Below are positions 1 to 64,000 of a stretch of DNA of 64,000 nucleotides, piece by piece. How positions within the stretch are numbered: the first letter of the stretch is position 1; every line of letters begins with the position of its first letter. Origin of the DNA: Nocardia bovistercoris (GTDB taxonomy: Bacteria; Actinomycetota; Actinomycetes; Mycobacteriales; Mycobacteriaceae); the NCBI RefSeq assembly GCF_015674855.1, contig NZ_JADMLG010000001.1, forward strand, positions 364,193 to 428,192, written 5' to 3'. The position numbers and the translations under genes are program-made. The notes under the pieces are model-generated. The model made no database searches, was not told the origin of the DNA, and saw only the letters and a program-made list of their open reading frames with translations.

Positions 1-429
1 GCCGCTGATCTTCTCGTGATAGGGCCGCAGCACACCCTGGAAGGTGCTGAGCACCAGTGATTTGGTGGTCGAGGTGTGGAAGGTGGCCACGATCGGCCCC
101 TCGGCGATCTTCAGCGCGAGCATCGACAGGCTCGGCGCGTTCGGCTCGTGGATGTGCAGCACGTCGAAGTCGTTGCCGTCGATCCAACGCCGGATCCTGG
201 CGTAGGACATGGGGCCGAAGGACAGCCGCGCCACCGACCCGTTGTAGGGAATCGCCACGGCCCGCCCGGCCGAGACGACGAAATCCGGCAGCGGCGTCCC
301 CTCCGACGCGGGCGCGAGCACGCTGACCTTGTGGCCGCGTTCGATGAACACCCTGGCCAGTTCCACCACGTGGGCCTGGACGCCGCCGGGGACGTCGAAG
401 GAGTACGGGCAGACCATGCCTATCTTCAC
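1..429 (-). CDS. pimA: Phosphatidylinositol mannosyltransferase PimA, N-terminal part (runs off left edge)
   Basis: GT-B glycosyltransferase that in this family transfers mannose from GDP-mannose to the inositol ring of phosphatidylinositol, the first step of PIM/LAM synthesis on the cytoplasmic side of the membrane. Only the first 143 residues are in the window. They show MKIGMVCPYSFDVPGG at the start, the glycine-rich acceptor-side loop of PimA, and HIHEPNAPSLS near residue 90. The start is a GTG at 429 whose GTGA overlaps the patA stop codon, so the two genes are translationally coupled. The identification also rests on the conserved thrS-HIT-pgsA-patA-pimA order of mycolic-acid actinobacteria. 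Confidence 0.93.
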   Translation of the reverse strand, partial: MKIGMVCPYSFDVPGGVQAHVVELARVFIERGHKVSVLAPASEGTPLPDFVVSAGRAVAIPYNGSVARLSFGPMSYARIRRWIDGNDFDVLHIHEPNAPSLSMLALKIAEGPIVATFHTSTTKSLVLSTFQGVLRPYHEKISG

Positions 430-1385
430 GGCGTCCCCTCTCCCGCCGCACCGACCGGCCCGTTCTCGATCCGGCTCCGCGCCGCCGCGATGCGCGCGCG
501 CCGCGCGTCGGACAGATCGGACTCCCACAGCGGTTGCAGCATGTGCCAATCCTGCGGATACCGGGCGATATTCGCCGCGAACGCGTCCGCGAGCGCCTGC
601 GTGGCCGCACCGACGCCGACGGACACGTCGATCGCGGGCTCGACCTTCAGACCCCAGTTCTCGCGGCCGCCGGACTCGCCGGTGAACCACGCGTGGACCG
701 GCAGCAATGCCGCGCCGGTCTCGATCGCCAATTTCGCCGCACCGGCGGGCATCCAGGTGCGTTCGCCGAAGAAGGTGACCGGCACACCGCGACCGGTGAG
801 ATCGCGCTCACCCATCAGGCAGACGATTCCGTTGTCGCGCAGGCGTGCGGCCAACTGCGGGAACGGCGGTTGCGCGCCGCCGGTCAGCGCGAACACCTCG
901 AAGCCGAGACTTTCCCGGTAGGCGACGAAACGATCGAACAGCGATTCCGGCTTCAACCGTTCCATCACCGTCGAGAAACCTCGGTAGTGCTGGACCAACC
1001 AGACTCCCGCCATATCCCAGTTCCCGGAATGCGGCAGCACGAGCAGCACACCGCGCCCCGCGGCCAATGCGTCGTCCAGGTGAGCGAGCCCGTCCACGTG
1101 ATAGTCGATCTTGCTGTGATCCATCGACGGCAACCGGAACGCCTCACGCCAGTACCGGGCGTAGGAGCGCATACTCGCGCGCATCAACTCCGCGGGCACC
1201 GCCTCCGGCGCGATGCCGAGCACCCTGGCCAGATTGCGCCGCAACTGCGCCGGACCGCCCTTGCGCACCATCCGGTCGGCGCCGAAGTCGAAGAGTTTGC
1301 GCGCCGTCGGCTCGGGCAGCGCCCGCACCAGTCGCCAGCCCGCCGCGTACCCGCGATCGGCCACGGCCGGACCGAATCCGCTCAT
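426..1385 (-). CDS. patA: PIM acyltransferase PatA-like (LPLAT family)
   Basis: Membrane-associated acyltransferase of the HtrB/LPLAT family. In mycobacteria PatA moves a palmitoyl group from acyl-CoA onto the 6-position of the first mannose of PIM1/PIM2. The 319-residue product carries the catalytic HX4D motif in LPHSGNWD at about residue 115 and a second acyltransferase block, GERDLTGRGVPVTFFGE. A longer frame exists, but I chose the ATG at 1385 because GGGAGG sits about 8 nt upstream and the protein then begins with family-like sequence (MSGFGPAVADRGYAAG). It lies 37 bp after pgsA and overlaps pimA by GTGA, within one operon. Confidence 0.9.
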   Translation of the reverse strand: MSGFGPAVADRGYAAGWRLVRALPEPTARKLFDFGADRMVRKGGPAQLRRNLARVLGIAPEAVPAELMRASMRSYARYWREAFRLPSMDHSKIDYHVDGLAHLDDALAAGRGVLLVLPHSGNWDMAGVWLVQHYRGFSTVMERLKPESLFDRFVAYRESLGFEVFALTGGAQPPFPQLAARLRDNGIVCLMGERDLTGRGVPVTFFGERTWMPAGAAKLAIETGAALLPVHAWFTGESGGRENWGLKVEPAIDVSVGVGAATQALADAFAANIARYPQDWHMLQPLWESDLSDARRARIAAARSRIENGPVGAAGEGTP

Positions 1386-1422
1386 CCCCCGCGACCTCCC
1401 GTCACACCGATCCCCGGCGCTC

Positions 1423-2115
1423 TCACGACGGCCGGTCCGCCTGCCCGGCGCCGCTGCTCGCACTCGGCGGCGGTGCGGGCGCGATCAGCTCGCGGGCGCC
1501 GTGCGAGCGGCGCACCGCCGAAATCCGCTGCACCACCGTCACGATGCTCAGCACGGCCAGAACCCACATCGCCACGTGGACGGCCCAGGTGAGCCATTCG
1601 ATATCCCAGTATCCCCCGATACCGGTGAAACCGGCGCCGACGAGCACGATCACGAGCCGGTCGGGCCGCTCGATCAGGCCGCCGTCGGCGGAGAGCCCGC
1701 TGGCCTCCGCGCGCGCCTTGGCATACGAGATGACCTGCGAGGTCACCAGCACCACCAGCGTCGCGAACAGCAGCGCTCGATTGTTCTCGTGGTAGACCGC
1801 CCACCAGGCCAGCCCGCCGAAGATCGCGCCGTCGGCGAGCCGGTCGCAGGTCGCGTCGAGGACCGCGCCGTAGCGGGTGCCGCCGCCCCTCGCCCGCGCC
1901 ATCGCGCCGTCGAGCATGTCGAACATGACGAACAACCAGATCACCATGGTTCCCCAGAACAGATGTCCGCTCGGGAACAGGGTGACCGCGGCCGCGATCG
2001 ACGCGGTGGTGCCGAGAACGGTCACCGCGTCGGGGGTCAGTCCGGTCTTGACCAGCGCCTTGCCCAGCGGCGCTGTGGCTTTCGCGAACGTCTCGCGGCC
2101 GAGGAAGCTCAGCAC
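1423..2115 (-). CDS. pgsA: Phosphatidylinositol phosphate synthase (CDP-alcohol phosphatidyltransferase)
   Basis: Integral membrane enzyme that condenses CDP-diacylglycerol with inositol phosphate, giving the PI precursor used by PimA and PatA encoded just downstream. The 230-residue protein carries the full CDP-alcohol phosphotransferase signature D-x2-D-G-x2-A-R-x8-G-x3-D-x3-D, seen as DMLDGAMARARGGGTRYG followed by AVLDATCD near residues 65-91. Several hydrophobic segments follow. The start is GTG at 2115; no in-frame ATG or GTG lies between it and the HIT gene, and GGGGGA lies upstream. The C-terminal tail (APPPPSASSGAGQAD) is proline/serine-rich and probably disordered. Confidence 0.93.
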   Translation of the reverse strand: MLSFLGRETFAKATAPLGKALVKTGLTPDAVTVLGTTASIAAAVTLFPSGHLFWGTMVIWLFVMFDMLDGAMARARGGGTRYGAVLDATCDRLADGAIFGGLAWWAVYHENNRALLFATLVVLVTSQVISYAKARAEASGLSADGGLIERPDRLVIVLVGAGFTGIGGYWDIEWLTWAVHVAMWVLAVLSIVTVVQRISAVRRSHGARELIAPAPPPSASSGAGQADRPS

Positions 2116-2155
2116 GACCGGTCGGTCCCCCGCCGGGCGCGACCGAACACCGCGC

Positions 2156-2715
2156 TCATTCCGTCTCCTTCCAGGCCGCCGCTAGTAGCGCTCGCGTCTC
2201 CCGGAGCAGTTGCGGCATGACCTTCGCCCCGCCGATGACGGTGATGAAGTTCGCGTCACCGCCCCAGCGCGGCACGATGTGCTGATGGAGATGATCGGCT
2301 AGCGAACCGCCCGCCACCCCGCCGAGATTCAGACCGACGTTGAAGCCGTGCGGTCTGGACACACTCTTCATGACCCGGATCGCACGCTGGGTGAACGCCA
2401 TCAACTCGCCGCTCTCGGCCTCGGTGAGATCCTCGAGGTCGGCCACCACGCGATACGGGACAACCATCATGTGTCCGGGATTGTAGGGATACAGGTTCAA
2501 CACCGCGTACACGAGTTCGCCGCGCGCGATGATCAGGCCGTCCTCGTCCGACATCCTCGGGATGTCGGTGAACGGATGGCCGGTGGAGTCGGCGGACGGG
2601 CGGGTCGATGCGGCCTCGGCGATATAGGACATCCGGTACGGGGTCCACAGGCGCTGCAGCCGGTCCGGCTCGCCCGCGCCGCGATCCACGATGCCGTCGG
2701 CCTGCGTGCGCTCGC

Positions 2716-2719
<4 letters not shown>
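2156..2719 (-). CDS. HIT-family protein, probable Ap4A phosphorylase
   Basis: Cytosolic histidine-triad protein of 187 residues. The triad HLHQHIVP lies near residue 142, preceded by [19 protein letters not shown]. Its nearest known relative is the mycobacterial protein encoded in the same place between thrS and pgsA (Rv2613c type), characterised as a diadenosine tetraphosphate phosphorylase; that activity is assigned here by family and synteny. The ATG at 2719 overlaps the thrS stop as ATGA, so the genes are coupled. Ap4A is a side product of aminoacyl-tRNA synthetases, which fits the pairing with thrS. Confidence 0.92.
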
Positions 2720-4776
<2,057 letters not shown>

Positions 4777-4905
4777 GGCGGCGCACTCCTTGGCGTTTCG
4801 TTGGCGGGTCCATCCCGCGCGCGTCATCGACCGGGAACGTGTTCGCCCCGGCGCGACCATGCTAACCGTCCCGCCGCGCGGCGCACTCACGCCGTACGGG
4901 TGTGC

Positions 4906-5496
4906 TCAGTCTCCCCCGGCCAACTCGCGCAGCATCGACAACCGTTCCTCGGCCGGACGCTTCGGGCAACTGGTGCACATATCGCAACCGGGCGCCTCGA
5001 ACACCAGACAGCACGAGATTCGCCGGACGAAGGTGCGCGCACCGACCTCGACGAACCGGGGCGCGGGCAGTTTGCCGCCGACCTCGCGCGCCAGCCGTAC
5101 ACCGGCCGCCGCGTCACCCGCGTCGAGCGCGCGGTTGCCGATGGCGTCGGCGGTGACGGCCCACAGCGATGCGACGCCCGCACCCGACACCTCGGCCACC
5201 GCGGGGATCACCGCCTCCAGCGTCGCCCGCAGGGCCGGGGCCGCCGCATCGGCGGATTCGGTCCCCGGCAGCACACGAACCCGTTCGACGCCGCCGTCGG
5301 GTCGCACCTCGCAGTCGAGGCGATCCAGCGCGGGCACGGGCGCGGGCACGCCGTCGACATACGCCCGGGCCAACTGCTCGACCAGCGCCGAAGCCACCAT
5401 GCACCACCACAGCGTGCCCGCCACGCGCGGCGTCTCGGTCCCCCACGACCGCCCCATCTCCGCGATGCGTTCGGCCAGCCACTCGGGCCGGGTCAT
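4906..5496 (-). CDS. FhuF-like (2Fe-2S) protein
   Basis: Cytosolic 196-residue protein ending in the FhuF-type cluster-binding pattern RISCCLVFEAPGCDMCTSC, a CC-x9-C-x2-C arrangement of four cysteines that in FhuF proteins holds a [2Fe-2S] cluster used to reduce ferric siderophores. The rest is helical and poorly conserved, as in the family. The ATG at 5496 is preceded by GGGGAA. A GTG at 5520, which overlaps the upstream stop as GTGA and adds eight residues, is a real alternative. It lies on the same strand and between a small membrane protein and thrS. A role in iron-siderophore reduction is a family inference; no siderophore genes lie nearby. Confidence 0.75.
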   Translation of the reverse strand: MTRPEWLAERIAEMGRSWGTETPRVAGTLWWCMVASALVEQLARAYVDGVPAPVPALDRLDCEVRPDGGVERVRVLPGTESADAAAPALRATLEAVIPAVAEVSGAGVASLWAVTADAIGNRALDAGDAAAGVRLAREVGGKLPAPRFVEVGARTFVRRISCCLVFEAPGCDMCTSCPKRPAEERLSMLRELAGGD

Positions 5497-5516
5497 GGCT
5501 TCCCCGTGCACCGAGT

Positions 5517-5948
5517 TCACCACGCGAGGGGACTGCGCAACCATGTCGATTCCACTCCGATCCAGCCGCCGACGATTCCGAATGTTCCCAAAACCCACAG
5601 TGTGGCGACGACGAGGACCGCCGTCGCCGCCGCCGCGCCGACCCGCACGAGCAGGCCGCGCGCGGTGTACCAGGCCATGACCTGCCGGTACCGGTCCCGC
5701 AACCAGCCGAGCGCATGCCGCGCCCACGCGAATTCGGTGGCGAGGATGCCGAGTCCGGCGAAGACGATCGCCCAGCCGGGTCCGGGGTAGGGAATCGCGA
5801 GGATTCCCACGATCAGCACCGCGATGCCCGCGACCGCGACCCCGATCCGGTAGGCGAAGTTCAGCGTAGGCCGCCGCGCGACGGCCGCGCGGAAGGCGCG
5901 CACGCCCGCCGGGCGTTTCGCCGCGGGAGGATCGACCTCGGTACTCAT
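5517..5948 (-). CDS. PGPGW-motif small membrane protein (TIGR02611 type)
   Basis: Small integral membrane protein of 143 residues. Two closely spaced hydrophobic segments (about residues 35-70) contain the family signature IPYPGPGW; a third lies near 100-125. After the first pair is an amphipathic ARHALGWLRDRYRQVMAWY stretch. Proteins of this family are widespread in actinobacteria and their biochemical role is unknown. The stop codon overlaps or nearly abuts the FhuF-like gene, so the two are probably co-transcribed. Confidence 0.8.
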   Translation of the reverse strand: MSTEVDPPAAKRPAGVRAFRAAVARRPTLNFAYRIGVAVAGIAVLIVGILAIPYPGPGWAIVFAGLGILATEFAWARHALGWLRDRYRQVMAWYTARGLLVRVGAAAATAVLVVATLWVLGTFGIVGGWIGVESTWLRSPLAW

Positions 5949-6010
5949 TGCGCCAGCCTACGGACCCCGCGCCCGCCCCGGCGCGCGGCGAGTCGGGGCG
6001 GGCGCTCGGG

Positions 6011-8251
6011 TCAGACCAGTTCGGCCGTCGCGGGTCGCGCGCCGTCATCGATGGCGGCGATCCCGTCGACGGTGACCTCGATGACCCTGGCGCTGGCGAT
6101 GTCGAAGAACAGGCCCGACACCGTGACGCCGCGTTCGGCCACGGCCGCGCGGACCGCGGGATGGCGGTGCAGGGTCTGCAACTGCACGGCCACGTTCACC
6201 ATGCTGAGCTGGTCGACCGCGCCGAAGCCCGCCGCCTCGGCCGCGACCGCGACCGGATGTCCGACCCGGAACTGTTCCAGGCTCGGCCCGGCGTGCGCCA
6301 GCCAGGTGCCGATGCCGGGATCGGCTTCGGCCCCGGAATGCAGCGCGGCCATGGCCCCGCACGAGGAGTGGCCGCACACCACGATCGAGCGCACGTTCAA
6401 TTCCCGCAGTGCGAACAGCAGCGCCGCCTCCACCGAGGCGTCGCCCTCGGTGGGCACCAGATTGCCGACGTTGCGGACGGTGAACAGGTCGCCGGGGCCG
6501 CTGTTGGTGATCACGTTCGGCACCACGCGGGAATCGGCGCAGGTCAGGAAGAACGAATCCGGGTCCTGACGGTCGCGAAGCTCGTCGAGGTGCGGTCGAA
6601 CGACGTGCGCGTGGCTGCGGTGGTAGGCCGCGACGCCCGCCGCGACCGGGTCGGGATGCCGGTCCTCGCGCCGCCACGGGCCGAGGATCTCGTCGAAGAC
6701 CGCGCGGCCGAATCCGCGCGATGGCGGGCCCGCGGTCGCGTGCGCCATGCGGGCGCTGCCGATCTCGACGAAGTCCACGCTGCCGCCGTTGCTCTCCTGC
6801 TGGCGCACCCAGTCCTCGATGGCCTCGAAGGCGGCGTGGTCGAGGAAGTCGACGGTCATCTCGACGGTGACGTCGGCGTCGCCGGGCACCTTGGCGAATT
6901 CGGCGGACAGGCGCGGCAGCGCGAGGAAGGTGCACGACCCGTCGATGGTGACCAGCCAGCGCTGCGAGGCCGGGATCGGCGTGGCGACGATGGCGACCCG
7001 CACCACCCGCCACAGCAGCAGCCCGAAGGCCAGCGCGAGGCCGATCATGACGCCCTCGAGCAGGTTGAGGAAGACGACGCCGAGCACGGTCACCGCGTAG
7101 ACCAGCAGGTCGCCGGTGCGCCGCGCGAGTTTGATGTGGGCCAGCTTCACCAACTGGATGCCGATCACGATCAGCAGACCCGCCAGCGCCGCCTTCGGGA
7201 TCTGTTCCACGATCCCGACCAGCGCCACCGAGAACAGCAGCACCCAGACGCCGTGCATGACGGCCGAGGCGCGGCTGCGCGCGCCCGCGGTGACATTGGT
7301 GGCGCTGCGCACGATCACGCCGGTCACCGGCAGGCCGCCGACCAGGCCGGAGAGCACGTTGGCCGAGCCCTGGCCGATGAGTTCCCGGTCGAAGTTCGTG
7401 CGCGGACCGGTGTGCATCTTGTCGACCGCGACCGCCGAGAGCAGGCTCTCGACGCTGGCGATGAGCGCGATGGTGAGCACCATGACCGCGACCGCCGACC
7501 AGCCGCCGTCCGGTATCCGCGGCAGCGCGATGGCATCGAACAGCGAACCGTTGAGCACCAACTTCTCCGCCTCGATGGGCAGCACCATGGCGAGCACGGT
7601 GGCCACCACGATCGCGACCAGCGGGCCCGGCACGACCCGCGCGCGGGCGGGCACGTAGCGCCAGCCGAGCATGATGGCGATCACCACCGCGCCGACGAGC
7701 GCGTCGCCGCCGTGCAGCGACATCAGCTGTCCCGGCAGTTCACGCAGGTTGTTCCAGGCCGAACTGTGCGAGGCGCCGCCGAGCAGGACGTGCACCTGCT
7801 GCAGCGCGATGGTGATGCCGATGCCGGCGAGCATCGCGTGCACGACCACCGGCGCGACCGCCAACGCCGCGCGGGCGACGCGGCTCAGGCCGAACAGGAT
7901 CTGCAGGATGCCCGCGGCGACGACGATGAAGCAGGTCACCCGCCAGCCGAACTGGTTGATGGATTCGGCGACGACCACCGTCAGACCGGCGGCGGGTCCG
8001 CTGACCTGCAAGGTGGAGCCACCGAGGGTGCCCGCGAGGATGCCGCCGATGACGGCGGCGATGAGCCCGGCGGCCACCGGCGCGCCCGAGGCGAGGGCGA
8101 TGCCGAGGGACAGCGGCAGCGCGACGAGGAAGACCACGATCGAGGCGGGCAGATCGTGACGCAGTACGGATGTCAGACGATCGGATCGAGCCACGGAGGG
8201 ACGGCTCCGGTGCGCTGACGGCGGCGGGGCGAGATCGTTCTCGACAGCCAT
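6011..8251 (-). CDS. SulP anion transporter fused to STAS and beta-carbonic anhydrase (copy 1)
   Basis: Membrane protein of 746 residues with three modules. Residues about 25-400 form a SulP/SLC26 transporter with the typical LRHDLPASIVVFLVALPLSLG entry helix region; about 410-495 is STAS-like (VTIDGSCTFLALPRL); about 545-725 is a cytosolic beta-carbonic anhydrase. The anhydrase has its zinc ligands: Cys in TCADSR (about 570, with the Asp-Arg dyad) and His/Cys in CGHSSCGAM (about 627). Such fusions are thought to couple bicarbonate transport to CO2/HCO3- interconversion; that is family inference. AAGGAG lies 9 nt before the ATG. A paralogue lies immediately upstream on the same strand, 318 bp away. 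Confidence 0.92.
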   Translation of the reverse strand: MAVENDLAPPPSAHRSRPSVARSDRLTSVLRHDLPASIVVFLVALPLSLGIALASGAPVAAGLIAAVIGGILAGTLGGSTLQVSGPAAGLTVVVAESINQFGWRVTCFIVVAAGILQILFGLSRVARAALAVAPVVVHAMLAGIGITIALQQVHVLLGGASHSSAWNNLRELPGQLMSLHGGDALVGAVVIAIMLGWRYVPARARVVPGPLVAIVVATVLAMVLPIEAEKLVLNGSLFDAIALPRIPDGGWSAVAVMVLTIALIASVESLLSAVAVDKMHTGPRTNFDRELIGQGSANVLSGLVGGLPVTGVIVRSATNVTAGARSRASAVMHGVWVLLFSVALVGIVEQIPKAALAGLLIVIGIQLVKLAHIKLARRTGDLLVYAVTVLGVVFLNLLEGVMIGLALAFGLLLWRVVRVAIVATPIPASQRWLVTIDGSCTFLALPRLSAEFAKVPGDADVTVEMTVDFLDHAAFEAIEDWVRQQESNGGSVDFVEIGSARMAHATAGPPSRGFGRAVFDEILGPWRREDRHPDPVAAGVAAYHRSHAHVVRPHLDELRDRQDPDSFFLTCADSRVVPNVITNSGPGDLFTVRNVGNLVPTEGDASVEAALLFALRELNVRSIVVCGHSSCGAMAALHSGAEADPGIGTWLAHAGPSLEQFRVGHPVAVAAEAAGFGAVDQLSMVNVAVQLQTLHRHPAVRAAVAERGVTVSGLFFDIASARVIEVTVDGIAAIDDGARPATAELV

Positions 8252-8431
8252 GATTTTTTCTCCTTCGCCGACTCGGCGGCGCTGGGGAGCGCGCGGCTCC
8301 CTTCGGCACGGCGCCGAGATCGGTTGACGATCGACATGTCCAGCAGGGCAATGGACCGCGAACCGGCATCTCGCGGTGAAGCAGGTCTCGACGCGGCGAC
8401 GAATCGAGATGTAAACCTCGTCAAGCGTATT

Positions 8432-8448
8432 GGTAAAGACTTAGCAAA
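8432..8448 (-). promoter_or_regulatory. 17-bp motif shared by both SulP-CA upstream regions (site 1)
   Basis: On the minus strand this reads TTTGCTAAGTCTTTACC, about 180 bp before the start of the downstream SulP-carbonic anhydrase gene. The same word with one change (TTTGCGAAGTCTTTACC) occurs about 110 bp before the paralogue. The 318-bp region between the two genes otherwise holds only a good ribosome binding site. It could be a binding site or promoter element kept after duplication, or simply duplicated sequence that has not diverged. Confidence 0.5.
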
Positions 8449-8569
8449 ACCTGAGAAGAGGCCGTGGAGTGCGGGAGGCCATAGCCCCGCGCGACTGTGT
8501 CCGTTCCCACACTCCGTTCGAAATGCGCCGCCGGACCGAAGGATTCGGCCCGCGACCCGAATGCGTCGC

Positions 8570-10774
8570 TCACACGGGTTCGACCGCCACCCGCTCGCCG
8601 TCGTCCTCGAACTCCGCGATGCCATCGACGGTCACCTCGATCACCCGTGCCGTCGCCAGATCGAAGAACAGCCCGCTCACCTCGACCCCGCGCTCACGCA
8701 CCCCGCGCCGCACCGCGGGGTGCGCCGAGAGCGCCTCCAGCTGCACCGCCACATTCACCATCGCCAACTGGTCGACCACACCGAAACCGGCGAGAGCGGC
8801 CGCCGCGGCCACCGGATGACCCAGCCGCATCCGGTCCAGACTCGGCCGGGCGTGCGCCAACCAGTCATCGAGCCCGGGACCGGCCGCGACCTCGCGGTGC
8901 AGCGCGTCCATCGCGCCGCATCCGGAATGCCCGCACACCACCACCGCGCGCACCTCGAGTTGCTCCAGCGCGTAGATCAGCGCCGCCTCCACCGACACGT
9001 CACCGCCGCCCACCGGCGCGAGGTTGCCGACATTGCGCACCGTGTAGAGGTCGCCGGGGCCGCTGTCGGTGATCACGTTGGGCACGATGCGGGCATCGGC
9101 GCAGGTCAGAAAGAAGGAATCGGCCTCGCGACGGTCGTGCAGCCCGCGCAGATGCCCGCGCATCAGATGCCGGTGCCCGCGATGGTATTCCGCGATACCC
9201 GCCGCGATCGGATTCGCCGGGTCACCGGATCGCCGCCGCGGCTTGATCACTCGCTCGAGCACCTGTCGCGCGTGCCCCCGCTCGGGCGGGCCGTCCGTGG
9301 CGGCGGCCATGCGCGCGGTGCCCATCTCCACGAAATCCACCGTGCCGCCGTCGTCTTCGCGCCTGCGCGCCCACTCGGTGATGAGTTCCCATGACGCGTG
9401 GTCGAGGAAATCCACCGTCATCTGCACGGTCACCGGCACGCGATGCGGCACCGCGGCCAGTTCGGCGGTGAGTGTCGGCAGGGCAAGAAAGGTGCAGGTG
9501 CCGTCGATGGTGACCACCCAGTGCCCGTCGGCGGCGGGCGCGGCGGCGATGTTCACCCGCACCACCCGCCACAGCAGCACCGCGAAGGACAGCACGAGCC
9601 CGATCACCATGCCCATCAACAGATTCCAGAACACCACCCCGAGCACCGTGGCCAGATACACGTAGAGGTCGCCGGTGCGCCGCGCCAGCCGGATGTGCGC
9701 CAATTTCACCAACTGCACGCCGATCAGGATGAGCAGACCGGCCAGCGCCGCCTTCGGCACCTGCTGCACCACGCCCGCCAAGGCGATGGCGAACAGCAGG
9801 ATCCAGACGCCGTGGGTGACGGTCGCCGCCCGGCTGCGCGCGCCCGCGTTCGCGTTGGTGATGCTGCGCACGATCACCGCGGCGATCGGCAGCCCGCCCA
9901 ACAGGCCCGAGGTGACATTGGCCGCACCCTGCCCGACCAGTTCGCGATCGAAATTCGTCGGCGTCGCCGGTCGCAACTTGTCCACCGCCACCGCCGAGAG
10001 CAGCGTCTCCACGCTCGCGATCAGCGCCACCGTGACCACCGTGACACCCACCGCGAACCAGTCGCCGTGCGGCAGCGCGGGCAGCCCGATCGCATCGACC
10101 AGCGACCCGTCGAGCACCAGTCGCTCCACGTGCGTCGGCAGCAGCAGCGACAGCACGGTCGCCGCCACCACCGCGACCAGCGGTCCGGGAACCGCGCGCA
10201 CCGAGCGCGGCAGGAACTTCCATCCGATCAGGATCGCGATCACGACGAGCCCGACGCACAGATCACCGCTGTGCACCGACATCACCTGGTGCGGAAGCCG
10301 AATCAGGCTCTCGTAGGACGAGCTCAGCGAATCCCCGCCGAGCAGCACGTGCACCTGCTGCAGCGCGATGATCACGCCGATGCCCGCGAGCATGCCGTGC
10401 ACCACCACCGGCGCGATGGCGAGGGTGGCGCGCGCGATCCTGCTGAGCCCGAACAGGATCTGTAACACTCCCGCCCCGACCGTGATGAAACAGGTGACGG
10501 CCCAACCGAAATGGTGGATCGATTCGGCGACTACCACGGTGAGACTCGCCGTCGGCCCGCTCACCTGCACCGCCGACCCGCCGACCGCCCCCGCGACCAC
10601 CCCGCCGACCGCGGCCGCGATCAGCCCGGCGGCGACCGGCGCGCCGGAAGCCACGGCGACGCCGAGAGACAGGGGAAGCGCGACGAGGAAGACCACGACC
10701 GACGCCGGTAGGTCGTGGCGTAGCAGGGCATTCAGGCGCGTCGTCGGTGCGGCGGAATCGGTGTCGGTGGACAT
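8570..10774 (-). CDS. SulP anion transporter fused to STAS and beta-carbonic anhydrase (copy 2)
   Basis: Paralogue of the downstream gene with the same three modules over 734 residues: SulP transporter (about 15-385), STAS-like segment (about 395-480), beta-carbonic anhydrase (about 530-710). Anhydrase ligands are present: CADAR near 555 (the usual Ser of CxDSR is Ala, but Cys, Asp and Arg are kept) and CGHSGCGAM near 613. AAGGAGA precedes the ATG, and the sequence around it (GGCGAAGGAGA) matches that of copy 1, showing that leader and gene were duplicated together. Conservation of all catalytic residues in both copies argues that both are functional, perhaps used under different conditions. 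Confidence 0.92.
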   Translation of the reverse strand: MSTDTDSAAPTTRLNALLRHDLPASVVVFLVALPLSLGVAVASGAPVAAGLIAAAVGGVVAGAVGGSAVQVSGPTASLTVVVAESIHHFGWAVTCFITVGAGVLQILFGLSRIARATLAIAPVVVHGMLAGIGVIIALQQVHVLLGGDSLSSSYESLIRLPHQVMSVHSGDLCVGLVVIAILIGWKFLPRSVRAVPGPLVAVVAATVLSLLLPTHVERLVLDGSLVDAIGLPALPHGDWFAVGVTVVTVALIASVETLLSAVAVDKLRPATPTNFDRELVGQGAANVTSGLLGGLPIAAVIVRSITNANAGARSRAATVTHGVWILLFAIALAGVVQQVPKAALAGLLILIGVQLVKLAHIRLARRTGDLYVYLATVLGVVFWNLLMGMVIGLVLSFAVLLWRVVRVNIAAAPAADGHWVVTIDGTCTFLALPTLTAELAAVPHRVPVTVQMTVDFLDHASWELITEWARRREDDGGTVDFVEMGTARMAAATDGPPERGHARQVLERVIKPRRRSGDPANPIAAGIAEYHRGHRHLMRGHLRGLHDRREADSFFLTCADARIVPNVITDSGPGDLYTVRNVGNLAPVGGGDVSVEAALIYALEQLEVRAVVVCGHSGCGAMDALHREVAAGPGLDDWLAHARPSLDRMRLGHPVAAAAALAGFGVVDQLAMVNVAVQLEALSAHPAVRRGVRERGVEVSGLFFDLATARVIEVTVDGIAEFEDDGERVAVEPV

Positions 10775-10884
10775 ATCTCTCCTTCGCCGCCCCGAAGAGA
10801 CGGTTCATCGGTCAACATGTACTGGCATCGAAAGCGAGTGGCGATCGTGGAACACGACCCGGTGGCACAGCGGTCACCCCCGAG

Positions 10885-10901
10885 GGTAAAGACTTCGCAA
10901 A
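10885..10901 (-). promoter_or_regulatory. 17-bp motif shared by both SulP-CA upstream regions (site 2)
   Basis: Minus-strand TTTGCGAAGTCTTTACC, one base different from the site before copy 1, located 111 bp upstream of the copy 2 start codon and inside the divergent intergenic region shared with the membrane protein gene at 10976. Confidence 0.5.
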
Positions 10902-10946
10902 GCATATGAAAAGATTCAGAGCACTTCCTACATAATGCTACCGAAT

Positions 10947-10962
10947 TGTGACATACATCACA
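10947..10962. promoter_or_regulatory. Perfect CRP/GlxR-type operator
   Basis: TGTGACATACATCACA is an exact match to TGTGA-N6-TCACA, the consensus of cAMP-responsive regulators such as CRP and actinobacterial GlxR/Rv3676. It ends 13 bp before the ATG of the membrane protein gene at 10976 and lies 173 bp upstream of SulP-CA copy 2. So close to a start codon it would be expected to repress the plus-strand gene, while it could act from upstream on copy 2. The match is visible; the identity of the regulator is inference. Confidence 0.65.
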
Positions 10963-10975
10963 GTTTGATTCGGCG

Positions 10976-11962
10976 ATGACCCTCCCATTCGGCGCACGCA
11001 CCCGCGTCACGAGCGACCCCGACGTTGACAGCGACGACACGGACAGATGGGATGTCCTGTTGCGCGACCATTTCCGAACGCATTCGGCCGACGAGGTGCG
11101 CGACTCCCGAGTCGGATCGCGCGCGACAGAAAGGCCCATCACCTTGCCGCAGCGACCAGCCCCGTCACCGACGCGAGGACTCGGCGTCGCGACCGCGATA
11201 CTCCTCACCGAGGCGATCGTCCTCGCCCTCGCGTTCGTCTTCGCCCCCGCGCCCGCCGCGGCCGCGCGATCGGGGATGCGCTTCACCGACGAGAGCGACC
11301 TCCGCGCCGCCTTCCGCGCCGAATTCGCCGCGTACTGGAACTCCCCGCGATCCGGCTTCCCCACCGGACTGGGCGATATCGTCGACTACTGGTTCCACTA
11401 CCACATCACCAAGGCGGTCATGGCCGCGCTCCTCGTGATCGTGTGCGCCACACTGGGAATCGCGCTGTGGCGAACGATGGCGAAAACCCGTCGCTCACGG
11501 TTGTTCTCGACATCGGCGGCCGCGCTCCTCACCTGCTGCGGCGCCTTCGCGCTGATCCTCACCTTGGCCAATATCCAAGGCGCGACCGCTCCTTTCGCCT
11601 CCCTGCTGCCGATGCTCACCGACACCGCGCCCGACCCACGACTCACCGACACCCTGAACCAACTCGACCAGCAACTCGCCGCGGGCGACCACACTCCCGC
11701 CCTCACCGTCATCGTCGCAGACTTCACCCGATACCACCTGGTCATGGCGGTACTCGCCGCCGCGACGGCAGTCGCCCTGTGCGTGGTCGGCGCGAAATTC
11801 TGGCGCGTCACCGCGAGGTCGGCCGCAGGACGGCGCGGACGCGGGCTCGCGGCGTTCACCCTCCTGCTGGCCGCGGCGCTCGCCGTTGTCGCCGTGGCGA
11901 ATACGACCACCACGGCGGATCCCGTACCGGCACTTCAAGACGCACTCGCGGGGCGATGGTGA
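10976..11962 (+). CDS. Membrane protein of unknown function, divergent from SulP-CA copy 2
   Basis: 328 residues, not recognised. After a charged N-terminal tail (about 1-65) there are five likely membrane segments, near 68-97, 143-163, 180-202, 258-280 and 295-315. Between segments 1 and 2 is an Asp/Glu- and aromatic-rich stretch (FTDESDLRAAFRAEFAAYWN to VDYWFHYH) that is predicted to be extracytoplasmic. The start follows a CRP/GlxR-type site by 13 bp; no strong ribosome binding site is seen, so a slightly later start is possible. The divergent position and shared regulatory region suggest a link to bicarbonate/anion transport, but that is only context. Confidence 0.7.
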   Translation: MTLPFGARTRVTSDPDVDSDDTDRWDVLLRDHFRTHSADEVRDSRVGSRATERPITLPQRPAPSPTRGLGVATAILLTEAIVLALAFVFAPAPAAAARSGMRFTDESDLRAAFRAEFAAYWNSPRSGFPTGLGDIVDYWFHYHITKAVMAALLVIVCATLGIALWRTMAKTRRSRLFSTSAAALLTCCGAFALILTLANIQGATAPFASLLPMLTDTAPDPRLTDTLNQLDQQLAAGDHTPALTVIVADFTRYHLVMAVLAAATAVALCVVGAKFWRVTARSAAGRRGRGLAAFTLLLAAALAVVAVANTTTTADPVPALQDALAGRW

Positions 11963-12005
11963 TCACCTGCGACCGTCCCGACGCACGGTCCGCAGGCTGA
12001 TCACC
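11958..12005 (+). terminator. Long hairpin at the end of the membrane protein gene
   Basis: The arms GGTGATCACCTGCGACCGT and ACGGTCCGCAGGCTGATCACC pair over about 18 bp with one or two bulges and an 8-nt loop. The hairpin begins at the stop codon of the plus-strand gene. There is no T-run, as is common for actinobacterial terminators. The remaining 190 bp to the convergent esterase gene show nothing else recognisable. Confidence 0.55.
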
Positions 12006-12196
12006 GGTACTCGGGCCGCTTTCGCGCAATGAACGGCACGACTCGCATCTCGACGTGCGAACAACGGCTACCCCCAAGTCCTTCCGGTCTCTCCGCGCGC
12101 CCCCGGCCTCTCCGCGTTTCTGTGACCTCCCCCGCACGTCCCTCCGGCCTTCCCGCGTCCCTCCGGATTCCGCACGTTTCCCGGCTTTCGCAGCGC

Positions 12197-13795
12197 TCAC
12201 ATGGGGCGCGCGGCCCAGAATTCGCAGTGGTGCCGGACGGGGAAATCATCGGACATGAAGCTGCCCGTCGCCCGCATGATCAGCACCGCACCGTCTCCTG
12301 GCGGCCCCGGCCACGCCGACCACGGGCCCGAACCGGGTGCGTTCGGATCGCCGGTATGCGCGAAAGTGGTCCACCAGCGCCGCATCTGCTCACCGAACAC
12401 CGCCGACGCACCGGTCCACGGCAACGGCACGCCGAACACGCCGTTGAACAGATAGAACAGCTCGGCGGAATGGAATGCCCCCGGCAGCAACGGATTCCCG
12501 TCCCCGAGGGGTGCCTCGTCGAACTCGTACTGCCACACCGGATGTCCGGCGTCACGGGCGAGGCGGCCGGTCCACAGGGCCGGGCAGGCGAACAGCCCGT
12601 CGGTGATCACCGCGGACTGCGCCGCCGCCGGTGACGGATAGTCCGCGACCGGATATCGCGCGAGTATCGCGTCGGCGTACGTGCCGAACGTCCACCGGAC
12701 ATAGCTCTGGTAACTCTCGGCATCCGGAATCCGGCCGCGCGCATAGTCGGATTCCGCGACGAACTGCGCCCCCTCGTCACCATTGCTGCCGACGATGAGC
12801 GGAATCCGGTCCACCCGGTCCCGCAGTGCCGCCTCCAGATCCCGCGTCACGACCACACCGTCGATGACGGGAACCCACGTCGGAGTCGAGTCGTCGGACT
12901 GCCCCGCCGACGCGTCCAGCAACCTCTCGGCGGGCAACCCGCGCAGACAGGCCAGTCGCGTCGCGGGATCGCCGCATCCCACACTGTCGGCGAAGCGCGC
13001 CGAACGCGCGAACGAGTCCGCGCGACCGCCGGGAACCAACGGCGACCGCGCACACGAACCGCTCTGCACGATGGCCTTGTCGTACAGCCCGTCGGAACCC
13101 GGCGCGGCGAAATGCGTGCACACACTCCCGCCGCCCGCCGACTCGCCGAAGATCGTCACCGCCCCCGGATCGCCGCCGAAGGCTCGGGCATTGTCGCGCA
13201 CCCACCGCAGCGCGGCCTGCTGATCCTGGATGCCGACCGTCCCGGTGGCGCCGCCCGACTCCGCGGCGAGCTCGGGCAGCGAAAGGAACCCGAACGGTCC
13301 GAGCCGATAATTCGGCACCGCGACGATGACATCCCCCTCGGCCACCATCCGCGTCGGCGCATCGTATTGCGCGTTCGAACCCGTGGTGTAGCCACCGCCG
13401 TGGAAGAACACCATCACCGGAAGATTTCGCCCGACCGCGCCGTCCGGCGCGTAGACGTCGATCGTCAGACAGTCCTCACCGGTCGGCCCCGCGGTGGGCA
13501 GCGCGGGCAGATACCCGTTCTGCGGACACTGCGGCCCGTGACCGCGCGCCGACCGCGCACCCGACCACCCCGACACCGGCCGCGGCGCGCCGAACCGAGC
13601 AGCACCGCCGGTGGACCCGGCAAACGGGATACCCAAATATTCGACCACGCCATCGGAGACCACCCCCGCGATCGCACCGCCGGTCACCACGACCTCGCGA
13701 GTCGCCGCGGCGACAACCGGCGACGGCGCGCCGACCACCGACAATCCGGTCACCACCAGCACACAAACCCCGAAACGAACGAGCGAACGAATCAT
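12197..13795 (-). CDS. Secreted type-B carboxylesterase
   Basis: Alpha/beta-hydrolase of the carboxylesterase/cholinesterase family, 532 residues, the usual length. It starts with a clear Sec signal peptide (MIRSLVRFGVCVLVVTGLSV...VVAAA, cleavage near residue 30). The family markers are present in order: EDCLTIDVYAP near residue 107, the oxyanion-hole HGGGYTTG, the nucleophile elbow GESAGGGSVC near 218, and the catalytic His in GAFHSAELFYLF near 440. The substrate cannot be read from sequence. GGAGGAG lies 8 nt before the ATG. It is transcribed alone. Confidence 0.9.
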   Translation of the reverse strand: MIRSLVRFGVCVLVVTGLSVVGAPSPVVAAATREVVVTGGAIAGVVSDGVVEYLGIPFAGSTGGAARFGAPRPVSGWSGARSARGHGPQCPQNGYLPALPTAGPTGEDCLTIDVYAPDGAVGRNLPVMVFFHGGGYTTGSNAQYDAPTRMVAEGDVIVAVPNYRLGPFGFLSLPELAAESGGATGTVGIQDQQAALRWVRDNARAFGGDPGAVTIFGESAGGGSVCTHFAAPGSDGLYDKAIVQSGSCARSPLVPGGRADSFARSARFADSVGCGDPATRLACLRGLPAERLLDASAGQSDDSTPTWVPVIDGVVVTRDLEAALRDRVDRIPLIVGSNGDEGAQFVAESDYARGRIPDAESYQSYVRWTFGTYADAILARYPVADYPSPAAAQSAVITDGLFACPALWTGRLARDAGHPVWQYEFDEAPLGDGNPLLPGAFHSAELFYLFNGVFGVPLPWTGASAVFGEQMRRWWTTFAHTGDPNAPGSGPWSAWPGPPGDGAVLIMRATGSFMSDDFPVRHHCEFWAARPM

Positions 13796-14098
13796 CGGCC
13801 AACTCCTCCGACACGGCCTGCAGCCATGGGCAGCGACGAACTCTCGGCAGGTTCACCCAGGATAGTAAATCTCTGGCAAATGACTCTTGCGCTCGGCGGG
13901 GCGACCGCCACGAGGCACGCGCCGCACCTGGCGATCGGCGGCATCGATCGAAGAACGCGACCGTCGTGAGCCGTGCACCCGATATCCGTGCCGAAGAAGC
14001 CGCCGCGTCGCCGAACTCCGCCTGCACGCGCGTCGATCGACAGACGAACCCCGCACCTCTACTCGAACGTGCGCGGTCCGTCTCTTCGAGCGGCTACG
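13796..14098. other. Intergenic region upstream of the esterase, no gene seen
   Basis: About 300 bp between the esterase start and the end of the SGNH hydrolase gene. It holds the esterase ribosome binding site at 13803-13809 and presumably its promoter. Short open frames here lack ribosome sites and codon structure. No repeat or clear hairpin was seen. Confidence 0.5.
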
Positions 14099-14770
14099 TT
14101 ATCCACTTCGGCTCGCGAGTTCGTGGGACAACCGCCGGACGACCTCGGTCGCCATGACCGCCTGACCCGAAGTCGAGAAGTGGATACGATCCGCGCTGAC
14201 CAGGTTGTCCCGATCGTTGAACGGGTGATTCCACATGTCGACGACAACGGCGTCGTAGTCGGCGGCGACATCGCGCGTTATCTCGTTCATGTCCCGGATC
14301 CGCCGGTGCCAGTCCGGGAACGCGGGCACCACGAATGCTCGGCCGAGCGTGAAGGTCGTCAACAGCGCGCGGGCGCCCGCCGCGACTTCGTACATGTGCC
14401 GCATCGCCTTCTCGATCCGGTCGAAATCGGGATCGCGCCGAAGAATGTCGTTCGGACCGCACGGCAAGTGCAGGAGATCGGGTCCGAACTCGAGCATGCG
14501 GTCGAGTTGCCCGGACACCGTCTCGGCGGTGGTGACCCCGTATTCCGCGATGTTGAGGTACCGCGCGTCCGGACCCAACCGCCGCAGCACGTCCGCGACC
14601 CGATCGGCCCAGCCCCGGTTCGCGTATCCGGGGGTGGGATCGCCGATGCCCGCCGACAAGCTGTCGCCGACCACGCCGAACCGACGCCACGGCGCGTCGA
14701 ACAGCAATGCGGCGGAGGTCGATTCGGGCAGGCAGTACAGGTCGGACTGTTCGGTCATCGGCATGGTCAC
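14099..14770 (-). CDS. SGNH/GDSL-family hydrolase
   Basis: Esterase or lipase of the SGNH fold, 223 residues, without a signal peptide. Block I GDSLSAG (Ser near residue 36), block III GPND (about 105) and the catalytic Asp/His pair in DRIHFS near residue 197 are all visible. The start is ATG at 14770, whose ATGA overlaps the stop of the MFS transporter gene; ATGs at 14764 and 14758 in the same frame are possible alternatives. Coupling to an efflux pump suggests the two act on the same compound, for example by deacylating a toxic ester, but this is inference. Confidence 0.85.
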   Translation of the reverse strand: MTMPMTEQSDLYCLPESTSAALLFDAPWRRFGVVGDSLSAGIGDPTPGYANRGWADRVADVLRRLGPDARYLNIAEYGVTTAETVSGQLDRMLEFGPDLLHLPCGPNDILRRDPDFDRIEKAMRHMYEVAAGARALLTTFTLGRAFVVPAFPDWHRRIRDMNEITRDVAADYDAVVVDMWNHPFNDRDNLVSADRIHFSTSGQAVMATEVVRRLSHELASRSG

Positions 14771-16176
14771 GACCTCCGGTCGCGCGGCGTGATGCCCAAC
14801 GCCGTCACCGCACCGACGACGGCGACCACCGCGACGAAGAGCCAGCCGAATCGGAACACGACGAGCGCCCGGTCGGCGACATCGAGCGATCCGAGGACGG
14901 CGATCAGCACCGCGACGCCGAGCACGTAGCCGAGCTGGCGGGCGGTGTTAACCACGGCACTGCCGGTCGCGGACCGCTCGGGCGGCAGATCCACGGTGGC
15001 GGCGGCGATCATGGTCGGCAGCGCGAGGCCGATGCCGATGCCGGATATCAGCCACCCCGGCAGCACCTCGACGCCGTACCGCACGGGCGTGGACGCGGTG
15101 GTCAGCACCAGCGCCACACCGGCCGCGAACAACAGATTCCCGAGCGCCACAACGACACCCACCGGCATCCGGGTAGTCAGCCGCGGGCCGACGGCGGCGA
15201 AGACCGCCACGGCGAGCGGCCCAGGAACGATGGCGAGCCCGGTTTCGACGGCGGTGAAATGCGCCACGTTCTCCAACCACATGGCGATACTCAGGAACCA
15301 CGCACCGAACGCCGTGCAGAACGCCAAGACGGTGGCATTGGCCCACACGAATGTCGGCACCCGGAAAAGCGCCGGTGGCACTACGGGATTCGGATGTCGC
15401 AGGATGCGCACCACGAACAGGATCACACCGATCACCGCGACGGCCGACGCCGCGCAGAGCGCGGGCAACGACCACTCACCGGTCTTCACCAACCCCAGCG
15501 ACAGCGCGCCGATCGCCACGATCACCAGCACGGCGCCGAGGATGTCGGGCAGTTCCACCCGCAGCCGCTCGCGCAGATCCGGCACCAACCGGACGGCCGC
15601 GACCCCGACCACCACCCCCACCGGGACGTTGATCAGGAACACCCACCGCCACGACGCCTCGACCAGCGCCCCGCCAACCACCGGACCGAAAGCAGCGGCC
15701 ACGGAACTCGTCGTCGCCCACATCTTCACCGCTCCCGGCACCCGTGCGGGCGGCAACACCGTGAGCAGCAGACCCAGTCCGGCCGGTGTCAGCACCGCGG
15801 CGCCCGCCGCCTGCACCACCCGGAACGCCACCAACGCCCACAGCGAAGGAGCCACCGCGCAGGCCGCGCTCGCCACCGTGAAAATGCCGAGCCCGACCAG
15901 GAATCCGGCTTTGCGCCCGAACCGATCCGACAGGCGGCCCGCCGGAATCAGCAGCGCCGCATAGACGATCGCGTACCCGTTCAACACCCAGCTCACATCC
16001 GCGAGCGAACGTCCCGGATACGACGCACCGATCGAGGTGAACGCGACATTCACGACGAACACGTCGAGCATCGCGATGAACGCCGCGGCGCACACCACCC
16101 ACACGATCGCCGTCGAAGGGTCCCGATTCGTCCGCGGCGCCGTGTCCACGGCCCGTCCGGCTGCTACGCCATCCAT
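14767..16176 (-). CDS. MFS drug-efflux transporter (DHA2 / EmrB-QacA type)
   Basis: Proton-driven exporter of 469 residues with about 14 hydrophobic segments. The loop 2-3 motif appears as GRLSDRFGRKAGF and the antiporter motif C region as GPVVGGALVEASWRWVFLINVPVG, both typical of DHA2 transporters. I start at the ATG at 16176, preceded by GGAAGGGA; a longer frame to 16404 would run across the operator and is rejected. The gene is divergent from a TetR regulator at 16317, with a 20-bp palindrome between them, and is coupled to the SGNH hydrolase downstream. Confidence 0.9.
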   Translation of the reverse strand: MDGVAAGRAVDTAPRTNRDPSTAIVWVVCAAAFIAMLDVFVVNVAFTSIGASYPGRSLADVSWVLNGYAIVYAALLIPAGRLSDRFGRKAGFLVGLGIFTVASAACAVAPSLWALVAFRVVQAAGAAVLTPAGLGLLLTVLPPARVPGAVKMWATTSSVAAAFGPVVGGALVEASWRWVFLINVPVGVVVGVAAVRLVPDLRERLRVELPDILGAVLVIVAIGALSLGLVKTGEWSLPALCAASAVAVIGVILFVVRILRHPNPVVPPALFRVPTFVWANATVLAFCTAFGAWFLSIAMWLENVAHFTAVETGLAIVPGPLAVAVFAAVGPRLTTRMPVGVVVALGNLLFAAGVALVLTTASTPVRYGVEVLPGWLISGIGIGLALPTMIAAATVDLPPERSATGSAVVNTARQLGYVLGVAVLIAVLGSLDVADRALVVFRFGWLFVAVVAVVGAVTALGITPRDRRS

Positions 16177-16245
16177 CAGCCATCCCTTCCCGTCGACACC
16201 GGTCTCGGGCTCCACACCACGAGCTCCACCCATGCGACCAAGTAA

Positions 16246-16265
16246 ACATACGGTCGCATGTATGT
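16246..16265. promoter_or_regulatory. Palindromic TetR-type operator
   Basis: ACATACGGTCGCATGTATGT has the inverted arms ACATAC and GTATGT separated by 8 bp. It sits midway between the divergent MFS and TetR genes, 70 bp from one start and 51 bp from the other, the usual position for an operator through which a TetR protein represses both itself and the pump. Confidence 0.65.
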
Positions 16266-16316
16266 ATTTTTCAACCCTCCCACCCACGCCGCCGAAAACG
16301 GCATACGATCGGCTGT

Positions 16317-16946
16317 ATGGTCGAATCCGAGCGCGGAACAGCCGAAGAGAGCACCGATCAGCGACTCCTTCGCGGCGCGAAATCACGGCGTGCGGTAACC
16401 GCACGAGCGGTCGACATCGCCTCGCTCGACGGCCTGGACGGACTCAGCTTCGGCCGCCTCGCCGAGGACCTCGACCTCAGCAAGGCGGGCATCCAGACCC
16501 TGTTCCGAACCAAGGAACGACTGCAACTCGCCACCGTCGAAGCAGCACGAGAAGCCTTCGTCGACGCCGTGGTCCACCCCGCCGCAACAGCTCCTTCGGG
16601 CGTCCCCCGCATCCGCGCCCTCGTCGACCGGTGGCTCGACTACGCCGAACAACCCCTGTTCCCCGGCGGCTGCTTCTGGGGCGCGAACATCCCGATCTTC
16701 GACAGCCACCCCGGCCCGGTCCGCGACGCCCTTCGACAACAACGACGAGTCTGGATCGCCACCCTCGCAAAACAATTCCGCAACGCCGTCACAGCGGGCG
16801 AACTCACCGACACCGACCCGGAAACCGCCGCCTTCCAGATCAGCGCCCTACTGTATGCCGTAAACCTCTCCCTGCGCCTCGGCGACGACGACAGCGTGAC
16901 CCTGACCCGGCGCATAATCGACGACCTGCTCGACACCGCATCCTGA
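16317..16946 (+). CDS. TetR-family repressor, probable regulator of the MFS pump
   Basis: 209 residues. N-terminal helix-turn-helix at about 27-72 (ALDIASLDGLDGLSFGRLAE-type sequence followed by LSKAGIQTLFRTKERLQLAT), then a helical ligand domain with the FPGGCFWGANIPIFDSHPGP stretch found in the YcdC/TetR_C subgroup. It is divergent from the efflux gene with the operator at 16246-16265 between them, which makes it the likely local repressor; the inducer is unknown. Confidence 0.88.
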   Translation: MVESERGTAEESTDQRLLRGAKSRRAVTARAVDIASLDGLDGLSFGRLAEDLDLSKAGIQTLFRTKERLQLATVEAAREAFVDAVVHPAATAPSGVPRIRALVDRWLDYAEQPLFPGGCFWGANIPIFDSHPGPVRDALRQQRRVWIATLAKQFRNAVTAGELTDTDPETAAFQISALLYAVNLSLRLGDDDSVTLTRRIIDDLLDTAS

Positions 16947-17161
16947 TCCACCGCTCCGGCATCCGAGACCGCCACCGAACCCGCGACTCCGCCGCGCGGA
17001 ATTCCTCTCGCGCACAACTCATCCACGCACCCGCGGTCCCAACGGGCACCTCTCGGATCACGAATCCGATTGCACACAGGCTATTCAGCGAAGACAGCGG
17101 CGCACCTTCGAGTTCGGCGCGCATGACGACCGGTCGGGCCGCGTCGGCGATCGCGAGTGCG

Positions 17162-17878
17162 TCATTCCTCCCGGAAGGGATAGAGCTGCGCTATGAAATT
17201 CTTGTCTCCAGCAGAAAGATCTGTATTCCAGGGGATTTCGAAGCCACCCGTGGTCAGCTCCGCGGGTACCGGATACTGCATGATCGAGTCGGGATCATAG
17301 GAGCTGAAATCGGTTTCCATCGGACTCTCACGGTGCAGCACATTGTGCCGAATCTGGTCATCGTCCCACCCCGACGAACGATAGTGGGCGTAAACGGCGC
17401 TTTCATCCCACGGAATCTCAGCGACGGGACTGGAATGCTCGTGCACACAACCCAATGCGTGACCGAATTCGTGGAGCACGAACCTACGTGCAAGGTCAGG
17501 AGGGTTGACGTCGGCCAAACCGCCCAGCTGCATCGTCGGCTCGGTCGGATGTATCCGCTGAGCGGCGGTCCCGATGTAGGACCAGTTGCCGGAACCGGTG
17601 AAGGTGATACGCAGTTCGGCATTCGCGTGGTCGCCGAATACGAATCGGAGGTTGGCATATTCGAGCCAGGTCCGGGCGTATCGCTCGACCAGTGATCTAC
17701 CGCGGGCATCGCCATCGAGGAATCGAATACGCAACTCTTGACCGACCTGCCACTTCCGATCCCTGGCCAGCGCGAGTTCGTTTCGCGAACCGGTGACGCC
17801 GATGGCGGCCTTACCGGCGCCGGATTCGAACGACTCCCCGGGGGGATGTACTTCCACGCAGGAATGCAGTTCGGTCAT
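17162..17878 (-). CDS. Astacin-like metzincin metalloprotease
   Basis: 238-residue zinc peptidase. The metzincin site HEFGHALGCVHEH (HExxHxxGxxH, near residues 134-146) supplies three His ligands and the catalytic Glu, and the Met-turn follows as SIMQYPVP near residue 200. The upstream strand RFLDGDARGRSLVERYARTW resembles the start of astacin/serralysin-type catalytic domains. No signal peptide or propeptide is seen, so it probably works inside the cell. Its ATG overlaps the stop of the EAD1-trypsin gene (ATGA), so two different proteases are co-translated. Intracellular metzincins beside adaptor-tagged trypsins fit an effector in a conflict or suicide system. Confidence 0.85.
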   Translation of the reverse strand: MTELHSCVEVHPPGESFESGAGKAAIGVTGSRNELALARDRKWQVGQELRIRFLDGDARGRSLVERYARTWLEYANLRFVFGDHANAELRITFTGSGNWSYIGTAAQRIHPTEPTMQLGGLADVNPPDLARRFVLHEFGHALGCVHEHSSPVAEIPWDESAVYAHYRSSGWDDDQIRHNVLHRESPMETDFSSYDPDSIMQYPVPAELTTGGFEIPWNTDLSAGDKNFIAQLYPFREE

Positions 17879-18942
17879 GGTGTCATCATGCCACTACGGT
17901 AGGAGATCCCGAGCTCATCCAGCGCGGCGGCGGCGGCCTCGATTCGCACACCCATGTTTCGCCAGATCGTCTGCGGCCCATCCGCGCTCGGTACTACTCG
18001 GCCGGACTCACCCTTGTGGATCGCGACGACTTCCATCCTCTCGTTGCACACCGGAGAGCCGGAGGAGCCGCGGAGCGTATCGGCAAGGTAACGCACATAA
18101 CGCTCGTCGACCTCCCACACGGCGAGCGGTTCGAGCGCGAACTGCTTCCTCGCACCCAACGGATGTTGAATTATGACCAGCAGATCATCGATGCACGGAC
18201 CCGAGCGGCTGCCCAAGGTGAACGGCGTGCGATCGACGGGGGAAGCCAGCCGCAACACCGCCCAATCCGCCGCGGCGTCGGCGGCCACCGGCGCGATATT
18301 CACCCCACGGACCAAGGGCTTCTCCGGGGGCGACATATCCCAATCGAATTCCGCGACAGCCGTGATCACCGGCGCCTGCTGTTCCGTGCCCGCTTCGAGC
18401 ATCAAGTTGTGGTGGCTGGTCAACAGCAGATCGGCGGTGATCAGGAAGCCGGTTCCGTACCCCCTGCGATCCCGCGAGTTCAGGACCAGTCGCGCGACCG
18501 CGGGAGCGAATCCGGTGATCTGCCGTGCTAATTCGACAGACATGAGACGGCTGCGCTTCTCCATCAAACGTTCGAGATTTCTGGCCACCAGTCGGCTGTC
18601 ATCCCGGTGCGGCTCCTCGATATACGCGCCAACGGTGGTGAGCGCAGGCTCCGCTCCGAGCATTTCCCGAAACCGGTCCTTGAACGCTCCGGCGAGCGGC
18701 GATTGCGCGGCGTTCTCGACCAAGGTTCGCAACTTGCCCTGACTGGCCATGGTCTCGATCAGCTTGTGACACGTGGATCGGACATCATAGGCGAAGGGGA
18801 AGGTTCCCGGAACGATCCCTGCTTCCTCGGCCAGACTTTCGAGGGCCTCGACACGACGGAATCCGACCACAAGGAGGTCGCGTAGCTCGGGAGGTTCCGG
18901 TGTACTCCATGCCACTGGCAGTCTGTCGAGGAAGTTGGTCAT
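17875..18942 (-). CDS. Trypsin-like protease with N-terminal EAD1-like adaptor domain
   Basis: 355 residues. Residues about 10-95 match the pattern of effector-associated domain 1 (PELRDLLVVGFRRVEALESL ... KLRTLVENAAQSPLAGAF), a small helical adaptor that in bacterial conflict systems docks effectors onto partners by like-with-like contact. Residues about 150-345 are a trypsin-fold protease with an intact triad: His in LLLTSHHNLM, Asp in DWAVLRL, Ser in GSSGSPV. The start at 18942 follows AGAGG; upstream in-frame codons would eat into the divergent promoter region. It is transcribed away from a second EAD1-like gene at 19067, only 124 bp apart. Confidence 0.85.
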   Translation of the reverse strand: MTNFLDRLPVAWSTPEPPELRDLLVVGFRRVEALESLAEEAGIVPGTFPFAYDVRSTCHKLIETMASQGKLRTLVENAAQSPLAGAFKDRFREMLGAEPALTTVGAYIEEPHRDDSRLVARNLERLMEKRSRLMSVELARQITGFAPAVARLVLNSRDRRGYGTGFLITADLLLTSHHNLMLEAGTEQQAPVITAVAEFDWDMSPPEKPLVRGVNIAPVAADAAADWAVLRLASPVDRTPFTLGSRSGPCIDDLLVIIQHPLGARKQFALEPLAVWEVDERYVRYLADTLRGSSGSPVCNERMEVVAIHKGESGRVVPSADGPQTIWRNMGVRIEAAAAALDELGISYRSGMMTP

Positions 18943-19066
18943 GGGCGGCAGCCTCTCGCGCACAGCATCGATCGTCGGCGGAAATCCGAGGTTACCGTTT
19001 GTTCGGGAACCGGGTGACGCGAGTTGCTTCATCCGCAGGCGCACGGAATTCAGGTAGAACAGGGTC

Positions 19067-20794
19067 ATGTCCCGGAACCAACCATCCCGTCTGTGGACCG
19101 ATGCCGAGCTCGAACAGCTCCGAGACCAGGTGCTGCTGACAGCCCGCGAATACCGGGAGCCGGACAAGATCAGGGAACTGGTGAGCAAGTTGCCATCCGG
19201 CCACGACCTCGACGCGGATACGAAGTGGAACGGGACTGCGCGGGAGATCTGGCGCGATGTCCTCACCAATGCCAATAGCCGCGGCATTGTCGATGACCTT
19301 CTGATCGTAGTCGGCGAGGATCCACTGAGTGTAGGGATTCACAATGACCTACGGCTGTTCCTCGACCGGTTGTACAGGGAAAACGTCGAATCCGATTCAA
19401 GACCGGCGGCGACTGCCACTTTCGATGCCTTTCGAATACCGGCGTCGTACCGAAGACAATCGGCAGGCATTCAGTACCCGCCTGTTCACGAACATTTGCG
19501 CTGCCGCCTGGACGTTCGCATAGGACTACGCCGCGGCCCACACGTCACTCTGGTAGCGGATGCGGCCGACAACGATCTCCGCAGCGCCCTCAACAGGGTC
19601 GAGGACCGTCTGTCGCGCTGGGATGTACCGCGGTGGGTACCGCGTACCTGGTGGTCGATGGTGGCCCACTCCGCGCCGCCGACCAATACCGACGAACTGG
19701 ACCATCATCTGGTCACCGAGTCCGCCGACTGGCGGCGCCGAGACGAGACTGAAGACATCGGCATCGTGCTGTCATTTCCGGATGGCTACCCGATGCCATC
19801 GGCAAAGAAGTACATAGATGCCATCCGGAGTCGGGTGCCGAACGCCGCTGTGGTGGGCTGGATTCCGCGGACGCGGGCGGGAGACGCCGCCGATTCGGCA
19901 GCTGATTTGGCCGAGATGACGGGCGCGGATGAATTCCTGCTCCGCTTACCCGTGCCGCGCAGCCCGACGAATCGTGGCATGCGCCGCCCGGTGCACGACG
20001 GCGGCGCGCACACTGCTCTGGTCGCCGCTCTCTTGGAAGACGGTGCGTACGGTCTCCCCGGCGAGGACCGCGATGCCCTACCACTTCCGGACGACGCGCC
20101 GCCCCGTGGCTTCGCGCGTCAATTGGTCGAGGAGTTGAATGCCGAAGATCCCTGGAAGACGGCCGAATACGAGGTGCTCGCGGCGGTCCGTGAATTTCGA
20201 CCGGATCTGTTTCCGGCATTGCTGGCCGAATGCGCCGCGAAAAGAATCGACCCGCAACGTCTTTCCTCGCTGCGCATCGCGGCGCGAACGGACGAGGACA
20301 TGGACAGTTGGATCACCGCGGCGGGTGGTCGACTACCGCTCCCCGGTACGGATATTCCCTCCCGATCGATCGATCCCGCCACCGCCGACGCCGTAGTGCT
20401 CGGGCTCGTCCGGCGCGGCGACACCGCTACCGCCGGATTATGGGTTCCCTACGCGAGCGTCACGGTCGCACACGTAATCGAGGCGCTGCACAGCGGAATC
20501 GACGCGACTGCGTTCGTGCACGACGCGACAGCAGACCAAACGGTCGCTGCTATGCGCGCGAACTTCGCGTCCGCCGTCGATCTTTCGCGCGTACCGAACG
20601 GGCGTGTGCGACCGGGTTGCTGGGCGGTACTGGCCAGGCGCGGAATAACCGACGATATACGAGCATTCGTGGAACAGCTGGACGATCAGCTGCGTAGGGT
20701 GCTGGAAGGCACGGTTGCGCCATCGCTGCTCGAGGAAGAGTCGATCACTCCGCTTCGGAACGGATTCTGGCCACCGCTCGTGACGCCAGATTGA
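19067..20794 (+). CDS. EAD1-like adaptor protein with uncharacterised C-terminal region
   Basis: 575 residues. The first 105 or so (LWTDAELEQLRDQVLLTARE ... IWRDVLTNANSRGIVDDLLI) have the EAD1-like pattern, the same kind of adaptor as on the trypsin encoded divergently. The remaining 470 residues are not recognised: a mixed alpha/beta part with repeated Trp residues (about 150-290) and an acidic, helical part (about 320-575). The stop is 15 bp before the next gene, so both form one operon. I infer that this protein links the protease side of the locus with the giant protein, as sensor or scaffold. The start is ATG at 19067; the ribosome site (AGGG) is weak. Confidence 0.75.
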   Translation: MSRNQPSRLWTDAELEQLRDQVLLTAREYREPDKIRELVSKLPSGHDLDADTKWNGTAREIWRDVLTNANSRGIVDDLLIVVGEDPLSVGIHNDLRLFLDRLYRENVESDSRPAATATFDAFRIPASYRRQSAGIQYPPVHEHLRCRLDVRIGLRRGPHVTLVADAADNDLRSALNRVEDRLSRWDVPRWVPRTWWSMVAHSAPPTNTDELDHHLVTESADWRRRDETEDIGIVLSFPDGYPMPSAKKYIDAIRSRVPNAAVVGWIPRTRAGDAADSAADLAEMTGADEFLLRLPVPRSPTNRGMRRPVHDGGAHTALVAALLEDGAYGLPGEDRDALPLPDDAPPRGFARQLVEELNAEDPWKTAEYEVLAAVREFRPDLFPALLAECAAKRIDPQRLSSLRIAARTDEDMDSWITAAGGRLPLPGTDIPSRSIDPATADAVVLGLVRRGDTATAGLWVPYASVTVAHVIEALHSGIDATAFVHDATADQTVAAMRANFASAVDLSRVPNGRVRPGCWAVLARRGITDDIRAFVEQLDDQLRRVLEGTVAPSLLEEESITPLRNGFWPPLVTPD

Positions 20795-20809
20795 CATCCG
20801 GAGGTGGCA

Positions 20810-23800
20810 ATGCTTGCAGATTGGTTCTTGTGCTCGGCATTTCGGCTCCCACCGAACCTGACCCATGCCTATCTCGACATGCTCGCCGCGCTGCGGGAGC
20901 CGCGGGAGCGCGCGACCCTCGTCATCGACGCGATCGATGAACTCCGTCGAGTGGACACGGGCCTGATGCTCTATGCGCTGCCGCGGGTCACCGCCGCGCA
21001 TCGTCGCCTCGCGGACGTCACGGCGGTGACAGCCCAGGCGGCGGGGTTCTACGACGACCTGTGCGCGGTGCTGCACACCGACGGTGACCGACTGCGTGCG
21101 GCCTTCGCCGCCCTGCCCGAGTCACCGCAAGCGCTGTTCGTCGTCCTCGCCGAGATCGCCGACACCTGCGATGCGCCGGACGCCGCCCGTAGACCGGGTG
21201 ATCCGTATCAGGACATCGTCGACTATCCCGCCGTCACCGTCACCCTCGCGCTGCTCATCGACGTCGCGACCAGGCACGCCGATGAGGTGCGCGGGTGGAT
21301 CGTCGACGGCGCACCGACCCTGCTCGAACATGCGCGCTCGGGCGGATACGGGCGACTCCCTCTGCTCTTCGCGACGCACTTGGTCGCTCTCGTCGACCAC
21401 CGCGCGGCCACAATCGACGAATTGGCGAAGAAGCTGTGGGAGTTCGGCGACCGAGCCGCGGATCTGGAACCGGATCTGGTCCATGCCCTCGTCCAACTCC
21501 GGTTTCCGGTCGGTACGGATCTGCGTGTCCTCGAGGCGGAGGCCGTCAACGGAAACGAACTGAACAGGTGGCGCGCGGGCACAAGTCCGCACGACCCCAT
21601 TCCCGCCCGGGCGGCGGCCTGCGCTCGAGTCGGAGCAGACGGCTCCCGCGCCCGCGATACGGCAGCGGTGCTCTGGCAAGCGACACTCTGGGAGAGGATC
21701 GCCGCGCTCGCACCCGTCGAGGCGATCGGACTGCTGCGTCGATGGTGGCAGCCGCCGTCACCGACATTCGCCGAACCGGTCGAGGTGCGAGTGCCGTGCG
21801 AACCCAGCTATCAGGCGACACAAGCGCATCTCGGCGCGCTGCTCGCCACCCGAAGTCTGCAGTTGAGATCGAGACATCCGCGTATCGCGGTCAAACCGAG
21901 GACCGGGGCGATCGGAGCCACCTCCGACGAAGTCGCGGTGTTAATCGGCTCGCCATGGTTGTTCCGGCGCTCCGACAAGTGGGGCAGCCGGATACCAGCC
22001 CAGTTCACCGGTAGTACCCAGGCGGCCCCCTTGATCCGGTTGTGCTGCGCCGCTCTGCTCGCCGTCGATCTGCTGCGCGCCAACCGGCATGTCGATCCGG
22101 CCGACGAACCCACGCATCTGTTCGCGCTGATCTTCCACCTTCGCGACGTGACAGGCGACCGCTCGCTGCGTACCGCCCTCGACAACATCAAGCAATCCCA
22201 GTCCGTCAAGCCCACCGAATTGCCGCTGCCGCTGCAGGGGCTCGCCTATCACGCGATGGAGGCCATCGACCGCGCTGGAAAGGGGGAGTATCCGGAACTC
22301 CCCGGTGGGCGTTTGGCTCGGTTCATTCTGGACGGCACGGGCGCTCGCGAGCGACTCGACGACGCGCCGGATCAATGGCGGCTGCTCTTCCGGCAAGCCG
22401 CGCGAGCGATCGCCGTGTACTGGATCAAGGAGACCTCTTCAGGAGGCCTGCCGCGCACCACGACCGCGGGGGACGGCTGGTTCGACGGCGTCGATCCGTA
22501 CGCACGGCGACTACTGGCGGCCGTGGTGGGCGGAGCCGGTGCGGGATTCGACGCCAACCTCTCCGACGCGCAACGCTTGTTGGACGAGATCTACTCGCAT
22601 CCGCGCGATGCCGATGACTCGCATCCGCGCGATGTCGACGAATGGAACTGGTTCCGCGATAGGGAATCTCACCGCAGGGCGAGCCTAGAACTTCACGAAC
22701 GTCCCTTGAACAGCAATCTGTTGCTGCTCTCACCCCGATACGACATCGAGGTGTGGACCGAATACAGCGCGGAGATCGAGCCGTGGCTCGACGGCGGCGG
22801 GGCGCGGCAGGCCATGGCGACCGTTCGTCTGGAAGCGCTGCTGGCCGACACCGAGTCCGGTGACGTGGGCGCATATGGCGAATGGGTCGAGAAATGGCTC
22901 GACCTGATCGAAGCGATCAACATGCCGATCGAACTTCCTCGAGCCATACGTTTCCGCATGGTCGGCTTACTCGACGCACCGGTGGCGGCGCACGGTTCAC
23001 AGGCACGCGTCGATGCCGTCGGCACGGCGGTGATAGACGCGATCCTCGACATCAGCAGAGACGCGCATCGCTATTACCACCTGTTGTTCCGAGCCCTCTC
23101 TCGTCGGCTCAGGGCAGGGGATGCGATCGCCGACTCCTGGCGATACCGCGTCATGAATCTGTGTCACCGACTGGCGATCCTGGATCCCTACCGGTTCGGA
23201 CCGCGCAGCCCGTACGACACGACCAATCGCCGACGCAGTTCGCGCGACACCGAAGGGGAACTGCGTTCATTCCTTCAGGCCACGGTACTGCGGACGATTG
23301 CGACGCAGGCCGCCACACTGGGTGACGCGATCGAACGGCTGTGGACGACCAACCACCACGGTCCTGACGCGACCGTCACATACTCCACATCCGCCGAAGT
23401 CGAAGCGACCGCGGTGTGGCGCGACGAACGAACGACCCGCCTCATCGCTGTCGACCACCATCACGGACAGGTGGTGCGTCACCATCATCGATTCGACCCG
23501 TCGAAAACGCACACCTCGGGAGAGGTCCGGGATCTATTCCTCCCACAAGCGGATCGACCGCAGACGCTCACCCAGATTCTGCGCTACAACCGCGCGGTCT
23601 TCGCGATCGTCTGCGCGGTCGACAAGGCGACCGGACAGATGTGGTTCAACTGCGGCCTCGGCTACCCACTCGAATATCAGAGCCAACCCGGTGCGCGACC
23701 GCAGGCTGTCGGGTCACCGGTCGCGATCAAGCTGACCGGCCGCACCGACGAGCCGAAGATCACCGAACCGATACCGCTGCGCCGAGCGCAGCCGGTCGCC

Positions 23801-26800
23801 GGTGAGGTCCGCCGCGCCCGCGTGCGGTCTATCCGGCAGTTTCCAGGGCTACGCCTCGAAATCGATGGTGAGCGGGTCGATAATTCCCAAGGAAATTCCG
23901 GGTTCAAGGGCAATTCCGGTGAGGCCGAGCGCGTGCGATCGCGTTGGGATCCCGATCTCGGACGCGCCTTCACCGCCCCGGAAGGCGAAACCTGGACGAC
24001 CCTCGCGATCTGGGACGAGACCCTCGAATATTGGCTCCCGCTCGATCGCACCGGTCTGGATCTGCTCGCCGCCGAATCCTCGAAACTGGCCGAGGGTGGC
24101 CGCCTGCGACTCACCTTCGTCGACCACTCGCTCAGTGACGACGGAATGGGCACGGATCGAGTTCGTTTCGCCGGTTCGCCCGGCCGGTGCTACCTGCTGG
24201 GCGAATCCGACTTCACACAGCGGAGTTGGGCACAGCTGACCGAACGGCTCATCGACGCGCCGACCGGACTGGTCGTCGATGTCATCGCCACCGCGGACGG
24301 CTTGCTCGACTTGCCCGCGGACCCGTTCGACGACCGAAACATCACATGGCTCAGCCTCTTCGAGGACGACAGCGGATTGACGATCGCGCACCGAGAGGCG
24401 AACACCTGGTGGATCGACGTCGACACCCCCGACGGGTACCCGGACCGGATCCGTGTGAGCAAACCACACGACTCGGTCACCTCACCGCTGTTCACACTCG
24501 GCCGCTGGGGCGAGTTCCAGGCCCGCAGGGGTGAGATCGACGCATTTCCAGCGGAAGACAACGGAATCACCGATCCAGAGGATCACAGCATCGAACGATA
24601 CGAGCGACTGCACCGCCTGTCGAAAGGCGAAGTAGTCACGCTGAAGAACTGCGCGGGCAATGACCTCGGTCGTGGCGTACTCCGTGGGTTCACCGCGGAA
24701 GGACTCTCGCTCTCGCTCAAGTCCGAATCGGTCACCCTCTACGCCGACCCGCACAGCGTACACAGATTCGTCCGCGATCGTCCCGTAGAGATCGAGCGAG
24801 ACTACAGCAAGCCGATGGACGCGGAGCGCGCATCCGTCGCCGCGACGAGTGACACGATCCTCGGCATGTCCTCGATCGAAGACGCCCGAGAACGAGATGC
24901 CGTGCGAGAGCGTCTCACCGTGGCCGATTCGATCACCGGCATGATCGTCAGGACGATTCGCGGACCCGATAACCAAGTGCGCGCGTACGGTGTGTGGCTG
25001 CGGTTCGACGGCGATGTCGTATTGGTGACCGTGCCCGAGACGGCGTTCTCGGTCGGCGGCAGGCACGCGGGGGACCACATCGCCGGTAGTCGATCGGCCG
25101 AAGGCTGGGTGTTCTCCGTGCGATACCGCGTCATTCGGGCGCGTGGATTCTACGAACAGGTCGACGCGCGTGCGACCGGATGGCACCTGATCGGTTTCGC
25201 CACGGTCGGCAATCGCAGGAAATCAGTGTGGCAGGACCCGAATCGTCCGATCATCGCCATCAGCGATGAGCAGGCATCCTGGAGCGGCAAGACCACGATC
25301 GCGAAAATAGGGAAGGGCGACGGCTCGATCTTCGACGGCAAACGCTACATCCGGGTCGCGGTCCGGCACGGCAATGTGACGATGGTCGGCGACGCTCAGG
25401 AATTCGAACGCGGAGCGGATGTGCGACTCGACTACCCCCGCATCCAGCTCACACGGCGCGTCGGTGCCGGGACGTATTTCGTCGCAAGGACCTTCGAGCT
25501 GAAGGCAGCGGTGGCGGTGCGTTCGGCACGGCCCGAAGTCGGCTCGGAACAGCGGATGGAGCGCTGGCGCGAGGAACTGGAACGCGGGCGCCACCATCTG
25601 ACCGGCGAGCTCAGCGATTCGGAGCTGCATCTCGACATCGCGGCTCTGCGCCCCGACGGCACCTGGGGGAATTCGTTGCCGCTGCGCCCGGACGAGGAGC
25701 CCCTCATCGCGGCCCGCAACGCCTACAAGAAACTGACTCGCGTACGCGTGGAACCGGAGGGCCAGGGTTACGTCGGATCGTTCGCCCGTGCCGAACCTTT
25801 CACCGTGATCGAATTCATCGAAGAACTGAAGCTCAGCGGAGACGGTTCCAGGGAGCACTTCGGCACCCGTCGGGTCTACTACGTGGGCGACGAGACCATC
25901 GGCGACCGGACGGTGCACCGGTTCGAATGGGGATTCGGATGGGTGCTCGACATTCCCGAGGAGGCATTACGGCTCGGCGCCGATCCGATCGACGGCGCCA
26001 TCCCGCCCTTCTTCCATTCCGATCGCGTAGGGGCCATGCGCTTCACGGCCGACCCCACCGTTCCGGGGCACGTGGTCGTGCATATCGCGCCGGAAGACAT
26101 CCACCCCTCGGTGGAGGGCCAGATCATGCGCGAAGCGGGCAAGAAGGTCATCCACGAGATCGAAGTGCTGATCGATGTCCGCGACGAAATGGTCACGGTC
26201 CTCAATATCCACACGCAATCACCGGAATCCGCCGGTGCGGCCGCCGGGTGGATCCGTACGACAGACCACTCGATCACGGGACGGATGCACCGGGACAGCA
26301 TCACCGCGTTGCTGAACGCCGAGCGACATTCCACCGGCCCGGTGCGACGGCGCATCCTGGCCAAACTCGACGTCGATATCGCACGTCTCGGCAGGCTCCG
26401 CGAATTCAGTTGGGTTCCCTTGACGGATCTTTCCGCCGGTCAATGGCTCTACATGAAGGCGGGCTACATCAGGAAGACGAGCAACGGGACCTCACTCGAA
26501 TTCCGCTTGCCGGATCGACTCGGGGCGCATACGGCGTTCTCGGTGCACGTCAACCGCCGCCGATTCTCCTATAGCCCTGGACGACTCGACCAAGCTTTCG
26601 AACGCCACGGAAAAGACGCTTTTCACAGGCGCATGATGTTGGTCCGATTGCTGCCCTCGAACGACAAAGGCTGGCTCGGCGCGGTGACCAATGGTCCGCC
26701 GCGCCCGTTCCTCACCTTGCTGAGTTGGATCCGCCACAACCGCGGAACCTGTTATGCCACGATGGGTTCCGAGATCACCGTCGAGGTCAATCCGAGTGTG

Positions 26801-29800
26801 TTCTACAGAGTGCCGAGCCTGAGACGCCGTCATCTTCCCGAGGGCACCCTCGTACAGCTCAGCCAAGCGTCCGACAAACGAGAGATCGTTCTCACCGTCG
26901 CCCTTCCCGCTCAGGAACAGTACGTGCGAGACGGCCGCCTGGTGGTGGCACTGCCGAAAGATCCGCTGCTCCGTCCGAACGGAATCACACAAGCCAAGAG
27001 ACCGCGGATGTTCACCGTAGCCGGGCTGCCCGACCTGGAAGCGACTCTGGACAAAGGCATGGACGCGAAGGCGCTGCTGCGCACACGACATCCCCGAGTG
27101 CTCTTCGCGAAGTCCGGCTCGGACGGCGTCGTCCTGTACCGGAGCGACCATCCCGGTGCGGGCAACGCGTTCGCCGCGACCATCGACATCGATGGTTCCG
27201 ATCTGAGCGCGAAGATCCGCTACCTGGACGGACATACCAAGCCCGTGGCATGGGCGCGCCTGAGTTTCGCCAACGCGACCGCGACCGAGATCGCCGAACG
27301 CTGCCGCCAGAACCACTGGAAATATCACGATTCGCGAACCGGGTACTGGGTCGACGACGACACCGTCGAGCCGCAGCCGTTGCGCAGAGACGAGATCTGC
27401 GCCCTGACCGAGCCGGTCATGTTCGCCTCGGAAGCCGGTCCGACGCTGCGCTACCGATCACTGGATCGTTTCGCGCTACCCGCCACCGAACTGCTGGACC
27501 GCACCGACGACGAATCCGCCGATATCCACCTCGTCGTAGCGGGCAGCCATGACGAGCGCGGTCTGTGGGTCGAACTAGGCCCCGGTCGGGTGGTCGAGAT
27601 TCCAGCCAGTTTGTTCGCACAGGCGGGTACGCCACTGGCACGGTTGGAGTGGTCACGCTTCGCCGTCGGTGACGAGATCACCGTACGCAAGATTCCCGAC
27701 TCGCCCGGATACGCGACTCTCGAACTGCGTACCTGGCGACCGGGGGTTCGCGCGGCCTTCGGCAAGGCGCCGGGAACAGCGGCGATGTTGTTGCCGATCC
27801 AATACATACTGCCCGACGGCGGTCTGTTGCTCGGGAGCGGTCGGGAAACGATCAAGTATCCGATGGATCCGCCGACGACCGCTCGTTACACCGTGGGCGC
27901 GGCGGTCTGGCTCGACCGACGCAACGACGTCGCATTCGATGCCGAACGCGAAGTGGCGCAACACGACATCGTGCTGCTCGGAGTCGACGCGACCACCGGA
28001 GACCTTCGCGTGCACGGCATCGAGACAGCGCGGGTCGTGCTGACCCATGTCGACAAGAACACCTGGTCGGCGCTCGGCTGGTTGCACGACGAACTCGAGG
28101 ATGTGTCGGCCCGCCGCGCGCTCGTCAACCAACTGGGCGGGAGTCTGCCCGTGACCGTCGAACGAGTCCGACGGCAGGAGGACGGCAACCTCGAAATCGC
28201 GGTATCTCGTCGCCATCAGCCAGGCGGCTGGTGGCCTTCGGACCGATTGGCGCGCACCGAGGTCGCCGCCGCGCTCGCCGACCACAGCCTGGTCCTACGT
28301 GCCGGTGGCGCGTTGCGCCGAGTCACCGCGGACCAGGCGGTCCCCGGTTCGGCCGTCAAGGCCGGGGCCGTGAGCGCGGCGCTGACCACGCTCACCGAGC
28401 CGCTGTGGTGGACGGTCGGCGCCGACGGCCGACCCCACACAGGTCTGCCGGAAGCGGATACGGACGAACGGCAAGTTCACATTCAGCACGCCCTGGGCGA
28501 CGACACCGAATGCTTCGGTTTCATCTGCCGCGATCCACGCTCCCAGGCAATGGGCCTGCTCTCCACGCACCGGGCTTCCTGGGCCGAGCACAAGAACGCC
28601 GCAGCCTTCATGACCGTATTCGGCACAACCGACCCGATCACCGTGACACGACTCCCGCACGGTGGGTTCTCGGTGATCGACCGGCCGCTGGTAGCACGGG
28701 AATTCGACCTGCTCGCGCTCGGCTCCGCTCTGCAGGTACGCATCAGCGCGGCGCTCGCCGAGGCCGACCACTCCGGCCGGTTCCCCTATCTGGCCCGCAC
28801 CCGGCTCACCGATGTGCTACTCACGGTGTACAGCGACACCGAGTTGACCGTCGGGGACCATCTGAGCATCGAGATATCGGGGAAGAGCACCGCGACGACG
28901 CCGACGGCAACCGGCGAACCGATCGGAACCCGGAAGACCGTCCTTGATGTACCCGCCGCCGTAGCGACAGGTCTTCGAGCCCTGTCGCAACGGAAATCCA
29001 ACTCGAAACGGCCCGTTCAGACGCTCGACCGGATGACCGCGCAGTTCGCCACCCTCGAATCCGCGTATCGCGAAGGGCTGCTGCACGGTGACGCGTCGCG
29101 GCCGCTCGAAGAACAGATCGTCCGTGCGGCAGGCGTCGCCATCGACGATCCGCACGACCCGAGACTTGGCGGGATCCTCCTCGCGTGGCTTCGCGACGGC
29201 GGTGATCAGGTCGTGGCGGGAAGAGGCGAATGCGAACTGCTGCCGCTGCTGACGGCGTGCATCGTGACAGCCGCCGTCGGTGACGCACACGCGGATATCG
29301 CGGGACTGTCGGTACTGATGGCGCATCAACTCGGAAGACGAGCCGCACGCTCGATACATATCGAGCCATTGGTCTCGGAATGGTTGACCCGCCGCGACCG
29401 GCACGACGCCGACGGGCCATGGCGGCGAATGGCGCAACTGAAGCTCGGCGACCGCCTCGACATGTCGGATTCGAGTTGGATGGCGCGATTCTGTGAGGCT
29501 GTCATGGCGAGACCGGTCGTGCACGGAGCCGCAGACGACCGAGTGCCCGTCGCGCGAGCGCTGCTGGCATCGATAGGACGGTTGGAGGCAACCGATCAAT
29601 TGGAAATGAGCGCGCCGACGCTGGCGCCACTTGCGGCGTTGAGTCGCGCGCTGTCGCCGCCCGACGGACTCCACACCGCCCAACGGGAATTGCTGCCCGC
29701 CCAGACAGAAATTCTACGGTTCGCATTGCGAACTCATATCGCACACACCATGGCGCTACCGCTGCTGCCGCCGGTCGGCCGACTTCCCGACAGTGGTCGA

Positions 29801-29848
29801 CGCCTGATCCGTTCGGCCATCGCGCAGTTGGAGCGAGATGTGGAGTAG
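20810..29848 (+). CDS. Giant 3,012-residue protein of unknown function
   Basis: One uninterrupted frame, start ATG at 20810 with GGAGG 5 nt upstream. I recognise no family. It has three zones: a helical N-terminal zone (about 1-855), a very long beta-rich zone (about 855-2705) made of many short strand-rich units, several vaguely like S1/OB modules (for example SITGMIVRTI ... VWLRFDGDVV near 1376), and a helical C-terminal zone (about 2705-3012). There are no signal peptide, membrane segments, Walker motifs or obvious catalytic motifs. It is preceded by an EAD1-like gene in the same operon and faces metzincin and trypsin genes. A sensor or scaffold that gates the proteases, or a nucleic-acid-binding platform, are possible readings; neither is shown. 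Confidence 0.85.
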   Translation: MLADWFLCSAFRLPPNLTHAYLDMLAALREPRERATLVIDAIDELRRVDTGLMLYALPRVTAAHRRLADVTAVTAQAAGFYDDLCAVLHTDGDRLRAAFAALPESPQALFVVLAEIADTCDAPDAARRPGDPYQDIVDYPAVTVTLALLIDVATRHADEVRGWIVDGAPTLLEHARSGGYGRLPLLFATHLVALVDHRAATIDELAKKLWEFGDRAADLEPDLVHALVQLRFPVGTDLRVLEAEAVNGNELNRWRAGTSPHDPIPARAAACARVGADGSRARDTAAVLWQATLWERIAALAPVEAIGLLRRWWQPPSPTFAEPVEVRVPCEPSYQATQAHLGALLATRSLQLRSRHPRIAVKPRTGAIGATSDEVAVLIGSPWLFRRSDKWGSRIPAQFTGSTQAAPLIRLCCAALLAVDLLRANRHVDPADEPTHLFALIFHLRDVTGDRSLRTALDNIKQSQSVKPTELPLPLQGLAYHAMEAIDRAGKGEYPELPGGRLARFILDGTGARERLDDAPDQWRLLFRQAARAIAVYWIKETSSGGLPRTTTAGDGWFDGVDPYARRLLAAVVGGAGAGFDANLSDAQRLLDEIYSHPRDADDSHPRDVDEWNWFRDRESHRRASLELHERPLNSNLLLLSPRYDIEVWTEYSAEIEPWLDGGGARQAMATVRLEALLADTESGDVGAYGEWVEKWLDLIEAINMPIELPRAIRFRMVGLLDAPVAAHGSQARVDAVGTAVIDAILDISRDAHRYYHLLFRALSRRLRAGDAIADSWRYRVMNLCHRLAILDPYRFGPRSPYDTTNRRRSSRDTEGELRSFLQATVLRTIATQAATLGDAIERLWTTNHHGPDATVTYSTSAEVEATAVWRDERTTRLIAVDHHHGQVVRHHHRFDPSKTHTSGEVRDLFLPQADRPQTLTQILRYNRAVFAIVCAVDKATGQMWFNCGLGYPLEYQSQPGARPQAVGSPVAIKLTGRTDEPKITEPIPLRRAQPVAGEVRRARVRSIRQFPGLRLEIDGERVDNSQGNSGFKGNSGEAERVRSRWDPDLGRAFTAPEGETWTTLAIWDETLEYWLPLDRTGLDLLAAESSKLAEGGRLRLTFVDHSLSDDGMGTDRVRFAGSPGRCYLLGESDFTQRSWAQLTERLIDAPTGLVVDVIATADGLLDLPADPFDDRNITWLSLFEDDSGLTIAHREANTWWIDVDTPDGYPDRIRVSKPHDSVTSPLFTLGRWGEFQARRGEIDAFPAEDNGITDPEDHSIERYERLHRLSKGEVVTLKNCAGNDLGRGVLRGFTAEGLSLSLKSESVTLYADPHSVHRFVRDRPVEIERDYSKPMDAERASVAATSDTILGMSSIEDARERDAVRERLTVADSITGMIVRTIRGPDNQVRAYGVWLRFDGDVVLVTVPETAFSVGGRHAGDHIAGSRSAEGWVFSVRYRVIRARGFYEQVDARATGWHLIGFATVGNRRKSVWQDPNRPIIAISDEQASWSGKTTIAKIGKGDGSIFDGKRYIRVAVRHGNVTMVGDAQEFERGADVRLDYPRIQLTRRVGAGTYFVARTFELKAAVAVRSARPEVGSEQRMERWREELERGRHHLTGELSDSELHLDIAALRPDGTWGNSLPLRPDEEPLIAARNAYKKLTRVRVEPEGQGYVGSFARAEPFTVIEFIEELKLSGDGSREHFGTRRVYYVGDETIGDRTVHRFEWGFGWVLDIPEEALRLGADPIDGAIPPFFHSDRVGAMRFTADPTVPGHVVVHIAPEDIHPSVEGQIMREAGKKVIHEIEVLIDVRDEMVTVLNIHTQSPESAGAAAGWIRTTDHSITGRMHRDSITALLNAERHSTGPVRRRILAKLDVDIARLGRLREFSWVPLTDLSAGQWLYMKAGYIRKTSNGTSLEFRLPDRLGAHTAFSVHVNRRRFSYSPGRLDQAFERHGKDAFHRRMMLVRLLPSNDKGWLGAVTNGPPRPFLTLLSWIRHNRGTCYATMGSEITVEVNPSVFYRVPSLRRRHLPEGTLVQLSQASDKREIVLTVALPAQEQYVRDGRLVVALPKDPLLRPNGITQAKRPRMFTVAGLPDLEATLDKGMDAKALLRTRHPRVLFAKSGSDGVVLYRSDHPGAGNAFAATIDIDGSDLSAKIRYLDGHTKPVAWARLSFANATATEIAERCRQNHWKYHDSRTGYWVDDDTVEPQPLRRDEICALTEPVMFASEAGPTLRYRSLDRFALPATELLDRTDDESADIHLVVAGSHDERGLWVELGPGRVVEIPASLFAQAGTPLARLEWSRFAVGDEITVRKIPDSPGYATLELRTWRPGVRAAFGKAPGTAAMLLPIQYILPDGGLLLGSGRETIKYPMDPPTTARYTVGAAVWLDRRNDVAFDAEREVAQHDIVLLGVDATTGDLRVHGIETARVVLTHVDKNTWSALGWLHDELEDVSARRALVNQLGGSLPVTVERVRRQEDGNLEIAVSRRHQPGGWWPSDRLARTEVAAALADHSLVLRAGGALRRVTADQAVPGSAVKAGAVSAALTTLTEPLWWTVGADGRPHTGLPEADTDERQVHIQHALGDDTECFGFICRDPRSQAMGLLSTHRASWAEHKNAAAFMTVFGTTDPITVTRLPHGGFSVIDRPLVAREFDLLALGSALQVRISAALAEADHSGRFPYLARTRLTDVLLTVYSDTELTVGDHLSIEISGKSTATTPTATGEPIGTRKTVLDVPAAVATGLRALSQRKSNSKRPVQTLDRMTAQFATLESAYREGLLHGDASRPLEEQIVRAAGVAIDDPHDPRLGGILLAWLRDGGDQVVAGRGECELLPLLTACIVTAAVGDAHADIAGLSVLMAHQLGRRAARSIHIEPLVSEWLTRRDRHDADGPWRRMAQLKLGDRLDMSDSSWMARFCEAVMARPVVHGAADDRVPVARALLASIGRLEATDQLEMSAPTLAPLAALSRALSPPDGLHTAQRELLPAQTEILRFALRTHIAHTMALPLLPPVGRLPDSGRRLIRSAIAQLERDVE

Positions 29849-29876
29849 CGGACGCGTAATCCCCTTCCGCAGAGCG

Positions 29877-29937
29877 GATCAACCGCCTCCGCGATCTCGG
29901 GACTGATAAGTCCGGGGTCCGGGGCGGTCGATTGATC
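29877..29937. terminator. Nested hairpin between convergent genes
   Basis: An inner stem GGACT-GATA-AGTCC (29900-29913) sits inside outer arms GATCAACCGCC and GGCGGTCGATTGATC, which pair with one 3-nt bulge. It lies just after the giant gene and before the convergent FAD monooxygenase, and can serve both strands. There is no T-run. Confidence 0.5.
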
Positions 29938-30062
29938 CAGCACTTCTGGAGGAACGGCTGACCTGGTGTACGCGAGCGGCCCGTTGGACGTCGGCCGCTC
30001 TTGGTCCCGGCGATGACATCGCGAGCACGGGATCCCTGGCTGTTCCGACTCGTCGTGGTCGG

Positions 30063-31295
30063 CTACGGCGCCCCCGTGTAGTCGGGCAGCTCGACGCCGT
30101 TGATCGCGCGACCGACCAAATCGGTGAACCATTCGCCGGCGAAATCGGGCATCGGCTCGGTGTCCGTGCCGGGGACGGTACGGGTGCGGGCATTCAGTCT
30201 GCCGATTTCCTGGTTGGCCTCGACATAAGAGCGCATCCGCGTCTCGTAGCGGGCGAAACCGATGGCAGGATCCCACCCCGCGGCGGCCAGTTCACCGGCC
30301 AGCACGTAGGCGCCGACCAAAGCCAGTCCGGTGCCCTGTCCCGACATCGGCGACGAGCTGAACGCCGCGTCCCCGAGCAGTCCGACCCGTCCGTTCGACC
30401 AGCGGTCCATCACTATCTGGGCGACCTGGTCGAGGTAGAAGTCCGGGGCGTCGTCCAGGTGCGCGAGGATCTGCGGCGTCGACCAGCCCATGCCCGCCAT
30501 CCGCTCGCGCAACAGATGCTTCTGGGCCGCGACGTCGCGGTAGTCGACACCGAAATCGGTTGCGGCGAAGTAGAACATGGCCATGGCCCGGGTGGCGTCG
30601 CTGATCGGGCGCAGGAGGGTCGTGCGCCCGGACGCCTGGTCCTGGTACTCGAGCAACCAACGGTCCAGCCCGAACTCGTTGGGCACGCTGTAGAAGGCCA
30701 GCACATGCCCGAGGTGGTGCAGGAACCGCTCGTGCGGCCCGAAGACCATCGAGCGCAGCGCCGAGTGCAGACCGTCGGCCCCGATCACCAGGTCGAAGCG
30801 CCGCCGGGCGCCGCTCGCGAAGACCACGTCGACCCCGTCCGCGTCCTGGGTGAGTTCGGCGATTCGGTCACCGAAGATGTACTCGACGTCCTCGCGCGTG
30901 TCGTCGTACAGCACCCGGGCCAGATCCCCGCGCAGGATCTCGATATCCGCGATGAACCCGTCACCACCGTCGTCGTCGGCACTGAACGTCTCCAACACCG
31001 TCCCGTCCGCGTCCACGGTGTACGCGCCCGCGGTATCGGTGCACGCCGCGCGCACCACCGCGTCCAAGCCCATCCGCGCGATGACCTCCTTGGCCACGCC
31101 GCGCGCGTCCACCGCCTGCCCGCCGGGACGCAATTCGGGAGCCCGCTCCACCACGGTCACCTCGCCGCCCCACCGATGCAGCCAGTGCGCCAACGCAGGT
31201 CCAGCGATACTCGCTCCCGCTACCAGCACCCTCGGACCGCTCACCCGCTCACCCGTCCGGATCACGCGTTCCCGCCCGGTGTCGTCCGCGCCCAT
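30063..31295 (-). CDS. FAD-dependent aromatic-type monooxygenase
   Basis: 410-residue class A flavoprotein hydroxylase. Residues about 15-45 hold the Rossmann motif VLVAGASIAGPALAHWL and an acidic end (VERAPELRPGGQAVD). The DG motif region appears as DLVIGADGLHSALR near 165, and the second FAD motif as GRVGLLGDAAFSSSPMSGQG near 285. I start at the ATG at 31295, with GGAGG 5 nt upstream, rather than at 31307. Such enzymes hydroxylate aromatic or polyketide substrates or inactivate drugs such as tetracyclines and rifamycins; the substrate is not readable here. It is transcribed alone. Confidence 0.88.
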   Translation of the reverse strand: MGADDTGRERVIRTGERVSGPRVLVAGASIAGPALAHWLHRWGGEVTVVERAPELRPGGQAVDARGVAKEVIARMGLDAVVRAACTDTAGAYTVDADGTVLETFSADDDGGDGFIADIEILRGDLARVLYDDTREDVEYIFGDRIAELTQDADGVDVVFASGARRRFDLVIGADGLHSALRSMVFGPHERFLHHLGHVLAFYSVPNEFGLDRWLLEYQDQASGRTTLLRPISDATRAMAMFYFAATDFGVDYRDVAAQKHLLRERMAGMGWSTPQILAHLDDAPDFYLDQVAQIVMDRWSNGRVGLLGDAAFSSSPMSGQGTGLALVGAYVLAGELAAAGWDPAIGFARYETRMRSYVEANQEIGRLNARTRTVPGTDTEPMPDFAGEWFTDLVGRAINGVELPDYTGAP

Positions 31296-32169
31296 CACTG
31301 CCTCCATGTGCTCGCTCCCGCGCTGGAACCTTCCCAACACAGGCCCACCACTGTCGGTGAATCCCGCAGTAACGACCGCGGCGCGGCACAAAACTCATCG
31401 GTGCTGCCGAATCGCGTCCACGCTCGCGTTGTCCGGTGTCGGACCGTTCCGGCGGCGCCGATCGTGACGGTCGGAGCCATTGATCGCGGCGGAAGACGAT
31501 CAGCAGGGTCACCCAGCCGACAGCGACGAATATCGAAGCGAGGTGGCGCCCCGGAGCCGCGGTCGGCTTCAGCCGAGGAACTCACGCATTCACGCCGGAA
31601 TTCGATCATCGACCCGCGGATAGTCGGTGAGCTCGCGGCGAACATCCTGGGCACCCGGACTAGGGACCGAATCCCACGAGAAGCTCGTCCGGAATCCCTC
31701 GGGAGGAGTCGAACGCGATCGGCACTCACTCACTCGCGCAAGCGCGCATATGCCGGGAACCGCTCGGCGACCGCAGCATCGAAGCCCGACGCACGCTCGA
31801 ACGAATCCCATTCTCGCTGATTCCGTGGCGGCCGCTGGTTTTCGTGGTCGGGCTGTTCCTCGTGGTGCCGACGCTGAGGCAGGGTCGATGAGCCGGGCGC
31901 GGTCGCGGCACCAGATGACCACATGCCCAACCTCAGCCTTTCGCCTGGGCGGTCGGCCTCCACCGATCGAGGTTCGGTCCAAGGGGGATCCGTCCAGCGT
32001 GGCGTGCGATCCGGGCGGGGATCGAGAACGGTTTCAGGCGGCGGTTTTTCGGTAGCTCCAGTCGAATGTCGCTGCCAACCGCCCGATCCCGGTCGCACCA
32101 TCGCAGGTCTACCTACACACCCACGAACTACTCGATCCGGACTCGTCGTCCCCGCCTTTCTGACCGGTT
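31296..32169. other. 874-bp region without a convincing gene
   Basis: No frame here has both a ribosome binding site and natural-looking protein sequence; those present are Arg/Pro-rich in all readings. One minus-strand stretch ending at 31730 (around EWDSFERASGFDAAVAERFP) looks more protein-like and may be a remnant. The region separates the monooxygenase from the end of the toxin/tail cluster and may hold decayed genes. No repeats or att-like sites were noticed. Confidence 0.4.
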
Positions 32170-32664
32170 TCATGGGTTCCCCGGCGCCAACCACCACCAG
32201 TGGGTTTCCGGAATACCGGGCGGGAGTAAGTCGTCAGGCAGCGGCGAGACACGGTGCGCGCGTTCGCGGAGTTCCTCGTCGGCCTCCTGTAATAACTCGA
32301 CGTCATAGTCACCGGCGTACAGCGATGCGGCGCCCTCGAATTCGTCCATGACGAACTGCACCGAGGACCGGTGTCGACACGCCGACGTCCACGAGTCCCA
32401 GCCGTCCACCGAGGAATGCAGTGCCGATTCGGTGGTGGCATCGATATAGTTGTGGAACGCCCACCCGTTGCTCCGCACGAGACCTATTACTCGGCCCCGG
32501 AATTCAGCCCACTCGGAACCCGTCGTCAGCTCGGAGTCGAGGCAGATCTCGAACAGATACGCCATCGCCCGCTCGAACGCGGAATCGCGCCGACGCAATA
32601 TATCATCCGCGCCGGAATCCGCGATCGACACGGATTTTTCGAATGCCGCGACCGTGTCACACAT
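32170..32664 (-). CDS. Small acidic cytosolic protein, possible third immunity gene
   Basis: 164 residues, not recognised. Soluble, acidic, Trp-rich, with a helical N-terminal half and the C-terminal end ETHWWWLAPGNP. The ATG at 32664 is supported by AGGAGA about 8 nt upstream; a longer frame starts at 32745 without such support. It is the last gene in the direction of the tail/toxin cluster, directly behind two paralogous immunity-like genes, and its size and charge fit an immunity protein. That role is inferred only from position. Confidence 0.6.
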   Translation of the reverse strand: MCDTVAAFEKSVSIADSGADDILRRRDSAFERAMAYLFEICLDSELTTGSEWAEFRGRVIGLVRSNGWAFHNYIDATTESALHSSVDGWDSWTSACRHRSSVQFVMDEFEGAASLYAGDYDVELLQEADEELRERAHRVSPLPDDLLPPGIPETHWWWLAPGNP

Positions 32665-32821
32665 CAACTTTCTCCTGCCACCAACGTTCAGCAACGCCGG
32701 ATGAGGAAGATGGCCGGAGAGGTGGCCGCATCGCAGGTAGTGCACGCGCGGTCGTATACCTGGTTCGCGGCGCTACCGCGTGGACGTAATGCCGCACCGA
32801 CTTCCCACCCAGCAGACCCTC

Positions 32822-33289
32822 TCATTCCTGGTAGTCGATACCGTAAAAGCCATCCGGCCTGATCAGATCCACAGAAATCGCCTGCCAGATCATGGACAGC
32901 TCGATCGTCATGTTCGGCTTATCCCACGAGACTGTCGCTTTGCGGCCAGGCTCGTCCCGAGTGCGCTCTCCCAGCACAATGGTAAAGGCCGCACACAACT
33001 GGCCGAACGCCTCCGCCAGCCACTCGCTCAGCCCGGGCAGACCGGGATCGTCATCATCAGCGACGAAGGTCGAGATCAGATTAATTTTGCGTGAGTTACC
33101 GTACACACTGGACTCAGGTAGACCGACTCCCAGATTCGTACGAAGGGTCGCGCTCCGCCCACTGTATTGGCTGATGTGCTCCCAGCCCGCAGCCGCACAG
33201 AACTGGTCGAGCGCACCGACGCTCCAGTCCCAACCCGGGTCCATGGCCAGACCTACAATCCGGACAGCGCCTCGAATATCGACCTGCAC
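32822..33289 (-). CDS. Immunity-like protein, copy 1 (DUF6301-like)
   Basis: 155-residue soluble acidic protein, paralogue of the gene at 33437: the two are nearly identical over long stretches, for example WDWSVGALDQFCA near residue 20 and DLIRPDGFYGIDYQE at the C-terminus. It resembles the actinobacterial DUF6301 family as I remember it; a search is needed to confirm that. It starts at GTG 33289, aligned with the ATG of the paralogue. Position after a large modular toxin and tandem duplication are typical of immunity genes, which protect the producer by binding its toxin; this function is inferred. Confidence 0.7.
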   Translation of the reverse strand: MQVDIRGAVRIVGLAMDPGWDWSVGALDQFCAAAGWEHISQYSGRSATLRTNLGVGLPESSVYGNSRKINLISTFVADDDDPGLPGLSEWLAEAFGQLCAAFTIVLGERTRDEPGRKATVSWDKPNMTIELSMIWQAISVDLIRPDGFYGIDYQE

Positions 33290-33336
33290 GTAACGAACGC
33301 TCTTTCCTCGTGAGTTGGCTGTGACGGCAGCCTGAC

Positions 33337-33421
33337 GTCGACGACACTGTCGAGCGAACTGTGGAGTCCCCGGCCCCGAACCCCTGTGAATAGTGTCAAT
33401 TTTCTCGTACTCGGCAACAAT
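33337..33421 (-). pseudogene. Relic of a second toxin C-terminus between the immunity genes
   Basis: Two adjoining blocks match the toxin gene in the same order and strand. 33337-33365 equals 34179-34207 exactly over 29 bp, and 33365-33421 equals 34656-34712 with 3 differences in 57 bp. In the toxin these blocks are 448 bp apart, so the relic is a duplicated toxin 3' part with an internal deletion. The second block encodes the EYEKI..IHRGSGPGT part of the nuclease core. Flanking sequence after each immunity gene start (TTTCCTCGTGAGTTGG) is also duplicated. This shows that the toxin C-terminus and immunity gene were duplicated as a unit. Confidence 0.8.
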
Positions 33422-33436
33422 GCCCAGCAGACCCGC

Positions 33437-33904
33437 TCATTCCTGGTAGTCGATACCGTAGAAGCCGTCCGGCCTGATCAGATCCACAGAAATCGACTGC
33501 CAGGTCATGGACAACTCGATCGTCATGTTCGGCTTATCCCAGAAAACTGTTGCTTCACGACCTGGCTTGCCTCGACTGTGCTCTCCCAGCACATCTGTGA
33601 AGGCCGCACACAACTGGTCGAACGCCTCGGTCAGCCACTCGCTCAGCCCGGGCATATCGGGATCGCAAACATCGCTGACGTAGGTGGAGATCAGGTTGGT
33701 TCTGCGTGGATTGCCGTACACATCGGACTCGGGTCGGCCGACTCTCAAGTTCGTTCGAAGGGTCGCGGACCCCCGATCGGATCGGTCGATGATCTCCCAG
33801 CCCGCAGATGCACAGAACTGGTCGAGCGCACCGACGCTCCAGTCCCACCCCGGTTCCATGGCCAGACGTGCGATCCGGACAGCGCCTTGAATATCGACCT
33901 GCAT
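33437..33904 (-). CDS. Immunity-like protein, copy 2 (DUF6301-like)
   Basis: 155-residue paralogue of the gene at 32822, adjoining the intact toxin gene, 100 bp downstream of its stop. It starts at ATG 33904 (MQVDIQGAVRIARLAMEPGW); the longer frame to 34024 runs into the toxin end and lacks support. Differences from copy 1 cluster in the middle (ESDVYGNPRRTN versus ESSVYGNSRKIN), as expected if the copies are specific for diverged toxin variants. Being next to the intact toxin, it is the most likely cognate immunity protein. Confidence 0.75.
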   Translation of the reverse strand: MQVDIQGAVRIARLAMEPGWDWSVGALDQFCASAGWEIIDRSDRGSATLRTNLRVGRPESDVYGNPRRTNLISTYVSDVCDPDMPGLSEWLTEAFDQLCAAFTDVLGEHSRGKPGREATVFWDKPNMTIELSMTWQSISVDLIRPDGFYGIDYQE

Positions 33905-34004
33905 GTAACGAACGCTACTTTCCTCGTGAGTTGGTCGTGACGGCAGCCCACGTGGCCGCAGTCTGCTGTCGAAGCGGGGACGGCCGCAGTGGGCGCAAGC
34001 ACCG

Positions 34005-37000
34005 TCAGCGCCAACTGGCCGCATATCCGGCGGCCACCCGGTTCTCGTGTTCGGACGCGCCGAGATCGGGTGGGCGCGGCACCGAGATCTGCACCACCAA
34101 TCGCTGGTTCACCCGGCGTTCGGGTCGCGGCGCTACAGACGCCGCAGGCATCGCGGCGGGTAGTGTCCACAGGGGCTTGTCGACGACACTGTCGAGCGAA
34201 CTGTGGATAAGGTCGATCAGCGAAGGTACCAGGCCGCCCGCACCACCGGCGGAGAGGTCGGCGGCAATCGGAGCAGCCGCAGGATTGGCCTGCGGACCGC
34301 TCGTTTCGGGCGGTTTGAGCGAGAAGTCGTTACCGACTCCCGGATCGAAACTCGAGAGGGTGATCTTGCCGCCGGGGTCGGTGCGCACCAACCGGTAATC
34401 GATGGTGGCATTGCCGGCCAGTAGCTCGTTCAGCAGATTCGTATTGTTGTCCTCGTCATATTTCTTCAAAGCCTCGTACGCGTCGGAGCCTTCTTTGAAT
34501 TCGTCACGAAGATATTCTGGCGTCCCCTGTTGAACCCTGACCTGCTTTCCATCGATCGTGACAATACGCGAACTCATTCCATCGCCGCCCTTGAGTTCCA
34601 GGTCGACAACCTGCAAGCTACCGTCATCCAGCTTCTTCACACCGATACGGTCCGCAGTCCCCGGCCCCGAACCTCTGTGAATAATGTTAATTTTCTCGTA
34701 CTCGGCAACAATCTCACCACCGATCTCCCCCCGCGTCTCCGACAGCTTGGTGACCATCCCCTTCGAAACACTGATCTGCTCGGCCAGACTCTCGATTAGA
34801 TCTCTATCGGTCCTGGATGTTCCCGTATCCCGGAGATTTCTGAGCGTTTTAGGAAGATTGGTTCGTGATAGGTCATCGATCGTGACCGACCTCGGATTTC
34901 CATCGCTGCCTATAATCTTGATAGGTTTATCCGGGTTACTGACCAGGTCTTCCAGATCAGACATAGCTTTGTCCCGGATATCTTTATTCGCGTTCTGGGC
35001 CACATCCACTGAACGTAAATTGCGAGCAGCCTCATCGGATATCTCTCCTTTGAAGACCTCACGCTCCCCATATTTTCCGAATATGGAGATGTCGGATGGC
35101 GCTTTGGCCCACTGCGGCATTGTCACGAAACCGCCCGATGGACCCTGCCATTGAATGTTCCCTTTCGGCATGACAACGGGCTTGGACCCCAACGGCAGAT
35201 CAACCCACACACCGTCCGGATCGATGGCGGACCAATTCCCCTCGGGGTCGACACGGTACCCGTTGGGTATCGGTTTACCGTCCAAGGGAACGTCGTCGGG
35301 ACCAAGTGGATTGCCACGGGACCAATTGCCGTGCTCGCCAGGAGCCCTGCGTGGTATCTGCTGCCATAGTCGCCGCATCATCGGGCCGATGGGGTTCCAC
35401 ACCGGGTCGTAGCCGAAGGGATTGCCGGGGCTGGTGTCATAAGGGCTCCACTTCGGACCTGCGGGGGCGACGGGCTCCGCGCCGAGGAATGGCTTCTCGC
35501 CATTGAGGAGAGGCGCGCCGTCTGAGCCGTGCCCGTATCCACTTCCGCCTCCGGGCGCATTCGGTCGTGGAGCGACGTGTCCGGGGACGGCATCGCGTGG
35601 AACCGGCGATGGCGACCGCGGGCTCCAGGGCATTTCGCCGCGGGGGTAGTCGAGGATGGCGGGAATGGCCTCACCACCCGCCCGCGCGTCCGCACCGACA
35701 CGCGCACCGGTGCCGTAGGGATTGGCGGGCTCGGGCACGAACAGCGAGGTCTGAGGCTTGGGATCCCAGGGCGCATACAGCGCTGGTGTGCCCTCGGTCC
35801 CGGCCTCACCGACGCGACCACCGGCGCCGCCGGATCTACCGAGTGCGCCGGCCTCCGCCGCGAGCCCCTGTTCGGCTTCACCGACGATCTTTCCTCCGAG
35901 CCAGCGAAAGCCCTTTGCCAGTGGTGTGAAGACCACGCCCGGAGTAAAAGTGAGAATGGACATGCCCGCACCGAACGCGGCTTGCCCGTAGTCGCCGTCG
36001 CGGAGTCCTTCATCGAGGTCGCCGAGACCGGTCAGGTCGCCGAGAAGTTGACGAAAGTCCCCCTCGTTGAATTTATGTTCGTTGCTCTCGGGTTCGAAGG
36101 GCCGGTTCGGGTCGAAGGTGTAGAGCCGCGGGGAGTCTTCGAGCGCTCTGAGCTGGTCGGGGGGCATTATCGGGGTGCCTGAGCTCTCCAGGCGGCCCCG
36201 TGCTTCGACGGCGTTACGCCATAGAACATTTTGCATGCTGGCGGCCGGAACACCCTCGGCGAGAAGCCAATCCGTATATGCCTTGCGGGATGGGTCATCG
36301 ATGGGCAGATATTGCAGGCCGGCGAGGTGCTGGTCGTCGTCTCGCTTGCGTGGGGTGTAAGCGTGCTGATCGAGCCGGTCCTGGGCGTCTCTACGTAGCT
36401 TTTCGCTGCGCTCGTCGAGCGTGCCGGTGGTGCCGGCCAGCGACAGATCGTTGACCAACTGGACTGGGCTGTACCCGAGTCCGGGCATCACGGTGGTGCC
36501 GTCGGCGGTCTTCGGCAGAGCGGACTGGTTCCAGTGACTGTTGAGCCGGTTGGCCGCTTCGGTTCTGGCCCGGTTGAGCGCGTTGGCGCCTTCGATGGTT
36601 TGCGGGCCCATCACGGTCTGACCGAGCAGTGCGATGTCGCGGTCGCGTTGTTCGGGACTGTATGTGGGGTCAGTGGCGAAGTAGCCACTGAGCTGTTGGG
36701 GCGTTACGGCTGTGTTCGGTTGCGATCGTGAGGTTTTCGCACCGGGTATCGAGACCGTGGTCTCCTTGCCTGTCAATCCGTTCGCAAGCGGAACGGACTC
36801 GACCCCGACGGTCGTGCCACTGGGGAGTGTGAGCGTCTCACCGCTTCCGACCGGACCGTTGTTGACGAGGCCGACGACGTCAGGTAGCGCGCCGGAGGGG
36901 GGCCGCTGTTGAGGTGGTGATGTGAGCGCGGGGTACAGGCCCATGTCCAGCGGCGATTGTTGCCCTCCCCCCGCCCCGCCGGTGCTGGACGGGACCGACG

Positions 37001-37142
37001 GGGGCGGTGAACTATTCGATTTTGGTGCGGCAGTCGCACTGCCCTTCGCGGACGCGCCGCTGAAGGGGGAGGTCGGTCGCTGTTCCGCCGGTTTGCTGCT
37101 GCCATCCTTGGGCGGTTTATCAGCCGGATCTTTCGGTGCCAT
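34005..37142 (-). CDS. Polymorphic-toxin-like protein with PD-(D/E)XK-type nuclease region
   Basis: 1,045 residues. About 1-130 are Pro/Ser/Gly-rich and disordered, about 150-400 helical, about 400-620 again Pro/Gly-rich, and about 790-900 look like a restriction-endonuclease fold: a conserved Glu in EIGGEIVAEYE (about 804), Asp in GTADRIG (about 825) and the E-x-K core VDLELKGG (about 847). The end after about 985 (KPLWTLPAAMPAAS onward) is low-complexity and may be an out-of-frame extension. No signal peptide or WXG100-type head was seen. The ATG at 37142 follows GAGGT. It lies 299 bp behind the last tail fibre gene on the same strand and in front of the immunity paralogues, so it may be delivered by the tail particle. 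Delivery and activity are inferred. Confidence 0.78.
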   Translation of the reverse strand: MAPKDPADKPPKDGSSKPAEQRPTSPFSGASAKGSATAAPKSNSSPPPSVPSSTGGAGGGQQSPLDMGLYPALTSPPQQRPPSGALPDVVGLVNNGPVGSGETLTLPSGTTVGVESVPLANGLTGKETTVSIPGAKTSRSQPNTAVTPQQLSGYFATDPTYSPEQRDRDIALLGQTVMGPQTIEGANALNRARTEAANRLNSHWNQSALPKTADGTTVMPGLGYSPVQLVNDLSLAGTTGTLDERSEKLRRDAQDRLDQHAYTPRKRDDDQHLAGLQYLPIDDPSRKAYTDWLLAEGVPAASMQNVLWRNAVEARGRLESSGTPIMPPDQLRALEDSPRLYTFDPNRPFEPESNEHKFNEGDFRQLLGDLTGLGDLDEGLRDGDYGQAAFGAGMSILTFTPGVVFTPLAKGFRWLGGKIVGEAEQGLAAEAGALGRSGGAGGRVGEAGTEGTPALYAPWDPKPQTSLFVPEPANPYGTGARVGADARAGGEAIPAILDYPRGEMPWSPRSPSPVPRDAVPGHVAPRPNAPGGGSGYGHGSDGAPLLNGEKPFLGAEPVAPAGPKWSPYDTSPGNPFGYDPVWNPIGPMMRRLWQQIPRRAPGEHGNWSRGNPLGPDDVPLDGKPIPNGYRVDPEGNWSAIDPDGVWVDLPLGSKPVVMPKGNIQWQGPSGGFVTMPQWAKAPSDISIFGKYGEREVFKGEISDEAARNLRSVDVAQNANKDIRDKAMSDLEDLVSNPDKPIKIIGSDGNPRSVTIDDLSRTNLPKTLRNLRDTGTSRTDRDLIESLAEQISVSKGMVTKLSETRGEIGGEIVAEYEKINIIHRGSGPGTADRIGVKKLDDGSLQVVDLELKGGDGMSSRIVTIDGKQVRVQQGTPEYLRDEFKEGSDAYEALKKYDEDNNTNLLNELLAGNATIDYRLVRTDPGGKITLSSFDPGVGNDFSLKPPETSGPQANPAAAPIAADLSAGGAGGLVPSLIDLIHSSLDSVVDKPLWTLPAAMPAASVAPRPERRVNQRLVVQISVPRPPDLGASEHENRVAAGYAASWR

Positions 37143-37441
37143 CGGAGTACCTCACGGTTTGTTATCGGGCTCCAGTGAAAAGACCGAGCCGGGATTGAAC
37201 GCACCTCGACCGCGGGTGCCGCGGTGCTGCCTTGTTGATCGGACCTGCCACCGGAGTGCCGGTCGACGTCGTCGGCGATCCGATGAGATGTGCTCAGAAC
37301 GAATAGAAGACGCCGCACCCGACCGAGAGGTCGAGCACGGCATCATGCTCGTGCCGAGGCACCCGCCCTCTGCGGCAGGCGCTTCCCGCGGGCCTGGATA
37401 CAGCTCGAGTTTTACGAACGAACCTGTAACGGACTGTCGTA

Positions 37442-38398
37442 TCAGGTGATTCGTATATAGGTGCCGCTCGCGTTGATCGTGGCCTGAGCGATCCCGGCGA
37501 GACCGTAGCTGTCGCTGACCTCGAGGGTGATGAGATCGTTCTCCGCGACCGCGACAGTCGTGCTCACCACCGCCGGACTGGCGGCGGAGCCGGTGGCGAT
37601 GACGGTGCCGTTCTTCTTCAGGCGCGCGGAGATCGAGTTGGAAGAACCGCTCGGCGTCCAGGAGACGTTGGCCGCGACGGTCGCCGAAGCTTTGGCTCCC
37701 AGACTCACCAAGGCGTTGGTGGTCACGGTCGAGCCCGGATAGCTCGTGGTGTCTGCGGTCCAACCGACTACTTGTACCCAGGTGTTCTGGGCGTTGGGCC
37801 CGGTTTGGGTTCCGCTCTTGTTCATCCCCGACGGCCGGAAACCGGGAACGACAGCGGCCGTGAGATTTCCGGTTCCGGTCAATGGGGCGGTGACCGGTGT
37901 GGGTGGCAAGGTGACGCTCGCGGTCGAGGTGGACATCGCGTAGAAGGCCGGCTTGGCGGAGGCATGGGGGGTGACCGCCGCGGAGAGTTCACCGACGCTG
38001 TCGGAGAGCGCGTTGGTCGTCGTGGCGCGACCGATCGCGCCGAGCGGTGCCGCGACCAACAGCTTGGTCGAATTTCCGCCGGCGACAGCGCCTTTCGTCG
38101 TTCCGGTGTCGGCGAACGCGGCCGGGACGGAGGGGCGTGGACCTGCCACCGCGGTGAGCAGGCCGACCGCACCGGCCGTCATCGGCAGGACCGCGGACGC
38201 CTTGGTCGACGTGAGTAGCGTTCCCGCCCCTGTCAGTGTCGCCGTGATGAACGGCGGGATGGTGGGGATGTCTCGACCCGAGACCGAAGATGTCGGCGCC
38301 GACGGCAGCGCCACTGTGCTCGTCGGCGCGGCGGGGACGGTGGGAGCAGCCGAGGGCGACGCGGGCAGCCTCGCCGTACTCCACGCGGTATCTGCCAT
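37442..38398 (-). CDS. Tail fibre / minor tail protein, Ala-Thr-Ser-rich
   Basis: 318 residues, ATG at 38398 with GGAGG 8 nt upstream. The N-terminal region (STARLPASPSAAPTVPAAP, then IPTIPPFITATLTGAGTLLT) is paralogous to the start of the gene at 38582. The middle consists of repeated small beta units rich in Ala, Thr and Gly, and the end (SWTPSGSSNSISARLKKNGT onward) looks like a beta-sandwich of the kind found at phage tail tips. The composition and place in the tail operon support a fibre or baseplate role. The 299 bp between this gene and the toxin hold no gene I can support. Confidence 0.7.
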   Translation of the reverse strand: MADTAWSTARLPASPSAAPTVPAAPTSTVALPSAPTSSVSGRDIPTIPPFITATLTGAGTLLTSTKASAVLPMTAGAVGLLTAVAGPRPSVPAAFADTGTTKGAVAGGNSTKLLVAAPLGAIGRATTTNALSDSVGELSAAVTPHASAKPAFYAMSTSTASVTLPPTPVTAPLTGTGNLTAAVVPGFRPSGMNKSGTQTGPNAQNTWVQVVGWTADTTSYPGSTVTTNALVSLGAKASATVAANVSWTPSGSSNSISARLKKNGTVIATGSAASPAVVSTTVAVAENDLITLEVSDSYGLAGIAQATINASGTYIRIT

Positions 38399-38581
38399 GC
38401 GGAATCCTCCAAAGATATTATCGCGTATAGATTTTCGATACAGACCGATCGATACGCCCCGGCTGCGGACGACGCCTGCCCGACACCGCGTCGGCGCCGC
38501 GCCCGACGACATGTCGCGCGCGGCGCCGTGCGGTTTCGAACGCCGAAGTCCGGCCACGAGCGATCGGAGTGCGTGAGCCGA

Positions 38582-39088
38582 TCACGGACCGGAACTGCTG
38601 ACCGATGCCGTGGCCGTGCCACGGGCGGAGTACGCGGGCAGCGCACCGGCGTGCCCCGCCGCCGTCGCGGAGAGCGTGCCGAAACCGACGAGGGCGGCAT
38701 CGGCACCGACCGCACGGGTGTCCGCGCCGAACGACGCGGACACCACGATCCCGCTGCCCGCGCCGCCCGTCACACGTGCCGACGTGAACCCGGTGTCACC
38801 GAAATTCGAGGCGAAGGACTGTGCGTACCGCGCGGTCACGGTCAGCAGGCCGGTACCGCCCGCGGTCACGGCCGTTGGCACCGACGGTGCGAACAGTACT
38901 GTCGGTGTGGCTGTCCCCGAGAAATATGCCGAGACGAAGGCGGGGATGACCGGGACGCGGCTCCCGTCGACGTGGGCGACCGGCGACGATGGCGCCGTTC
39001 CCTCCGTTGTCGACGGACCGGGGAACACCGGAGCCACGGTCGGCGGTGTGGGCAGCCTCGCCACCAGCAGCCGTTGCGGCGCTGTCAT
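38582..39088 (-). CDS. Tail-associated protein, paralogue of the neighbouring fibre protein
   Basis: 168 residues, ATG at 39088 with GGGAGG upstream. It shares the layout of the N-terminal half of the gene at 37442 (LVARLPTPPTVAPVFPGP, then RVPVIPAFVSAYFSGTATPT), so the two arose by duplication, with this one lacking the C-terminal beta-sandwich. Ala/Thr/Val-rich strands predominate. Specific function unknown. Confidence 0.65.
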   Translation of the reverse strand: MTAPQRLLVARLPTPPTVAPVFPGPSTTEGTAPSSPVAHVDGSRVPVIPAFVSAYFSGTATPTVLFAPSVPTAVTAGGTGLLTVTARYAQSFASNFGDTGFTSARVTGGAGSGIVVSASFGADTRAVGADAALVGFGTLSATAAGHAGALPAYSARGTATASVSSSGP

Positions 39089-39140
39089 AGTGCCTCCCTA
39101 TTCGGTTGTGCCCCGATCTTCCAGGGCGACCACTTACCAC

Positions 39141-39491
39141 TCAGCTCATGCTGAAGGTGGGGGTGACGAGCAGGGTGCCCTGTGCGCCGAGGGTGGTGGA
39201 GGCGATGGCGACCTTGTCGATGAACGTGCCGCCGGTGGCGGCGCTCCACAGTCCGGCGTGGGTGTAGGTGCCCGCGGGCAGGTTGATGGTGACCTGGCTG
39301 CCGGTGATCTGTCCGCTGGCCGGGGCGGACCAGGTGGTGGCGACCCGCGCGTAGGCGGGCGATCCGCCGGATGCCTCGTTGGTGCCGGTGGTGCCGGGAT
39401 CGGCGGTGTGGACCGAGACGTAGACGGTGGTGGCGATGTTGGCGTAGGCGGTGCACAGGGCGTTCTTGGTTGAGGTGACGGCGATGGCCAT
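39141..39491 (-). CDS. Small phage tail fibre-type structural protein
   Basis: 116 residues, ATG at 39491 with GAGGAG upstream. The sequence AYANIATTVYVSVHTADPGTT followed by TYTHAGLWSAATGGTFID is characteristic of small structural proteins found in the minor-tail region of actinophages and prophages. Mostly beta-strand. A tail-tip or decoration role is inferred from position. Confidence 0.7.
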   Translation of the reverse strand: MAIAVTSTKNALCTAYANIATTVYVSVHTADPGTTGTNEASGGSPAYARVATTWSAPASGQITGSQVTINLPAGTYTHAGLWSAATGGTFIDKVAIASTTLGAQGTLLVTPTFSMS

Positions 39492-39564
39492 GGTGGCTCC
39501 TCGAGAGATGTTGTGTGGAAGGTTGTTTCGCTGTCCCCGCAGGCGCGAGGGACGTGGTGGTGTA

Positions 39565-39900
39565 CTAGGTTCTGACGACGACGCCCGCGAACCAGGCGTA
39601 GGTGGTGACCGGTGCGGTCGGGTAGGTCACTAGCATCGTGTAGCGCGAATTGGCGGGGATGTCGTTGCACGTCGCGGCTGCCACGTTCCAGGTCGCCGCG
39701 GTCGAGGTGACGGTGGCCGCCCAGGTGCCGAGCGCACCGCCGCCGGGTGTGGTCAGGACGATGGATACCGTCGTGCCTGAAGGGAATACGGCTCCGTCGG
39801 ATGGTTGGATCGTTTGTACGAAGCCCGCGCCCGTGGTCAGCTTCAACGGTTCGAGTGTCGGCTGATACCCCAGATATCCGGGATCGTTCGATGTGGTCAC
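39565..39900 (-). CDS. Small phage-type beta-sandwich protein
   Basis: 111 residues from GTG 39900 with AAAGGAA just upstream. It begins TTSNDPGYLGYQPTLEPLKL and continues with an immunoglobulin-like pattern (DGAVFPSGTTVSIVLTTP ... YTMLVTYPTAPVTTYAWFAG). Similar small beta-sandwich proteins accompany minor tail genes in actinophages. Exact role unknown. Confidence 0.65.
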   Translation of the reverse strand: MTTSNDPGYLGYQPTLEPLKLTTGAGFVQTIQPSDGAVFPSGTTVSIVLTTPGGGALGTWAATVTSTAATWNVAAATCNDIPANSRYTMLVTYPTAPVTTYAWFAGVVVRT

Positions 39901-39925
39901 AGGGTTCCTTTCATGAGTTCGGGTG

Positions 39926-41311
39926 TCAGGAGAAGGAGCAGAGCGTGCCGTCGAAATAGGTTCGGGTGCCGGACGTATCGCCGAACATTCCGTTCGAACC
40001 CGCGATGTAGTAGCCCGGCGCCCAGACGGTCCCCTCGCCCGCGAAGACGACGAAGGTGCCTGCCGAGCGGTAGACCACGGATCCTTCGGTCTCACCACCG
40101 CCGCGGACGAGTTTCCACAGTCCGCCCGGATTCGGTGCGCTCCAAAGGGATACGTTGTAGAGGTAGCCGGTTCCGCACGGCTGGTTCCATTGCGCGCTGA
40201 CGTTCATGACGTACCAGCCTGCTTTGGTGATCTGGATCTGACCGGAGGCGAGGTCGAGGACATTGACCTTGTTCGCTTGGCGGACGGTGTCGAAGATCGT
40301 GCCGTACCGATTGCTGCCCGCGCCCTGGGTCACGGCGGTGGCGCTCTGTCGATACAGCGACCAGCCGGTTCCGACCACGGGTGGTGAGGTGGTGTCGGCC
40401 GCGGCGAAGGATTCGGCATCGAATCCGTAATACATGGTCGTGCCACCCCAGCCGGTTTCGGCGTAGAAGGCGCTGAAGAACCCGACACAGCGGTTGTTCG
40501 CGCCGACCGGGGACGTGACCGCGGTGTCGGTGTAGCCGAGTCGGTTGACGCCGTTGACCAGGACCTCGTAGGCCGAGCCCGTCGCGGCGACCGTGACGGT
40601 ATCCCCCGTGCTGAGTGTCAGCCCCGTCTTCTCGGCCCAGTTCGTGATGGTCATGGTCCCACCCACCAGCGTGCCGCGCTGCAACAACACCTTCGTCGTC
40701 CCGATCTGGACAATGACGAACGTGGACAGGTCGGCGGCCGCGCGGATGAGTAGGCCGCTGCCGGTGAAGGAGCCCGCCTGGTTGGCACGGCCGAGCACCA
40801 GCGACACCGACTGCGCGTCGGTCATCAACGGCGTCTTGTACAGTGCGAAATCGCCGCCGGTACCGGTGTTGCCGCCCTTGGCGATACCCGCCTGGTTGTC
40901 GACGATGACCATGTCGGGAACCGCGGTCGCGCCGTTGTTCCATTTGACGACATCCCATTTGGTGGTGTCCCAGATTTCGAAGACATCGGTGACCGCTGCG
41001 CCGCCGACGTCGTTCTGGGTCTGACCGGTTTGCAGGTTCGCGATCGCCGACGCGTTGGACGCGGAGGTGTTCTGCGCGGCGGTCGCCGTCGTCCGCGCGT
41101 CCGAGGCGCCGACCTGCGCCGAATTCGCCGCGCTCAGAGCACGGTTCGTGACCGAGTTCAGGTTCGATCCGACCGCGTCGACGCCCGCGAAGGACCCCAT
41201 GACGCTGGACAGGATCGATTGCTGCGCCGCGGCCCAGGTGACGCTCTGCAAGCTGCGGATCGATCCTCCGGTGTACGCGCCGGAGGGGACGCTCCTATCG
41301 GGGCTCGTCAT
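39926..41311 (-). CDS. Minor tail protein (fibre-like)
   Basis: 461 residues, ATG at 41311 with GGAGG 7 nt upstream; the start overlaps the previous gene by 17 bp. An N-terminal helical, coiled-coil-like part (about 20-105, NRALSAANSAQVGASDARTT) is followed by a jelly-roll-like region that resembles carbohydrate-binding folds of tail proteins (about 110-310), and a beta-rich C-terminal domain (about 315-461). This architecture is usual for receptor-binding or baseplate proteins of actinobacterial siphophages. It may decide which cells the particle attaches to. Confidence 0.75.
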   Translation of the reverse strand: MTSPDRSVPSGAYTGGSIRSLQSVTWAAAQQSILSSVMGSFAGVDAVGSNLNSVTNRALSAANSAQVGASDARTTATAAQNTSASNASAIANLQTGQTQNDVGGAAVTDVFEIWDTTKWDVVKWNNGATAVPDMVIVDNQAGIAKGGNTGTGGDFALYKTPLMTDAQSVSLVLGRANQAGSFTGSGLLIRAAADLSTFVIVQIGTTKVLLQRGTLVGGTMTITNWAEKTGLTLSTGDTVTVAATGSAYEVLVNGVNRLGYTDTAVTSPVGANNRCVGFFSAFYAETGWGGTTMYYGFDAESFAAADTTSPPVVGTGWSLYRQSATAVTQGAGSNRYGTIFDTVRQANKVNVLDLASGQIQITKAGWYVMNVSAQWNQPCGTGYLYNVSLWSAPNPGGLWKLVRGGGETEGSVVYRSAGTFVVFAGEGTVWAPGYYIAGSNGMFGDTSGTRTYFDGTLCSFS

Positions 41312-41744
41312 CGGTCACCTCCGCCTGCGACGTTCGGGCACTGCCGACCCGCGCGTGGTCGGAGTCGAGATCGCGAGCATCGACCAGGTGCTTCAGCTCA
41401 CCGGATTCGCGCAACTGCCGCACCAGGTACGCTCGCTCGTCCGGTGTCAGCTGGGTGACATCGGGGGCCGTGGTCTCCGGTGGCCGCTGCGCGCCCATCT
41501 CGGCCCACTGTCCCGCGCCGTTGAGCCAGTGCGTGACACCGCGGGCGGGTGGGTGGAATTGTTTGGTCTGTTCGTCCGGGTAGTGACGGAATCCGAGGTC
41601 CCACAGATGTTTCGACCACTGCCGAAGCACATCGGGATGCACGAGAAGCGGTGAGTTCCGCGGCCCCGGCAAACCGACCAGCGCCCAGACGAAGGCTTCG
41701 TACGGGTCGTCAGGGTCGCAGTCCTCATGCAAAGGAATGGGCAT
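41295..41744 (-). CDS. Actinophage gp29-like tail-region protein (DUF2744 type)
   Basis: 149 residues, ATG at 41744 with GGAGAGA upstream. The start MPIPLHEDCDPDDPYEAFVW and the segment LRQWSKHLWDLGFRH match the small protein encoded after the Gp37-like gene in many mycobacteriophages (phage gene 29 family). Its function is not known; it always lies in the minor tail cluster. The C-terminal part (LTPDERAYLVRQLRE) is helical. Confidence 0.7.
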   Translation of the reverse strand: MPIPLHEDCDPDDPYEAFVWALVGLPGPRNSPLLVHPDVLRQWSKHLWDLGFRHYPDEQTKQFHPPARGVTHWLNGAGQWAEMGAQRPPETTAPDVTQLTPDERAYLVRQLRESGELKHLVDARDLDSDHARVGSARTSQAEVTDDEPR

Positions 41745-41789
41745 AGTTCTCTCCGACGAATAGAAGAATGGATGACAGGCTCGGACGGA

Positions 41790-43472
41790 TCACATCTGGA
41801 CGGCCAGCGAATGGATGTCGTCGACGATGTCGGCGACAACCCGCATCGACTTGGCGAACGGCATGTCGTGATCGCGGTCCGAGCCGACGGTGATCTGCCA
41901 GGCGGGGGCGGCCGTGCGTGACCAGGCGAGTTCGAGCTCGGTCACCTGGTCGACGTAGACCGAGCCCGCCGGCATGCCTTTGACGGTGGAACCGACACGG
42001 TCACCCAGGAAGAAGTGGCCCTGACCCTGGTCACCGATCAGGTACGGTTCGCCGTTCGCGACGGTGAACTTGTGGGTGAAGTGCCGCCGTGTCTTCCACA
42101 GCCCTTCGCCGAGGGTCAGCAGCGAGCCGAGGGTGTAGGCGCGGTCGGCGCTGTTCTCGAAATGCTCGTAGTAGTGCGACCATCCCGAATTCGCTTCGCG
42201 CTGTGGCGAACTGAACTGCATCCAGGCCAGCAGCGTATCCGAGAGCAACGCGGTGGCGATGGTGTTCACCACCGCGGTCGTGCCGTTGGCGACACCCGCG
42301 AGGATGGGACCGACATAGGGCACCTCGCCGAGCGCGCCCGCGGTGACCATGCCGATGAACTGGATCGCCGAGGAGATCGCTTCGTTCACGCCCGGCATCG
42401 AATGGCCGCCGGTGAGAATCTGGGTGGCCGAGGACGGGTTGATCACGAACTGGGAGGTCTGGATTCCGGTGTGGTCGTTCTGGCGGTACACCACCCACGG
42501 ATTGGACGGCAACGTACCCATCCATCCCGGATTCTTGTACAGCGCGGGGGCGTTCTGATCCGGGAGGACGTCCGGGCTGTAGTCGAGCAGGGTGTTGTCG
42601 AGGACCTGCACGGTGTGCTGGAGCCCGTCCCACACATCGCCGCCGGTGCTGGTGCCGGTCCAGAATCCGGACTTGTCCACGATATCGACGACCAGGCAGC
42701 CGTGGCGCAGGTCGGCGCCCGGCCACGGCGGCGGATCGCCGCGCAACCAGCGGCGGGTGATCACCGCCAGCTGCGCGGATTCCAAGGCGCCGGAGGCGGC
42801 TTCGTGGAAGTTCCGGAATCGGGAACCGAAGATCGTCCACATCGAGGTGTCGGAGTCGAACTCACCGGGTTTCACCACGACGGCCCAGTTGGACTGATCG
42901 AGCCCGCCCCACTGGCCCGCGTCGATCGGATCATCGGGCAATGGCGCCGACAGCGCGGATTCCAGTCGCAGCAAATTCAAGTGCAGCGCGGTCTTGAGCA
43001 CCCAGACGCTCGGCCCTGCGAGCATGAACTCGCGGGGGAACTGCACGGCCGCGGGCAGGAACGGATTCGACCAGCAGTAGATGTGTTTGAGTTCCTGATA
43101 GGAGTGCATGAACAGCAGTTCCACCGTGGTGACACCGCGCTCGTCGGTCTTGATGACCGCCTTCTCCAGCCTGCCGTCCCAGCGCGCACCGTCTTTGTCG
43201 ACGGTGATGTGCACGTTCTGCGTCGCGCGTCCGTTGATGTCGACCGCCCACGCGGCCAGGTAGTAGTCGTAGGGCAGCACGAGCACGCCGGTGCCGGACT
43301 GGTTGAGCACCCAGCGGAAGTCCGCGTCGATCTCGGCGCCGCAGATGCCGCGCAGATTCCAGTCGCCGTCCCACAGTCGCACCAGCGGGCGACCGTAGCG
43401 CTGCTGCTTGCGAGTCACCCTGGCCTGTCGCGCATCCGCGTAGATCGCGGGCAGATCGGCCGCGGTGGTCAC
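41790..43472 (-). CDS. Gp37-like minor tail protein
   Basis: 560 residues, with GTG 43472 overlapping the Dit stop (GTGA) and GGGGG 6 nt upstream; a GTG at 43484 is an alternative. The N-terminal part (VRLWDGDWNLRGICGAEIDA ... GVLVLPYDY) and the central Trp-rich region match the large baseplate-hub type protein that follows Dit in mycobacterial and nocardial siphophages. It forms part of the tail tip. It is of full length, with no break, which argues for maintained function. Confidence 0.78.
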   Translation of the reverse strand: MTTAADLPAIYADARQARVTRKQQRYGRPLVRLWDGDWNLRGICGAEIDADFRWVLNQSGTGVLVLPYDYYLAAWAVDINGRATQNVHITVDKDGARWDGRLEKAVIKTDERGVTTVELLFMHSYQELKHIYCWSNPFLPAAVQFPREFMLAGPSVWVLKTALHLNLLRLESALSAPLPDDPIDAGQWGGLDQSNWAVVVKPGEFDSDTSMWTIFGSRFRNFHEAASGALESAQLAVITRRWLRGDPPPWPGADLRHGCLVVDIVDKSGFWTGTSTGGDVWDGLQHTVQVLDNTLLDYSPDVLPDQNAPALYKNPGWMGTLPSNPWVVYRQNDHTGIQTSQFVINPSSATQILTGGHSMPGVNEAISSAIQFIGMVTAGALGEVPYVGPILAGVANGTTAVVNTIATALLSDTLLAWMQFSSPQREANSGWSHYYEHFENSADRAYTLGSLLTLGEGLWKTRRHFTHKFTVANGEPYLIGDQGQGHFFLGDRVGSTVKGMPAGSVYVDQVTELELAWSRTAAPAWQITVGSDRDHDMPFAKSMRVVADIVDDIHSLAVQM

Positions 43473-44353
43473 TGCAGCCCCCACGGGCGCGACCAGTTGC
43501 GTGGCTGCACCACCAGTACGGAGGCGCCGAGCGGCGCGCCGGTCACCGACACGGTGACATCGGTGGCCGCGGTGTAGGGCGGCACCGGGTACAGAAAGCT
43601 GACGCCGTTCATCAACGCCCAGATCTGCGACCGGTCCGCCGCGACGATCATCTCCTCCATGGGATCGGTGTCGATGGTCAGGTCCTGGCCGGTCGTGGTG
43701 ACCGGGAGGATGATGGTGCGGGCCGCGTCACCGGAATCAGCGCCCCACGAGTAGTCCGGCAGGGTCCACTTGCCCGGCGCGGAACACACCCATTTCAGCC
43801 ACATCGGCTGATCGGTCGGATTGGCGATACGCAAGGTGCCGCTCTGGCTGGTATTCGGGGCGGTGGTGGAGATGGTCGAGGTCCACACTCCGGTGACATC
43901 GGACTCCACCCACCACGGATTGCCCGCGGTACAGGTCATGACGACCTTGCCCCACCGCTTCAGATGCGGATCCTTGTCCGGCTTGAAATCCGGCTGCTCC
44001 GACATGCGCAGTTTCAACGATCGCGTGCCGAAGTCGGTGGTGATCGTCAATGTCGAATCCCGGTCGTAGGCCCACGCTTTGCGCCAGGCCGAATCCACCG
44101 CCTCCCACGACCGTCCCGCCGCCTCGGAGATGTTGAGCGCGAACACGACATCGCGTTTGTTGGTCCGGTATCCCCCGAACGACGAGCCGACCTGAAAGGC
44201 CGACTGATTCCAGATGGTCGTCACCGGAGCGTCGTACAGACCGCTCGGTGAGGTCGCCAATTCCACGCCCTCTCGACCACGACCCTGACCGGCGATCGTC
44301 CATATCGAACCATCCACCCCGGTCACCGTGATCATCGCGGCATTCGGTGCCAC
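43469..44353 (-). CDS. Distal tail (Dit)-like protein
   Basis: 294 residues from GTG 44353 with GAGGTG upstream. The N-terminal half has the Dit-like pattern (ITVTGVDGSIWTIAGQGRGR, GSSFGGYRTNKRDVVFALNI) and the C-terminal half is a galectin-like beta-sandwich with conserved Trp residues (NPWWVESDVTG, SAPGKWTLPDYSWG). Dit joins the tail tube to the tip complex in siphophages. The order tape measure-Dit-Gp37-like is canonical. Confidence 0.75.
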   Translation of the reverse strand: MAPNAAMITVTGVDGSIWTIAGQGRGREGVELATSPSGLYDAPVTTIWNQSAFQVGSSFGGYRTNKRDVVFALNISEAAGRSWEAVDSAWRKAWAYDRDSTLTITTDFGTRSLKLRMSEQPDFKPDKDPHLKRWGKVVMTCTAGNPWWVESDVTGVWTSTISTTAPNTSQSGTLRIANPTDQPMWLKWVCSAPGKWTLPDYSWGADSGDAARTIILPVTTTGQDLTIDTDPMEEMIVAADRSQIWALMNGVSFLYPVPPYTAATDVTVSVTGAPLGASVLVVQPRNWSRPWGLQ

Positions 44354-44385
44354 AGATTCACCTCAATCCATTCGTCGACCCACCA

Positions 44386-45615
44386 TCACGAACGGGACAA
44401 TTCCCATTGGATGGCAAGCACTTTCAACCTGCTGATGATGTCTTCGCCGCTCGACATCGAAATATTCACCGTCGCGGGCTGGCCCGGCGGCGGAGGCGGT
44501 GCGTACGCGTTCCCGGAACCACGCCGACCTCGATCGGCCTGCGATGCCAGCATCTTCTGCAAGAACTGCGGATCGGCGTTGAGCGCCTGCAGGAAGGGTC
44601 GGTTCACAGCGGTGGTACGGGCGTTCATCACGAACTCGCCGTCCGACAACCAGGCCGGGATCTTGTCACCGATGGACGATCCGGCGCCTCGTACGTCTCC
44701 GCCGTCCGCCAATTCGACACCAGAATTTCGAATGCGACCGGACTGCGCGCCGATATGATTTCCGACGTCGAGCGACGCACGTGCGTTCTCTCCAATTATC
44801 CGAGAAAGAAAACTCGCCCCAGCCACTCCGGCGCCGAACAGGTCGAGAGTCCTACCCGGACCGGTTATGAAACCGGGCTCTTTCTTCTCCGGATAGCCGC
44901 CGAATGGCGGTATATCAACGATGTCGAGACCCGGGTCGACCGGCCAGGGGCGCATGCCCGGATCGACCACATCCTCCCATGAATACGCCTTCTCCATCAG
45001 CCCCTGGGCACGATAGAAAGAATTTCGCGACATCTTGGAGTACATCGTGGCCTTATGGCCGAGTTCCCCTTGTTTCACGTAGTCTCCGAAGAAACCTTCG
45101 GCATTGTATCCCGCCGCCAGGACTTCATTCAAGCTGTAGCGCGATTTCATGTCCGATGGAATTTTGTCGGTCCATTTTCTCTTTATCCAAGCAAGGTTGT
45201 ACGCGGCAGCCTGAATCGCAAGATCTTGATCGTCCGCGAGATCGGACCACTCTCGGCCGGCAAAGACATGAGGGTACTCATCCTTTATCCGGTTGAAAGT
45301 TTCTTTCTTCATATTCGTGAGCCCGAGCGAGTTGGAATACCCGTCTTTGCCCTCGCGGAGCGGCGAGGTCTTCTCGCGCAGCCAATCCTTCAATTCCCCT
45401 TGCTTACCGTCCCAGGTGAGATTCGAGTCCGCACCTTCGTTGAGGACGATCGCCATGACCAGACGCGGATCTATCCCGGCTTCCGCACCGTGCCGGACCG
45501 AGGACTCGAGCCATCGGAACACCTTGGGATCGACATCCTCCGGCACCCCCTGGACCTTAGGATTTCGATTGAACTTGGGCGCTGGACTGCGCCACGTCGC
45601 CGAGTAATCGGTCAT
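44386..45615 (-). CDS. Short tape-measure-like protein with lysozyme/transglycosylase-like domain
   Basis: 409 residues, ATG at 45615 with AAGGGG upstream. Residues about 25-215 resemble a lytic-transglycosylase/lysozyme-like fold (SSVRHGAEAGIDPRLVMAIV ... LGLTNMKKETFNRI ... AAAYNLAWI). The C-terminal part has the ending found on many actinophage tape measures (LADGGDVRGAGSSIGDKIPA, LSDGEFVMNARTT). It occupies the tape-measure position between the chaperones and Dit, yet is far shorter than usual (typically well over 700 residues). Either the tail is very short, or this is a tail lysin and the ruler is elsewhere. Its base composition is more AT-rich than that of its neighbours. Confidence 0.7.
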   Translation of the reverse strand: MTDYSATWRSPAPKFNRNPKVQGVPEDVDPKVFRWLESSVRHGAEAGIDPRLVMAIVLNEGADSNLTWDGKQGELKDWLREKTSPLREGKDGYSNSLGLTNMKKETFNRIKDEYPHVFAGREWSDLADDQDLAIQAAAYNLAWIKRKWTDKIPSDMKSRYSLNEVLAAGYNAEGFFGDYVKQGELGHKATMYSKMSRNSFYRAQGLMEKAYSWEDVVDPGMRPWPVDPGLDIVDIPPFGGYPEKKEPGFITGPGRTLDLFGAGVAGASFLSRIIGENARASLDVGNHIGAQSGRIRNSGVELADGGDVRGAGSSIGDKIPAWLSDGEFVMNARTTAVNRPFLQALNADPQFLQKMLASQADRGRRGSGNAYAPPPPPGQPATVNISMSSGEDIISRLKVLAIQWELSRS

Positions 45616-45721
45616 AATAGCCCCTTCTGACGAAATGACAATTGTCGATCCAATGGCGGATCGGCTAGGCTTGCGAAGCAAGACCGTCAAGCACTGCCTG
45701 CGCTTTTCCCGAAGGAAGACC

Positions 45722-46225
45722 TTGAGTCGACAAATCAATCTCCGCTATCGCATACCGATGATCGTTACCGCGTTGGCCGGGATGACTGTGGCCGTCAGCG
45801 GACTGACCGCATGCCAAGAATTCGGAAATCCCGCGAACCGCTACCTGGACGATATCGACGTCGCCGGCTACACCGAGATTTCTCGGGTCAGAGAAGTCAG
45901 CGGAGCCGGACCTTGGGCTGAAGCTCTATACATCGGACAGCCGGTCAGCGATGTACGCGGCATAATTACGGCGCCGGGATTGTCGCTCGGTGATCCTCCC
46001 GCACCTGCCGCCGATCGACAAGCGCAGCCGGATGGGAGCGCGAATACCCGCTATCACTCCTCTTGGGTAGCCTATGGGGACGCACCGAACAATTGCCATG
46101 TCTCGGTAGACAAAGGAATAGACAATGCACATGACGAGTCGAAGCTGACAGAATCTCAGCTCGCCCGAATCAACGATGGTTCGGTCGATATCCTTCGGAT
46201 TCACGTGACCTGCGGCGATGGATAA
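45722..46225 (+). CDS. Lipoprotein encoded against the tail operon (moron-like)
   Basis: 167 residues from TTG 45722, with AAGGAAG just upstream. The n-region SRQINLRYR is basic, followed by a hydrophobic stretch and the lipobox SGLTAC, so the mature protein is anchored to the outer face of the membrane. The mature part is acidic with one Cys pair (NNCHVSVDK, HVTCGDG). An ATG at 45758 would lose the basic n-region. It is the only plus-strand gene inside the tail cluster, has its own divergent promoter region (45616-45721) and is relatively AT-rich. Independent cargo genes of this kind often alter phage adsorption or protect the producer; that role is inference. Confidence 0.7.
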   Translation: MSRQINLRYRIPMIVTALAGMTVAVSGLTACQEFGNPANRYLDDIDVAGYTEISRVREVSGAGPWAEALYIGQPVSDVRGIITAPGLSLGDPPAPAADRQAQPDGSANTRYHSSWVAYGDAPNNCHVSVDKGIDNAHDESKLTESQLARINDGSVDILRIHVTCGDG

Positions 46226-46348
46226 CGGTACCGATCTCCCGGCCGCGTCACGCCGAGAGCGGGGTCTTCGACGGCTGGTTCGCCTGCCGCCCCATCCACC
46301 GGTGACCGCGATCGAGTCGCCCGCGAAACGCAGTGCGGGCATCGGGGC

Positions 46349-46738
46349 TCAACTCACGTAGACGCACACCCACAACCCGGCGCCGATCGCTTGTCCTGCG
46401 CCGTTCTGATGCATGTGCACGTCGATGACATCGCCGGGCAGGAACACCGGTTGCGCGGTGATCGGCGCCGAAATCGGTACTTCCGCGACGAGATTCACGC
46501 CGGAGGTCGTCGTCACCGACCCGAAGGTTTGGATCACCGCGCCCGCGCGCACCTGGCGCACCGAGATGGTGACATTGTTGGTGGTCGCGCCGGTGACCGT
46601 GGAATACGCTGGTGGCGCGACGATTTCGATATCGGTGACGGTGTCGCCGCTGTAGAAGACCGGTGCGTAGACACCGGCCAACGCTGTGACGTCGGCGCCC
46701 GCGGCGGCCTGTGCGGGCAGTACGGCGGTGTAGATCAT
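46349..46738 (-). CDS. Small tail-cluster structural protein
   Basis: 129 residues, ATG at 46738 overlapping the chaperone stop as TGATG. Entirely beta-strand in appearance (VTDIEIVAPPAYSTVTGATT, VFLPGDVIDVHMHQNGAGQA), similar to small structural proteins of Nocardia prophages. It sits between the tail-assembly chaperones and the short tape-measure-like gene, where phages rarely have an extra gene. Function not assigned. Confidence 0.65.
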   Translation of the reverse strand: MIYTAVLPAQAAAGADVTALAGVYAPVFYSGDTVTDIEIVAPPAYSTVTGATTNNVTISVRQVRAGAVIQTFGSVTTTSGVNLVAEVPISAPITAQPVFLPGDVIDVHMHQNGAGQAIGAGLWVCVYVS

Positions 46739-47552
46739 CAGCCCTCCCAGGCGGGTGCGGTGAACTGGTCGATGAGGTTTCGCAGCGACTCGTCGCGGCG
46801 CCGGTCCCGCGCCAGATCGACGGCGCTGACCGGGCGGGGCATCGGTGTGATCGTCGGCGGGTCACCGCCCGCGGCGGCGATCACCGCGACCTGAACCCCT
46901 TGCAGGGCGTCGATGATCGACAGCAGTAGATAGCTGTCGACGGTGTAGCCCTCGGGTGTCGGACCGGCTGATTCGTCGGTCTCCTCGTAGAGGTCGAGAT
47001 CGACCTCGGCTTGTTCGGCGGCGAGGATCTGTTCCGCGAGTTCGCGGTCCATGGCCAGCGCCGACCGGTACTGGGAGCCGTGGGGCAGTCTGTCCTTGAA
47101 TGCCCAGATCGTCCGCCAGTCGCGGGTGCGCAGAGTGTCGGGCCCGAAGCAGTCCCGGACGTCGATGCCGCGCTCGAGCAAGTCGTAGTCGAGCGCGGCA
47201 CCGAAGCGTTCCCAGAACTCTACGAGCCCTGCGATCCCCCCGGCAGCTCCGAGGAGCCCTGGCCGAAGAGGTGGGCGTAGAGATCCTTCTGGAAGGCGTA
47301 CCACTCATCCAGGGGCCGTTCGGCGAACAGAGCCTCTACGGCGTCGTACTGGTCGCCGAGGACGACGGCCATCTGCTCGTCGTCGTTGTGTGTGCGCCGC
47401 AGGGCCAGAAGTTGGCCGCGGGTGACCGGCGCGATGGAGATCTCGTCGGTCAGGCGGTAGGGAGCGCGGCGGCGCGGAGCGAGTTCGGCCTGCAGCTCGT
47501 GGAAGCGGCCGCCGACTTCGCCCCCGACGGGAGCATCGGATGAGTTGGTCAT
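46738..47552 (-). CDS. Tail assembly chaperone G-T, made by -1 frameshift
   Basis: Joining the first 106 codons of the upstream chaperone to the -1 frame at the slippery site gives a 271-residue fusion (...SSELPGG-IAGLVEFWERFG...). The added 165 residues are acidic and helical (ERFGAALDYDLLERGIDVRD, then MDRELAEQILAAEQAEVDLD) like the T part of actinophage chaperones. The second frame has no good start of its own within the overlap. Retention of this mechanism shows that tail assembly is under selection. Confidence 0.8.
47220..47552 (-). CDS. Tail assembly chaperone (upstream, G-type)
   Basis: 110 residues, ATG at 47552 with GGAGA upstream. In lambda-like tails the G protein and its frameshifted G-T form coat the tape measure before tube polymerisation. 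The pattern fits: a compact protein (SIAPVTRGQLLALRRTHNDD ... FQKDLYAHLFGQG) just after the major tail protein, whose last codons contain a slippery heptamer leading into an overlapping frame. Confidence 0.82.
   Translation of the reverse strand: MTNSSDAPVGGEVGGRFHELQAELAPRRRAPYRLTDEISIAPVTRGQLLALRRTHNDDEQMAVVLGDQYDAVEALFAERPLDEWYAFQKDLYAHLFGQGSSELPGGSQGS
47235..47241 (-). other. Programmed -1 ribosomal frameshift site GGGGGGA
   Basis: On the minus strand the zero-frame codons are CCG GGG GGA TCG. The heptamer G GGG GGA allows both P- and A-site tRNAs to slip back one base onto GGG GGG, after which reading continues ATC GCA GGG (Ile-Ala-Gly), exactly the second chaperone frame. It lies 13-20 nt before the zero-frame stop, as in other actinophages. 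Confidence 0.82.
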
Positions 47553-47574
47553 GGTTGTCTCCGGATATGTTGTG

Positions 47575-47745
47575 CTACTTGGACTTCGACGCGCCTTGTG
47601 CGGCGTCTGCGACGACCGCGGCTTCGATCTTGGGCTCGTGTCCGAGCTTGTAGACGGCGTTGACGTATTCCGAGGCGTTGGACACGACGTAGTCGTTGTC
47701 GCCGTCGGTCATCGTGACGGGGTACTGGGTGGGAATGGCGGACAC
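47575..47745 (-). CDS. Small phage protein between major tail protein and chaperones
   Basis: 56 residues from GTG 47745 (SAIPTQYPVTMTDGDNDYVV...). The acidic N-terminus and Ala/Lys-rich C-terminus (VADAAQGASKSK) resemble short unnamed proteins found at this place in actinophage tails. There is no strong ribosome site, so the start is uncertain, but the natural sequence and canonical position support a real gene. Confidence 0.55.
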   Translation of the reverse strand: MSAIPTQYPVTMTDGDNDYVVSNASEYVNAVYKLGHEPKIEAAVVADAAQGASKSK

Positions 47746-47785
47746 TTGGACCCGCTTTCTGCTCCGGAAGAACGGATGGGAGATT

Positions 47786-47825
47786 GTGGGGCGTGTCATG
47801 ACCGGAGACACATGACACGCCCCAC
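47786..47825 (-). terminator. Perfect hairpin after the major tail protein gene
   Basis: A 15-bp perfect stem (GTGGGGCGTGTCATG paired with CATGACACGCCCCAC) with a 10-nt loop lies 33 bp downstream of the major tail protein stop. Together with a terminator upstream of that gene it probably sets the major tail protein at a higher transcript level than the genes that follow. Confidence 0.7.
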
Positions 47826-47857
47826 GCCCGGGTCTTGGCCCCGGGAGTTCGAGTGCC

Positions 47858-48772
47858 TCAGCTGACGGTGACCGCACAGGTCGCGGTGGCCGCGGTTCCG
47901 CCGGGCGGGGTGAAGGAGGCCGTGATGACGGTCGCGCCCGCCGAGACGCCGGTGATGGCGCCACTCGCGGCGACGGTCGCCTTCGCGGGCACCGAGGAGG
48001 TGAAGGTGACCGCGGAATTCGCGATGACCCCACCGAACTGGTCGGTCACGACCAGCGGAGCGGAGGTGGCGCCCGTGGCCACCGTCAGGGTGGCCGGAGC
48101 GACACTGAGCGTGGCGTTGTAGTTCAGGCCCGACTGCGCGACCAGCTTCTTCCAGCCCTGGCCACCGAAGCCGTGGGCCACCGCGTAGCCCGCGGTGTCG
48201 TCCTTGAACGCGACCATGGTCAGTTTCTGGGCGAGCACCTCGGTCGGGTTCCACTGCTCCCCGCCGAATTTGCTGACCGCGACCTTGGGCAGCACCTTGT
48301 AGATGTAGATCGGGTTGGCGTCGTTGCCGTCCTTGCCGATGATGATCGCCGAGTAGTAGGTGATCTCCTCCGAGGCGGGCTGAGGGAAGAACACCTCACC
48401 GGAGGCGGCATCGGCCTTGACCTGCGCCAGGTTGGCGCTGGTCGCGAGCTTCAGCGTGAGCGCGTTGGTCTGCTGCGGCTGGAATTCGATGGTGGTGATA
48501 TCGCTGGTGACATCGTTGCGCACCGGCTGCAGTTCGCCGTATGCCTCGATCGGCGCGGCGGTGATGCCACGAGCGAAGGCCACACCGGTCTTCTTGTCGA
48601 TCAGGCCGACCGGCTGGAACGCCGAAGGCAGCGACTGCAGATTGCCGGAGCTGTCGGTGAACGCCGCGGGCGCCGGGGTGTACCACGGGGCGATGAACAC
48701 GGCGGCATCCAGCGGCTTGAGCAGCAGCGACCGCTGCGCGGACTTGAGCGCCGTGAGGTTGGTGGAAGGCAT
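47858..48772 (-). CDS. Major tail (tube) protein with C-terminal Ig-like domain
   Basis: 304 residues, ATG at 48772 with GGAGA immediately upstream. The N-terminal 210 residues have the tube-protein pattern of actinophages (LLLKPLDAAVFIAPWYTPAP, VGLIDKKTGVAFARGI, ITYYSAIIIGKDGNDANPIY). About residues 220-304 form a bacterial Ig-like (BIG_2 type) domain (LSVAPATLTVATGATSAPLV ... ATVAASGAITGVSAGATVIT), which in other phages projects from the tube surface and helps adhesion. Its own flanking terminators suggest strong, separate expression. Confidence 0.85.
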   Translation of the reverse strand: MPSTNLTALKSAQRSLLLKPLDAAVFIAPWYTPAPAAFTDSSGNLQSLPSAFQPVGLIDKKTGVAFARGITAAPIEAYGELQPVRNDVTSDITTIEFQPQQTNALTLKLATSANLAQVKADAASGEVFFPQPASEEITYYSAIIIGKDGNDANPIYIYKVLPKVAVSKFGGEQWNPTEVLAQKLTMVAFKDDTAGYAVAHGFGGQGWKKLVAQSGLNYNATLSVAPATLTVATGATSAPLVVTDQFGGVIANSAVTFTSSVPAKATVAASGAITGVSAGATVITASFTPPGGTAATATCAVTVS

Positions 48773-48815
48773 GTGTCTCCATTCGAGCGCCCGCGACACG
48801 CGGGCACGGTCAACG

Positions 48816-48859
48816 CACCGACATCGGTTCGATGTCGGTGAAAAAGCCCCATTCGGGGC
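48816..48859 (-). terminator. Intrinsic terminator and second hairpin before the major tail protein
   Basis: Read on the minus strand, GCCCCGAATGGGGC followed by TTTTT (48841-48859) is a textbook intrinsic terminator. Directly after it comes a perfect 11-bp hairpin CACCGACATCG-AAC-CGATGTCGGTG (48816-48840). They lie between the tail-terminator-like gene and the major tail protein, so the latter needs its own promoter or relies on read-through. The second hairpin could also protect the 5' end of the major tail mRNA. Confidence 0.75.
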
Positions 48860-48876
48860 GGGTTTTCGAGCGCCTA

Positions 48877-49326
48877 CTACTGGCGGCGGGCTTCGATCGC
48901 GAAGGCGACTTCGACCATCTGGTTGAGGGGGTCGAGGTCGGGTACCTCGGTCAGACCGCGGCTACGGCGCAGGATCGGAGCATGGAATTTCGGCTCGTCG
49001 GCCTCGATCTCCTCGACGTAGTCGACGAGCACGCCATTGACGCGGCTGGCCGGTGCGTCCAGCATCGCGGCGCGAATCTGGACGGCCAGTAGCTGCGCTT
49101 GGGCACGTGTGGTGCCGAAGGCGACGACAGTGACCTTCGCCTTGTAGGTGATCGCGTTGATATCCAGTGTGCCACCGGAATTGCGGACCCAGATCAGCGG
49201 AAGCGCCGATTGCAGCGCCGCCGAGGTGGCGGGCAATGTGGTGACGGTAGTGGCGACCGGGGTGAGCAGATCGAGCATGAACTGTTCGAAATCAGGGAAC
49301 TCCCCCGCCACGGGATAGGCAGGCAT
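48877..49326 (-). CDS. Tail-terminator / tail-completion-like protein
   Basis: 149 residues, ATG at 49326 overlapping the previous stop (TGATG). The pattern FEQFMLDLLTPVATTVTTLP, LPLIWVRNSGGTLDINAITY and TTRAQAQLLAVQIRAAMLDA is that of tail-terminator proteins, which cap the tube, and the position directly before the major tail protein is canonical. In a complete phage this protein meets the head-tail connector; no connector, portal or capsid gene lies upstream here. Confidence 0.7.
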   Translation of the reverse strand: MPAYPVAGEFPDFEQFMLDLLTPVATTVTTLPATSAALQSALPLIWVRNSGGTLDINAITYKAKVTVVAFGTTRAQAQLLAVQIRAAMLDAPASRVNGVLVDYVEEIEADEPKFHAPILRRSRGLTEVPDLDPLNQMVEVAFAIEARRQ

Positions 49327-49547
49327 CACACCACTTCCGGGGCCGAGCCGAGCGAAACGGTCGCGTCGAGGCCCTCTTCGGTCGGTGCGGGCGTCGGAAC
49401 AGCCGCGACGACGGTCATGGCGAGACCCTGCGCGAGATTCGACAGGACGTCGATATCCGCCTTCAGCGTCGCCAGACGGGCGACCACGGCCTGAGTGTCC
49501 GTGACGATCTGTTCGGCGAGGCCGAGGGATTCATCGGAGGTTGGCAC
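49326..49547 (-). CDS. Small helical protein at the start of the tail cluster
   Basis: 73 residues from GTG 49547, with GGAGA 5 nt upstream; a TTG at 49559 is an alternative. A single long helix or coiled coil (LAEQIVTDTQAVVARLATLK ADIDVLSNLAQGL as two adjoining runs) is followed by an Ala/Pro tail. It is coupled to the tail-terminator-like gene. Not recognised as a known family. Confidence 0.55.
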   Translation of the reverse strand: MPTSDESLGLAEQIVTDTQAVVARLATLKADIDVLSNLAQGLAMTVVAAVPTPAPTEEGLDATVSLGSAPEVV

Positions 49548-49832
49548 GATATTCTCCAAGTCGGGTTCACGGAAACTCCGTGGTAGCGAATACGTTCGGG
49601 TATTGGCCCGCGCCTCGAGGTGAGGGCGGTCGGATTTCCAGGGATACGCGGCACATCGGCGTATCCGCCCCGCGAACCCTGCTCCGGCACTGCACGGATC
49701 ACGGTCCGAACAGTGGCAGCGGAATCGATTCGGCGATGTCCGCGAAGACGGTGTGCATATTTCACCCCCTTTCTGATTTCCGGCCCGGAACGGCCGCTAC
49801 GGCACTCCCCCGGACTCGGGTCAGGTCGGGGA

Positions 49833-50510
49833 TCAGTGCACGTGTGAGAGGTAGGTCAGTGCGCGATCACGCAACGCGTTGTTCGGCGCCGCCGGGCCGT
49901 AGCCCCTGGATTCGATCACGTTGATGGTGGTCGACCGGTCGATCTCCGGACCGCTCATCCGTCCTTCGAGGCTGCGCAACCGTGGTTGCGACGCTCGGGG
50001 CAACGGAGCGGTTCGACGCAGCGATTCGGCCTGGTTCGAGAACTGTTGAACCACGTTTCCGACCACGGTGGTCAACGCGGTCGAGGCAGCGGCGGCAGCC
50101 GCGCCCGCAGGCCCGGTCACCGCGCCTGCCAGCGCCGTCATCGCGGCTTCGACACCCGCCTCCCCGATCTGTTCTCGGGTATTGCGGTAGATGCTGTACC
50201 AGTTGTGCCACTGCAGGAATGGGAACAGCGATCCCGACCGATCCGTGGAAAGGAAGCCGCCGTCATCGCTCGGGCCGTGTTCTTCTTCCACTTCGCCTCC
50301 GGCGGCGAACGCCTTTCCTCGCAGGGCTTTCCCCAGCATCGAACCACCGGTAGCGGCCACGGTTGACCATTGGAGGAACGGAGCGAGCGAACCCGAGCGT
50401 GACATCGCGAGCATCCCGTCGTCCCAACTCGGTCGGCGTCCTTCCTCCACCTCGCCGCCGTCGGCGAAACGTATGAACTGCACGCCATCGCGCACGTCTT
50501 CGAAAGACAT
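49833..50510 (-). CDS. Tape-measure-C-terminus-like protein with internal duplication
   Basis: 225 residues, ATG at 50510; first gene of the tail cluster in the direction of transcription. It has two copies of one module, FADGGEVEEGRRPSWDDGML with SRSGSLAPFLQW (about 15-50) and FAAGGEVEEEHGPSDDGGFL with DRSGSLFPFLQW (about 68-102). A hydrophobic Ala-rich helix (about 130-165) and a Ser/Arg-rich tail follow. The ADGG(E/D)V element is that seen at the end of actinophage tape measures, including the gene at 44386. The position before the tail terminator is unusual. It may be a particle-specific ruler end, an adaptor for cargo, or a remnant. The 285 bp after it (49548-49832) hold no gene. Confidence 0.6.
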   Translation of the reverse strand: MSFEDVRDGVQFIRFADGGEVEEGRRPSWDDGMLAMSRSGSLAPFLQWSTVAATGGSMLGKALRGKAFAAGGEVEEEHGPSDDGGFLSTDRSGSLFPFLQWHNWYSIYRNTREQIGEAGVEAAMTALAGAVTGPAGAAAAAASTALTTVVGNVVQQFSNQAESLRRTAPLPRASQPRLRSLEGRMSGPEIDRSTTINVIESRGYGPAAPNNALRDRALTYLSHVH

Positions 50511-51290
50511 AGTCAACCATCCATAGGTTCTGATCGTTCGGTGTCGTTTCCGATGCGCGAGAAGAGAACTCGCCGCGGACAACCGCCCAGCCGGCCGCAT
50601 CCGCCGTTTCCGGACGCGCCGGATCCTGTCGCAGGTGTGTGGGTCGACCCGCCCCCGGAACGACTGTGGCTTCGGCACCCGCTCGGGTGCCGAAGCCACA
50701 GTCCTACTCGAAGATTGGTCCGACTGGATGAGTCGTCAAAGGGAAATGTTCGCCAGATGTTCTCTCTCCGAGGCCTTTCGAATGCTTCGGGCACAGCTCT
50801 GGCGCTGCACCAATCTTCACCCAACGCGACGCCGATGTCAACCACGTTCCGAAAAGTAGTGCAAATATGCTGGTAGACAACGAATCAGGTCGCAAGTCGG
50901 AATATGGCCACCATGCTCACGAAGCGCTTCGGCGGCGACCCTAACTTGGAATTATCCGTCTCAACATACGACGTAACCGACGGGGCATCGGACGACATCG
51001 AAGGCTTGGCTCTAGCCCTGGTTGCCAAACAAGATGGCAGGAGTCTGACGCCTGGCGCAGTGGGACGCACCGTCACATACCCCATACCAAGGGTGGGCGT
51101 GGTGGCTGCGGTCTGGCACGACGCCATTCCGCAATGAAACGACAACAAGTCTGAACCCGGCGGCCCAGTAGTTGCGATATCCCCGCCTCCTCATGGCCCG
51201 ATGGGGCTGCTGCACGGATAGGTCACCACTGTCACCTGATCGTGCCGCAGCCCCCGTTCGGGGAACCGGGTTGGGTATGGCCAGGTTGGT
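50511..51290. other. 780-bp region upstream of the tail cluster, no confident gene
   Basis: It must hold the promoter of the tail operon and contains the strong hairpin at 50660-50701. A 77-codon plus-strand frame at 50904-51137 gives a fairly natural sequence (LELSVSTYDVTDGASDDIEG) but has no ribosome site and no recognisable family. In complete phages the capsid and packaging genes would lie here or just beyond; none is present. Confidence 0.45.
50660..50701. terminator. Perfect 19-20 bp hairpin upstream of the tail cluster
   Basis: GACTGTGGCTTCGGCACCCG is followed, after 2 nt, by its exact reverse complement, giving a 19-bp stem with a GCTC tetraloop. Neither side carries a T-run. It lies 150 bp before the first tail gene and may be a terminator insulating the operon, or a transcript-end structure of a lost upstream gene. 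Confidence 0.6.
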
Positions 51291-51557
51291 TCAGAGAAGG
51301 CTGCGGCACCAACCTATGCCGGTTACGGCCTTATTCGATGATGACGGCGGCGAGGCGCTCTGGGCGAAAGGGTCGTGGTACCACAGTGAGCCGTCCGGCA
51401 GCAGCAACTCGATTCCCACGTAGTGTTCGGAATAACGGATCACGAATCCCGCCGGAGACGGCTCGAAGAGGTCCACGACAACCTCGAAGCCCGCGTCATC
51501 GAGGCCGAACGCGAAGGCCGGCTCGGCGAATCCCCCACCCCACACGAGGTGTGGCAT
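51291..51557 (-). CDS. Small hypothetical protein
   Basis: 88 residues from ATG 51557 (MPHLVWGGGFAEPAFAFGLD). Acidic and aromatic-rich (FEVVVDLFEPSPAGFVIRYS, GIELLLPDGSLWYHDPFAQS), which looks like a small soluble protein of the immunity type rather than random translation. No ribosome site is visible and the ending is atypical, so it may be a remnant. It lies between the tail cluster and the CHAT-STAND gene. Confidence 0.4.
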   Translation of the reverse strand: MPHLVWGGGFAEPAFAFGLDDAGFEVVVDLFEPSPAGFVIRYSEHYVGIELLLPDGSLWYHDPFAQSASPPSSSNKAVTGIGWCRSLL

Positions 51558-51900
51558 CGGGTGATGCCGCCCCGCGCGCACGATATGGTCTCACCCATCC
51601 GAGGCGGACACGAAAGCGCAACCGTGACATGGCAAGCCGAGGGCGCCGGTCTCCGCCGGAGAAAGATGTTGTGCAAGTCGACGATCCGAGGCCGTCGCGC
51701 TGCACGGTCCGGTCGAAACTGTGTACAGTGTGGTGTCCGTCGGATCGGACACCGACCTTGCCCGACAGCGGCAGGCGGAGAGATTCTCGCGTTCTTGTTA
51801 GAGGTGTCTGCAGTGGCAGGTGGGCCGATGGTCGACGCGCCGGAGTGCCTGTGACCGAAGCCTTTTCGGCACTCGGCGCCGGGGATTGAGTACAGTTCCG

Positions 51901-54900
51901 ATGGCGGCGCCGGATCCGCGGGTACCGCGCTACCTGGGGCGAATCCTGGACGGAGACGAACCGGTCGGATCCTGTTTCCAGGTTACGCCGGGCGTGCTTG
52001 CCACCGCCCTTCACATACTCGACGATATCGGCGCGAGCCGGCAAGGCTCGCCCGTACGGATCGACGCGTTGGCGGGTGGGATCGCAACGTTCGAGGCCAC
52101 GGTCGCACACACGGACGCACTACATGATCTGGCCGTGCTGCACTCCCGAGGTCGGTTGCCGGAATCGGTCGCGGGATGGGCCGCGACCGATCAGATCGAA
52201 CTGATGGTCCCCGCTGTGGTGACCGGAGTCTCGGTGTTCCACGACGAGCACGTCCATCGTTACCTGGACGCGCCGGGATACTGGGGTGGCGGCACCACTC
52301 GAGACAACGAGATCCCGCTGGGACGTTTCGTTTCTTCCTCGGTGATGCGAGGGATGAGCGGCGCGCCGGTGCGGCGACTGTCCGACGATGTCGTGATCGG
52401 GGTCGTGTCGCAGCGCTACAACGCCGCGGACGGGTGGGGTCGAGACAGTGTCTGGACAGCGCGAATCGAAGATCTGCGGTCGTTGCTCGGCGAGCCGAGC
52501 GAGATCGCCGTCGTCAGGCCACCTTCGCCGACCAGCGCCGCGGACGTGGTGCTGACGGTCACCGACGATCGGGTGCGGTTGCGTAGCAACGGTACAGACG
52601 TATCCGCCGCACACACCGGAGTGCGTCCCGGGCTACTGAACGCGATCGCCGACGTGCGCAGCGAACGAACACGGCTGCGGTCTTCGGCGATCACGCGGGG
52701 CGAGTTCGCGAACGCGACGTCGCGGACCGGAGCGCATTCGGCGTCGCTGCGGCGTGCGGGCGAACTGATCGCGCATTCCTTCCTGCCCGCGCCGGTGGCC
52801 GCGGCTCTCACCCGGATCGTCACCGACGCGGTGGCCGCGCATGTACCGGTCAAGTTCGGGATCGACACGGGACCGTTCCCCGAACTGCCTTGGGAGGCTC
52901 TACCCGATCCCGTCACTGGACAGTCGCTCGCTCTGCATCCGCTGATCACGGTCTATCGGCGGCTGCCCGCCCCACCTGCGCGCAGCATCCCGGCCCCGAT
53001 ACGGATACTGGTGGCGATCGCGGCTCCGGACAACGATGGCGGCCCGCTCTTGGACTACGAGCGGGAACTGCGCAACGTGATGTCAGCGGTACGAGGCGCC
53101 CGCCACCGCGACGCCGAAGTCCGCATCGTCGAGTTCGCCACCACTGCGGCCATCAGGGCAGAACTGGCCCAGGCTCCCGCGCACGTGCTGCACCTGTCCG
53201 GCCACGCCAAGCCCGGTTACCTGCTGCTCGAGGACGAGAACGGCGCAGTCCGCGAGGTCGACGCGGAAACACTCGTCGCCGAAGCGATCCCACCCGGCTC
53301 GATGCCGCCGGTGATCAGCCTGGCCGCCTGCGATACCGATGTCGCCGCCGAAACAGCCACACCGTCGTTCGCCACCGCACTGGTCGCCCGTGGCGCCAGC
53401 GTGGTGATAGGCACGGAAACCTCGGTAACCGATCGCTACGCCACGGCGCTTTTCGCCCGCGTCTACCACGAACTCACCCTGAAACAGATTCCGAATGTGG
53501 TCGCCGCGGTCGCCGACGCCCGCCGCGTGATCCACCAGCAGTGGTCGACATCGACCGATCCCGCTGAGGTCGCGCTGGCGAAGATGGACGAATGGAGTGC
53601 CGTCACGGTGCTCGGCGGCGCCGGTGACACCGGTCTGCACGTCCCGGCCGTATCCGAAGCCGTTGCGCGACATGCCACCATCGCCGTGCCCGGCTTGTCG
53701 ACTCGCCCGGTCGGGGAATTCGTCGGACGGCGCCGCGAACAACGCAGGCTCCCTACCTATCTGACGGGGACTCGATACCCAGGCATCGTTCTGCACGGCC
53801 TCGGCGGTGTCGGCAAGACAGCCCTGGCCGCCCAAATCGTGTATCGCCAACGCTCGACCAGGGTGATCCCGGTCGTCACCGGCCACATCAATGTCGACAG
53901 CCTGCTGTCGGCGGTGGCAGGCACCGTCCGCCGACACTGCCTGATCGATGACGATGCCTCGCGCGGCCCACATGTGCTGCGTGCAGCCGAGATCGCCTCG
54001 GATGCCACGGAGTCGTGGCAGAATCGCTTCACGGCACTGCGCACCTTCGTGTTGGATCGCGTGCCGGTGCTGGTGGTGCTGGACAACTTCGAAGACAATC
54101 TCACCGACGTGCGCTCCATGGCGGATCCCACGCTGGCCGCACTGCTGTCGACATGGCTGGCCGACCCTGGATGCAGCAGGCTGCTCGTCACGTCGCGTCA
54201 TCCGTTCGTACTCCCCGACAACGCCCACCACCGACTGCTCATGCATCAGGTCGGACCGCTGTCGCGGGCGGAAACGTCCAAGCTGATCTGGTCCCTACCC
54301 GCGCTGGACCGGCTCAGCTTCCACGAGCTGAACCATATCTGGCGGCTCGTCGGCGGCCATCCCCGCAGCTTGGAGTACCTCGACGCCCTGTTGAACAACC
54401 GGGTCGGTCGCCACCACGACATCACCCACCGACTCGAGAACGCTATCGCGGGAAACCCGGACGCACGCCCCGCGCTCACAGCACTCGATCTCGACACCGC
54501 CCTCGCCACCACTGTCACGCTCATCGCCGACGACATCCTGCTCGATCAGCTTCTCAGCAGGCTGACCCCGGCCGCGCACCAACTGTTGATCGGCGCCTCC
54601 GTATACCGAGAAGCTGTCGAAGGCAATGCCTTGCTGTACCAGATCGGAACCGACAATCCCAGCGCCGCAAGGCAACCGGACTATCGGGCACTCGAAGCCA
54701 AGATCGCCGCCATTGCAGGCCGCCACGGCCTCGATCCCGCTCTCACGGTCGACCTCGCCTCGATCCCGCAGCACGTACTCGATCAGATCGAGCCGGCGTT
54801 CACCGAGTACAACACCGAACCCTGCCCGCCGATCTCCACCGATGCCGATATCGGGAAACTCACCGAGGAATTGGCGCGCAACAGCCTATTGACCATCGAT

Positions 54901-56328
54901 CCGGATACCGGGCGTGCGTTCGTGCATCGCTCGACCGCTTCCGCCCTCGAAAGATCACTCGCACAACACCAGCGCGACGACATACTCGCCATCGCACACC
55001 GCCGCGCCGCCACATACTGGGTCTGGCGCGTGGCAGCCTGGCCGCAGGGTCGCGACGAAGACCTGCACGACCGCCTGGAAGCCCGCTATCACTACCGGCA
55101 AGCCGCCAACACGACCGCGGCCCACGACCTCACCCTGGCCATCTGCGATCGCCTACATACGGTCGGGGCGTGGGATCACGAGACCACGCTTGTCCACGAC
55201 ACTCTCCGCCTCCTACCGTCCGACGCGCCCGAGCGCGCGCACTGGCTGCTTCGTTTGGGCGTGGTCAGCCAACTACGGGGTGACCACGCCGAGGCCGAAC
55301 AGCAATACCTGCGCGCCCTCACCATCAGCGAAGAACTCGGCAACCGCGCCGGAATGGCCACCAGCTACCACCAACTCGGCGTCATCAACCAACTACGGGG
55401 CGACTACACCGAAGCCGAACAGCAATACCTGCGCGCCCTCACCATCAGCGAAGAACTCGGCAACCGCGCCGGAATGGCCACCAGCTACCACCAACTCGGC
55501 GTCATCAACCAACTACAGGGCGACTACACCGAAGCCGAACAGCAATACCAGAGCGCACTCACCATCAAACTGGAACTCGGCAACCGCGAGGGAACGGCTA
55601 TCAGCTACGGTCAGCTCGGAGCGCTGGCCCAGGACCGAGGCGACCACCGCGAAGCCGAGCAGCAATATCAGCGCGCTCTCACCATCAACCGAGAACTCGA
55701 CAGTCGCGCGGGCACAGCCATCAACTACAGCCAGCTCGGAGCGCTGGCCCAGGACCGAGGCGACTACGCCGAAGCCGAACAGCAGTACCAGCACGCCCTC
55801 ACCATCAACCAGGAACTCGGCAACCGCGCAGGCACGGCGGGCAACTTCCACCAACTCGGCGCTCTCGCCCAACTCCGTGGCGACTACACCGAGGCCGAAC
55901 ATCGGTACCGGCGCGCCCTCACCATCAACGAGGAACTCGGCAACCGCGTGGGCTCGGGAGGCAACCACCACCAGCTCGGGACACTCGCCCAACTCCGTGG
56001 CGACTACACCGAGGCCGAGCATCGGTACCTACGCGCCCTCACCGCAGCCGAGGAACTCGGCTACCGCGCCGGAATAGCCACCACCATCTCGTCTCTCGGG
56101 TCCTTGAAGATCGAGCGCAACCAGCTGATCGAAGCAGTAGAGCCGCACATCCAGGCCTGGCTTCTACGCACCGAAATGAAACTCGGGGCAGCGGCCGGGC
56201 ACAATCTCGGGGCACTGCGCGAGCTGCGAGACCGAATCGGTCCGAGGTCCTTTCACGCAAGAATTCGTCAAGTCCTGGATACCACGCAGGCCGTCGCTCT
56301 CGAGGATCTGCTCGATCGACAACAGTAG
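51901..56328 (+). CDS. Trypsin-CHAT-STAND-TPR conflict protein
   Basis: 1,475 residues with four modules. About 1-210: trypsin-fold protease, triad His in TALHILDD, Asp in LHDLAVLH, Ser in GMSGAPV. About 300-570: CHAT caspase-like protease, His in HLSGHAKPGY and Cys in SLAACDTD. About 600-1,080: STAND NTPase with Walker A GLGGVGKTA, Walker B VLVVLDNFED, the RLLVTSRHPF sensor and the GHPRSLEYL motif. About 1,119-1,400: seven 40-residue TPR units and a degenerate eighth. In STAND proteins ligand binding by the repeats triggers NTP-dependent oligomerisation and activates the N-terminal effector; with two proteases that would be a suicide or anti-phage response. Start chosen at ATG 51901; a TTG at 51886 is possible. 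Confidence 0.9.
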   Translation: MAAPDPRVPRYLGRILDGDEPVGSCFQVTPGVLATALHILDDIGASRQGSPVRIDALAGGIATFEATVAHTDALHDLAVLHSRGRLPESVAGWAATDQIELMVPAVVTGVSVFHDEHVHRYLDAPGYWGGGTTRDNEIPLGRFVSSSVMRGMSGAPVRRLSDDVVIGVVSQRYNAADGWGRDSVWTARIEDLRSLLGEPSEIAVVRPPSPTSAADVVLTVTDDRVRLRSNGTDVSAAHTGVRPGLLNAIADVRSERTRLRSSAITRGEFANATSRTGAHSASLRRAGELIAHSFLPAPVAAALTRIVTDAVAAHVPVKFGIDTGPFPELPWEALPDPVTGQSLALHPLITVYRRLPAPPARSIPAPIRILVAIAAPDNDGGPLLDYERELRNVMSAVRGARHRDAEVRIVEFATTAAIRAELAQAPAHVLHLSGHAKPGYLLLEDENGAVREVDAETLVAEAIPPGSMPPVISLAACDTDVAAETATPSFATALVARGASVVIGTETSVTDRYATALFARVYHELTLKQIPNVVAAVADARRVIHQQWSTSTDPAEVALAKMDEWSAVTVLGGAGDTGLHVPAVSEAVARHATIAVPGLSTRPVGEFVGRRREQRRLPTYLTGTRYPGIVLHGLGGVGKTALAAQIVYRQRSTRVIPVVTGHINVDSLLSAVAGTVRRHCLIDDDASRGPHVLRAAEIASDATESWQNRFTALRTFVLDRVPVLVVLDNFEDNLTDVRSMADPTLAALLSTWLADPGCSRLLVTSRHPFVLPDNAHHRLLMHQVGPLSRAETSKLIWSLPALDRLSFHELNHIWRLVGGHPRSLEYLDALLNNRVGRHHDITHRLENAIAGNPDARPALTALDLDTALATTVTLIADDILLDQLLSRLTPAAHQLLIGASVYREAVEGNALLYQIGTDNPSAARQPDYRALEAKIAAIAGRHGLDPALTVDLASIPQHVLDQIEPAFTEYNTEPCPPISTDADIGKLTEELARNSLLTIDPDTGRAFVHRSTASALERSLAQHQRDDILAIAHRRAATYWVWRVAAWPQGRDEDLHDRLEARYHYRQAANTTAAHDLTLAICDRLHTVGAWDHETTLVHDTLRLLPSDAPERAHWLLRLGVVSQLRGDHAEAEQQYLRALTISEELGNRAGMATSYHQLGVINQLRGDYTEAEQQYLRALTISEELGNRAGMATSYHQLGVINQLQGDYTEAEQQYQSALTIKLELGNREGTAISYGQLGALAQDRGDHREAEQQYQRALTINRELDSRAGTAINYSQLGALAQDRGDYAEAEQQYQHALTINQELGNRAGTAGNFHQLGALAQLRGDYTEAEHRYRRALTINEELGNRVGSGGNHHQLGTLAQLRGDYTEAEHRYLRALTAAEELGYRAGIATTISSLGSLKIERNQLIEAVEPHIQAWLLRTEMKLGAAAGHNLGALRELRDRIGPRSFHARIRQVLDTTQAVALEDLLDRQQ
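55255..56094 (+). repeat. Seven 120-bp tandem TPR-coding repeats
   Basis: Units of exactly 120 bp (40 codons) begin at 55255, 55375, 55495, 55615, 55735, 55855 and 55975; a degenerate eighth follows. Units 1 and 2 are almost identical at DNA level, and pairs 4/5 and 6/7 are also closer to each other than to the rest. This points to recent, stepwise expansion or continuing recombination of the sensor domain. Units are in frame and uninterrupted. Confidence 0.9.
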
Positions 56329-56671
56329 TCCGGTCACGGCGAGGTGATCGCCTGCCTCGATATCGATCACGCGATCCGCCGTGGGTCCGGTAGAAAATTC
56401 GGACGAATCAGATACTCACGAAATCACGATCCGCCCGCCGCGGGCGCACGACCCGAGAATTCATCTCGGTGGACGCCACCCGAACAACCGGCGAACACTC
56501 CAGGACACGGGAAACATGTTGTCCGTGACGCGAAAAGTTGCGAATACTCAAGCACCGCAATACATTCTGTCTCCACGGTATCGAGTAGCCCGTCCGATCG
56601 AAGGATTCACCGTAAGTCGTCGCCGTATCGCCACCGATACCTGTCCGATTTCGACCGAGGAGCTGAACCCC
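56329..56671. other. Intergenic region before the methyltransferase, no gene seen
   Basis: 343 bp. An open frame runs through it from 56381 into the methyltransferase gene, but its translation is low-complexity and the internal ATG at 56672 has the ribosome site (GAGGAG). The region probably holds the promoter of the methyltransferase; no hairpin or repeat was recognised. Confidence 0.45.
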
Positions 56672-57469
56672 ATGCCCAATGAATACGAAGCGATGATCCG
56701 CACCGACATCCCTTCTTCCGCGCGGATCTGGAACTTCTGGATGGGCGGCAACGACTTCTACGAGGTGGATCGTGTTGTCGGAGAAGCGAGTCTGAAGATC
56801 GACCCCGACATCGCGACCGTGGCCGTACAGTCACGCCAGTTCCTCGCCCGGGTGGTGCGGTACCTCGCGGGCGAGGCACGGATCCGCCAATTCCTCGATA
56901 TCGGCACCGGCCTGCCCACCATGCAGAACACGCACGAGGTCGCGCAAGCGGTGGCACGGGAATCGAAGGTCGTCTACATCGACAACGACCCCAAAGCGCT
57001 CACCCACGCGCGCGCCCTGTTGAACAGCACCACCGACGAAGGTGTCACGGCCTATCTCGACTGCGACTTCCACGCCCCCGACCAGATCGTCGCCGAAGCC
57101 CGCAACATCCTGAATTTCACCGAGCCGATCGGGGTCATGTTCATGGGCGTGCTCGGCCATGCTCGCACATACGAGGACATGGTCCACATCGTGCGCACCG
57201 TAATGGACGCGACCCCCTCCGGAAGCTATCTGGCCCTGTGGGACGGAACCACCGACAGTCAGGCGTATGTCACCCTGTGTGACGAGTACACCAAATCCGG
57301 TGGCGTCCCCTATGTTCCGCGCACCCAGGACGCGATCCGTGCTGTTTTCGACGGGTTCGAGTTCGTCGAGTCCGGCTTCGGACCGATCACAGCATGGCGC
57401 AACGACGCCACGCAGGACGGCGCGTGGCAATCGATTTCCTCCTACGGCGGTGTCGCACGCAAACCGTGA
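56672..57469 (+). CDS. SAM-dependent methyltransferase, DUF574 type
   Basis: 265 residues, ATG at 56672 with GAGGAG upstream. The DUF574 (Methyltransf_19) signatures are visible: PSSARIWNFWMGGNDFYEVD near the start (usually ARxYDYxLGGKDN) and FLDIGTGLPTMQNTHEVAQ near residue 78, followed by VVYIDNDPKALTHARALL. These proteins are very numerous in Nocardia and Streptomyces and their substrates are mostly unknown. The FWMGG variant differs from the usual YxLGG. It is followed 91 bp later by a flavin oxidoreductase gene on the same strand. Confidence 0.88.
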   Translation: MPNEYEAMIRTDIPSSARIWNFWMGGNDFYEVDRVVGEASLKIDPDIATVAVQSRQFLARVVRYLAGEARIRQFLDIGTGLPTMQNTHEVAQAVARESKVVYIDNDPKALTHARALLNSTTDEGVTAYLDCDFHAPDQIVAEARNILNFTEPIGVMFMGVLGHARTYEDMVHIVRTVMDATPSGSYLALWDGTTDSQAYVTLCDEYTKSGGVPYVPRTQDAIRAVFDGFEFVESGFGPITAWRNDATQDGAWQSISSYGGVARKP

Positions 57470-57560
57470 CCGCACAAGACAATTCCTCGAATCGGGGTCG
57501 CACCGCCGCAAGCCACCCCGGATTCGACTGTCACCACACCACCACGAGAAGGGAACGCGA

Positions 57561-58676
57561 ATGAAGGTCGGATTCTTCATGCAACCTGTTCACCCGCCGA
57601 ACACCTCCGTGCTCGACGGGATCGCCCAAGACCTCGACGAACTGGATTTCCTGGACTCTCTGGGCGTCGAGGAGGCGTGGTTCGGTGAACATCTGACCGC
57701 GAAGACCGAGCCATGGCCTGCCGGTGACTTGATCATCTCGCAGGCCATCCCGCGGACGAAGAACATCAAACTCTGCTCCGGCGGATACGTTCCCCAGTTC
57801 TACCATCCGGCGGCACTGGCGTTCCGGATCATGCAACTCGACCACATGGCTCGAGGCCGATACATGTGCGGCATCGCGGCGGGCACGATACCGGGCGACT
57901 TCGCGCTGACGAACGTCGACAATGTTTCAGGTCAGCACCGTGAGATGCAGGCCGAGGCGATCGAGATCATGAAGCGGATCTGGACCGAACACCTCGACGG
58001 CGAATGGGAATTCAAGGGCAAGTTCTGGCACTTCCGCAACCCCGGCCACGGACTGCAGGCAGGTGAGGATCCGACCAGGTGCTCGTATGGATTCGGTCCC
58101 TTCTGGAAGCCCTATCAGGTTCCGCATCCACCGATCGCGATCGCCGGTATCTCACCGAACAGCGCCAGTATCGAGTTCGCGGGCCGCGGCGGCCACATTC
58201 CCCTGAGCGTGTTCTTCAACGCGCGATTCCTCAAGGGGCACTGGGAAACCTATTCGACTGCGGCGCAGAAGAACGGCCACGAGGTCGACCGCGGCATGTG
58301 GCGTGTGAACCGTGAGATCTTCGTCGCCGACACCGACGCAGACGCGCGCGAATTCGTCCGCAACAGCCTCCAGGCCGAAGTCTGGCGGAAACACTACCTG
58401 GATTTCATGGGGGTGTTCGGCTGGCTGGGTCACCTGAAGCACGATGACTCCGTGCACGACTCGGACATCACCGTCGACTACCTGATGGACCGCTTGTGGA
58501 TCGTCGGTTCACCGGACACCGTTCGCCGGCGTCTGGACGACCTGTACGGAGAACTCGGCGGATTCGGGACGGTACTGCCCACGAAGTACGACCACCTGGG
58601 CAAGCAGGAGCAGATGTGGCGCAGTCACCGACTTCTGATGGATGAGGTCGTGCCGAAGCTGTCTCTGGAGTGCTGA
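57561..58676 (+). CDS. LLM-class flavin-dependent monooxygenase
   Basis: 371-residue luciferase-like TIM-barrel enzyme. ATG at 57561 with AAGGGA 7 nt upstream. Family marks include GFFMQPVHPP at the start, EEAWFGEHLTAK near residue 37, the GIAAGTIPGDF loop near 100 and a late IVGSPDTVRRRLDDLY segment near 313. It uses reduced flavin and oxygen; the substrate is unknown (alkanal, limonene-type or other small molecules in relatives). It is probably co-transcribed with the methyltransferase. Confidence 0.88.
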   Translation: MKVGFFMQPVHPPNTSVLDGIAQDLDELDFLDSLGVEEAWFGEHLTAKTEPWPAGDLIISQAIPRTKNIKLCSGGYVPQFYHPAALAFRIMQLDHMARGRYMCGIAAGTIPGDFALTNVDNVSGQHREMQAEAIEIMKRIWTEHLDGEWEFKGKFWHFRNPGHGLQAGEDPTRCSYGFGPFWKPYQVPHPPIAIAGISPNSASIEFAGRGGHIPLSVFFNARFLKGHWETYSTAAQKNGHEVDRGMWRVNREIFVADTDADAREFVRNSLQAEVWRKHYLDFMGVFGWLGHLKHDDSVHDSDITVDYLMDRLWIVGSPDTVRRRLDDLYGELGGFGTVLPTKYDHLGKQEQMWRSHRLLMDEVVPKLSLEC

Positions 58677-58970
58677 CACTCATCCGTAGCTGATGCCGTC
58701 CGGTCGATCTCGCGCACGAATTGTCGCAGCGTTCGAGCTTCGAGTGCGCTCGTTGAAGACTGGGCGGTCGCATTCCAGATCCGCTGAGACTTGTTGCCGA
58801 TGTGTCATTTTCGTCGCGACACTTCCTCCGTCGCCGGCCGAATAGACCCTCTGTTCCGCCGTCGCCACGGAACGGGTTGGAATGTGTACCGTAAGGTCCT
58901 CGACACCGGCCGTAGCCCGCTGGTTGCGCCGGGATGGAAGCTTTTTCGATTCTGTGAGGAGTGGTTCATA

Positions 58971-59357
58971 GTGGCCGGGTTGGCCGAGATGCGGTTCGGG
59001 GGTGTGGAGGTGTTGGTGGAGACGGTGCGGGTGCCCGGTTCCGAGAACACCAGCACCGGAACCGGTGGGTCCTCGAAGATGGTGGATGCGCTCGATCGTG
59101 CGCGCGCGGTGATCGGCGCGGCGGCCGCCTCGACGGCGAATACGGTGCGGGAGTTGGGTGAGAAGACCCGCCCGGACCGGTTGGAGGTGGAGTTCGGGGT
59201 CGGGTTCTCGGCCAAGGGCGACATCATCGTGGCCAGCGGCACCGCGAACATGAGCCTGAAGGTGAAGCTGATCTACGAGGCTCACCCCGGCCCTCCCGGT
59301 GAGGACAACGGCACGGAGAACACCGGTGCCGAAGGCGCGCCGACGCCGACGCCGTGA
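58971..59357 (+). CDS. Trypsin-co-occurring domain (Trypco1/CU044_2847-like) protein
   Basis: 128 residues from GTG 58971, with GAGGAG about 9 nt upstream. The layout VEVLVETVRVPGSEN, a helix, and then the signature RPDRLEVEFGVGFSAKGDII VAS (as two adjoining runs), ending KVKLIYEAHPG, fits the small domain named for its frequent occurrence beside trypsin-like proteases in actinobacterial conflict loci. The trypsin-CHAT-STAND gene lies 2.6 kb upstream on the same strand. Its role (substrate, regulator or chaperone of the protease) is not known. Confidence 0.72.
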   Translation: MAGLAEMRFGGVEVLVETVRVPGSENTSTGTGGSSKMVDALDRARAVIGAAAASTANTVRELGEKTRPDRLEVEFGVGFSAKGDIIVASGTANMSLKVKLIYEAHPGPPGEDNGTENTGAEGAPTPTP

Positions 59358-59814
59358 CCACTCACACCGCCTCCCGTTCCACGGATGACCCGGATCGGCG
59401 GGTGCCCGCATATCAATGTCCGGTGCCGTGCGCCCGGACCACACAGCCATCAACTGGCGTAACGTAACGCTGTTTCATTTACGTGGGTAGGTCTGTTGAG
59501 GTGGAGTTGACTGCGGCTCGACTCGAGGAGTTGCGGACCTGACCTACAGCCCGGACGTGCAGGCGACGGTTGGTGGTCGCGCGAGCAGTGCGTGGTCCGC
59601 TGCGACCCCGCAGGGCCTGGCGGTCGTGACCGCCGCGCGTTGTCTGCACCGTGGACCCCGCCGCTTTGTGTGCTCCTGCGCGGGCGCCTCGCGCACCGGC
59701 GGTCCGGCCGACTACGGCGAGGACGTCGAATCCCTGGCGTGCTCGAGCCCTCGGCCGGGGACGGTGCGCTGGTTCGGGCTCGGTGAGGAGTTCGCGGAGG
59801 TCTCGGCGGGTGTG
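59358..59814. other. 457-bp region without a recognisable gene
   Basis: Frames on both strands give Arg/Ala-rich, low-information translations and have no ribosome sites. It lies downstream of the Trypco1-like gene and the convergent TetR gene. It may include decayed coding sequence, as in the pseudogenes further right, but I cannot identify any. Confidence 0.4.
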
Positions 59815-60384
59815 TCAGCTCGGTATTGCCGCGTGGAGTAGCCGTTCGAGCTCGTCTTTGACGTGGGTCAGCGGGCGGCTGTTTCGCTGTGCTCGGCACA
59901 GCACCACCGCGCCTTCGACCGAGGAGATGATCACGGTGGCGAGGGTATTCGCGCGGTCGGAGTCGACGCCCCCGTTGATGAGGGTGTCGGCGAGGGCTTG
60001 ATGCCACAGGCCGAACGCGCGGTCGGCGGCGTCGAGTAGTTCGGGGTCGGCGGGTGCGTCGGCCACGACGGCGACGACCGGGCACCCGCTGCGGAAGTTG
60101 CTCGATTGCAGGTTCTCTGCCCATAGATCGACAAAAGCGCGCATCGCTCCCAGGGGATCGTCGCCCGCGCGGGCCGCTTTCAGCAGTGCCTCGGCCGCGC
60201 GTCCGGTGGCATCGAGCGCTTCGATGACGAGTTCGAACTTGCCGCCGGGGAAGTGGTGATAGATGACCCCGCGAGTGACTCCGGCGCGTTGCATGATCTC
60301 GGTGAAGCTGGCGGCTTCGAATCCGCGTTCGGCCAGGACACTCGCGGCGCTGGCGATCATGCGTTCTCTGGTCGTCACGGTCAT
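59815..60384 (-). CDS. TetR-family regulator (LmrA/YxaF type)
   Basis: 189 residues, ATG at 60384 with GAAGGGAA upstream. N-terminal helix-turn-helix ASVLAERGFEAASFTEIMQR AGVTRGVIYHHFPGGK (two adjoining runs, about 14-50), and a ligand domain with the FRSGCPVVAVVADAPADPEL motif typical of the LmrA/YxaF C-terminal family. It lies 37 bp behind a small membrane protein gene in one operon, and ATGATC-type repeats lie just upstream of that operon, so it probably represses itself. Confidence 0.88.
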   Translation of the reverse strand: MTVTTRERMIASAASVLAERGFEAASFTEIMQRAGVTRGVIYHHFPGGKFELVIEALDATGRAAEALLKAARAGDDPLGAMRAFVDLWAENLQSSNFRSGCPVVAVVADAPADPELLDAADRAFGLWHQALADTLINGGVDSDRANTLATVIISSVEGAVVLCRAQRNSRPLTHVKDELERLLHAAIPS

Positions 60385-60421
60385 CGGTGGTTCCCTTCAC
60401 TGAGCTGGGTTCGCGAAATCT

Positions 60422-60826
60422 CTACCGAGGATCCGCGGGCATCCGCGCCCCGACGGCGCCGCCCAGCGTCGCGGCGGTCAACGCTACCCCGACGCCCAGC
60501 GCCGCCGCGCCGCCGCCGATCTCGCGCCGTCGGCCCGAGGCCGCGAAAGCGAGCGCGTCGACGATATCGATGAGCATGTTCAGGCGGAGGAAAGCACGGG
60601 GCACCCGAGTCGTGTCGAGTCGCGCCAGCCCCAAGGCGATCACGGCGTTTCGCACCGCGAACATGCGGCCCATGACCGGTGCCGGTGTGCCCGCGGCCTC
60701 CATCAGGAACAGCCGGAAGCCGAAGCGCGGAACGAGCAGTCCCCCGATCGCGAGGGTGGCACGGATGGCGATGAGTACACGCAGCGGAAACAGCTCGGGT
60801 GACGGATCGGTATGTGGGTTCGACAT
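60422..60826 (-). CDS. Small membrane protein co-transcribed with a TetR regulator
   Basis: 134 residues, ATG at 60826 with GAGGAG 8 nt upstream. Three to four hydrophobic segments (about 15-38, 48-70, 80-100, 105-128). The pattern resembles DUF4267-like small membrane proteins, but I am not certain. No catalytic motif. Its promoter region contains direct repeats that look like operators, so it is the likely regulated target of the TetR protein encoded behind it. Confidence 0.7.
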   Translation of the reverse strand: MSNPHTDPSPELFPLRVLIAIRATLAIGGLLVPRFGFRLFLMEAAGTPAPVMGRMFAVRNAVIALGLARLDTTRVPRAFLRLNMLIDIVDALAFAASGRRREIGGGAAALGVGVALTAATLGGAVGARMPADPR

Positions 60827-60868
60827 GGTCGCGCTCCTCTTCGCCGCGGCTCAGCGGCGACTCTCTAG

Positions 60869-60901
60869 TACGATCATAATATATTAATTACGATCATCAT
60901 A
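60869..60901. promoter_or_regulatory. Two direct operator-like repeats TACGATCAT(C)AT
   Basis: TACGATCATAAT (60869-60880) and TACGATCATCATA (60889-60901) are spaced 20 bp apart, two helical turns, 43-75 bp upstream of the small membrane protein start. The same ATGATC core recurs as a perfect palindrome at 60968. They lie in a strikingly AT-rich promoter segment (around AATATATTAATTA). Binding by the adjacent TetR protein is inferred. Confidence 0.6.
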
Positions 60902-60967
60902 GGTAGCACATCGAACCAGGCGCAAGGGCGGGTGGCTATTCATATCAGGATAACTTGACAGTTTACT

Positions 60968-60984
60968 ATTATGATCATCATAAT
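60968..60984. promoter_or_regulatory. Perfect 17-bp palindrome ATTATGATCATCATAAT
   Basis: Left and right halves are exact reverse complements around a central C. It contains the same ATGATCATCAT core as the direct repeats 67 bp away and lies at the 3' end of the lipase pseudogene. It is probably the strongest TetR operator of the pair, perhaps binding cooperatively with the upstream repeats. Confidence 0.6.
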
Positions 60985-61436
60985 CGGCAGGGGCGAGCAT
61001 GGGCTGGGGACCGGGCGCCGTCGCCACCGACACAGCACTTCCCCGCGGCCGAACCCGCCCCACACACCGATAACCGCAGCCGCCGACCGCGTGCGGTGAC
61101 CTGCGTGGTCAATTCCGGGTGACCGGCGAGAAGTCCATTGACGAACAGGCAGGCGAGGCCGGTTGCGTAGCTGCCGTCGGCATTCGTCATGGCCGCGGCG
61201 GGGCTCCCCGGATGTCGGGTTGCGGTCACCGGCGGTAGCGCTGCGGCGAGGGGCGATCCGTCGAGTAGCGCGAGCTGGGCGGCCCGGATGAGATCATCAC
61301 TGGTTCCGGTCGGCAGCGGAGTGGGTGGCGTGTAGAAGTCGTCGGGTGCGGCGGCCGGTCCCGGCACGGCGCACAGTATGGCGGCGACCGCCAGTGATCC
61401 ACACAGCTGCCGGTAGCGCCGTGTGAAACGGTGCAC
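60978..61436 (-). pseudogene. Secretory lipase (LIP family) with deleted catalytic core
   Basis: The 152-residue frame begins with a signal peptide (MHRFTRRYRQLCGSLAVAAI...AAA) and the lipase N-terminus DDFYTPPTPLP, then jumps to a segment that belongs far downstream in intact lipases (NADGSYATGLACLFVNGLLA GHPEL as adjoining runs). The GxSxG nucleophile region is missing and the end is a low-complexity run (AGSAAGKCCVGGDGARSPAH). Intact members are about 400 residues, so more than half is lost. No product activity is expected. Confidence 0.7.
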
Positions 61437-61598
61437 CGGCTCGGTTGCTCAGCGACTTCGACCCTCGCTGCGCCCTGGCTTCGGGGCGACCGGTGCACGC
61501 TGTCGGCATTACAGGATGGACAGAGCAGGGCTGAGCGGGAACTTCATCGAAAACTCCAATCCGAATCGACTTCGTACACCTCGTCCACGATTGCGCAG

Positions 61599-62429
61599 TC
61601 ACGCGGACACCCCGGCGATAGTCGGGAGAGTCAGGACCGACCGGCGCTCCGGCACGTCGAGAATCGTGCGGCGAGAGCAGGCCGGGGCCGCGGCGTAGCT
61701 CGGCGACGCGTCCGCCGACACCTGCAGGCGAAGCCGGTGCCCCGGCAGGAGAACGTGTGCCGCGGGCGACAGCGTGATCTCGACCTCGCCCACCGGTGAA
61801 GCGCCGGTCACGCCGTCGCAGATATTGACCGACTTCCCCGACAGGGAGACGTCGCACAGCCGCACGAACCACGGCCCGGGGTCGCCCTCGATCGACAGCC
61901 GCACGCTCGGCCGCCCAGCGATCGTCACCGGCTCGGTCAGCTCTTCGCACGTGTAACTCAGCACGTCGGCGCGGCGCTCGCGCTTCTTCTGATTCTTTAC
62001 GCCCGCGTCGGGCGGGAACAGCGTGGTCCCGCCCAGAGCGGGCGCGGGCTTCGCTGTCGTGACGAAACTTCGGGAACTACCTGCTCGTGCGCCCACGGCT
62101 GCGCGTCCATCCACTCCCAGGTGGCGCGGGTGTCCTCCACCTCACCGAACATCGGGTCGAACACTCCTCCCGAGCCGAACGTGCCGCGACAGCTCTGCAC
62201 GATGACGGTGAATCCGCGCTCGGCGAGCAGACGGGCATAGGACGCGACCATCCCCCGGCCGTAGGGCGACCTGATGAGCACGATCGGATCCGCACCGTCG
62301 CTCGAGTACCACCGGTCGGTCAGCAGCGCGACGCCGTCCGGCACCGGCACGGCGCTCGACCCGCACCCGAGATCGCGTCGCCGGGGCCAGCCCGGCGCGG
62401 CGCGCGCGAAGCCGGGACCGCGCCGTCAT
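61599..62429 (-). pseudogene. CocE/NonD-family hydrolase, frameshifted and internally deleted
   Basis: Three pieces of one gene are visible. The start (ATG 62429, ARSRLRARRAGLAPATRSRV RVERR) is one base out of frame with VPVPDGVALLTDRWYSSDGA (from 62350). That frame carries the alpha/beta-hydrolase N-terminus (IVLIRSPYGRGMVASYARLL, WEWMDAQPWAHEQ) and ends soon after. A third frame (to 61599) is the C-terminal jelly-roll of X-Pro dipeptidyl-peptidase-like enzymes (GGTTLFPPDAGVKNQKK, SVNICDG, HVLLPGHRLRLQVSADASPS). The GxSYxG nucleophile part and about half the protein are missing. Intact relatives have about 550 residues. Confidence 0.75.
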
Positions 62430-62583
62430 CCGCGCGACCCGTTCGTCGTGCGGTCACTGGTGTCGTTCATCGTCGAACTCCGATCGGTGGTGTGACAGGG
62501 AAACTCGTGCGGTGGAAGGGGAGGAGGCCGCGCCGAACGTCGGCGACAGCGGAATAGGGCGCCTCCGCGCTCGGCCTTCCGAT

Positions 62584-64000
62584 TCATGAGGTCGTTCGCG
62601 CCGTCGCGGACTCGGGCGGCACCGGGATCCCGCGTAGCGCGTCCTTGGTGACCTTGCCCGTCGCCGTGCGCGGCAGCTCGCCCACGAAGACCACGTGATC
62701 GGGCACCTTGTAGCCGGCGAGGCGAGCGCGCACGTGATCGCGGAGCTCCTGCTCCCCCGCGCGGTGGCCGGGCCGGAGCAGGACGTACGCTGCGGGGCGC
62801 TCGCCCCATGTCTCGTGCGGGTGCCCGACGACAGCGACGTCGAGCACAGCGGGATGGGAGCTGAGCGCGTTCTCGACCTCGACGGTCGAGATGTTCTCGC
62901 CGCCGGAGATGATGATGTCCTTGGCCCGGTCCTTGACCTCGATATAGCCGTCCTCGTGCATGACCCCCAGATCGCCGCTGTGGAACCAGCCGCCCGCGAA
63001 GGCCGCCGCGGTCGCCTCCGGGTCCTTGAAGTAGCCGGTCATGACGTTGTTGCCGCGCATGACGATCTCGCCGAGCGTGATGCCGTCGCGCGGCACGTCC
63101 ACCAGGTGCTCGTCGACCACCCGGACAGGGTCGGCCTGCACCATCGCGACGCCCTGCCGCGCGAGCTTGCGGGCGCGCGCGGCCGCGGGCAGCAGGTCCC
63201 ACTCCGCGCGGTACTCGCAGACCGTGTACGGGCCGTAGACCTCGGTGAGCCCGTAGACGTGGACGACCGAGATGCCGAGCACGTCGAGCTGCTCGAGCAC
63301 GGTCGGCGTCGGCGGGGCGCCCGCGGTCGTGATGCGCAGCGGTCGGTCGAGCGGATGTGCCTCCGGTCCGTTCGCGATCGTGCCGCAGACCGTCGGCGAG
63401 CCGCAGAGGTGGCTCACGCCGTACACGTCGATCGCCTGCCAGACGGCGTCGGAACGCACGGCTCGCAGGCAGACGTGCGTTCCGCCCGCCGCGGTGACCG
63501 CCCACGGCATGCACCAGCCGTTGCAGTGGAACATCGGGAGGGTCCATAGGAACACAGAGGCCGAGGTCAGCGCGGTGTGATGCATCTCGCCGAGCGCGTT
63601 GAGGTAGACCCCGCGGTGCGAGTACACGACGCCCTTCGGCGCTCCCGTGGTTCCCGATGTGTAGTTGATCGAGATCGCGGCGAGCTCGTCAGCGATCCTC
63701 CAGGCCAGCGGCTCGGCGTCGGGGACCGCGCGCTCGACATAGTCGTCGTAGGAGGCGTGGCCGCGGTCGTTCCCGCCTGCGGGGGAGCCGAACTCCGCGT
63801 CCGCGATCTCGACGACCACGTTCAGTGCGGGGCTCAGTGATCGCGCGTCCCCGAGCGACGGCGCGAGCTCCGCGTCCACGAACAGCACCGCGGCCTCGGA
63901 GTGGCGGAGGATTCTCGCGACCTCGTCCGGGGCGAGGCGGGAGTTCAGGGCGACGAGCACCCCTCCGGCCAGCGGCACCGCGTAGTGCGCGATCAGCAGT
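62584..64000 (-). CDS. AMP-forming acyl-CoA synthetase (FadD-like), N-terminus off window
   Basis: 472 residues are visible; the start lies beyond the right edge. Adenylate-forming enzyme that activates a fatty or aromatic acid to acyl-AMP and then to the CoA ester. The P-loop is INYTSGTTGAPKGVVYSHRG. The A5 region is HVYGLTEVYGPYT, A7 is GWFHSGDLGVMHEDGYIEV, A8 DRAKDIIISGGENISTVEVE, and the A10 Lys is in LPRTATGKVTKDAL. The EVYGP sequence is seen in medium-chain/aryl acyl-CoA synthetases. It ends 155 bp before the hydrolase pseudogene. Confidence 0.92.
   Translation of the reverse strand, partial: LLIAHYAVPLAGGVLVALNSRLAPDEVARILRHSEAAVLFVDAELAPSLGDARSLSPALNVVVEIADAEFGSPAGGNDRGHASYDDYVERAVPDAEPLAWRIADELAAISINYTSGTTGAPKGVVYSHRGVYLNALGEMHHTALTSASVFLWTLPMFHCNGWCMPWAVTAAGGTHVCLRAVRSDAVWQAIDVYGVSHLCGSPTVCGTIANGPEAHPLDRPLRITTAGAPPTPTVLEQLDVLGISVVHVYGLTEVYGPYTVCEYRAEWDLLPAAARARKLARQGVAMVQADPVRVVDEHLVDVPRDGITLGEIVMRGNNVMTGYFKDPEATAAAFAGGWFHSGDLGVMHEDGYIEVKDRAKDIIISGGENISTVEVENALSSHPAVLDVAVVGHPHETWGERPAAYVLLRPGHRAGEQELRDHVRARLAGYKVPDHVVFVGELPRTATGKVTKDALRGIPVPPESATARTTS

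What the first reader, a model, noticed from the sequence alone, without database searches (positions are those of the whole stretch)
20810..29848. Uncharacterised 9-kb gene with a helical-beta-helical architecture
A single 9,039-bp frame without breaks, membrane segments, signal or known motifs is rare in actinobacteria outside modular synthases. Its 1,850-residue beta-rich centre seems to consist of many small strand-rich units, some reminiscent of S1/OB folds. Such size and modularity suggest a surveillance platform or nucleic-acid/protein-binding scaffold.
Basis: partly seen in the sequence, partly recalled or inferred. Interest (0 to 1): 0.8.

Follow-up and report, generated by a model that had tools for sequence, protein, structure and literature searches.

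The report
Giant protease-coupled OB-fold scaffold protein
This 3,000-residue bacterial protein, predicted to be a helical arm plus a long chain of RNA-binding-like barrels, sits next to a partner gene that in most relatives brings in an interchangeable protein-cutting enzyme, which suggests an undescribed immune or cell-suicide device of filamentous bacteria.

Summary
The ORF is real at the stated coordinates (ATG 20810 after GGAGG; 3,012 codons). Pfam, NCBIfam and PADLOC recognise nothing in it. Helical-beta-helical is confirmed where modelled: residues 1-850 resemble HEAT/ARM solenoids; 1851-2704 carry barrels whose solved-structure matches are mostly S1 or other OB domains; the end is helical. 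Residues 1131-1839 were not modelled.

The family is rare and patchy. I found 18 loci in Actinomycetota and Cyanobacteriota; 16 have an unbroken giant, 19-71% identical. In all 18 the giant directly follows a partner gene with a shared C-terminal region of about 400 residues and an interchangeable N-terminus: CHAT (9), caspase (3), trypsin (1) or none of these (5). In four of those five, including the window, the peptidase is in a neighbouring gene. Here the partner has a weak EAD1, and the divergent gene is EAD1 plus trypsin, followed by an astacin-like metalloprotease.

Best reading: the giant is the constant core of a peptidase-coupled conflict system of the EAD kind, without a P-loop in the giant. 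I infer that its barrel array senses an invader's nucleic acid and activates the recruited protease. Architecture is shown; docking, sensing and defence are inferred. The grammar is known (Kaur et al. 2020, 2021); this core appeared in nothing that I read.

The parts
20810..29848 (+). giant core protein, 3,012 aa
   Evidence: full-length homologues
20810..23359 (+). N-terminal alpha-solenoid, HEAT/ARM-like, residues 1-850
   Evidence: AlphaFold2; Foldseek and VIA
23360..28954 (+). beta-rich array of small OB/S1-like barrels, about residues 851-2715 (1131-1839 not modelled; S1/OB fold matches only for two places, about 1869-1964 and 2630-2709)
   Evidence: self-comparison; S1 profile
28955..29845 (+). 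C-terminal helical domain, residues 2716-3012; no search confined to it was run
   Evidence: AlphaFold2
19067..20794 (+). partner protein, 575 aa: N-terminal EAD1, then the region shared by all partners
19094..19312 (+). EAD1 of the partner (residues 10-82; E 2.7e-4, 21.7 bits, below Pfam cut-off 24.2)
19568..20782 (+). shared C-terminal region of the partner (residues 168-572); its last 220 residues are helical-looking and align best
   Evidence: leave-one-out profile (210 bits for the window)
17875..18942 (-). divergent gene: EAD1 (18697-18909) plus Trypsin_2 (18019-18456); His, Asp and Ser in place by eye
17162..17878 (-). astacin-like zinc metallopeptidase (HEFGHALGCVHEH), overlapping the end of the trypsin gene by 4 bases
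   Evidence: Astacin 23.2 bits, cut-off 22.5; NCBIfam's best, NF050131, reaches 105 of 650 bits

Best explanation
The giant is the constant core (sensor and scaffold) of a peptidase-coupled conflict system of filamentous bacteria. Shown: a giant of about 3,000 residues is encoded directly after a partner whose C-terminal region is conserved and whose N-terminus is interchangeable, being either a peptidase (CHAT, caspase, trypsin) or another domain or motif, with the peptidase then in a neighbouring gene in 4 of 5 loci. Predicted: solenoid, OB/S1-like barrels, helical end. Inferred: the partner's C-terminal region docks on the giant; the barrel array binds an invader's RNA, single-stranded DNA or nucleoprotein; binding clusters or releases the partner; in this window EAD1-EAD1 contact brings in the trypsin-like protease, which then cuts cell proteins or activates a second enzyme (perhaps the adjacent metalloprotease), ending in dormancy or death. 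No P-loop is seen in the giant.
For: A partner ORF lies directly upstream of the giant in 18 of 18 loci; its C-terminal region is recognised in 18 of 18 by profiles built without the row in question, 59.5 to 264 bits, against at most 2.6 bits for the reversed protein where one was reported (the rows were in the parent alignment, and close kin help some of them). Fused peptidase in 13 of 18: CHAT 9; caspase 3 (L029 E 3.7e-6, L026 E 0.02 below cut-off, L014 no Pfam match but 35% to the L029 caspase part, E 2e-23); trypsin 1 (L017, E 0.0026, below cut-off). Separate peptidase in 4 of 18: window EAD1-trypsin and a CHAT gene just 5' in three cyanobacteria. Matching ends of neighbour and partner: L025 27%, E 1.6e-5; Glycomyces 44% of 34 residues, E 9e-5. 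On the tree of 16 unbroken giants the label changes 7 times and caspase needs 3 changes. OB/S1 folds. Relatives were found only in Actinomycetota and Cyanobacteriota, two on linear plasmids, patchy even in the genus.
Against: No functional data. The partner's EAD1 is below Pfam's cut-off, a genome-wide EAD1 search at E<=0.01 found only the trypsin copy, and the two EAD1s share only 18% (E 0.002; E 0.35), so the statement of Kaur et al. 2020 that adjacent EADs are closest kin is not borne out here. Of 11 neighbour-partner pairs compared, with composition adjustment and masking off, only two reached E<1e-3 (L016, L025); L024 and L028 gave nothing at E<=1. Glycomyces shows no peptidase in the six genes scanned near its giant. 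L014's caspase part has no Pfam match even when cut to its likely start. S1 similarity is not significant by sequence. HEAT matches have large rmsd. The labels cluster somewhat on the tree (as few changes in 14 of 200 shuffles; long branches flagged).
Confidence: 0.6

Rival explanations
1. Same peptidase-coupled core, but the barrels bind proteins (or each other), not nucleic acid; the giant is a docking platform sensing a protein of the invader or of the host.
For: S1 sequence signatures are weak; the solenoid half suggests protein binding. That OB and SH3-like barrels often bind proteins is general knowledge.
Against: Most of the listed fold matches of the modelled C-terminal half are S1 or other OB domains of RNA-binding proteins.
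Confidence: 0.25
2. The giant is the target, not the sensor: the recruited protease cleaves it to release a toxic or active fragment, as Craspase cleaves Csx30.
For: A peptidase is fused to the partner or encoded next door in 17 of 18 loci; the giant has no recognised enzyme domain.
Against: The giant is the constant part over its full length across two phyla, whereas in the systems of Kaur et al. effectors are the variable part.
Confidence: 0.12
3. A house-keeping protein-processing or developmental signalling complex of filamentous bacteria, unrelated to invaders.
For: Relatives were found only in Actinomycetota and Cyanobacteriota; that these genera are filamentous is recalled.
Against: Very patchy (2 credible of 150 congeneric genomes, own included), present on plasmids, module swapping.
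Confidence: 0.15
4. An ordinary known giant (synthase, structural protein) or a chance ORF.
For: High-GC DNA makes long spurious frames, for example a 3,138-codon antisense ORF in L012.
Against: Protein-level conservation over the whole length and no family hit.
Confidence: 0.02

Closest known systems
EAD-coupled conflict systems (VMAP, iSTAND, FtsH, beta-propeller, GAP1, NucA, EACC1, TERNS) of Kaur et al. 2020 PMC7159879 and 2021 PMC8195603
   Same: EAD in a core component and in an adjacent effector gene; peptidases and other effectors swap; alpha/beta hydrolase paired with caspase; multicellular bacteria. The 2021 paper mentions multiple OB-fold S1 domains in some TERNS3 effectors (passage).
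   Different: The core is a 3,000-residue giant and a partner region that no Pfam model matched; no P-loop in the giant. Not described in what I read: of the 2020 paper the outline with abstract, sections 24, 30, 31, 33, part 1 of section 9 and passages; of the 2021 paper passages.
Craspase (gRAMP plus TPR-CHAT); abstracts in a search listing
   Same: A large nucleic-acid-handling protein paired with a CHAT protease.
   Different: No Cas or RAMP match in Pfam; no Rfam match in 16-34 kb of the window; the protease family varies between loci.
Protease-gated nuclease systems (Hachiman, AVAST, Canu), PMC12799240 (passages)
   Same: Different defence cores acquire trypsin or caspase proteases that act on infection.
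   Different: No metallo-beta-lactamase nuclease match among the neighbours that I scanned with Pfam. PADLOC's best for the window trypsin gene is RT-Protease_XI (E 4e-7) and a weak Avs1b match (E 0.006), over the protease part only.
S1/OB-fold RNA-binding domains (RNase R, NusA, ribosomal S1, eIF2alpha)
   Same: Fold of the modelled barrels at two places.
   Different: No significant sequence match.
Bacterial amyloid signalling (BASS) pairs, PMC7889193 (passages)
   Same: Glycomyces locus: a shared short motif joins two neighbouring proteins.
   Different: Not NLR-based; the motif's likeness to BASS/RHIM is recalled, not tested.

Membership tests
EAD-coupled conflict system (Kaur et al.) | same EAD in a core gene and in an adjacent effector gene | tested here: met
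   EAD1 in the partner (21.7 bits, cut-off 24.2, so below it) and in the divergent trypsin gene (24.3 bits, over it). Pairwise likeness weak; the partner copy is not recovered genome-wide at E<=0.01.
EAD-coupled conflict system (Kaur et al.) | core component is one of the described cores (VMAP, iSTAND, GAP1, EACC1 and others) | tested here: not met
   No Pfam family at E<=1 in the three giants scanned. That Pfam holds these cores is recalled.
EAD-coupled conflict system (Kaur et al.) | NTPase switch in the core (MoxR, GTPase, STAND) | tested here: inconclusive
   GxxxxGK[ST] in 0 of 16 giants; [AG]xxxxGK[ST] in 1 of 18 partners. A motif search misses odd NTPases and not every neighbour was examined.
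EAD-coupled conflict system (Kaur et al.) | interchangeable effector or peptidase modules | tested here: met
S1 domain (PF00575) | S1-type OB fold | tested here: met
   AlphaFold2 plus VIA-align: 2a1a Z 9.5, rmsd 1.8, 64 aligned (model 793-868); 6qh2 Z 9.2, rmsd 2.2, 75 aligned (model 32-125)
S1 domain (PF00575) | sequence profile match | tested here: not met
   none in Pfam at E<=1; hhalign best 19.4 against 16.1 for the best of 9 control profiles, probability 5%
HEAT/ARM solenoid | superhelical helix-pair repeats | tested here: inconclusive
   Foldseek 9l4d ATR-ATRIP E 5.7e-4, then karyopherins, CRM1 and CAND1; VIA Z up to 8.7 at rmsd 20.5, 420 aligned
Craspase | CHAT protease partner | tested here: inconclusive
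   CHAT fused to the partner in 9 of 18 loci and in a separate gene in 3; the window itself has trypsin
Craspase | RAMP/Cas7-11 core with crRNA | tested here: not met
   no Pfam match in the giant; no Rfam match in 16-34 kb. A CRISPR array elsewhere was not sought.
NLR/STAND sensor | P-loop NTPase | tested here: not met
   0 of 16 giants have GxxxxGK[ST] and Pfam finds no STAND or NACHT domain in the window giant or partner

The most novel reading that the evidence does not exclude
A new class of prokaryotic immune core: an NTPase-free, CRISPR-free giant whose tandem S1/OB array senses foreign RNA or single-stranded DNA and directly switches on whichever caspase-, CHAT- or trypsin-type protease is docked through its partner or through EAD or amyloid-like contacts; a protein-only analogue of Craspase shared by actinomycetes and cyanobacteria.
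Probability: 0.3. Interest if true: 0.87.

Novelty: new variant of a known kind. Interest (0 to 1): 0.72.

Why it matters
Caspase-, CHAT- and trypsin-based suicide systems of multicellular bacteria are discussed as forerunners of eukaryotic apoptosis and immunity (Kaur et al. 2020, 2021). A constant core of 3,000 residues with the same swappable protease slot across two phyla would add a kind of sensor that seems not to need an NTPase. Its OB/S1 array makes a direct test possible: does bound RNA or single-stranded DNA turn on the protease? The shared region of the partner gives a handle for finding more such systems.

Tried and rejected
Walker-B reading of 'LVIDAIDELRR' at residues 37-47: rejected, the pattern is not kept in the 15 other giants by eye and there is no P-loop. 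Fusion of partner and giant: rejected, they are in one frame but separated by a stop and a new ribosome-binding site. G093 match: judged spurious, about 100 residues inside an ORF whose translation looks low-complexity and has no Pfam match. Kelch/propeller: Foldseek rows with neuraminidases and a lactonase had probability 0.10 or less. Phage origin: no relative found in IMG/VR by peptide patterns or among phage records for residues 1840-2663. The first genome-contig scan with the single protein found nothing; the alignment scan found 16 loci. PDB by sequence: nothing for residues 1840-3012 and nothing below E 0.15 for 1-1130. Searches for a published description; of the papers listed I opened PMC7159879, PMC8195603 and PMC12799240 (and PMC7889193), in parts; the rest I saw as listings only; no supplementary files could be read. 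VIA-align lists are not exclusive: other folds in barely tested parts are not ruled out. An earlier count said seven Streptomyces loci and 'all full length'; one search has six, and two giants are broken.
Full report
OBSERVATION. The frame is as described: ATG 20810 to stop 29848, 3,012 residues, preceded by GGAGG at 20800-20804 and by the stop of another gene at 20792-20794. hmmscan gives no family at E<=1 in Pfam, NCBIfam or PADLOC. A search of its genome finds one copy. The highest 19-residue hydropathy is 1.71 and there is no GxxxxGK[ST].

FAMILY. tblastn against plasmids finds two relatives over 96% of the query (31%) on linear Streptomyces plasmids (the upstream protein has the same accession in both, so I count one locus). 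A search of the genus with residues 1-597 hits 3 of 150 genomes: the window's own, one with a 3,048-residue relative (G010) and one that I judge spurious (G093). Samples of the order, phylum and class give 3 of 397, 1 of 396 and 1 of 394 genomes, own genome included. A scan of 84,980 species genomes with two peptide patterns from five giants finds 16 loci, a lower bound: six Streptomyces, three Micromonospora, Nucisporomicrobium, Glycomyces, Lentzea, Nocardia amamiensis, two Okeania and one Limnofasciculus. With the window and one plasmid locus this makes 18 loci. No relative was found in the viral contigs or, for residues 1840-2663, in the phage records. The 16 unbroken giants are 2,963 to 3,228 residues long and align end to end at 19-71% identity, the window at 20-37%. 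L023 (frame changes) and L027 (gap) were dropped before that count.

PARTNER. In 18 of 18 loci an ORF on the same strand ends just before the giant (measured to the residue that aligns with its first), from a small overlap to about 215 bases. The window partner (575 residues) and the Streptomyces one share about 220 residues at the C-terminus (36%, E 7e-21). In an alignment of all 18, profiles built without the row in question recognise each partner over about its last 400 residues with 59.5 to 264 bits; the reversed protein, where reported, reaches at most 2.6 bits. Each row had been in the parent alignment, and the three cyanobacterial rows support each other, so this is not fully independent. 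The N-termini differ. CHAT: 9 of 18 (L002, L013/L019, L015, L018, L020, L021, L022, L023, L027). Caspase: 3 of 18: L029 (E 3.7e-6); L026 (E 0.02, below cut-off; 32% to L029, E 2e-11); L014, no Pfam match cut or uncut, but 35% to L029, E 2e-23. Trypsin: 1 (L017, E 0.0026, below cut-off). None of these in 5: the window, L016, L024, L025, L028. His and Cys of the dyad show in 8 of 9 CHAT and 2 of 3 caspase partners with my patterns; in L021 the His and in L029 the Cys were not picked up, the latter being visible by eye.

COUPLING. In the window the partner begins with EAD1 (21.7 bits, cut-off 24.2). The divergent gene 17875-18942 is EAD1 (24.3 bits) plus Trypsin_2 (E 3.9e-16) with His, Asp and GSSGS Ser in place by eye. 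It overlaps an astacin-like metallopeptidase gene (E 6.1e-5). In the three cyanobacterial loci a separate CHAT gene lies just 5' of the partner (E 1.6e-19, 4.5e-20 and 8e-17). Its C-terminus matches the partner's N-terminus in L025 (27% over residues 382-481, E 1.6e-5); BLAST finds nothing at E<=1 for L024 and L028, where I see the likeness only by eye. In Glycomyces a nucleoside-phosphorylase gene ends, and the partner begins, with one 34-residue motif (44%, E 9e-5). These two are the only ones of 11 neighbour-partner pairs to reach E<1e-3, with composition adjustment and masking off. The arrangement follows the EAD principle of Kaur et al. 2020 (sections 30 and 31): small domains couple effectors to a core. 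Their statement that adjacent EADs are closest kin is not borne out by the window pair (18%, E 0.002; E 0.35). A genome-wide EAD1 search at E<=0.01 recovers only the trypsin copy.

MODULE SWAPPING. On a quick tree of 16 giants, with long branches and a composition warning, the labels change 7 times (least possible 5; shuffled mean 8.6, as low in 14 of 200), caspase 3 times, CHAT 4 times. The window's nearest giant (Nucisporomicrobium, 37%) has a caspase-type partner where the window has EAD1. The Nocardia amamiensis giant groups with a Micromonospora one, not with the window; the program warns that these two are long branches, so this join may be false.

STRUCTURE. Two AlphaFold2 models from 15-row alignments. 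Residues 1-1130: pLDDT 80.2, pTM 0.81, almost only helices to 849, mainly strands from 854. Foldseek's best are HEAT-type proteins (ATR-ATRIP E 5.7e-4, karyopherin-beta2 1.8e-3, CRM1, CAND1; that they are HEAT proteins is general knowledge); VIA-align gives Z up to 8.7 with rmsd 20.5 over 420 residues, within what the tool calls common for helical repeats. Residues 1840-3012: pLDDT 83.3, pTM 0.69. The only Foldseek match at E<=1e-3 is 3go5, a multidomain protein with nucleic-acid-binding domains (E 5.9e-4). VIA-align's 50 rows are mostly S1 or related OB domains: eIF2alpha 2a1a Z 9.5, rmsd 1.8, 64 aligned; PNPase KH-S1 6qh2 Z 9.2, rmsd 2.2, 75 aligned; RNase R 5xgu Z 8.6, rmsd 2.0, 64 aligned. 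They lie at two places, window residues about 1869-1964 and 2630-2709; the tool says that other parts are barely tested. From the strand order I count about eight barrels between 1879 and 2705, by eye only.

REPEATS. Profile self-comparison of overlapping pieces gives 48 off-diagonal matches of score 20 or more, against 11 for reversed and 2, 5 and 7 for block-shuffled columns; the pieces overlap, so matches are not independent, and the best reversed score is 32.0 against 35.7. Units recur near 917-979, 1362-1432, 1688-1760, 1966-2054, 2224-2309, 2434-2511 and 2562-2618. A profile of 43 distinct S1 sequences from the window's genus and order scores 19.4 at best, against 11.7 to 16.1 for nine control profiles. 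Its positions near 48-62 fall on several of the same units, but the hhalign probability is only 5%. The S1 relation is therefore a matter of fold; descent is open.

MECHANISM. Shown: gene order, interchangeable peptidase slot, finds restricted to Actinomycetota and Cyanobacteriota, presence on plasmids. Predicted: solenoid, barrels, helical end. Inferred: docking of the partner on the giant, nucleic-acid binding, activation, and a defensive or suicidal outcome. Precedents: trypsin- and caspase-gated nucleases acquired by several defence cores (PMC12799240, passages) and Craspase, where RNA recognition switches on a CHAT protease (PMC11106740 and PMC9729208, abstracts in a search listing). Kaur et al. 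2021 mention multiple S1 domains in some TERNS3 effectors (passage), so OB arrays are not foreign to such systems.

NOVELTY. The operating grammar is known. The giant and the partner's shared region matched nothing in the libraries used, and nothing that I read describes them; the searches were made, of whose papers I opened three, in parts. Supplements and subscription journals were not searched, so I rate it a new variant of a known kind.

Noticed in passing
window 37442-44353 (-): Siphophage tail genes (phrog_110 E 3.5e-179, phrog_106 E 1.6e-94, phrog_4978 E 4.2e-47): a prophage or remnant begins about 8 kb from the end of the giant.
   Followed up: partly
window 34005-37142 (-): A 1,045-codon ORF between the giant and the tail genes with no Pfam match at its cut-off and no PHROGs match at E<=0.001.
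   Followed up: no
window 51820-56328 (+): A 1,502-codon ORF, not examined.
   Followed up: no
L024:5228-6157, L024:19614-20609, L028:1762-2766, L028:15945-16646: Cyanobacterial loci keep two further genes: a protein of about 310-330 residues before the CHAT gene (alike by eye) and a coiled-coil-like protein after the giant.
   Followed up: partly
L007:16931-18157 (-), L029:6478-7713, L014:6618-7880: An alpha/beta-hydrolase-like gene precedes the caspase-type partner in all three caspase loci (Abhydrolase_6 E 2.3e-5, 2.9e-5 and 2.5e-5, each just below Pfam's cut-off), the pairing that Kaur et al. name for MoxR-vWA systems.
   Followed up: yes
L002:7037-9187 (-), L015:506-2653 (-), L023:4961-7141 (-): A second, divergent CHAT gene faces the CHAT-type partner (the L002 match is just below cut-off), perhaps a protease cascade.
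   Followed up: partly
L012:3589-13005 (-): A 3,138-codon open frame lies antisense to the Glycomyces giant, most likely a by-product of high GC.
   Followed up: no
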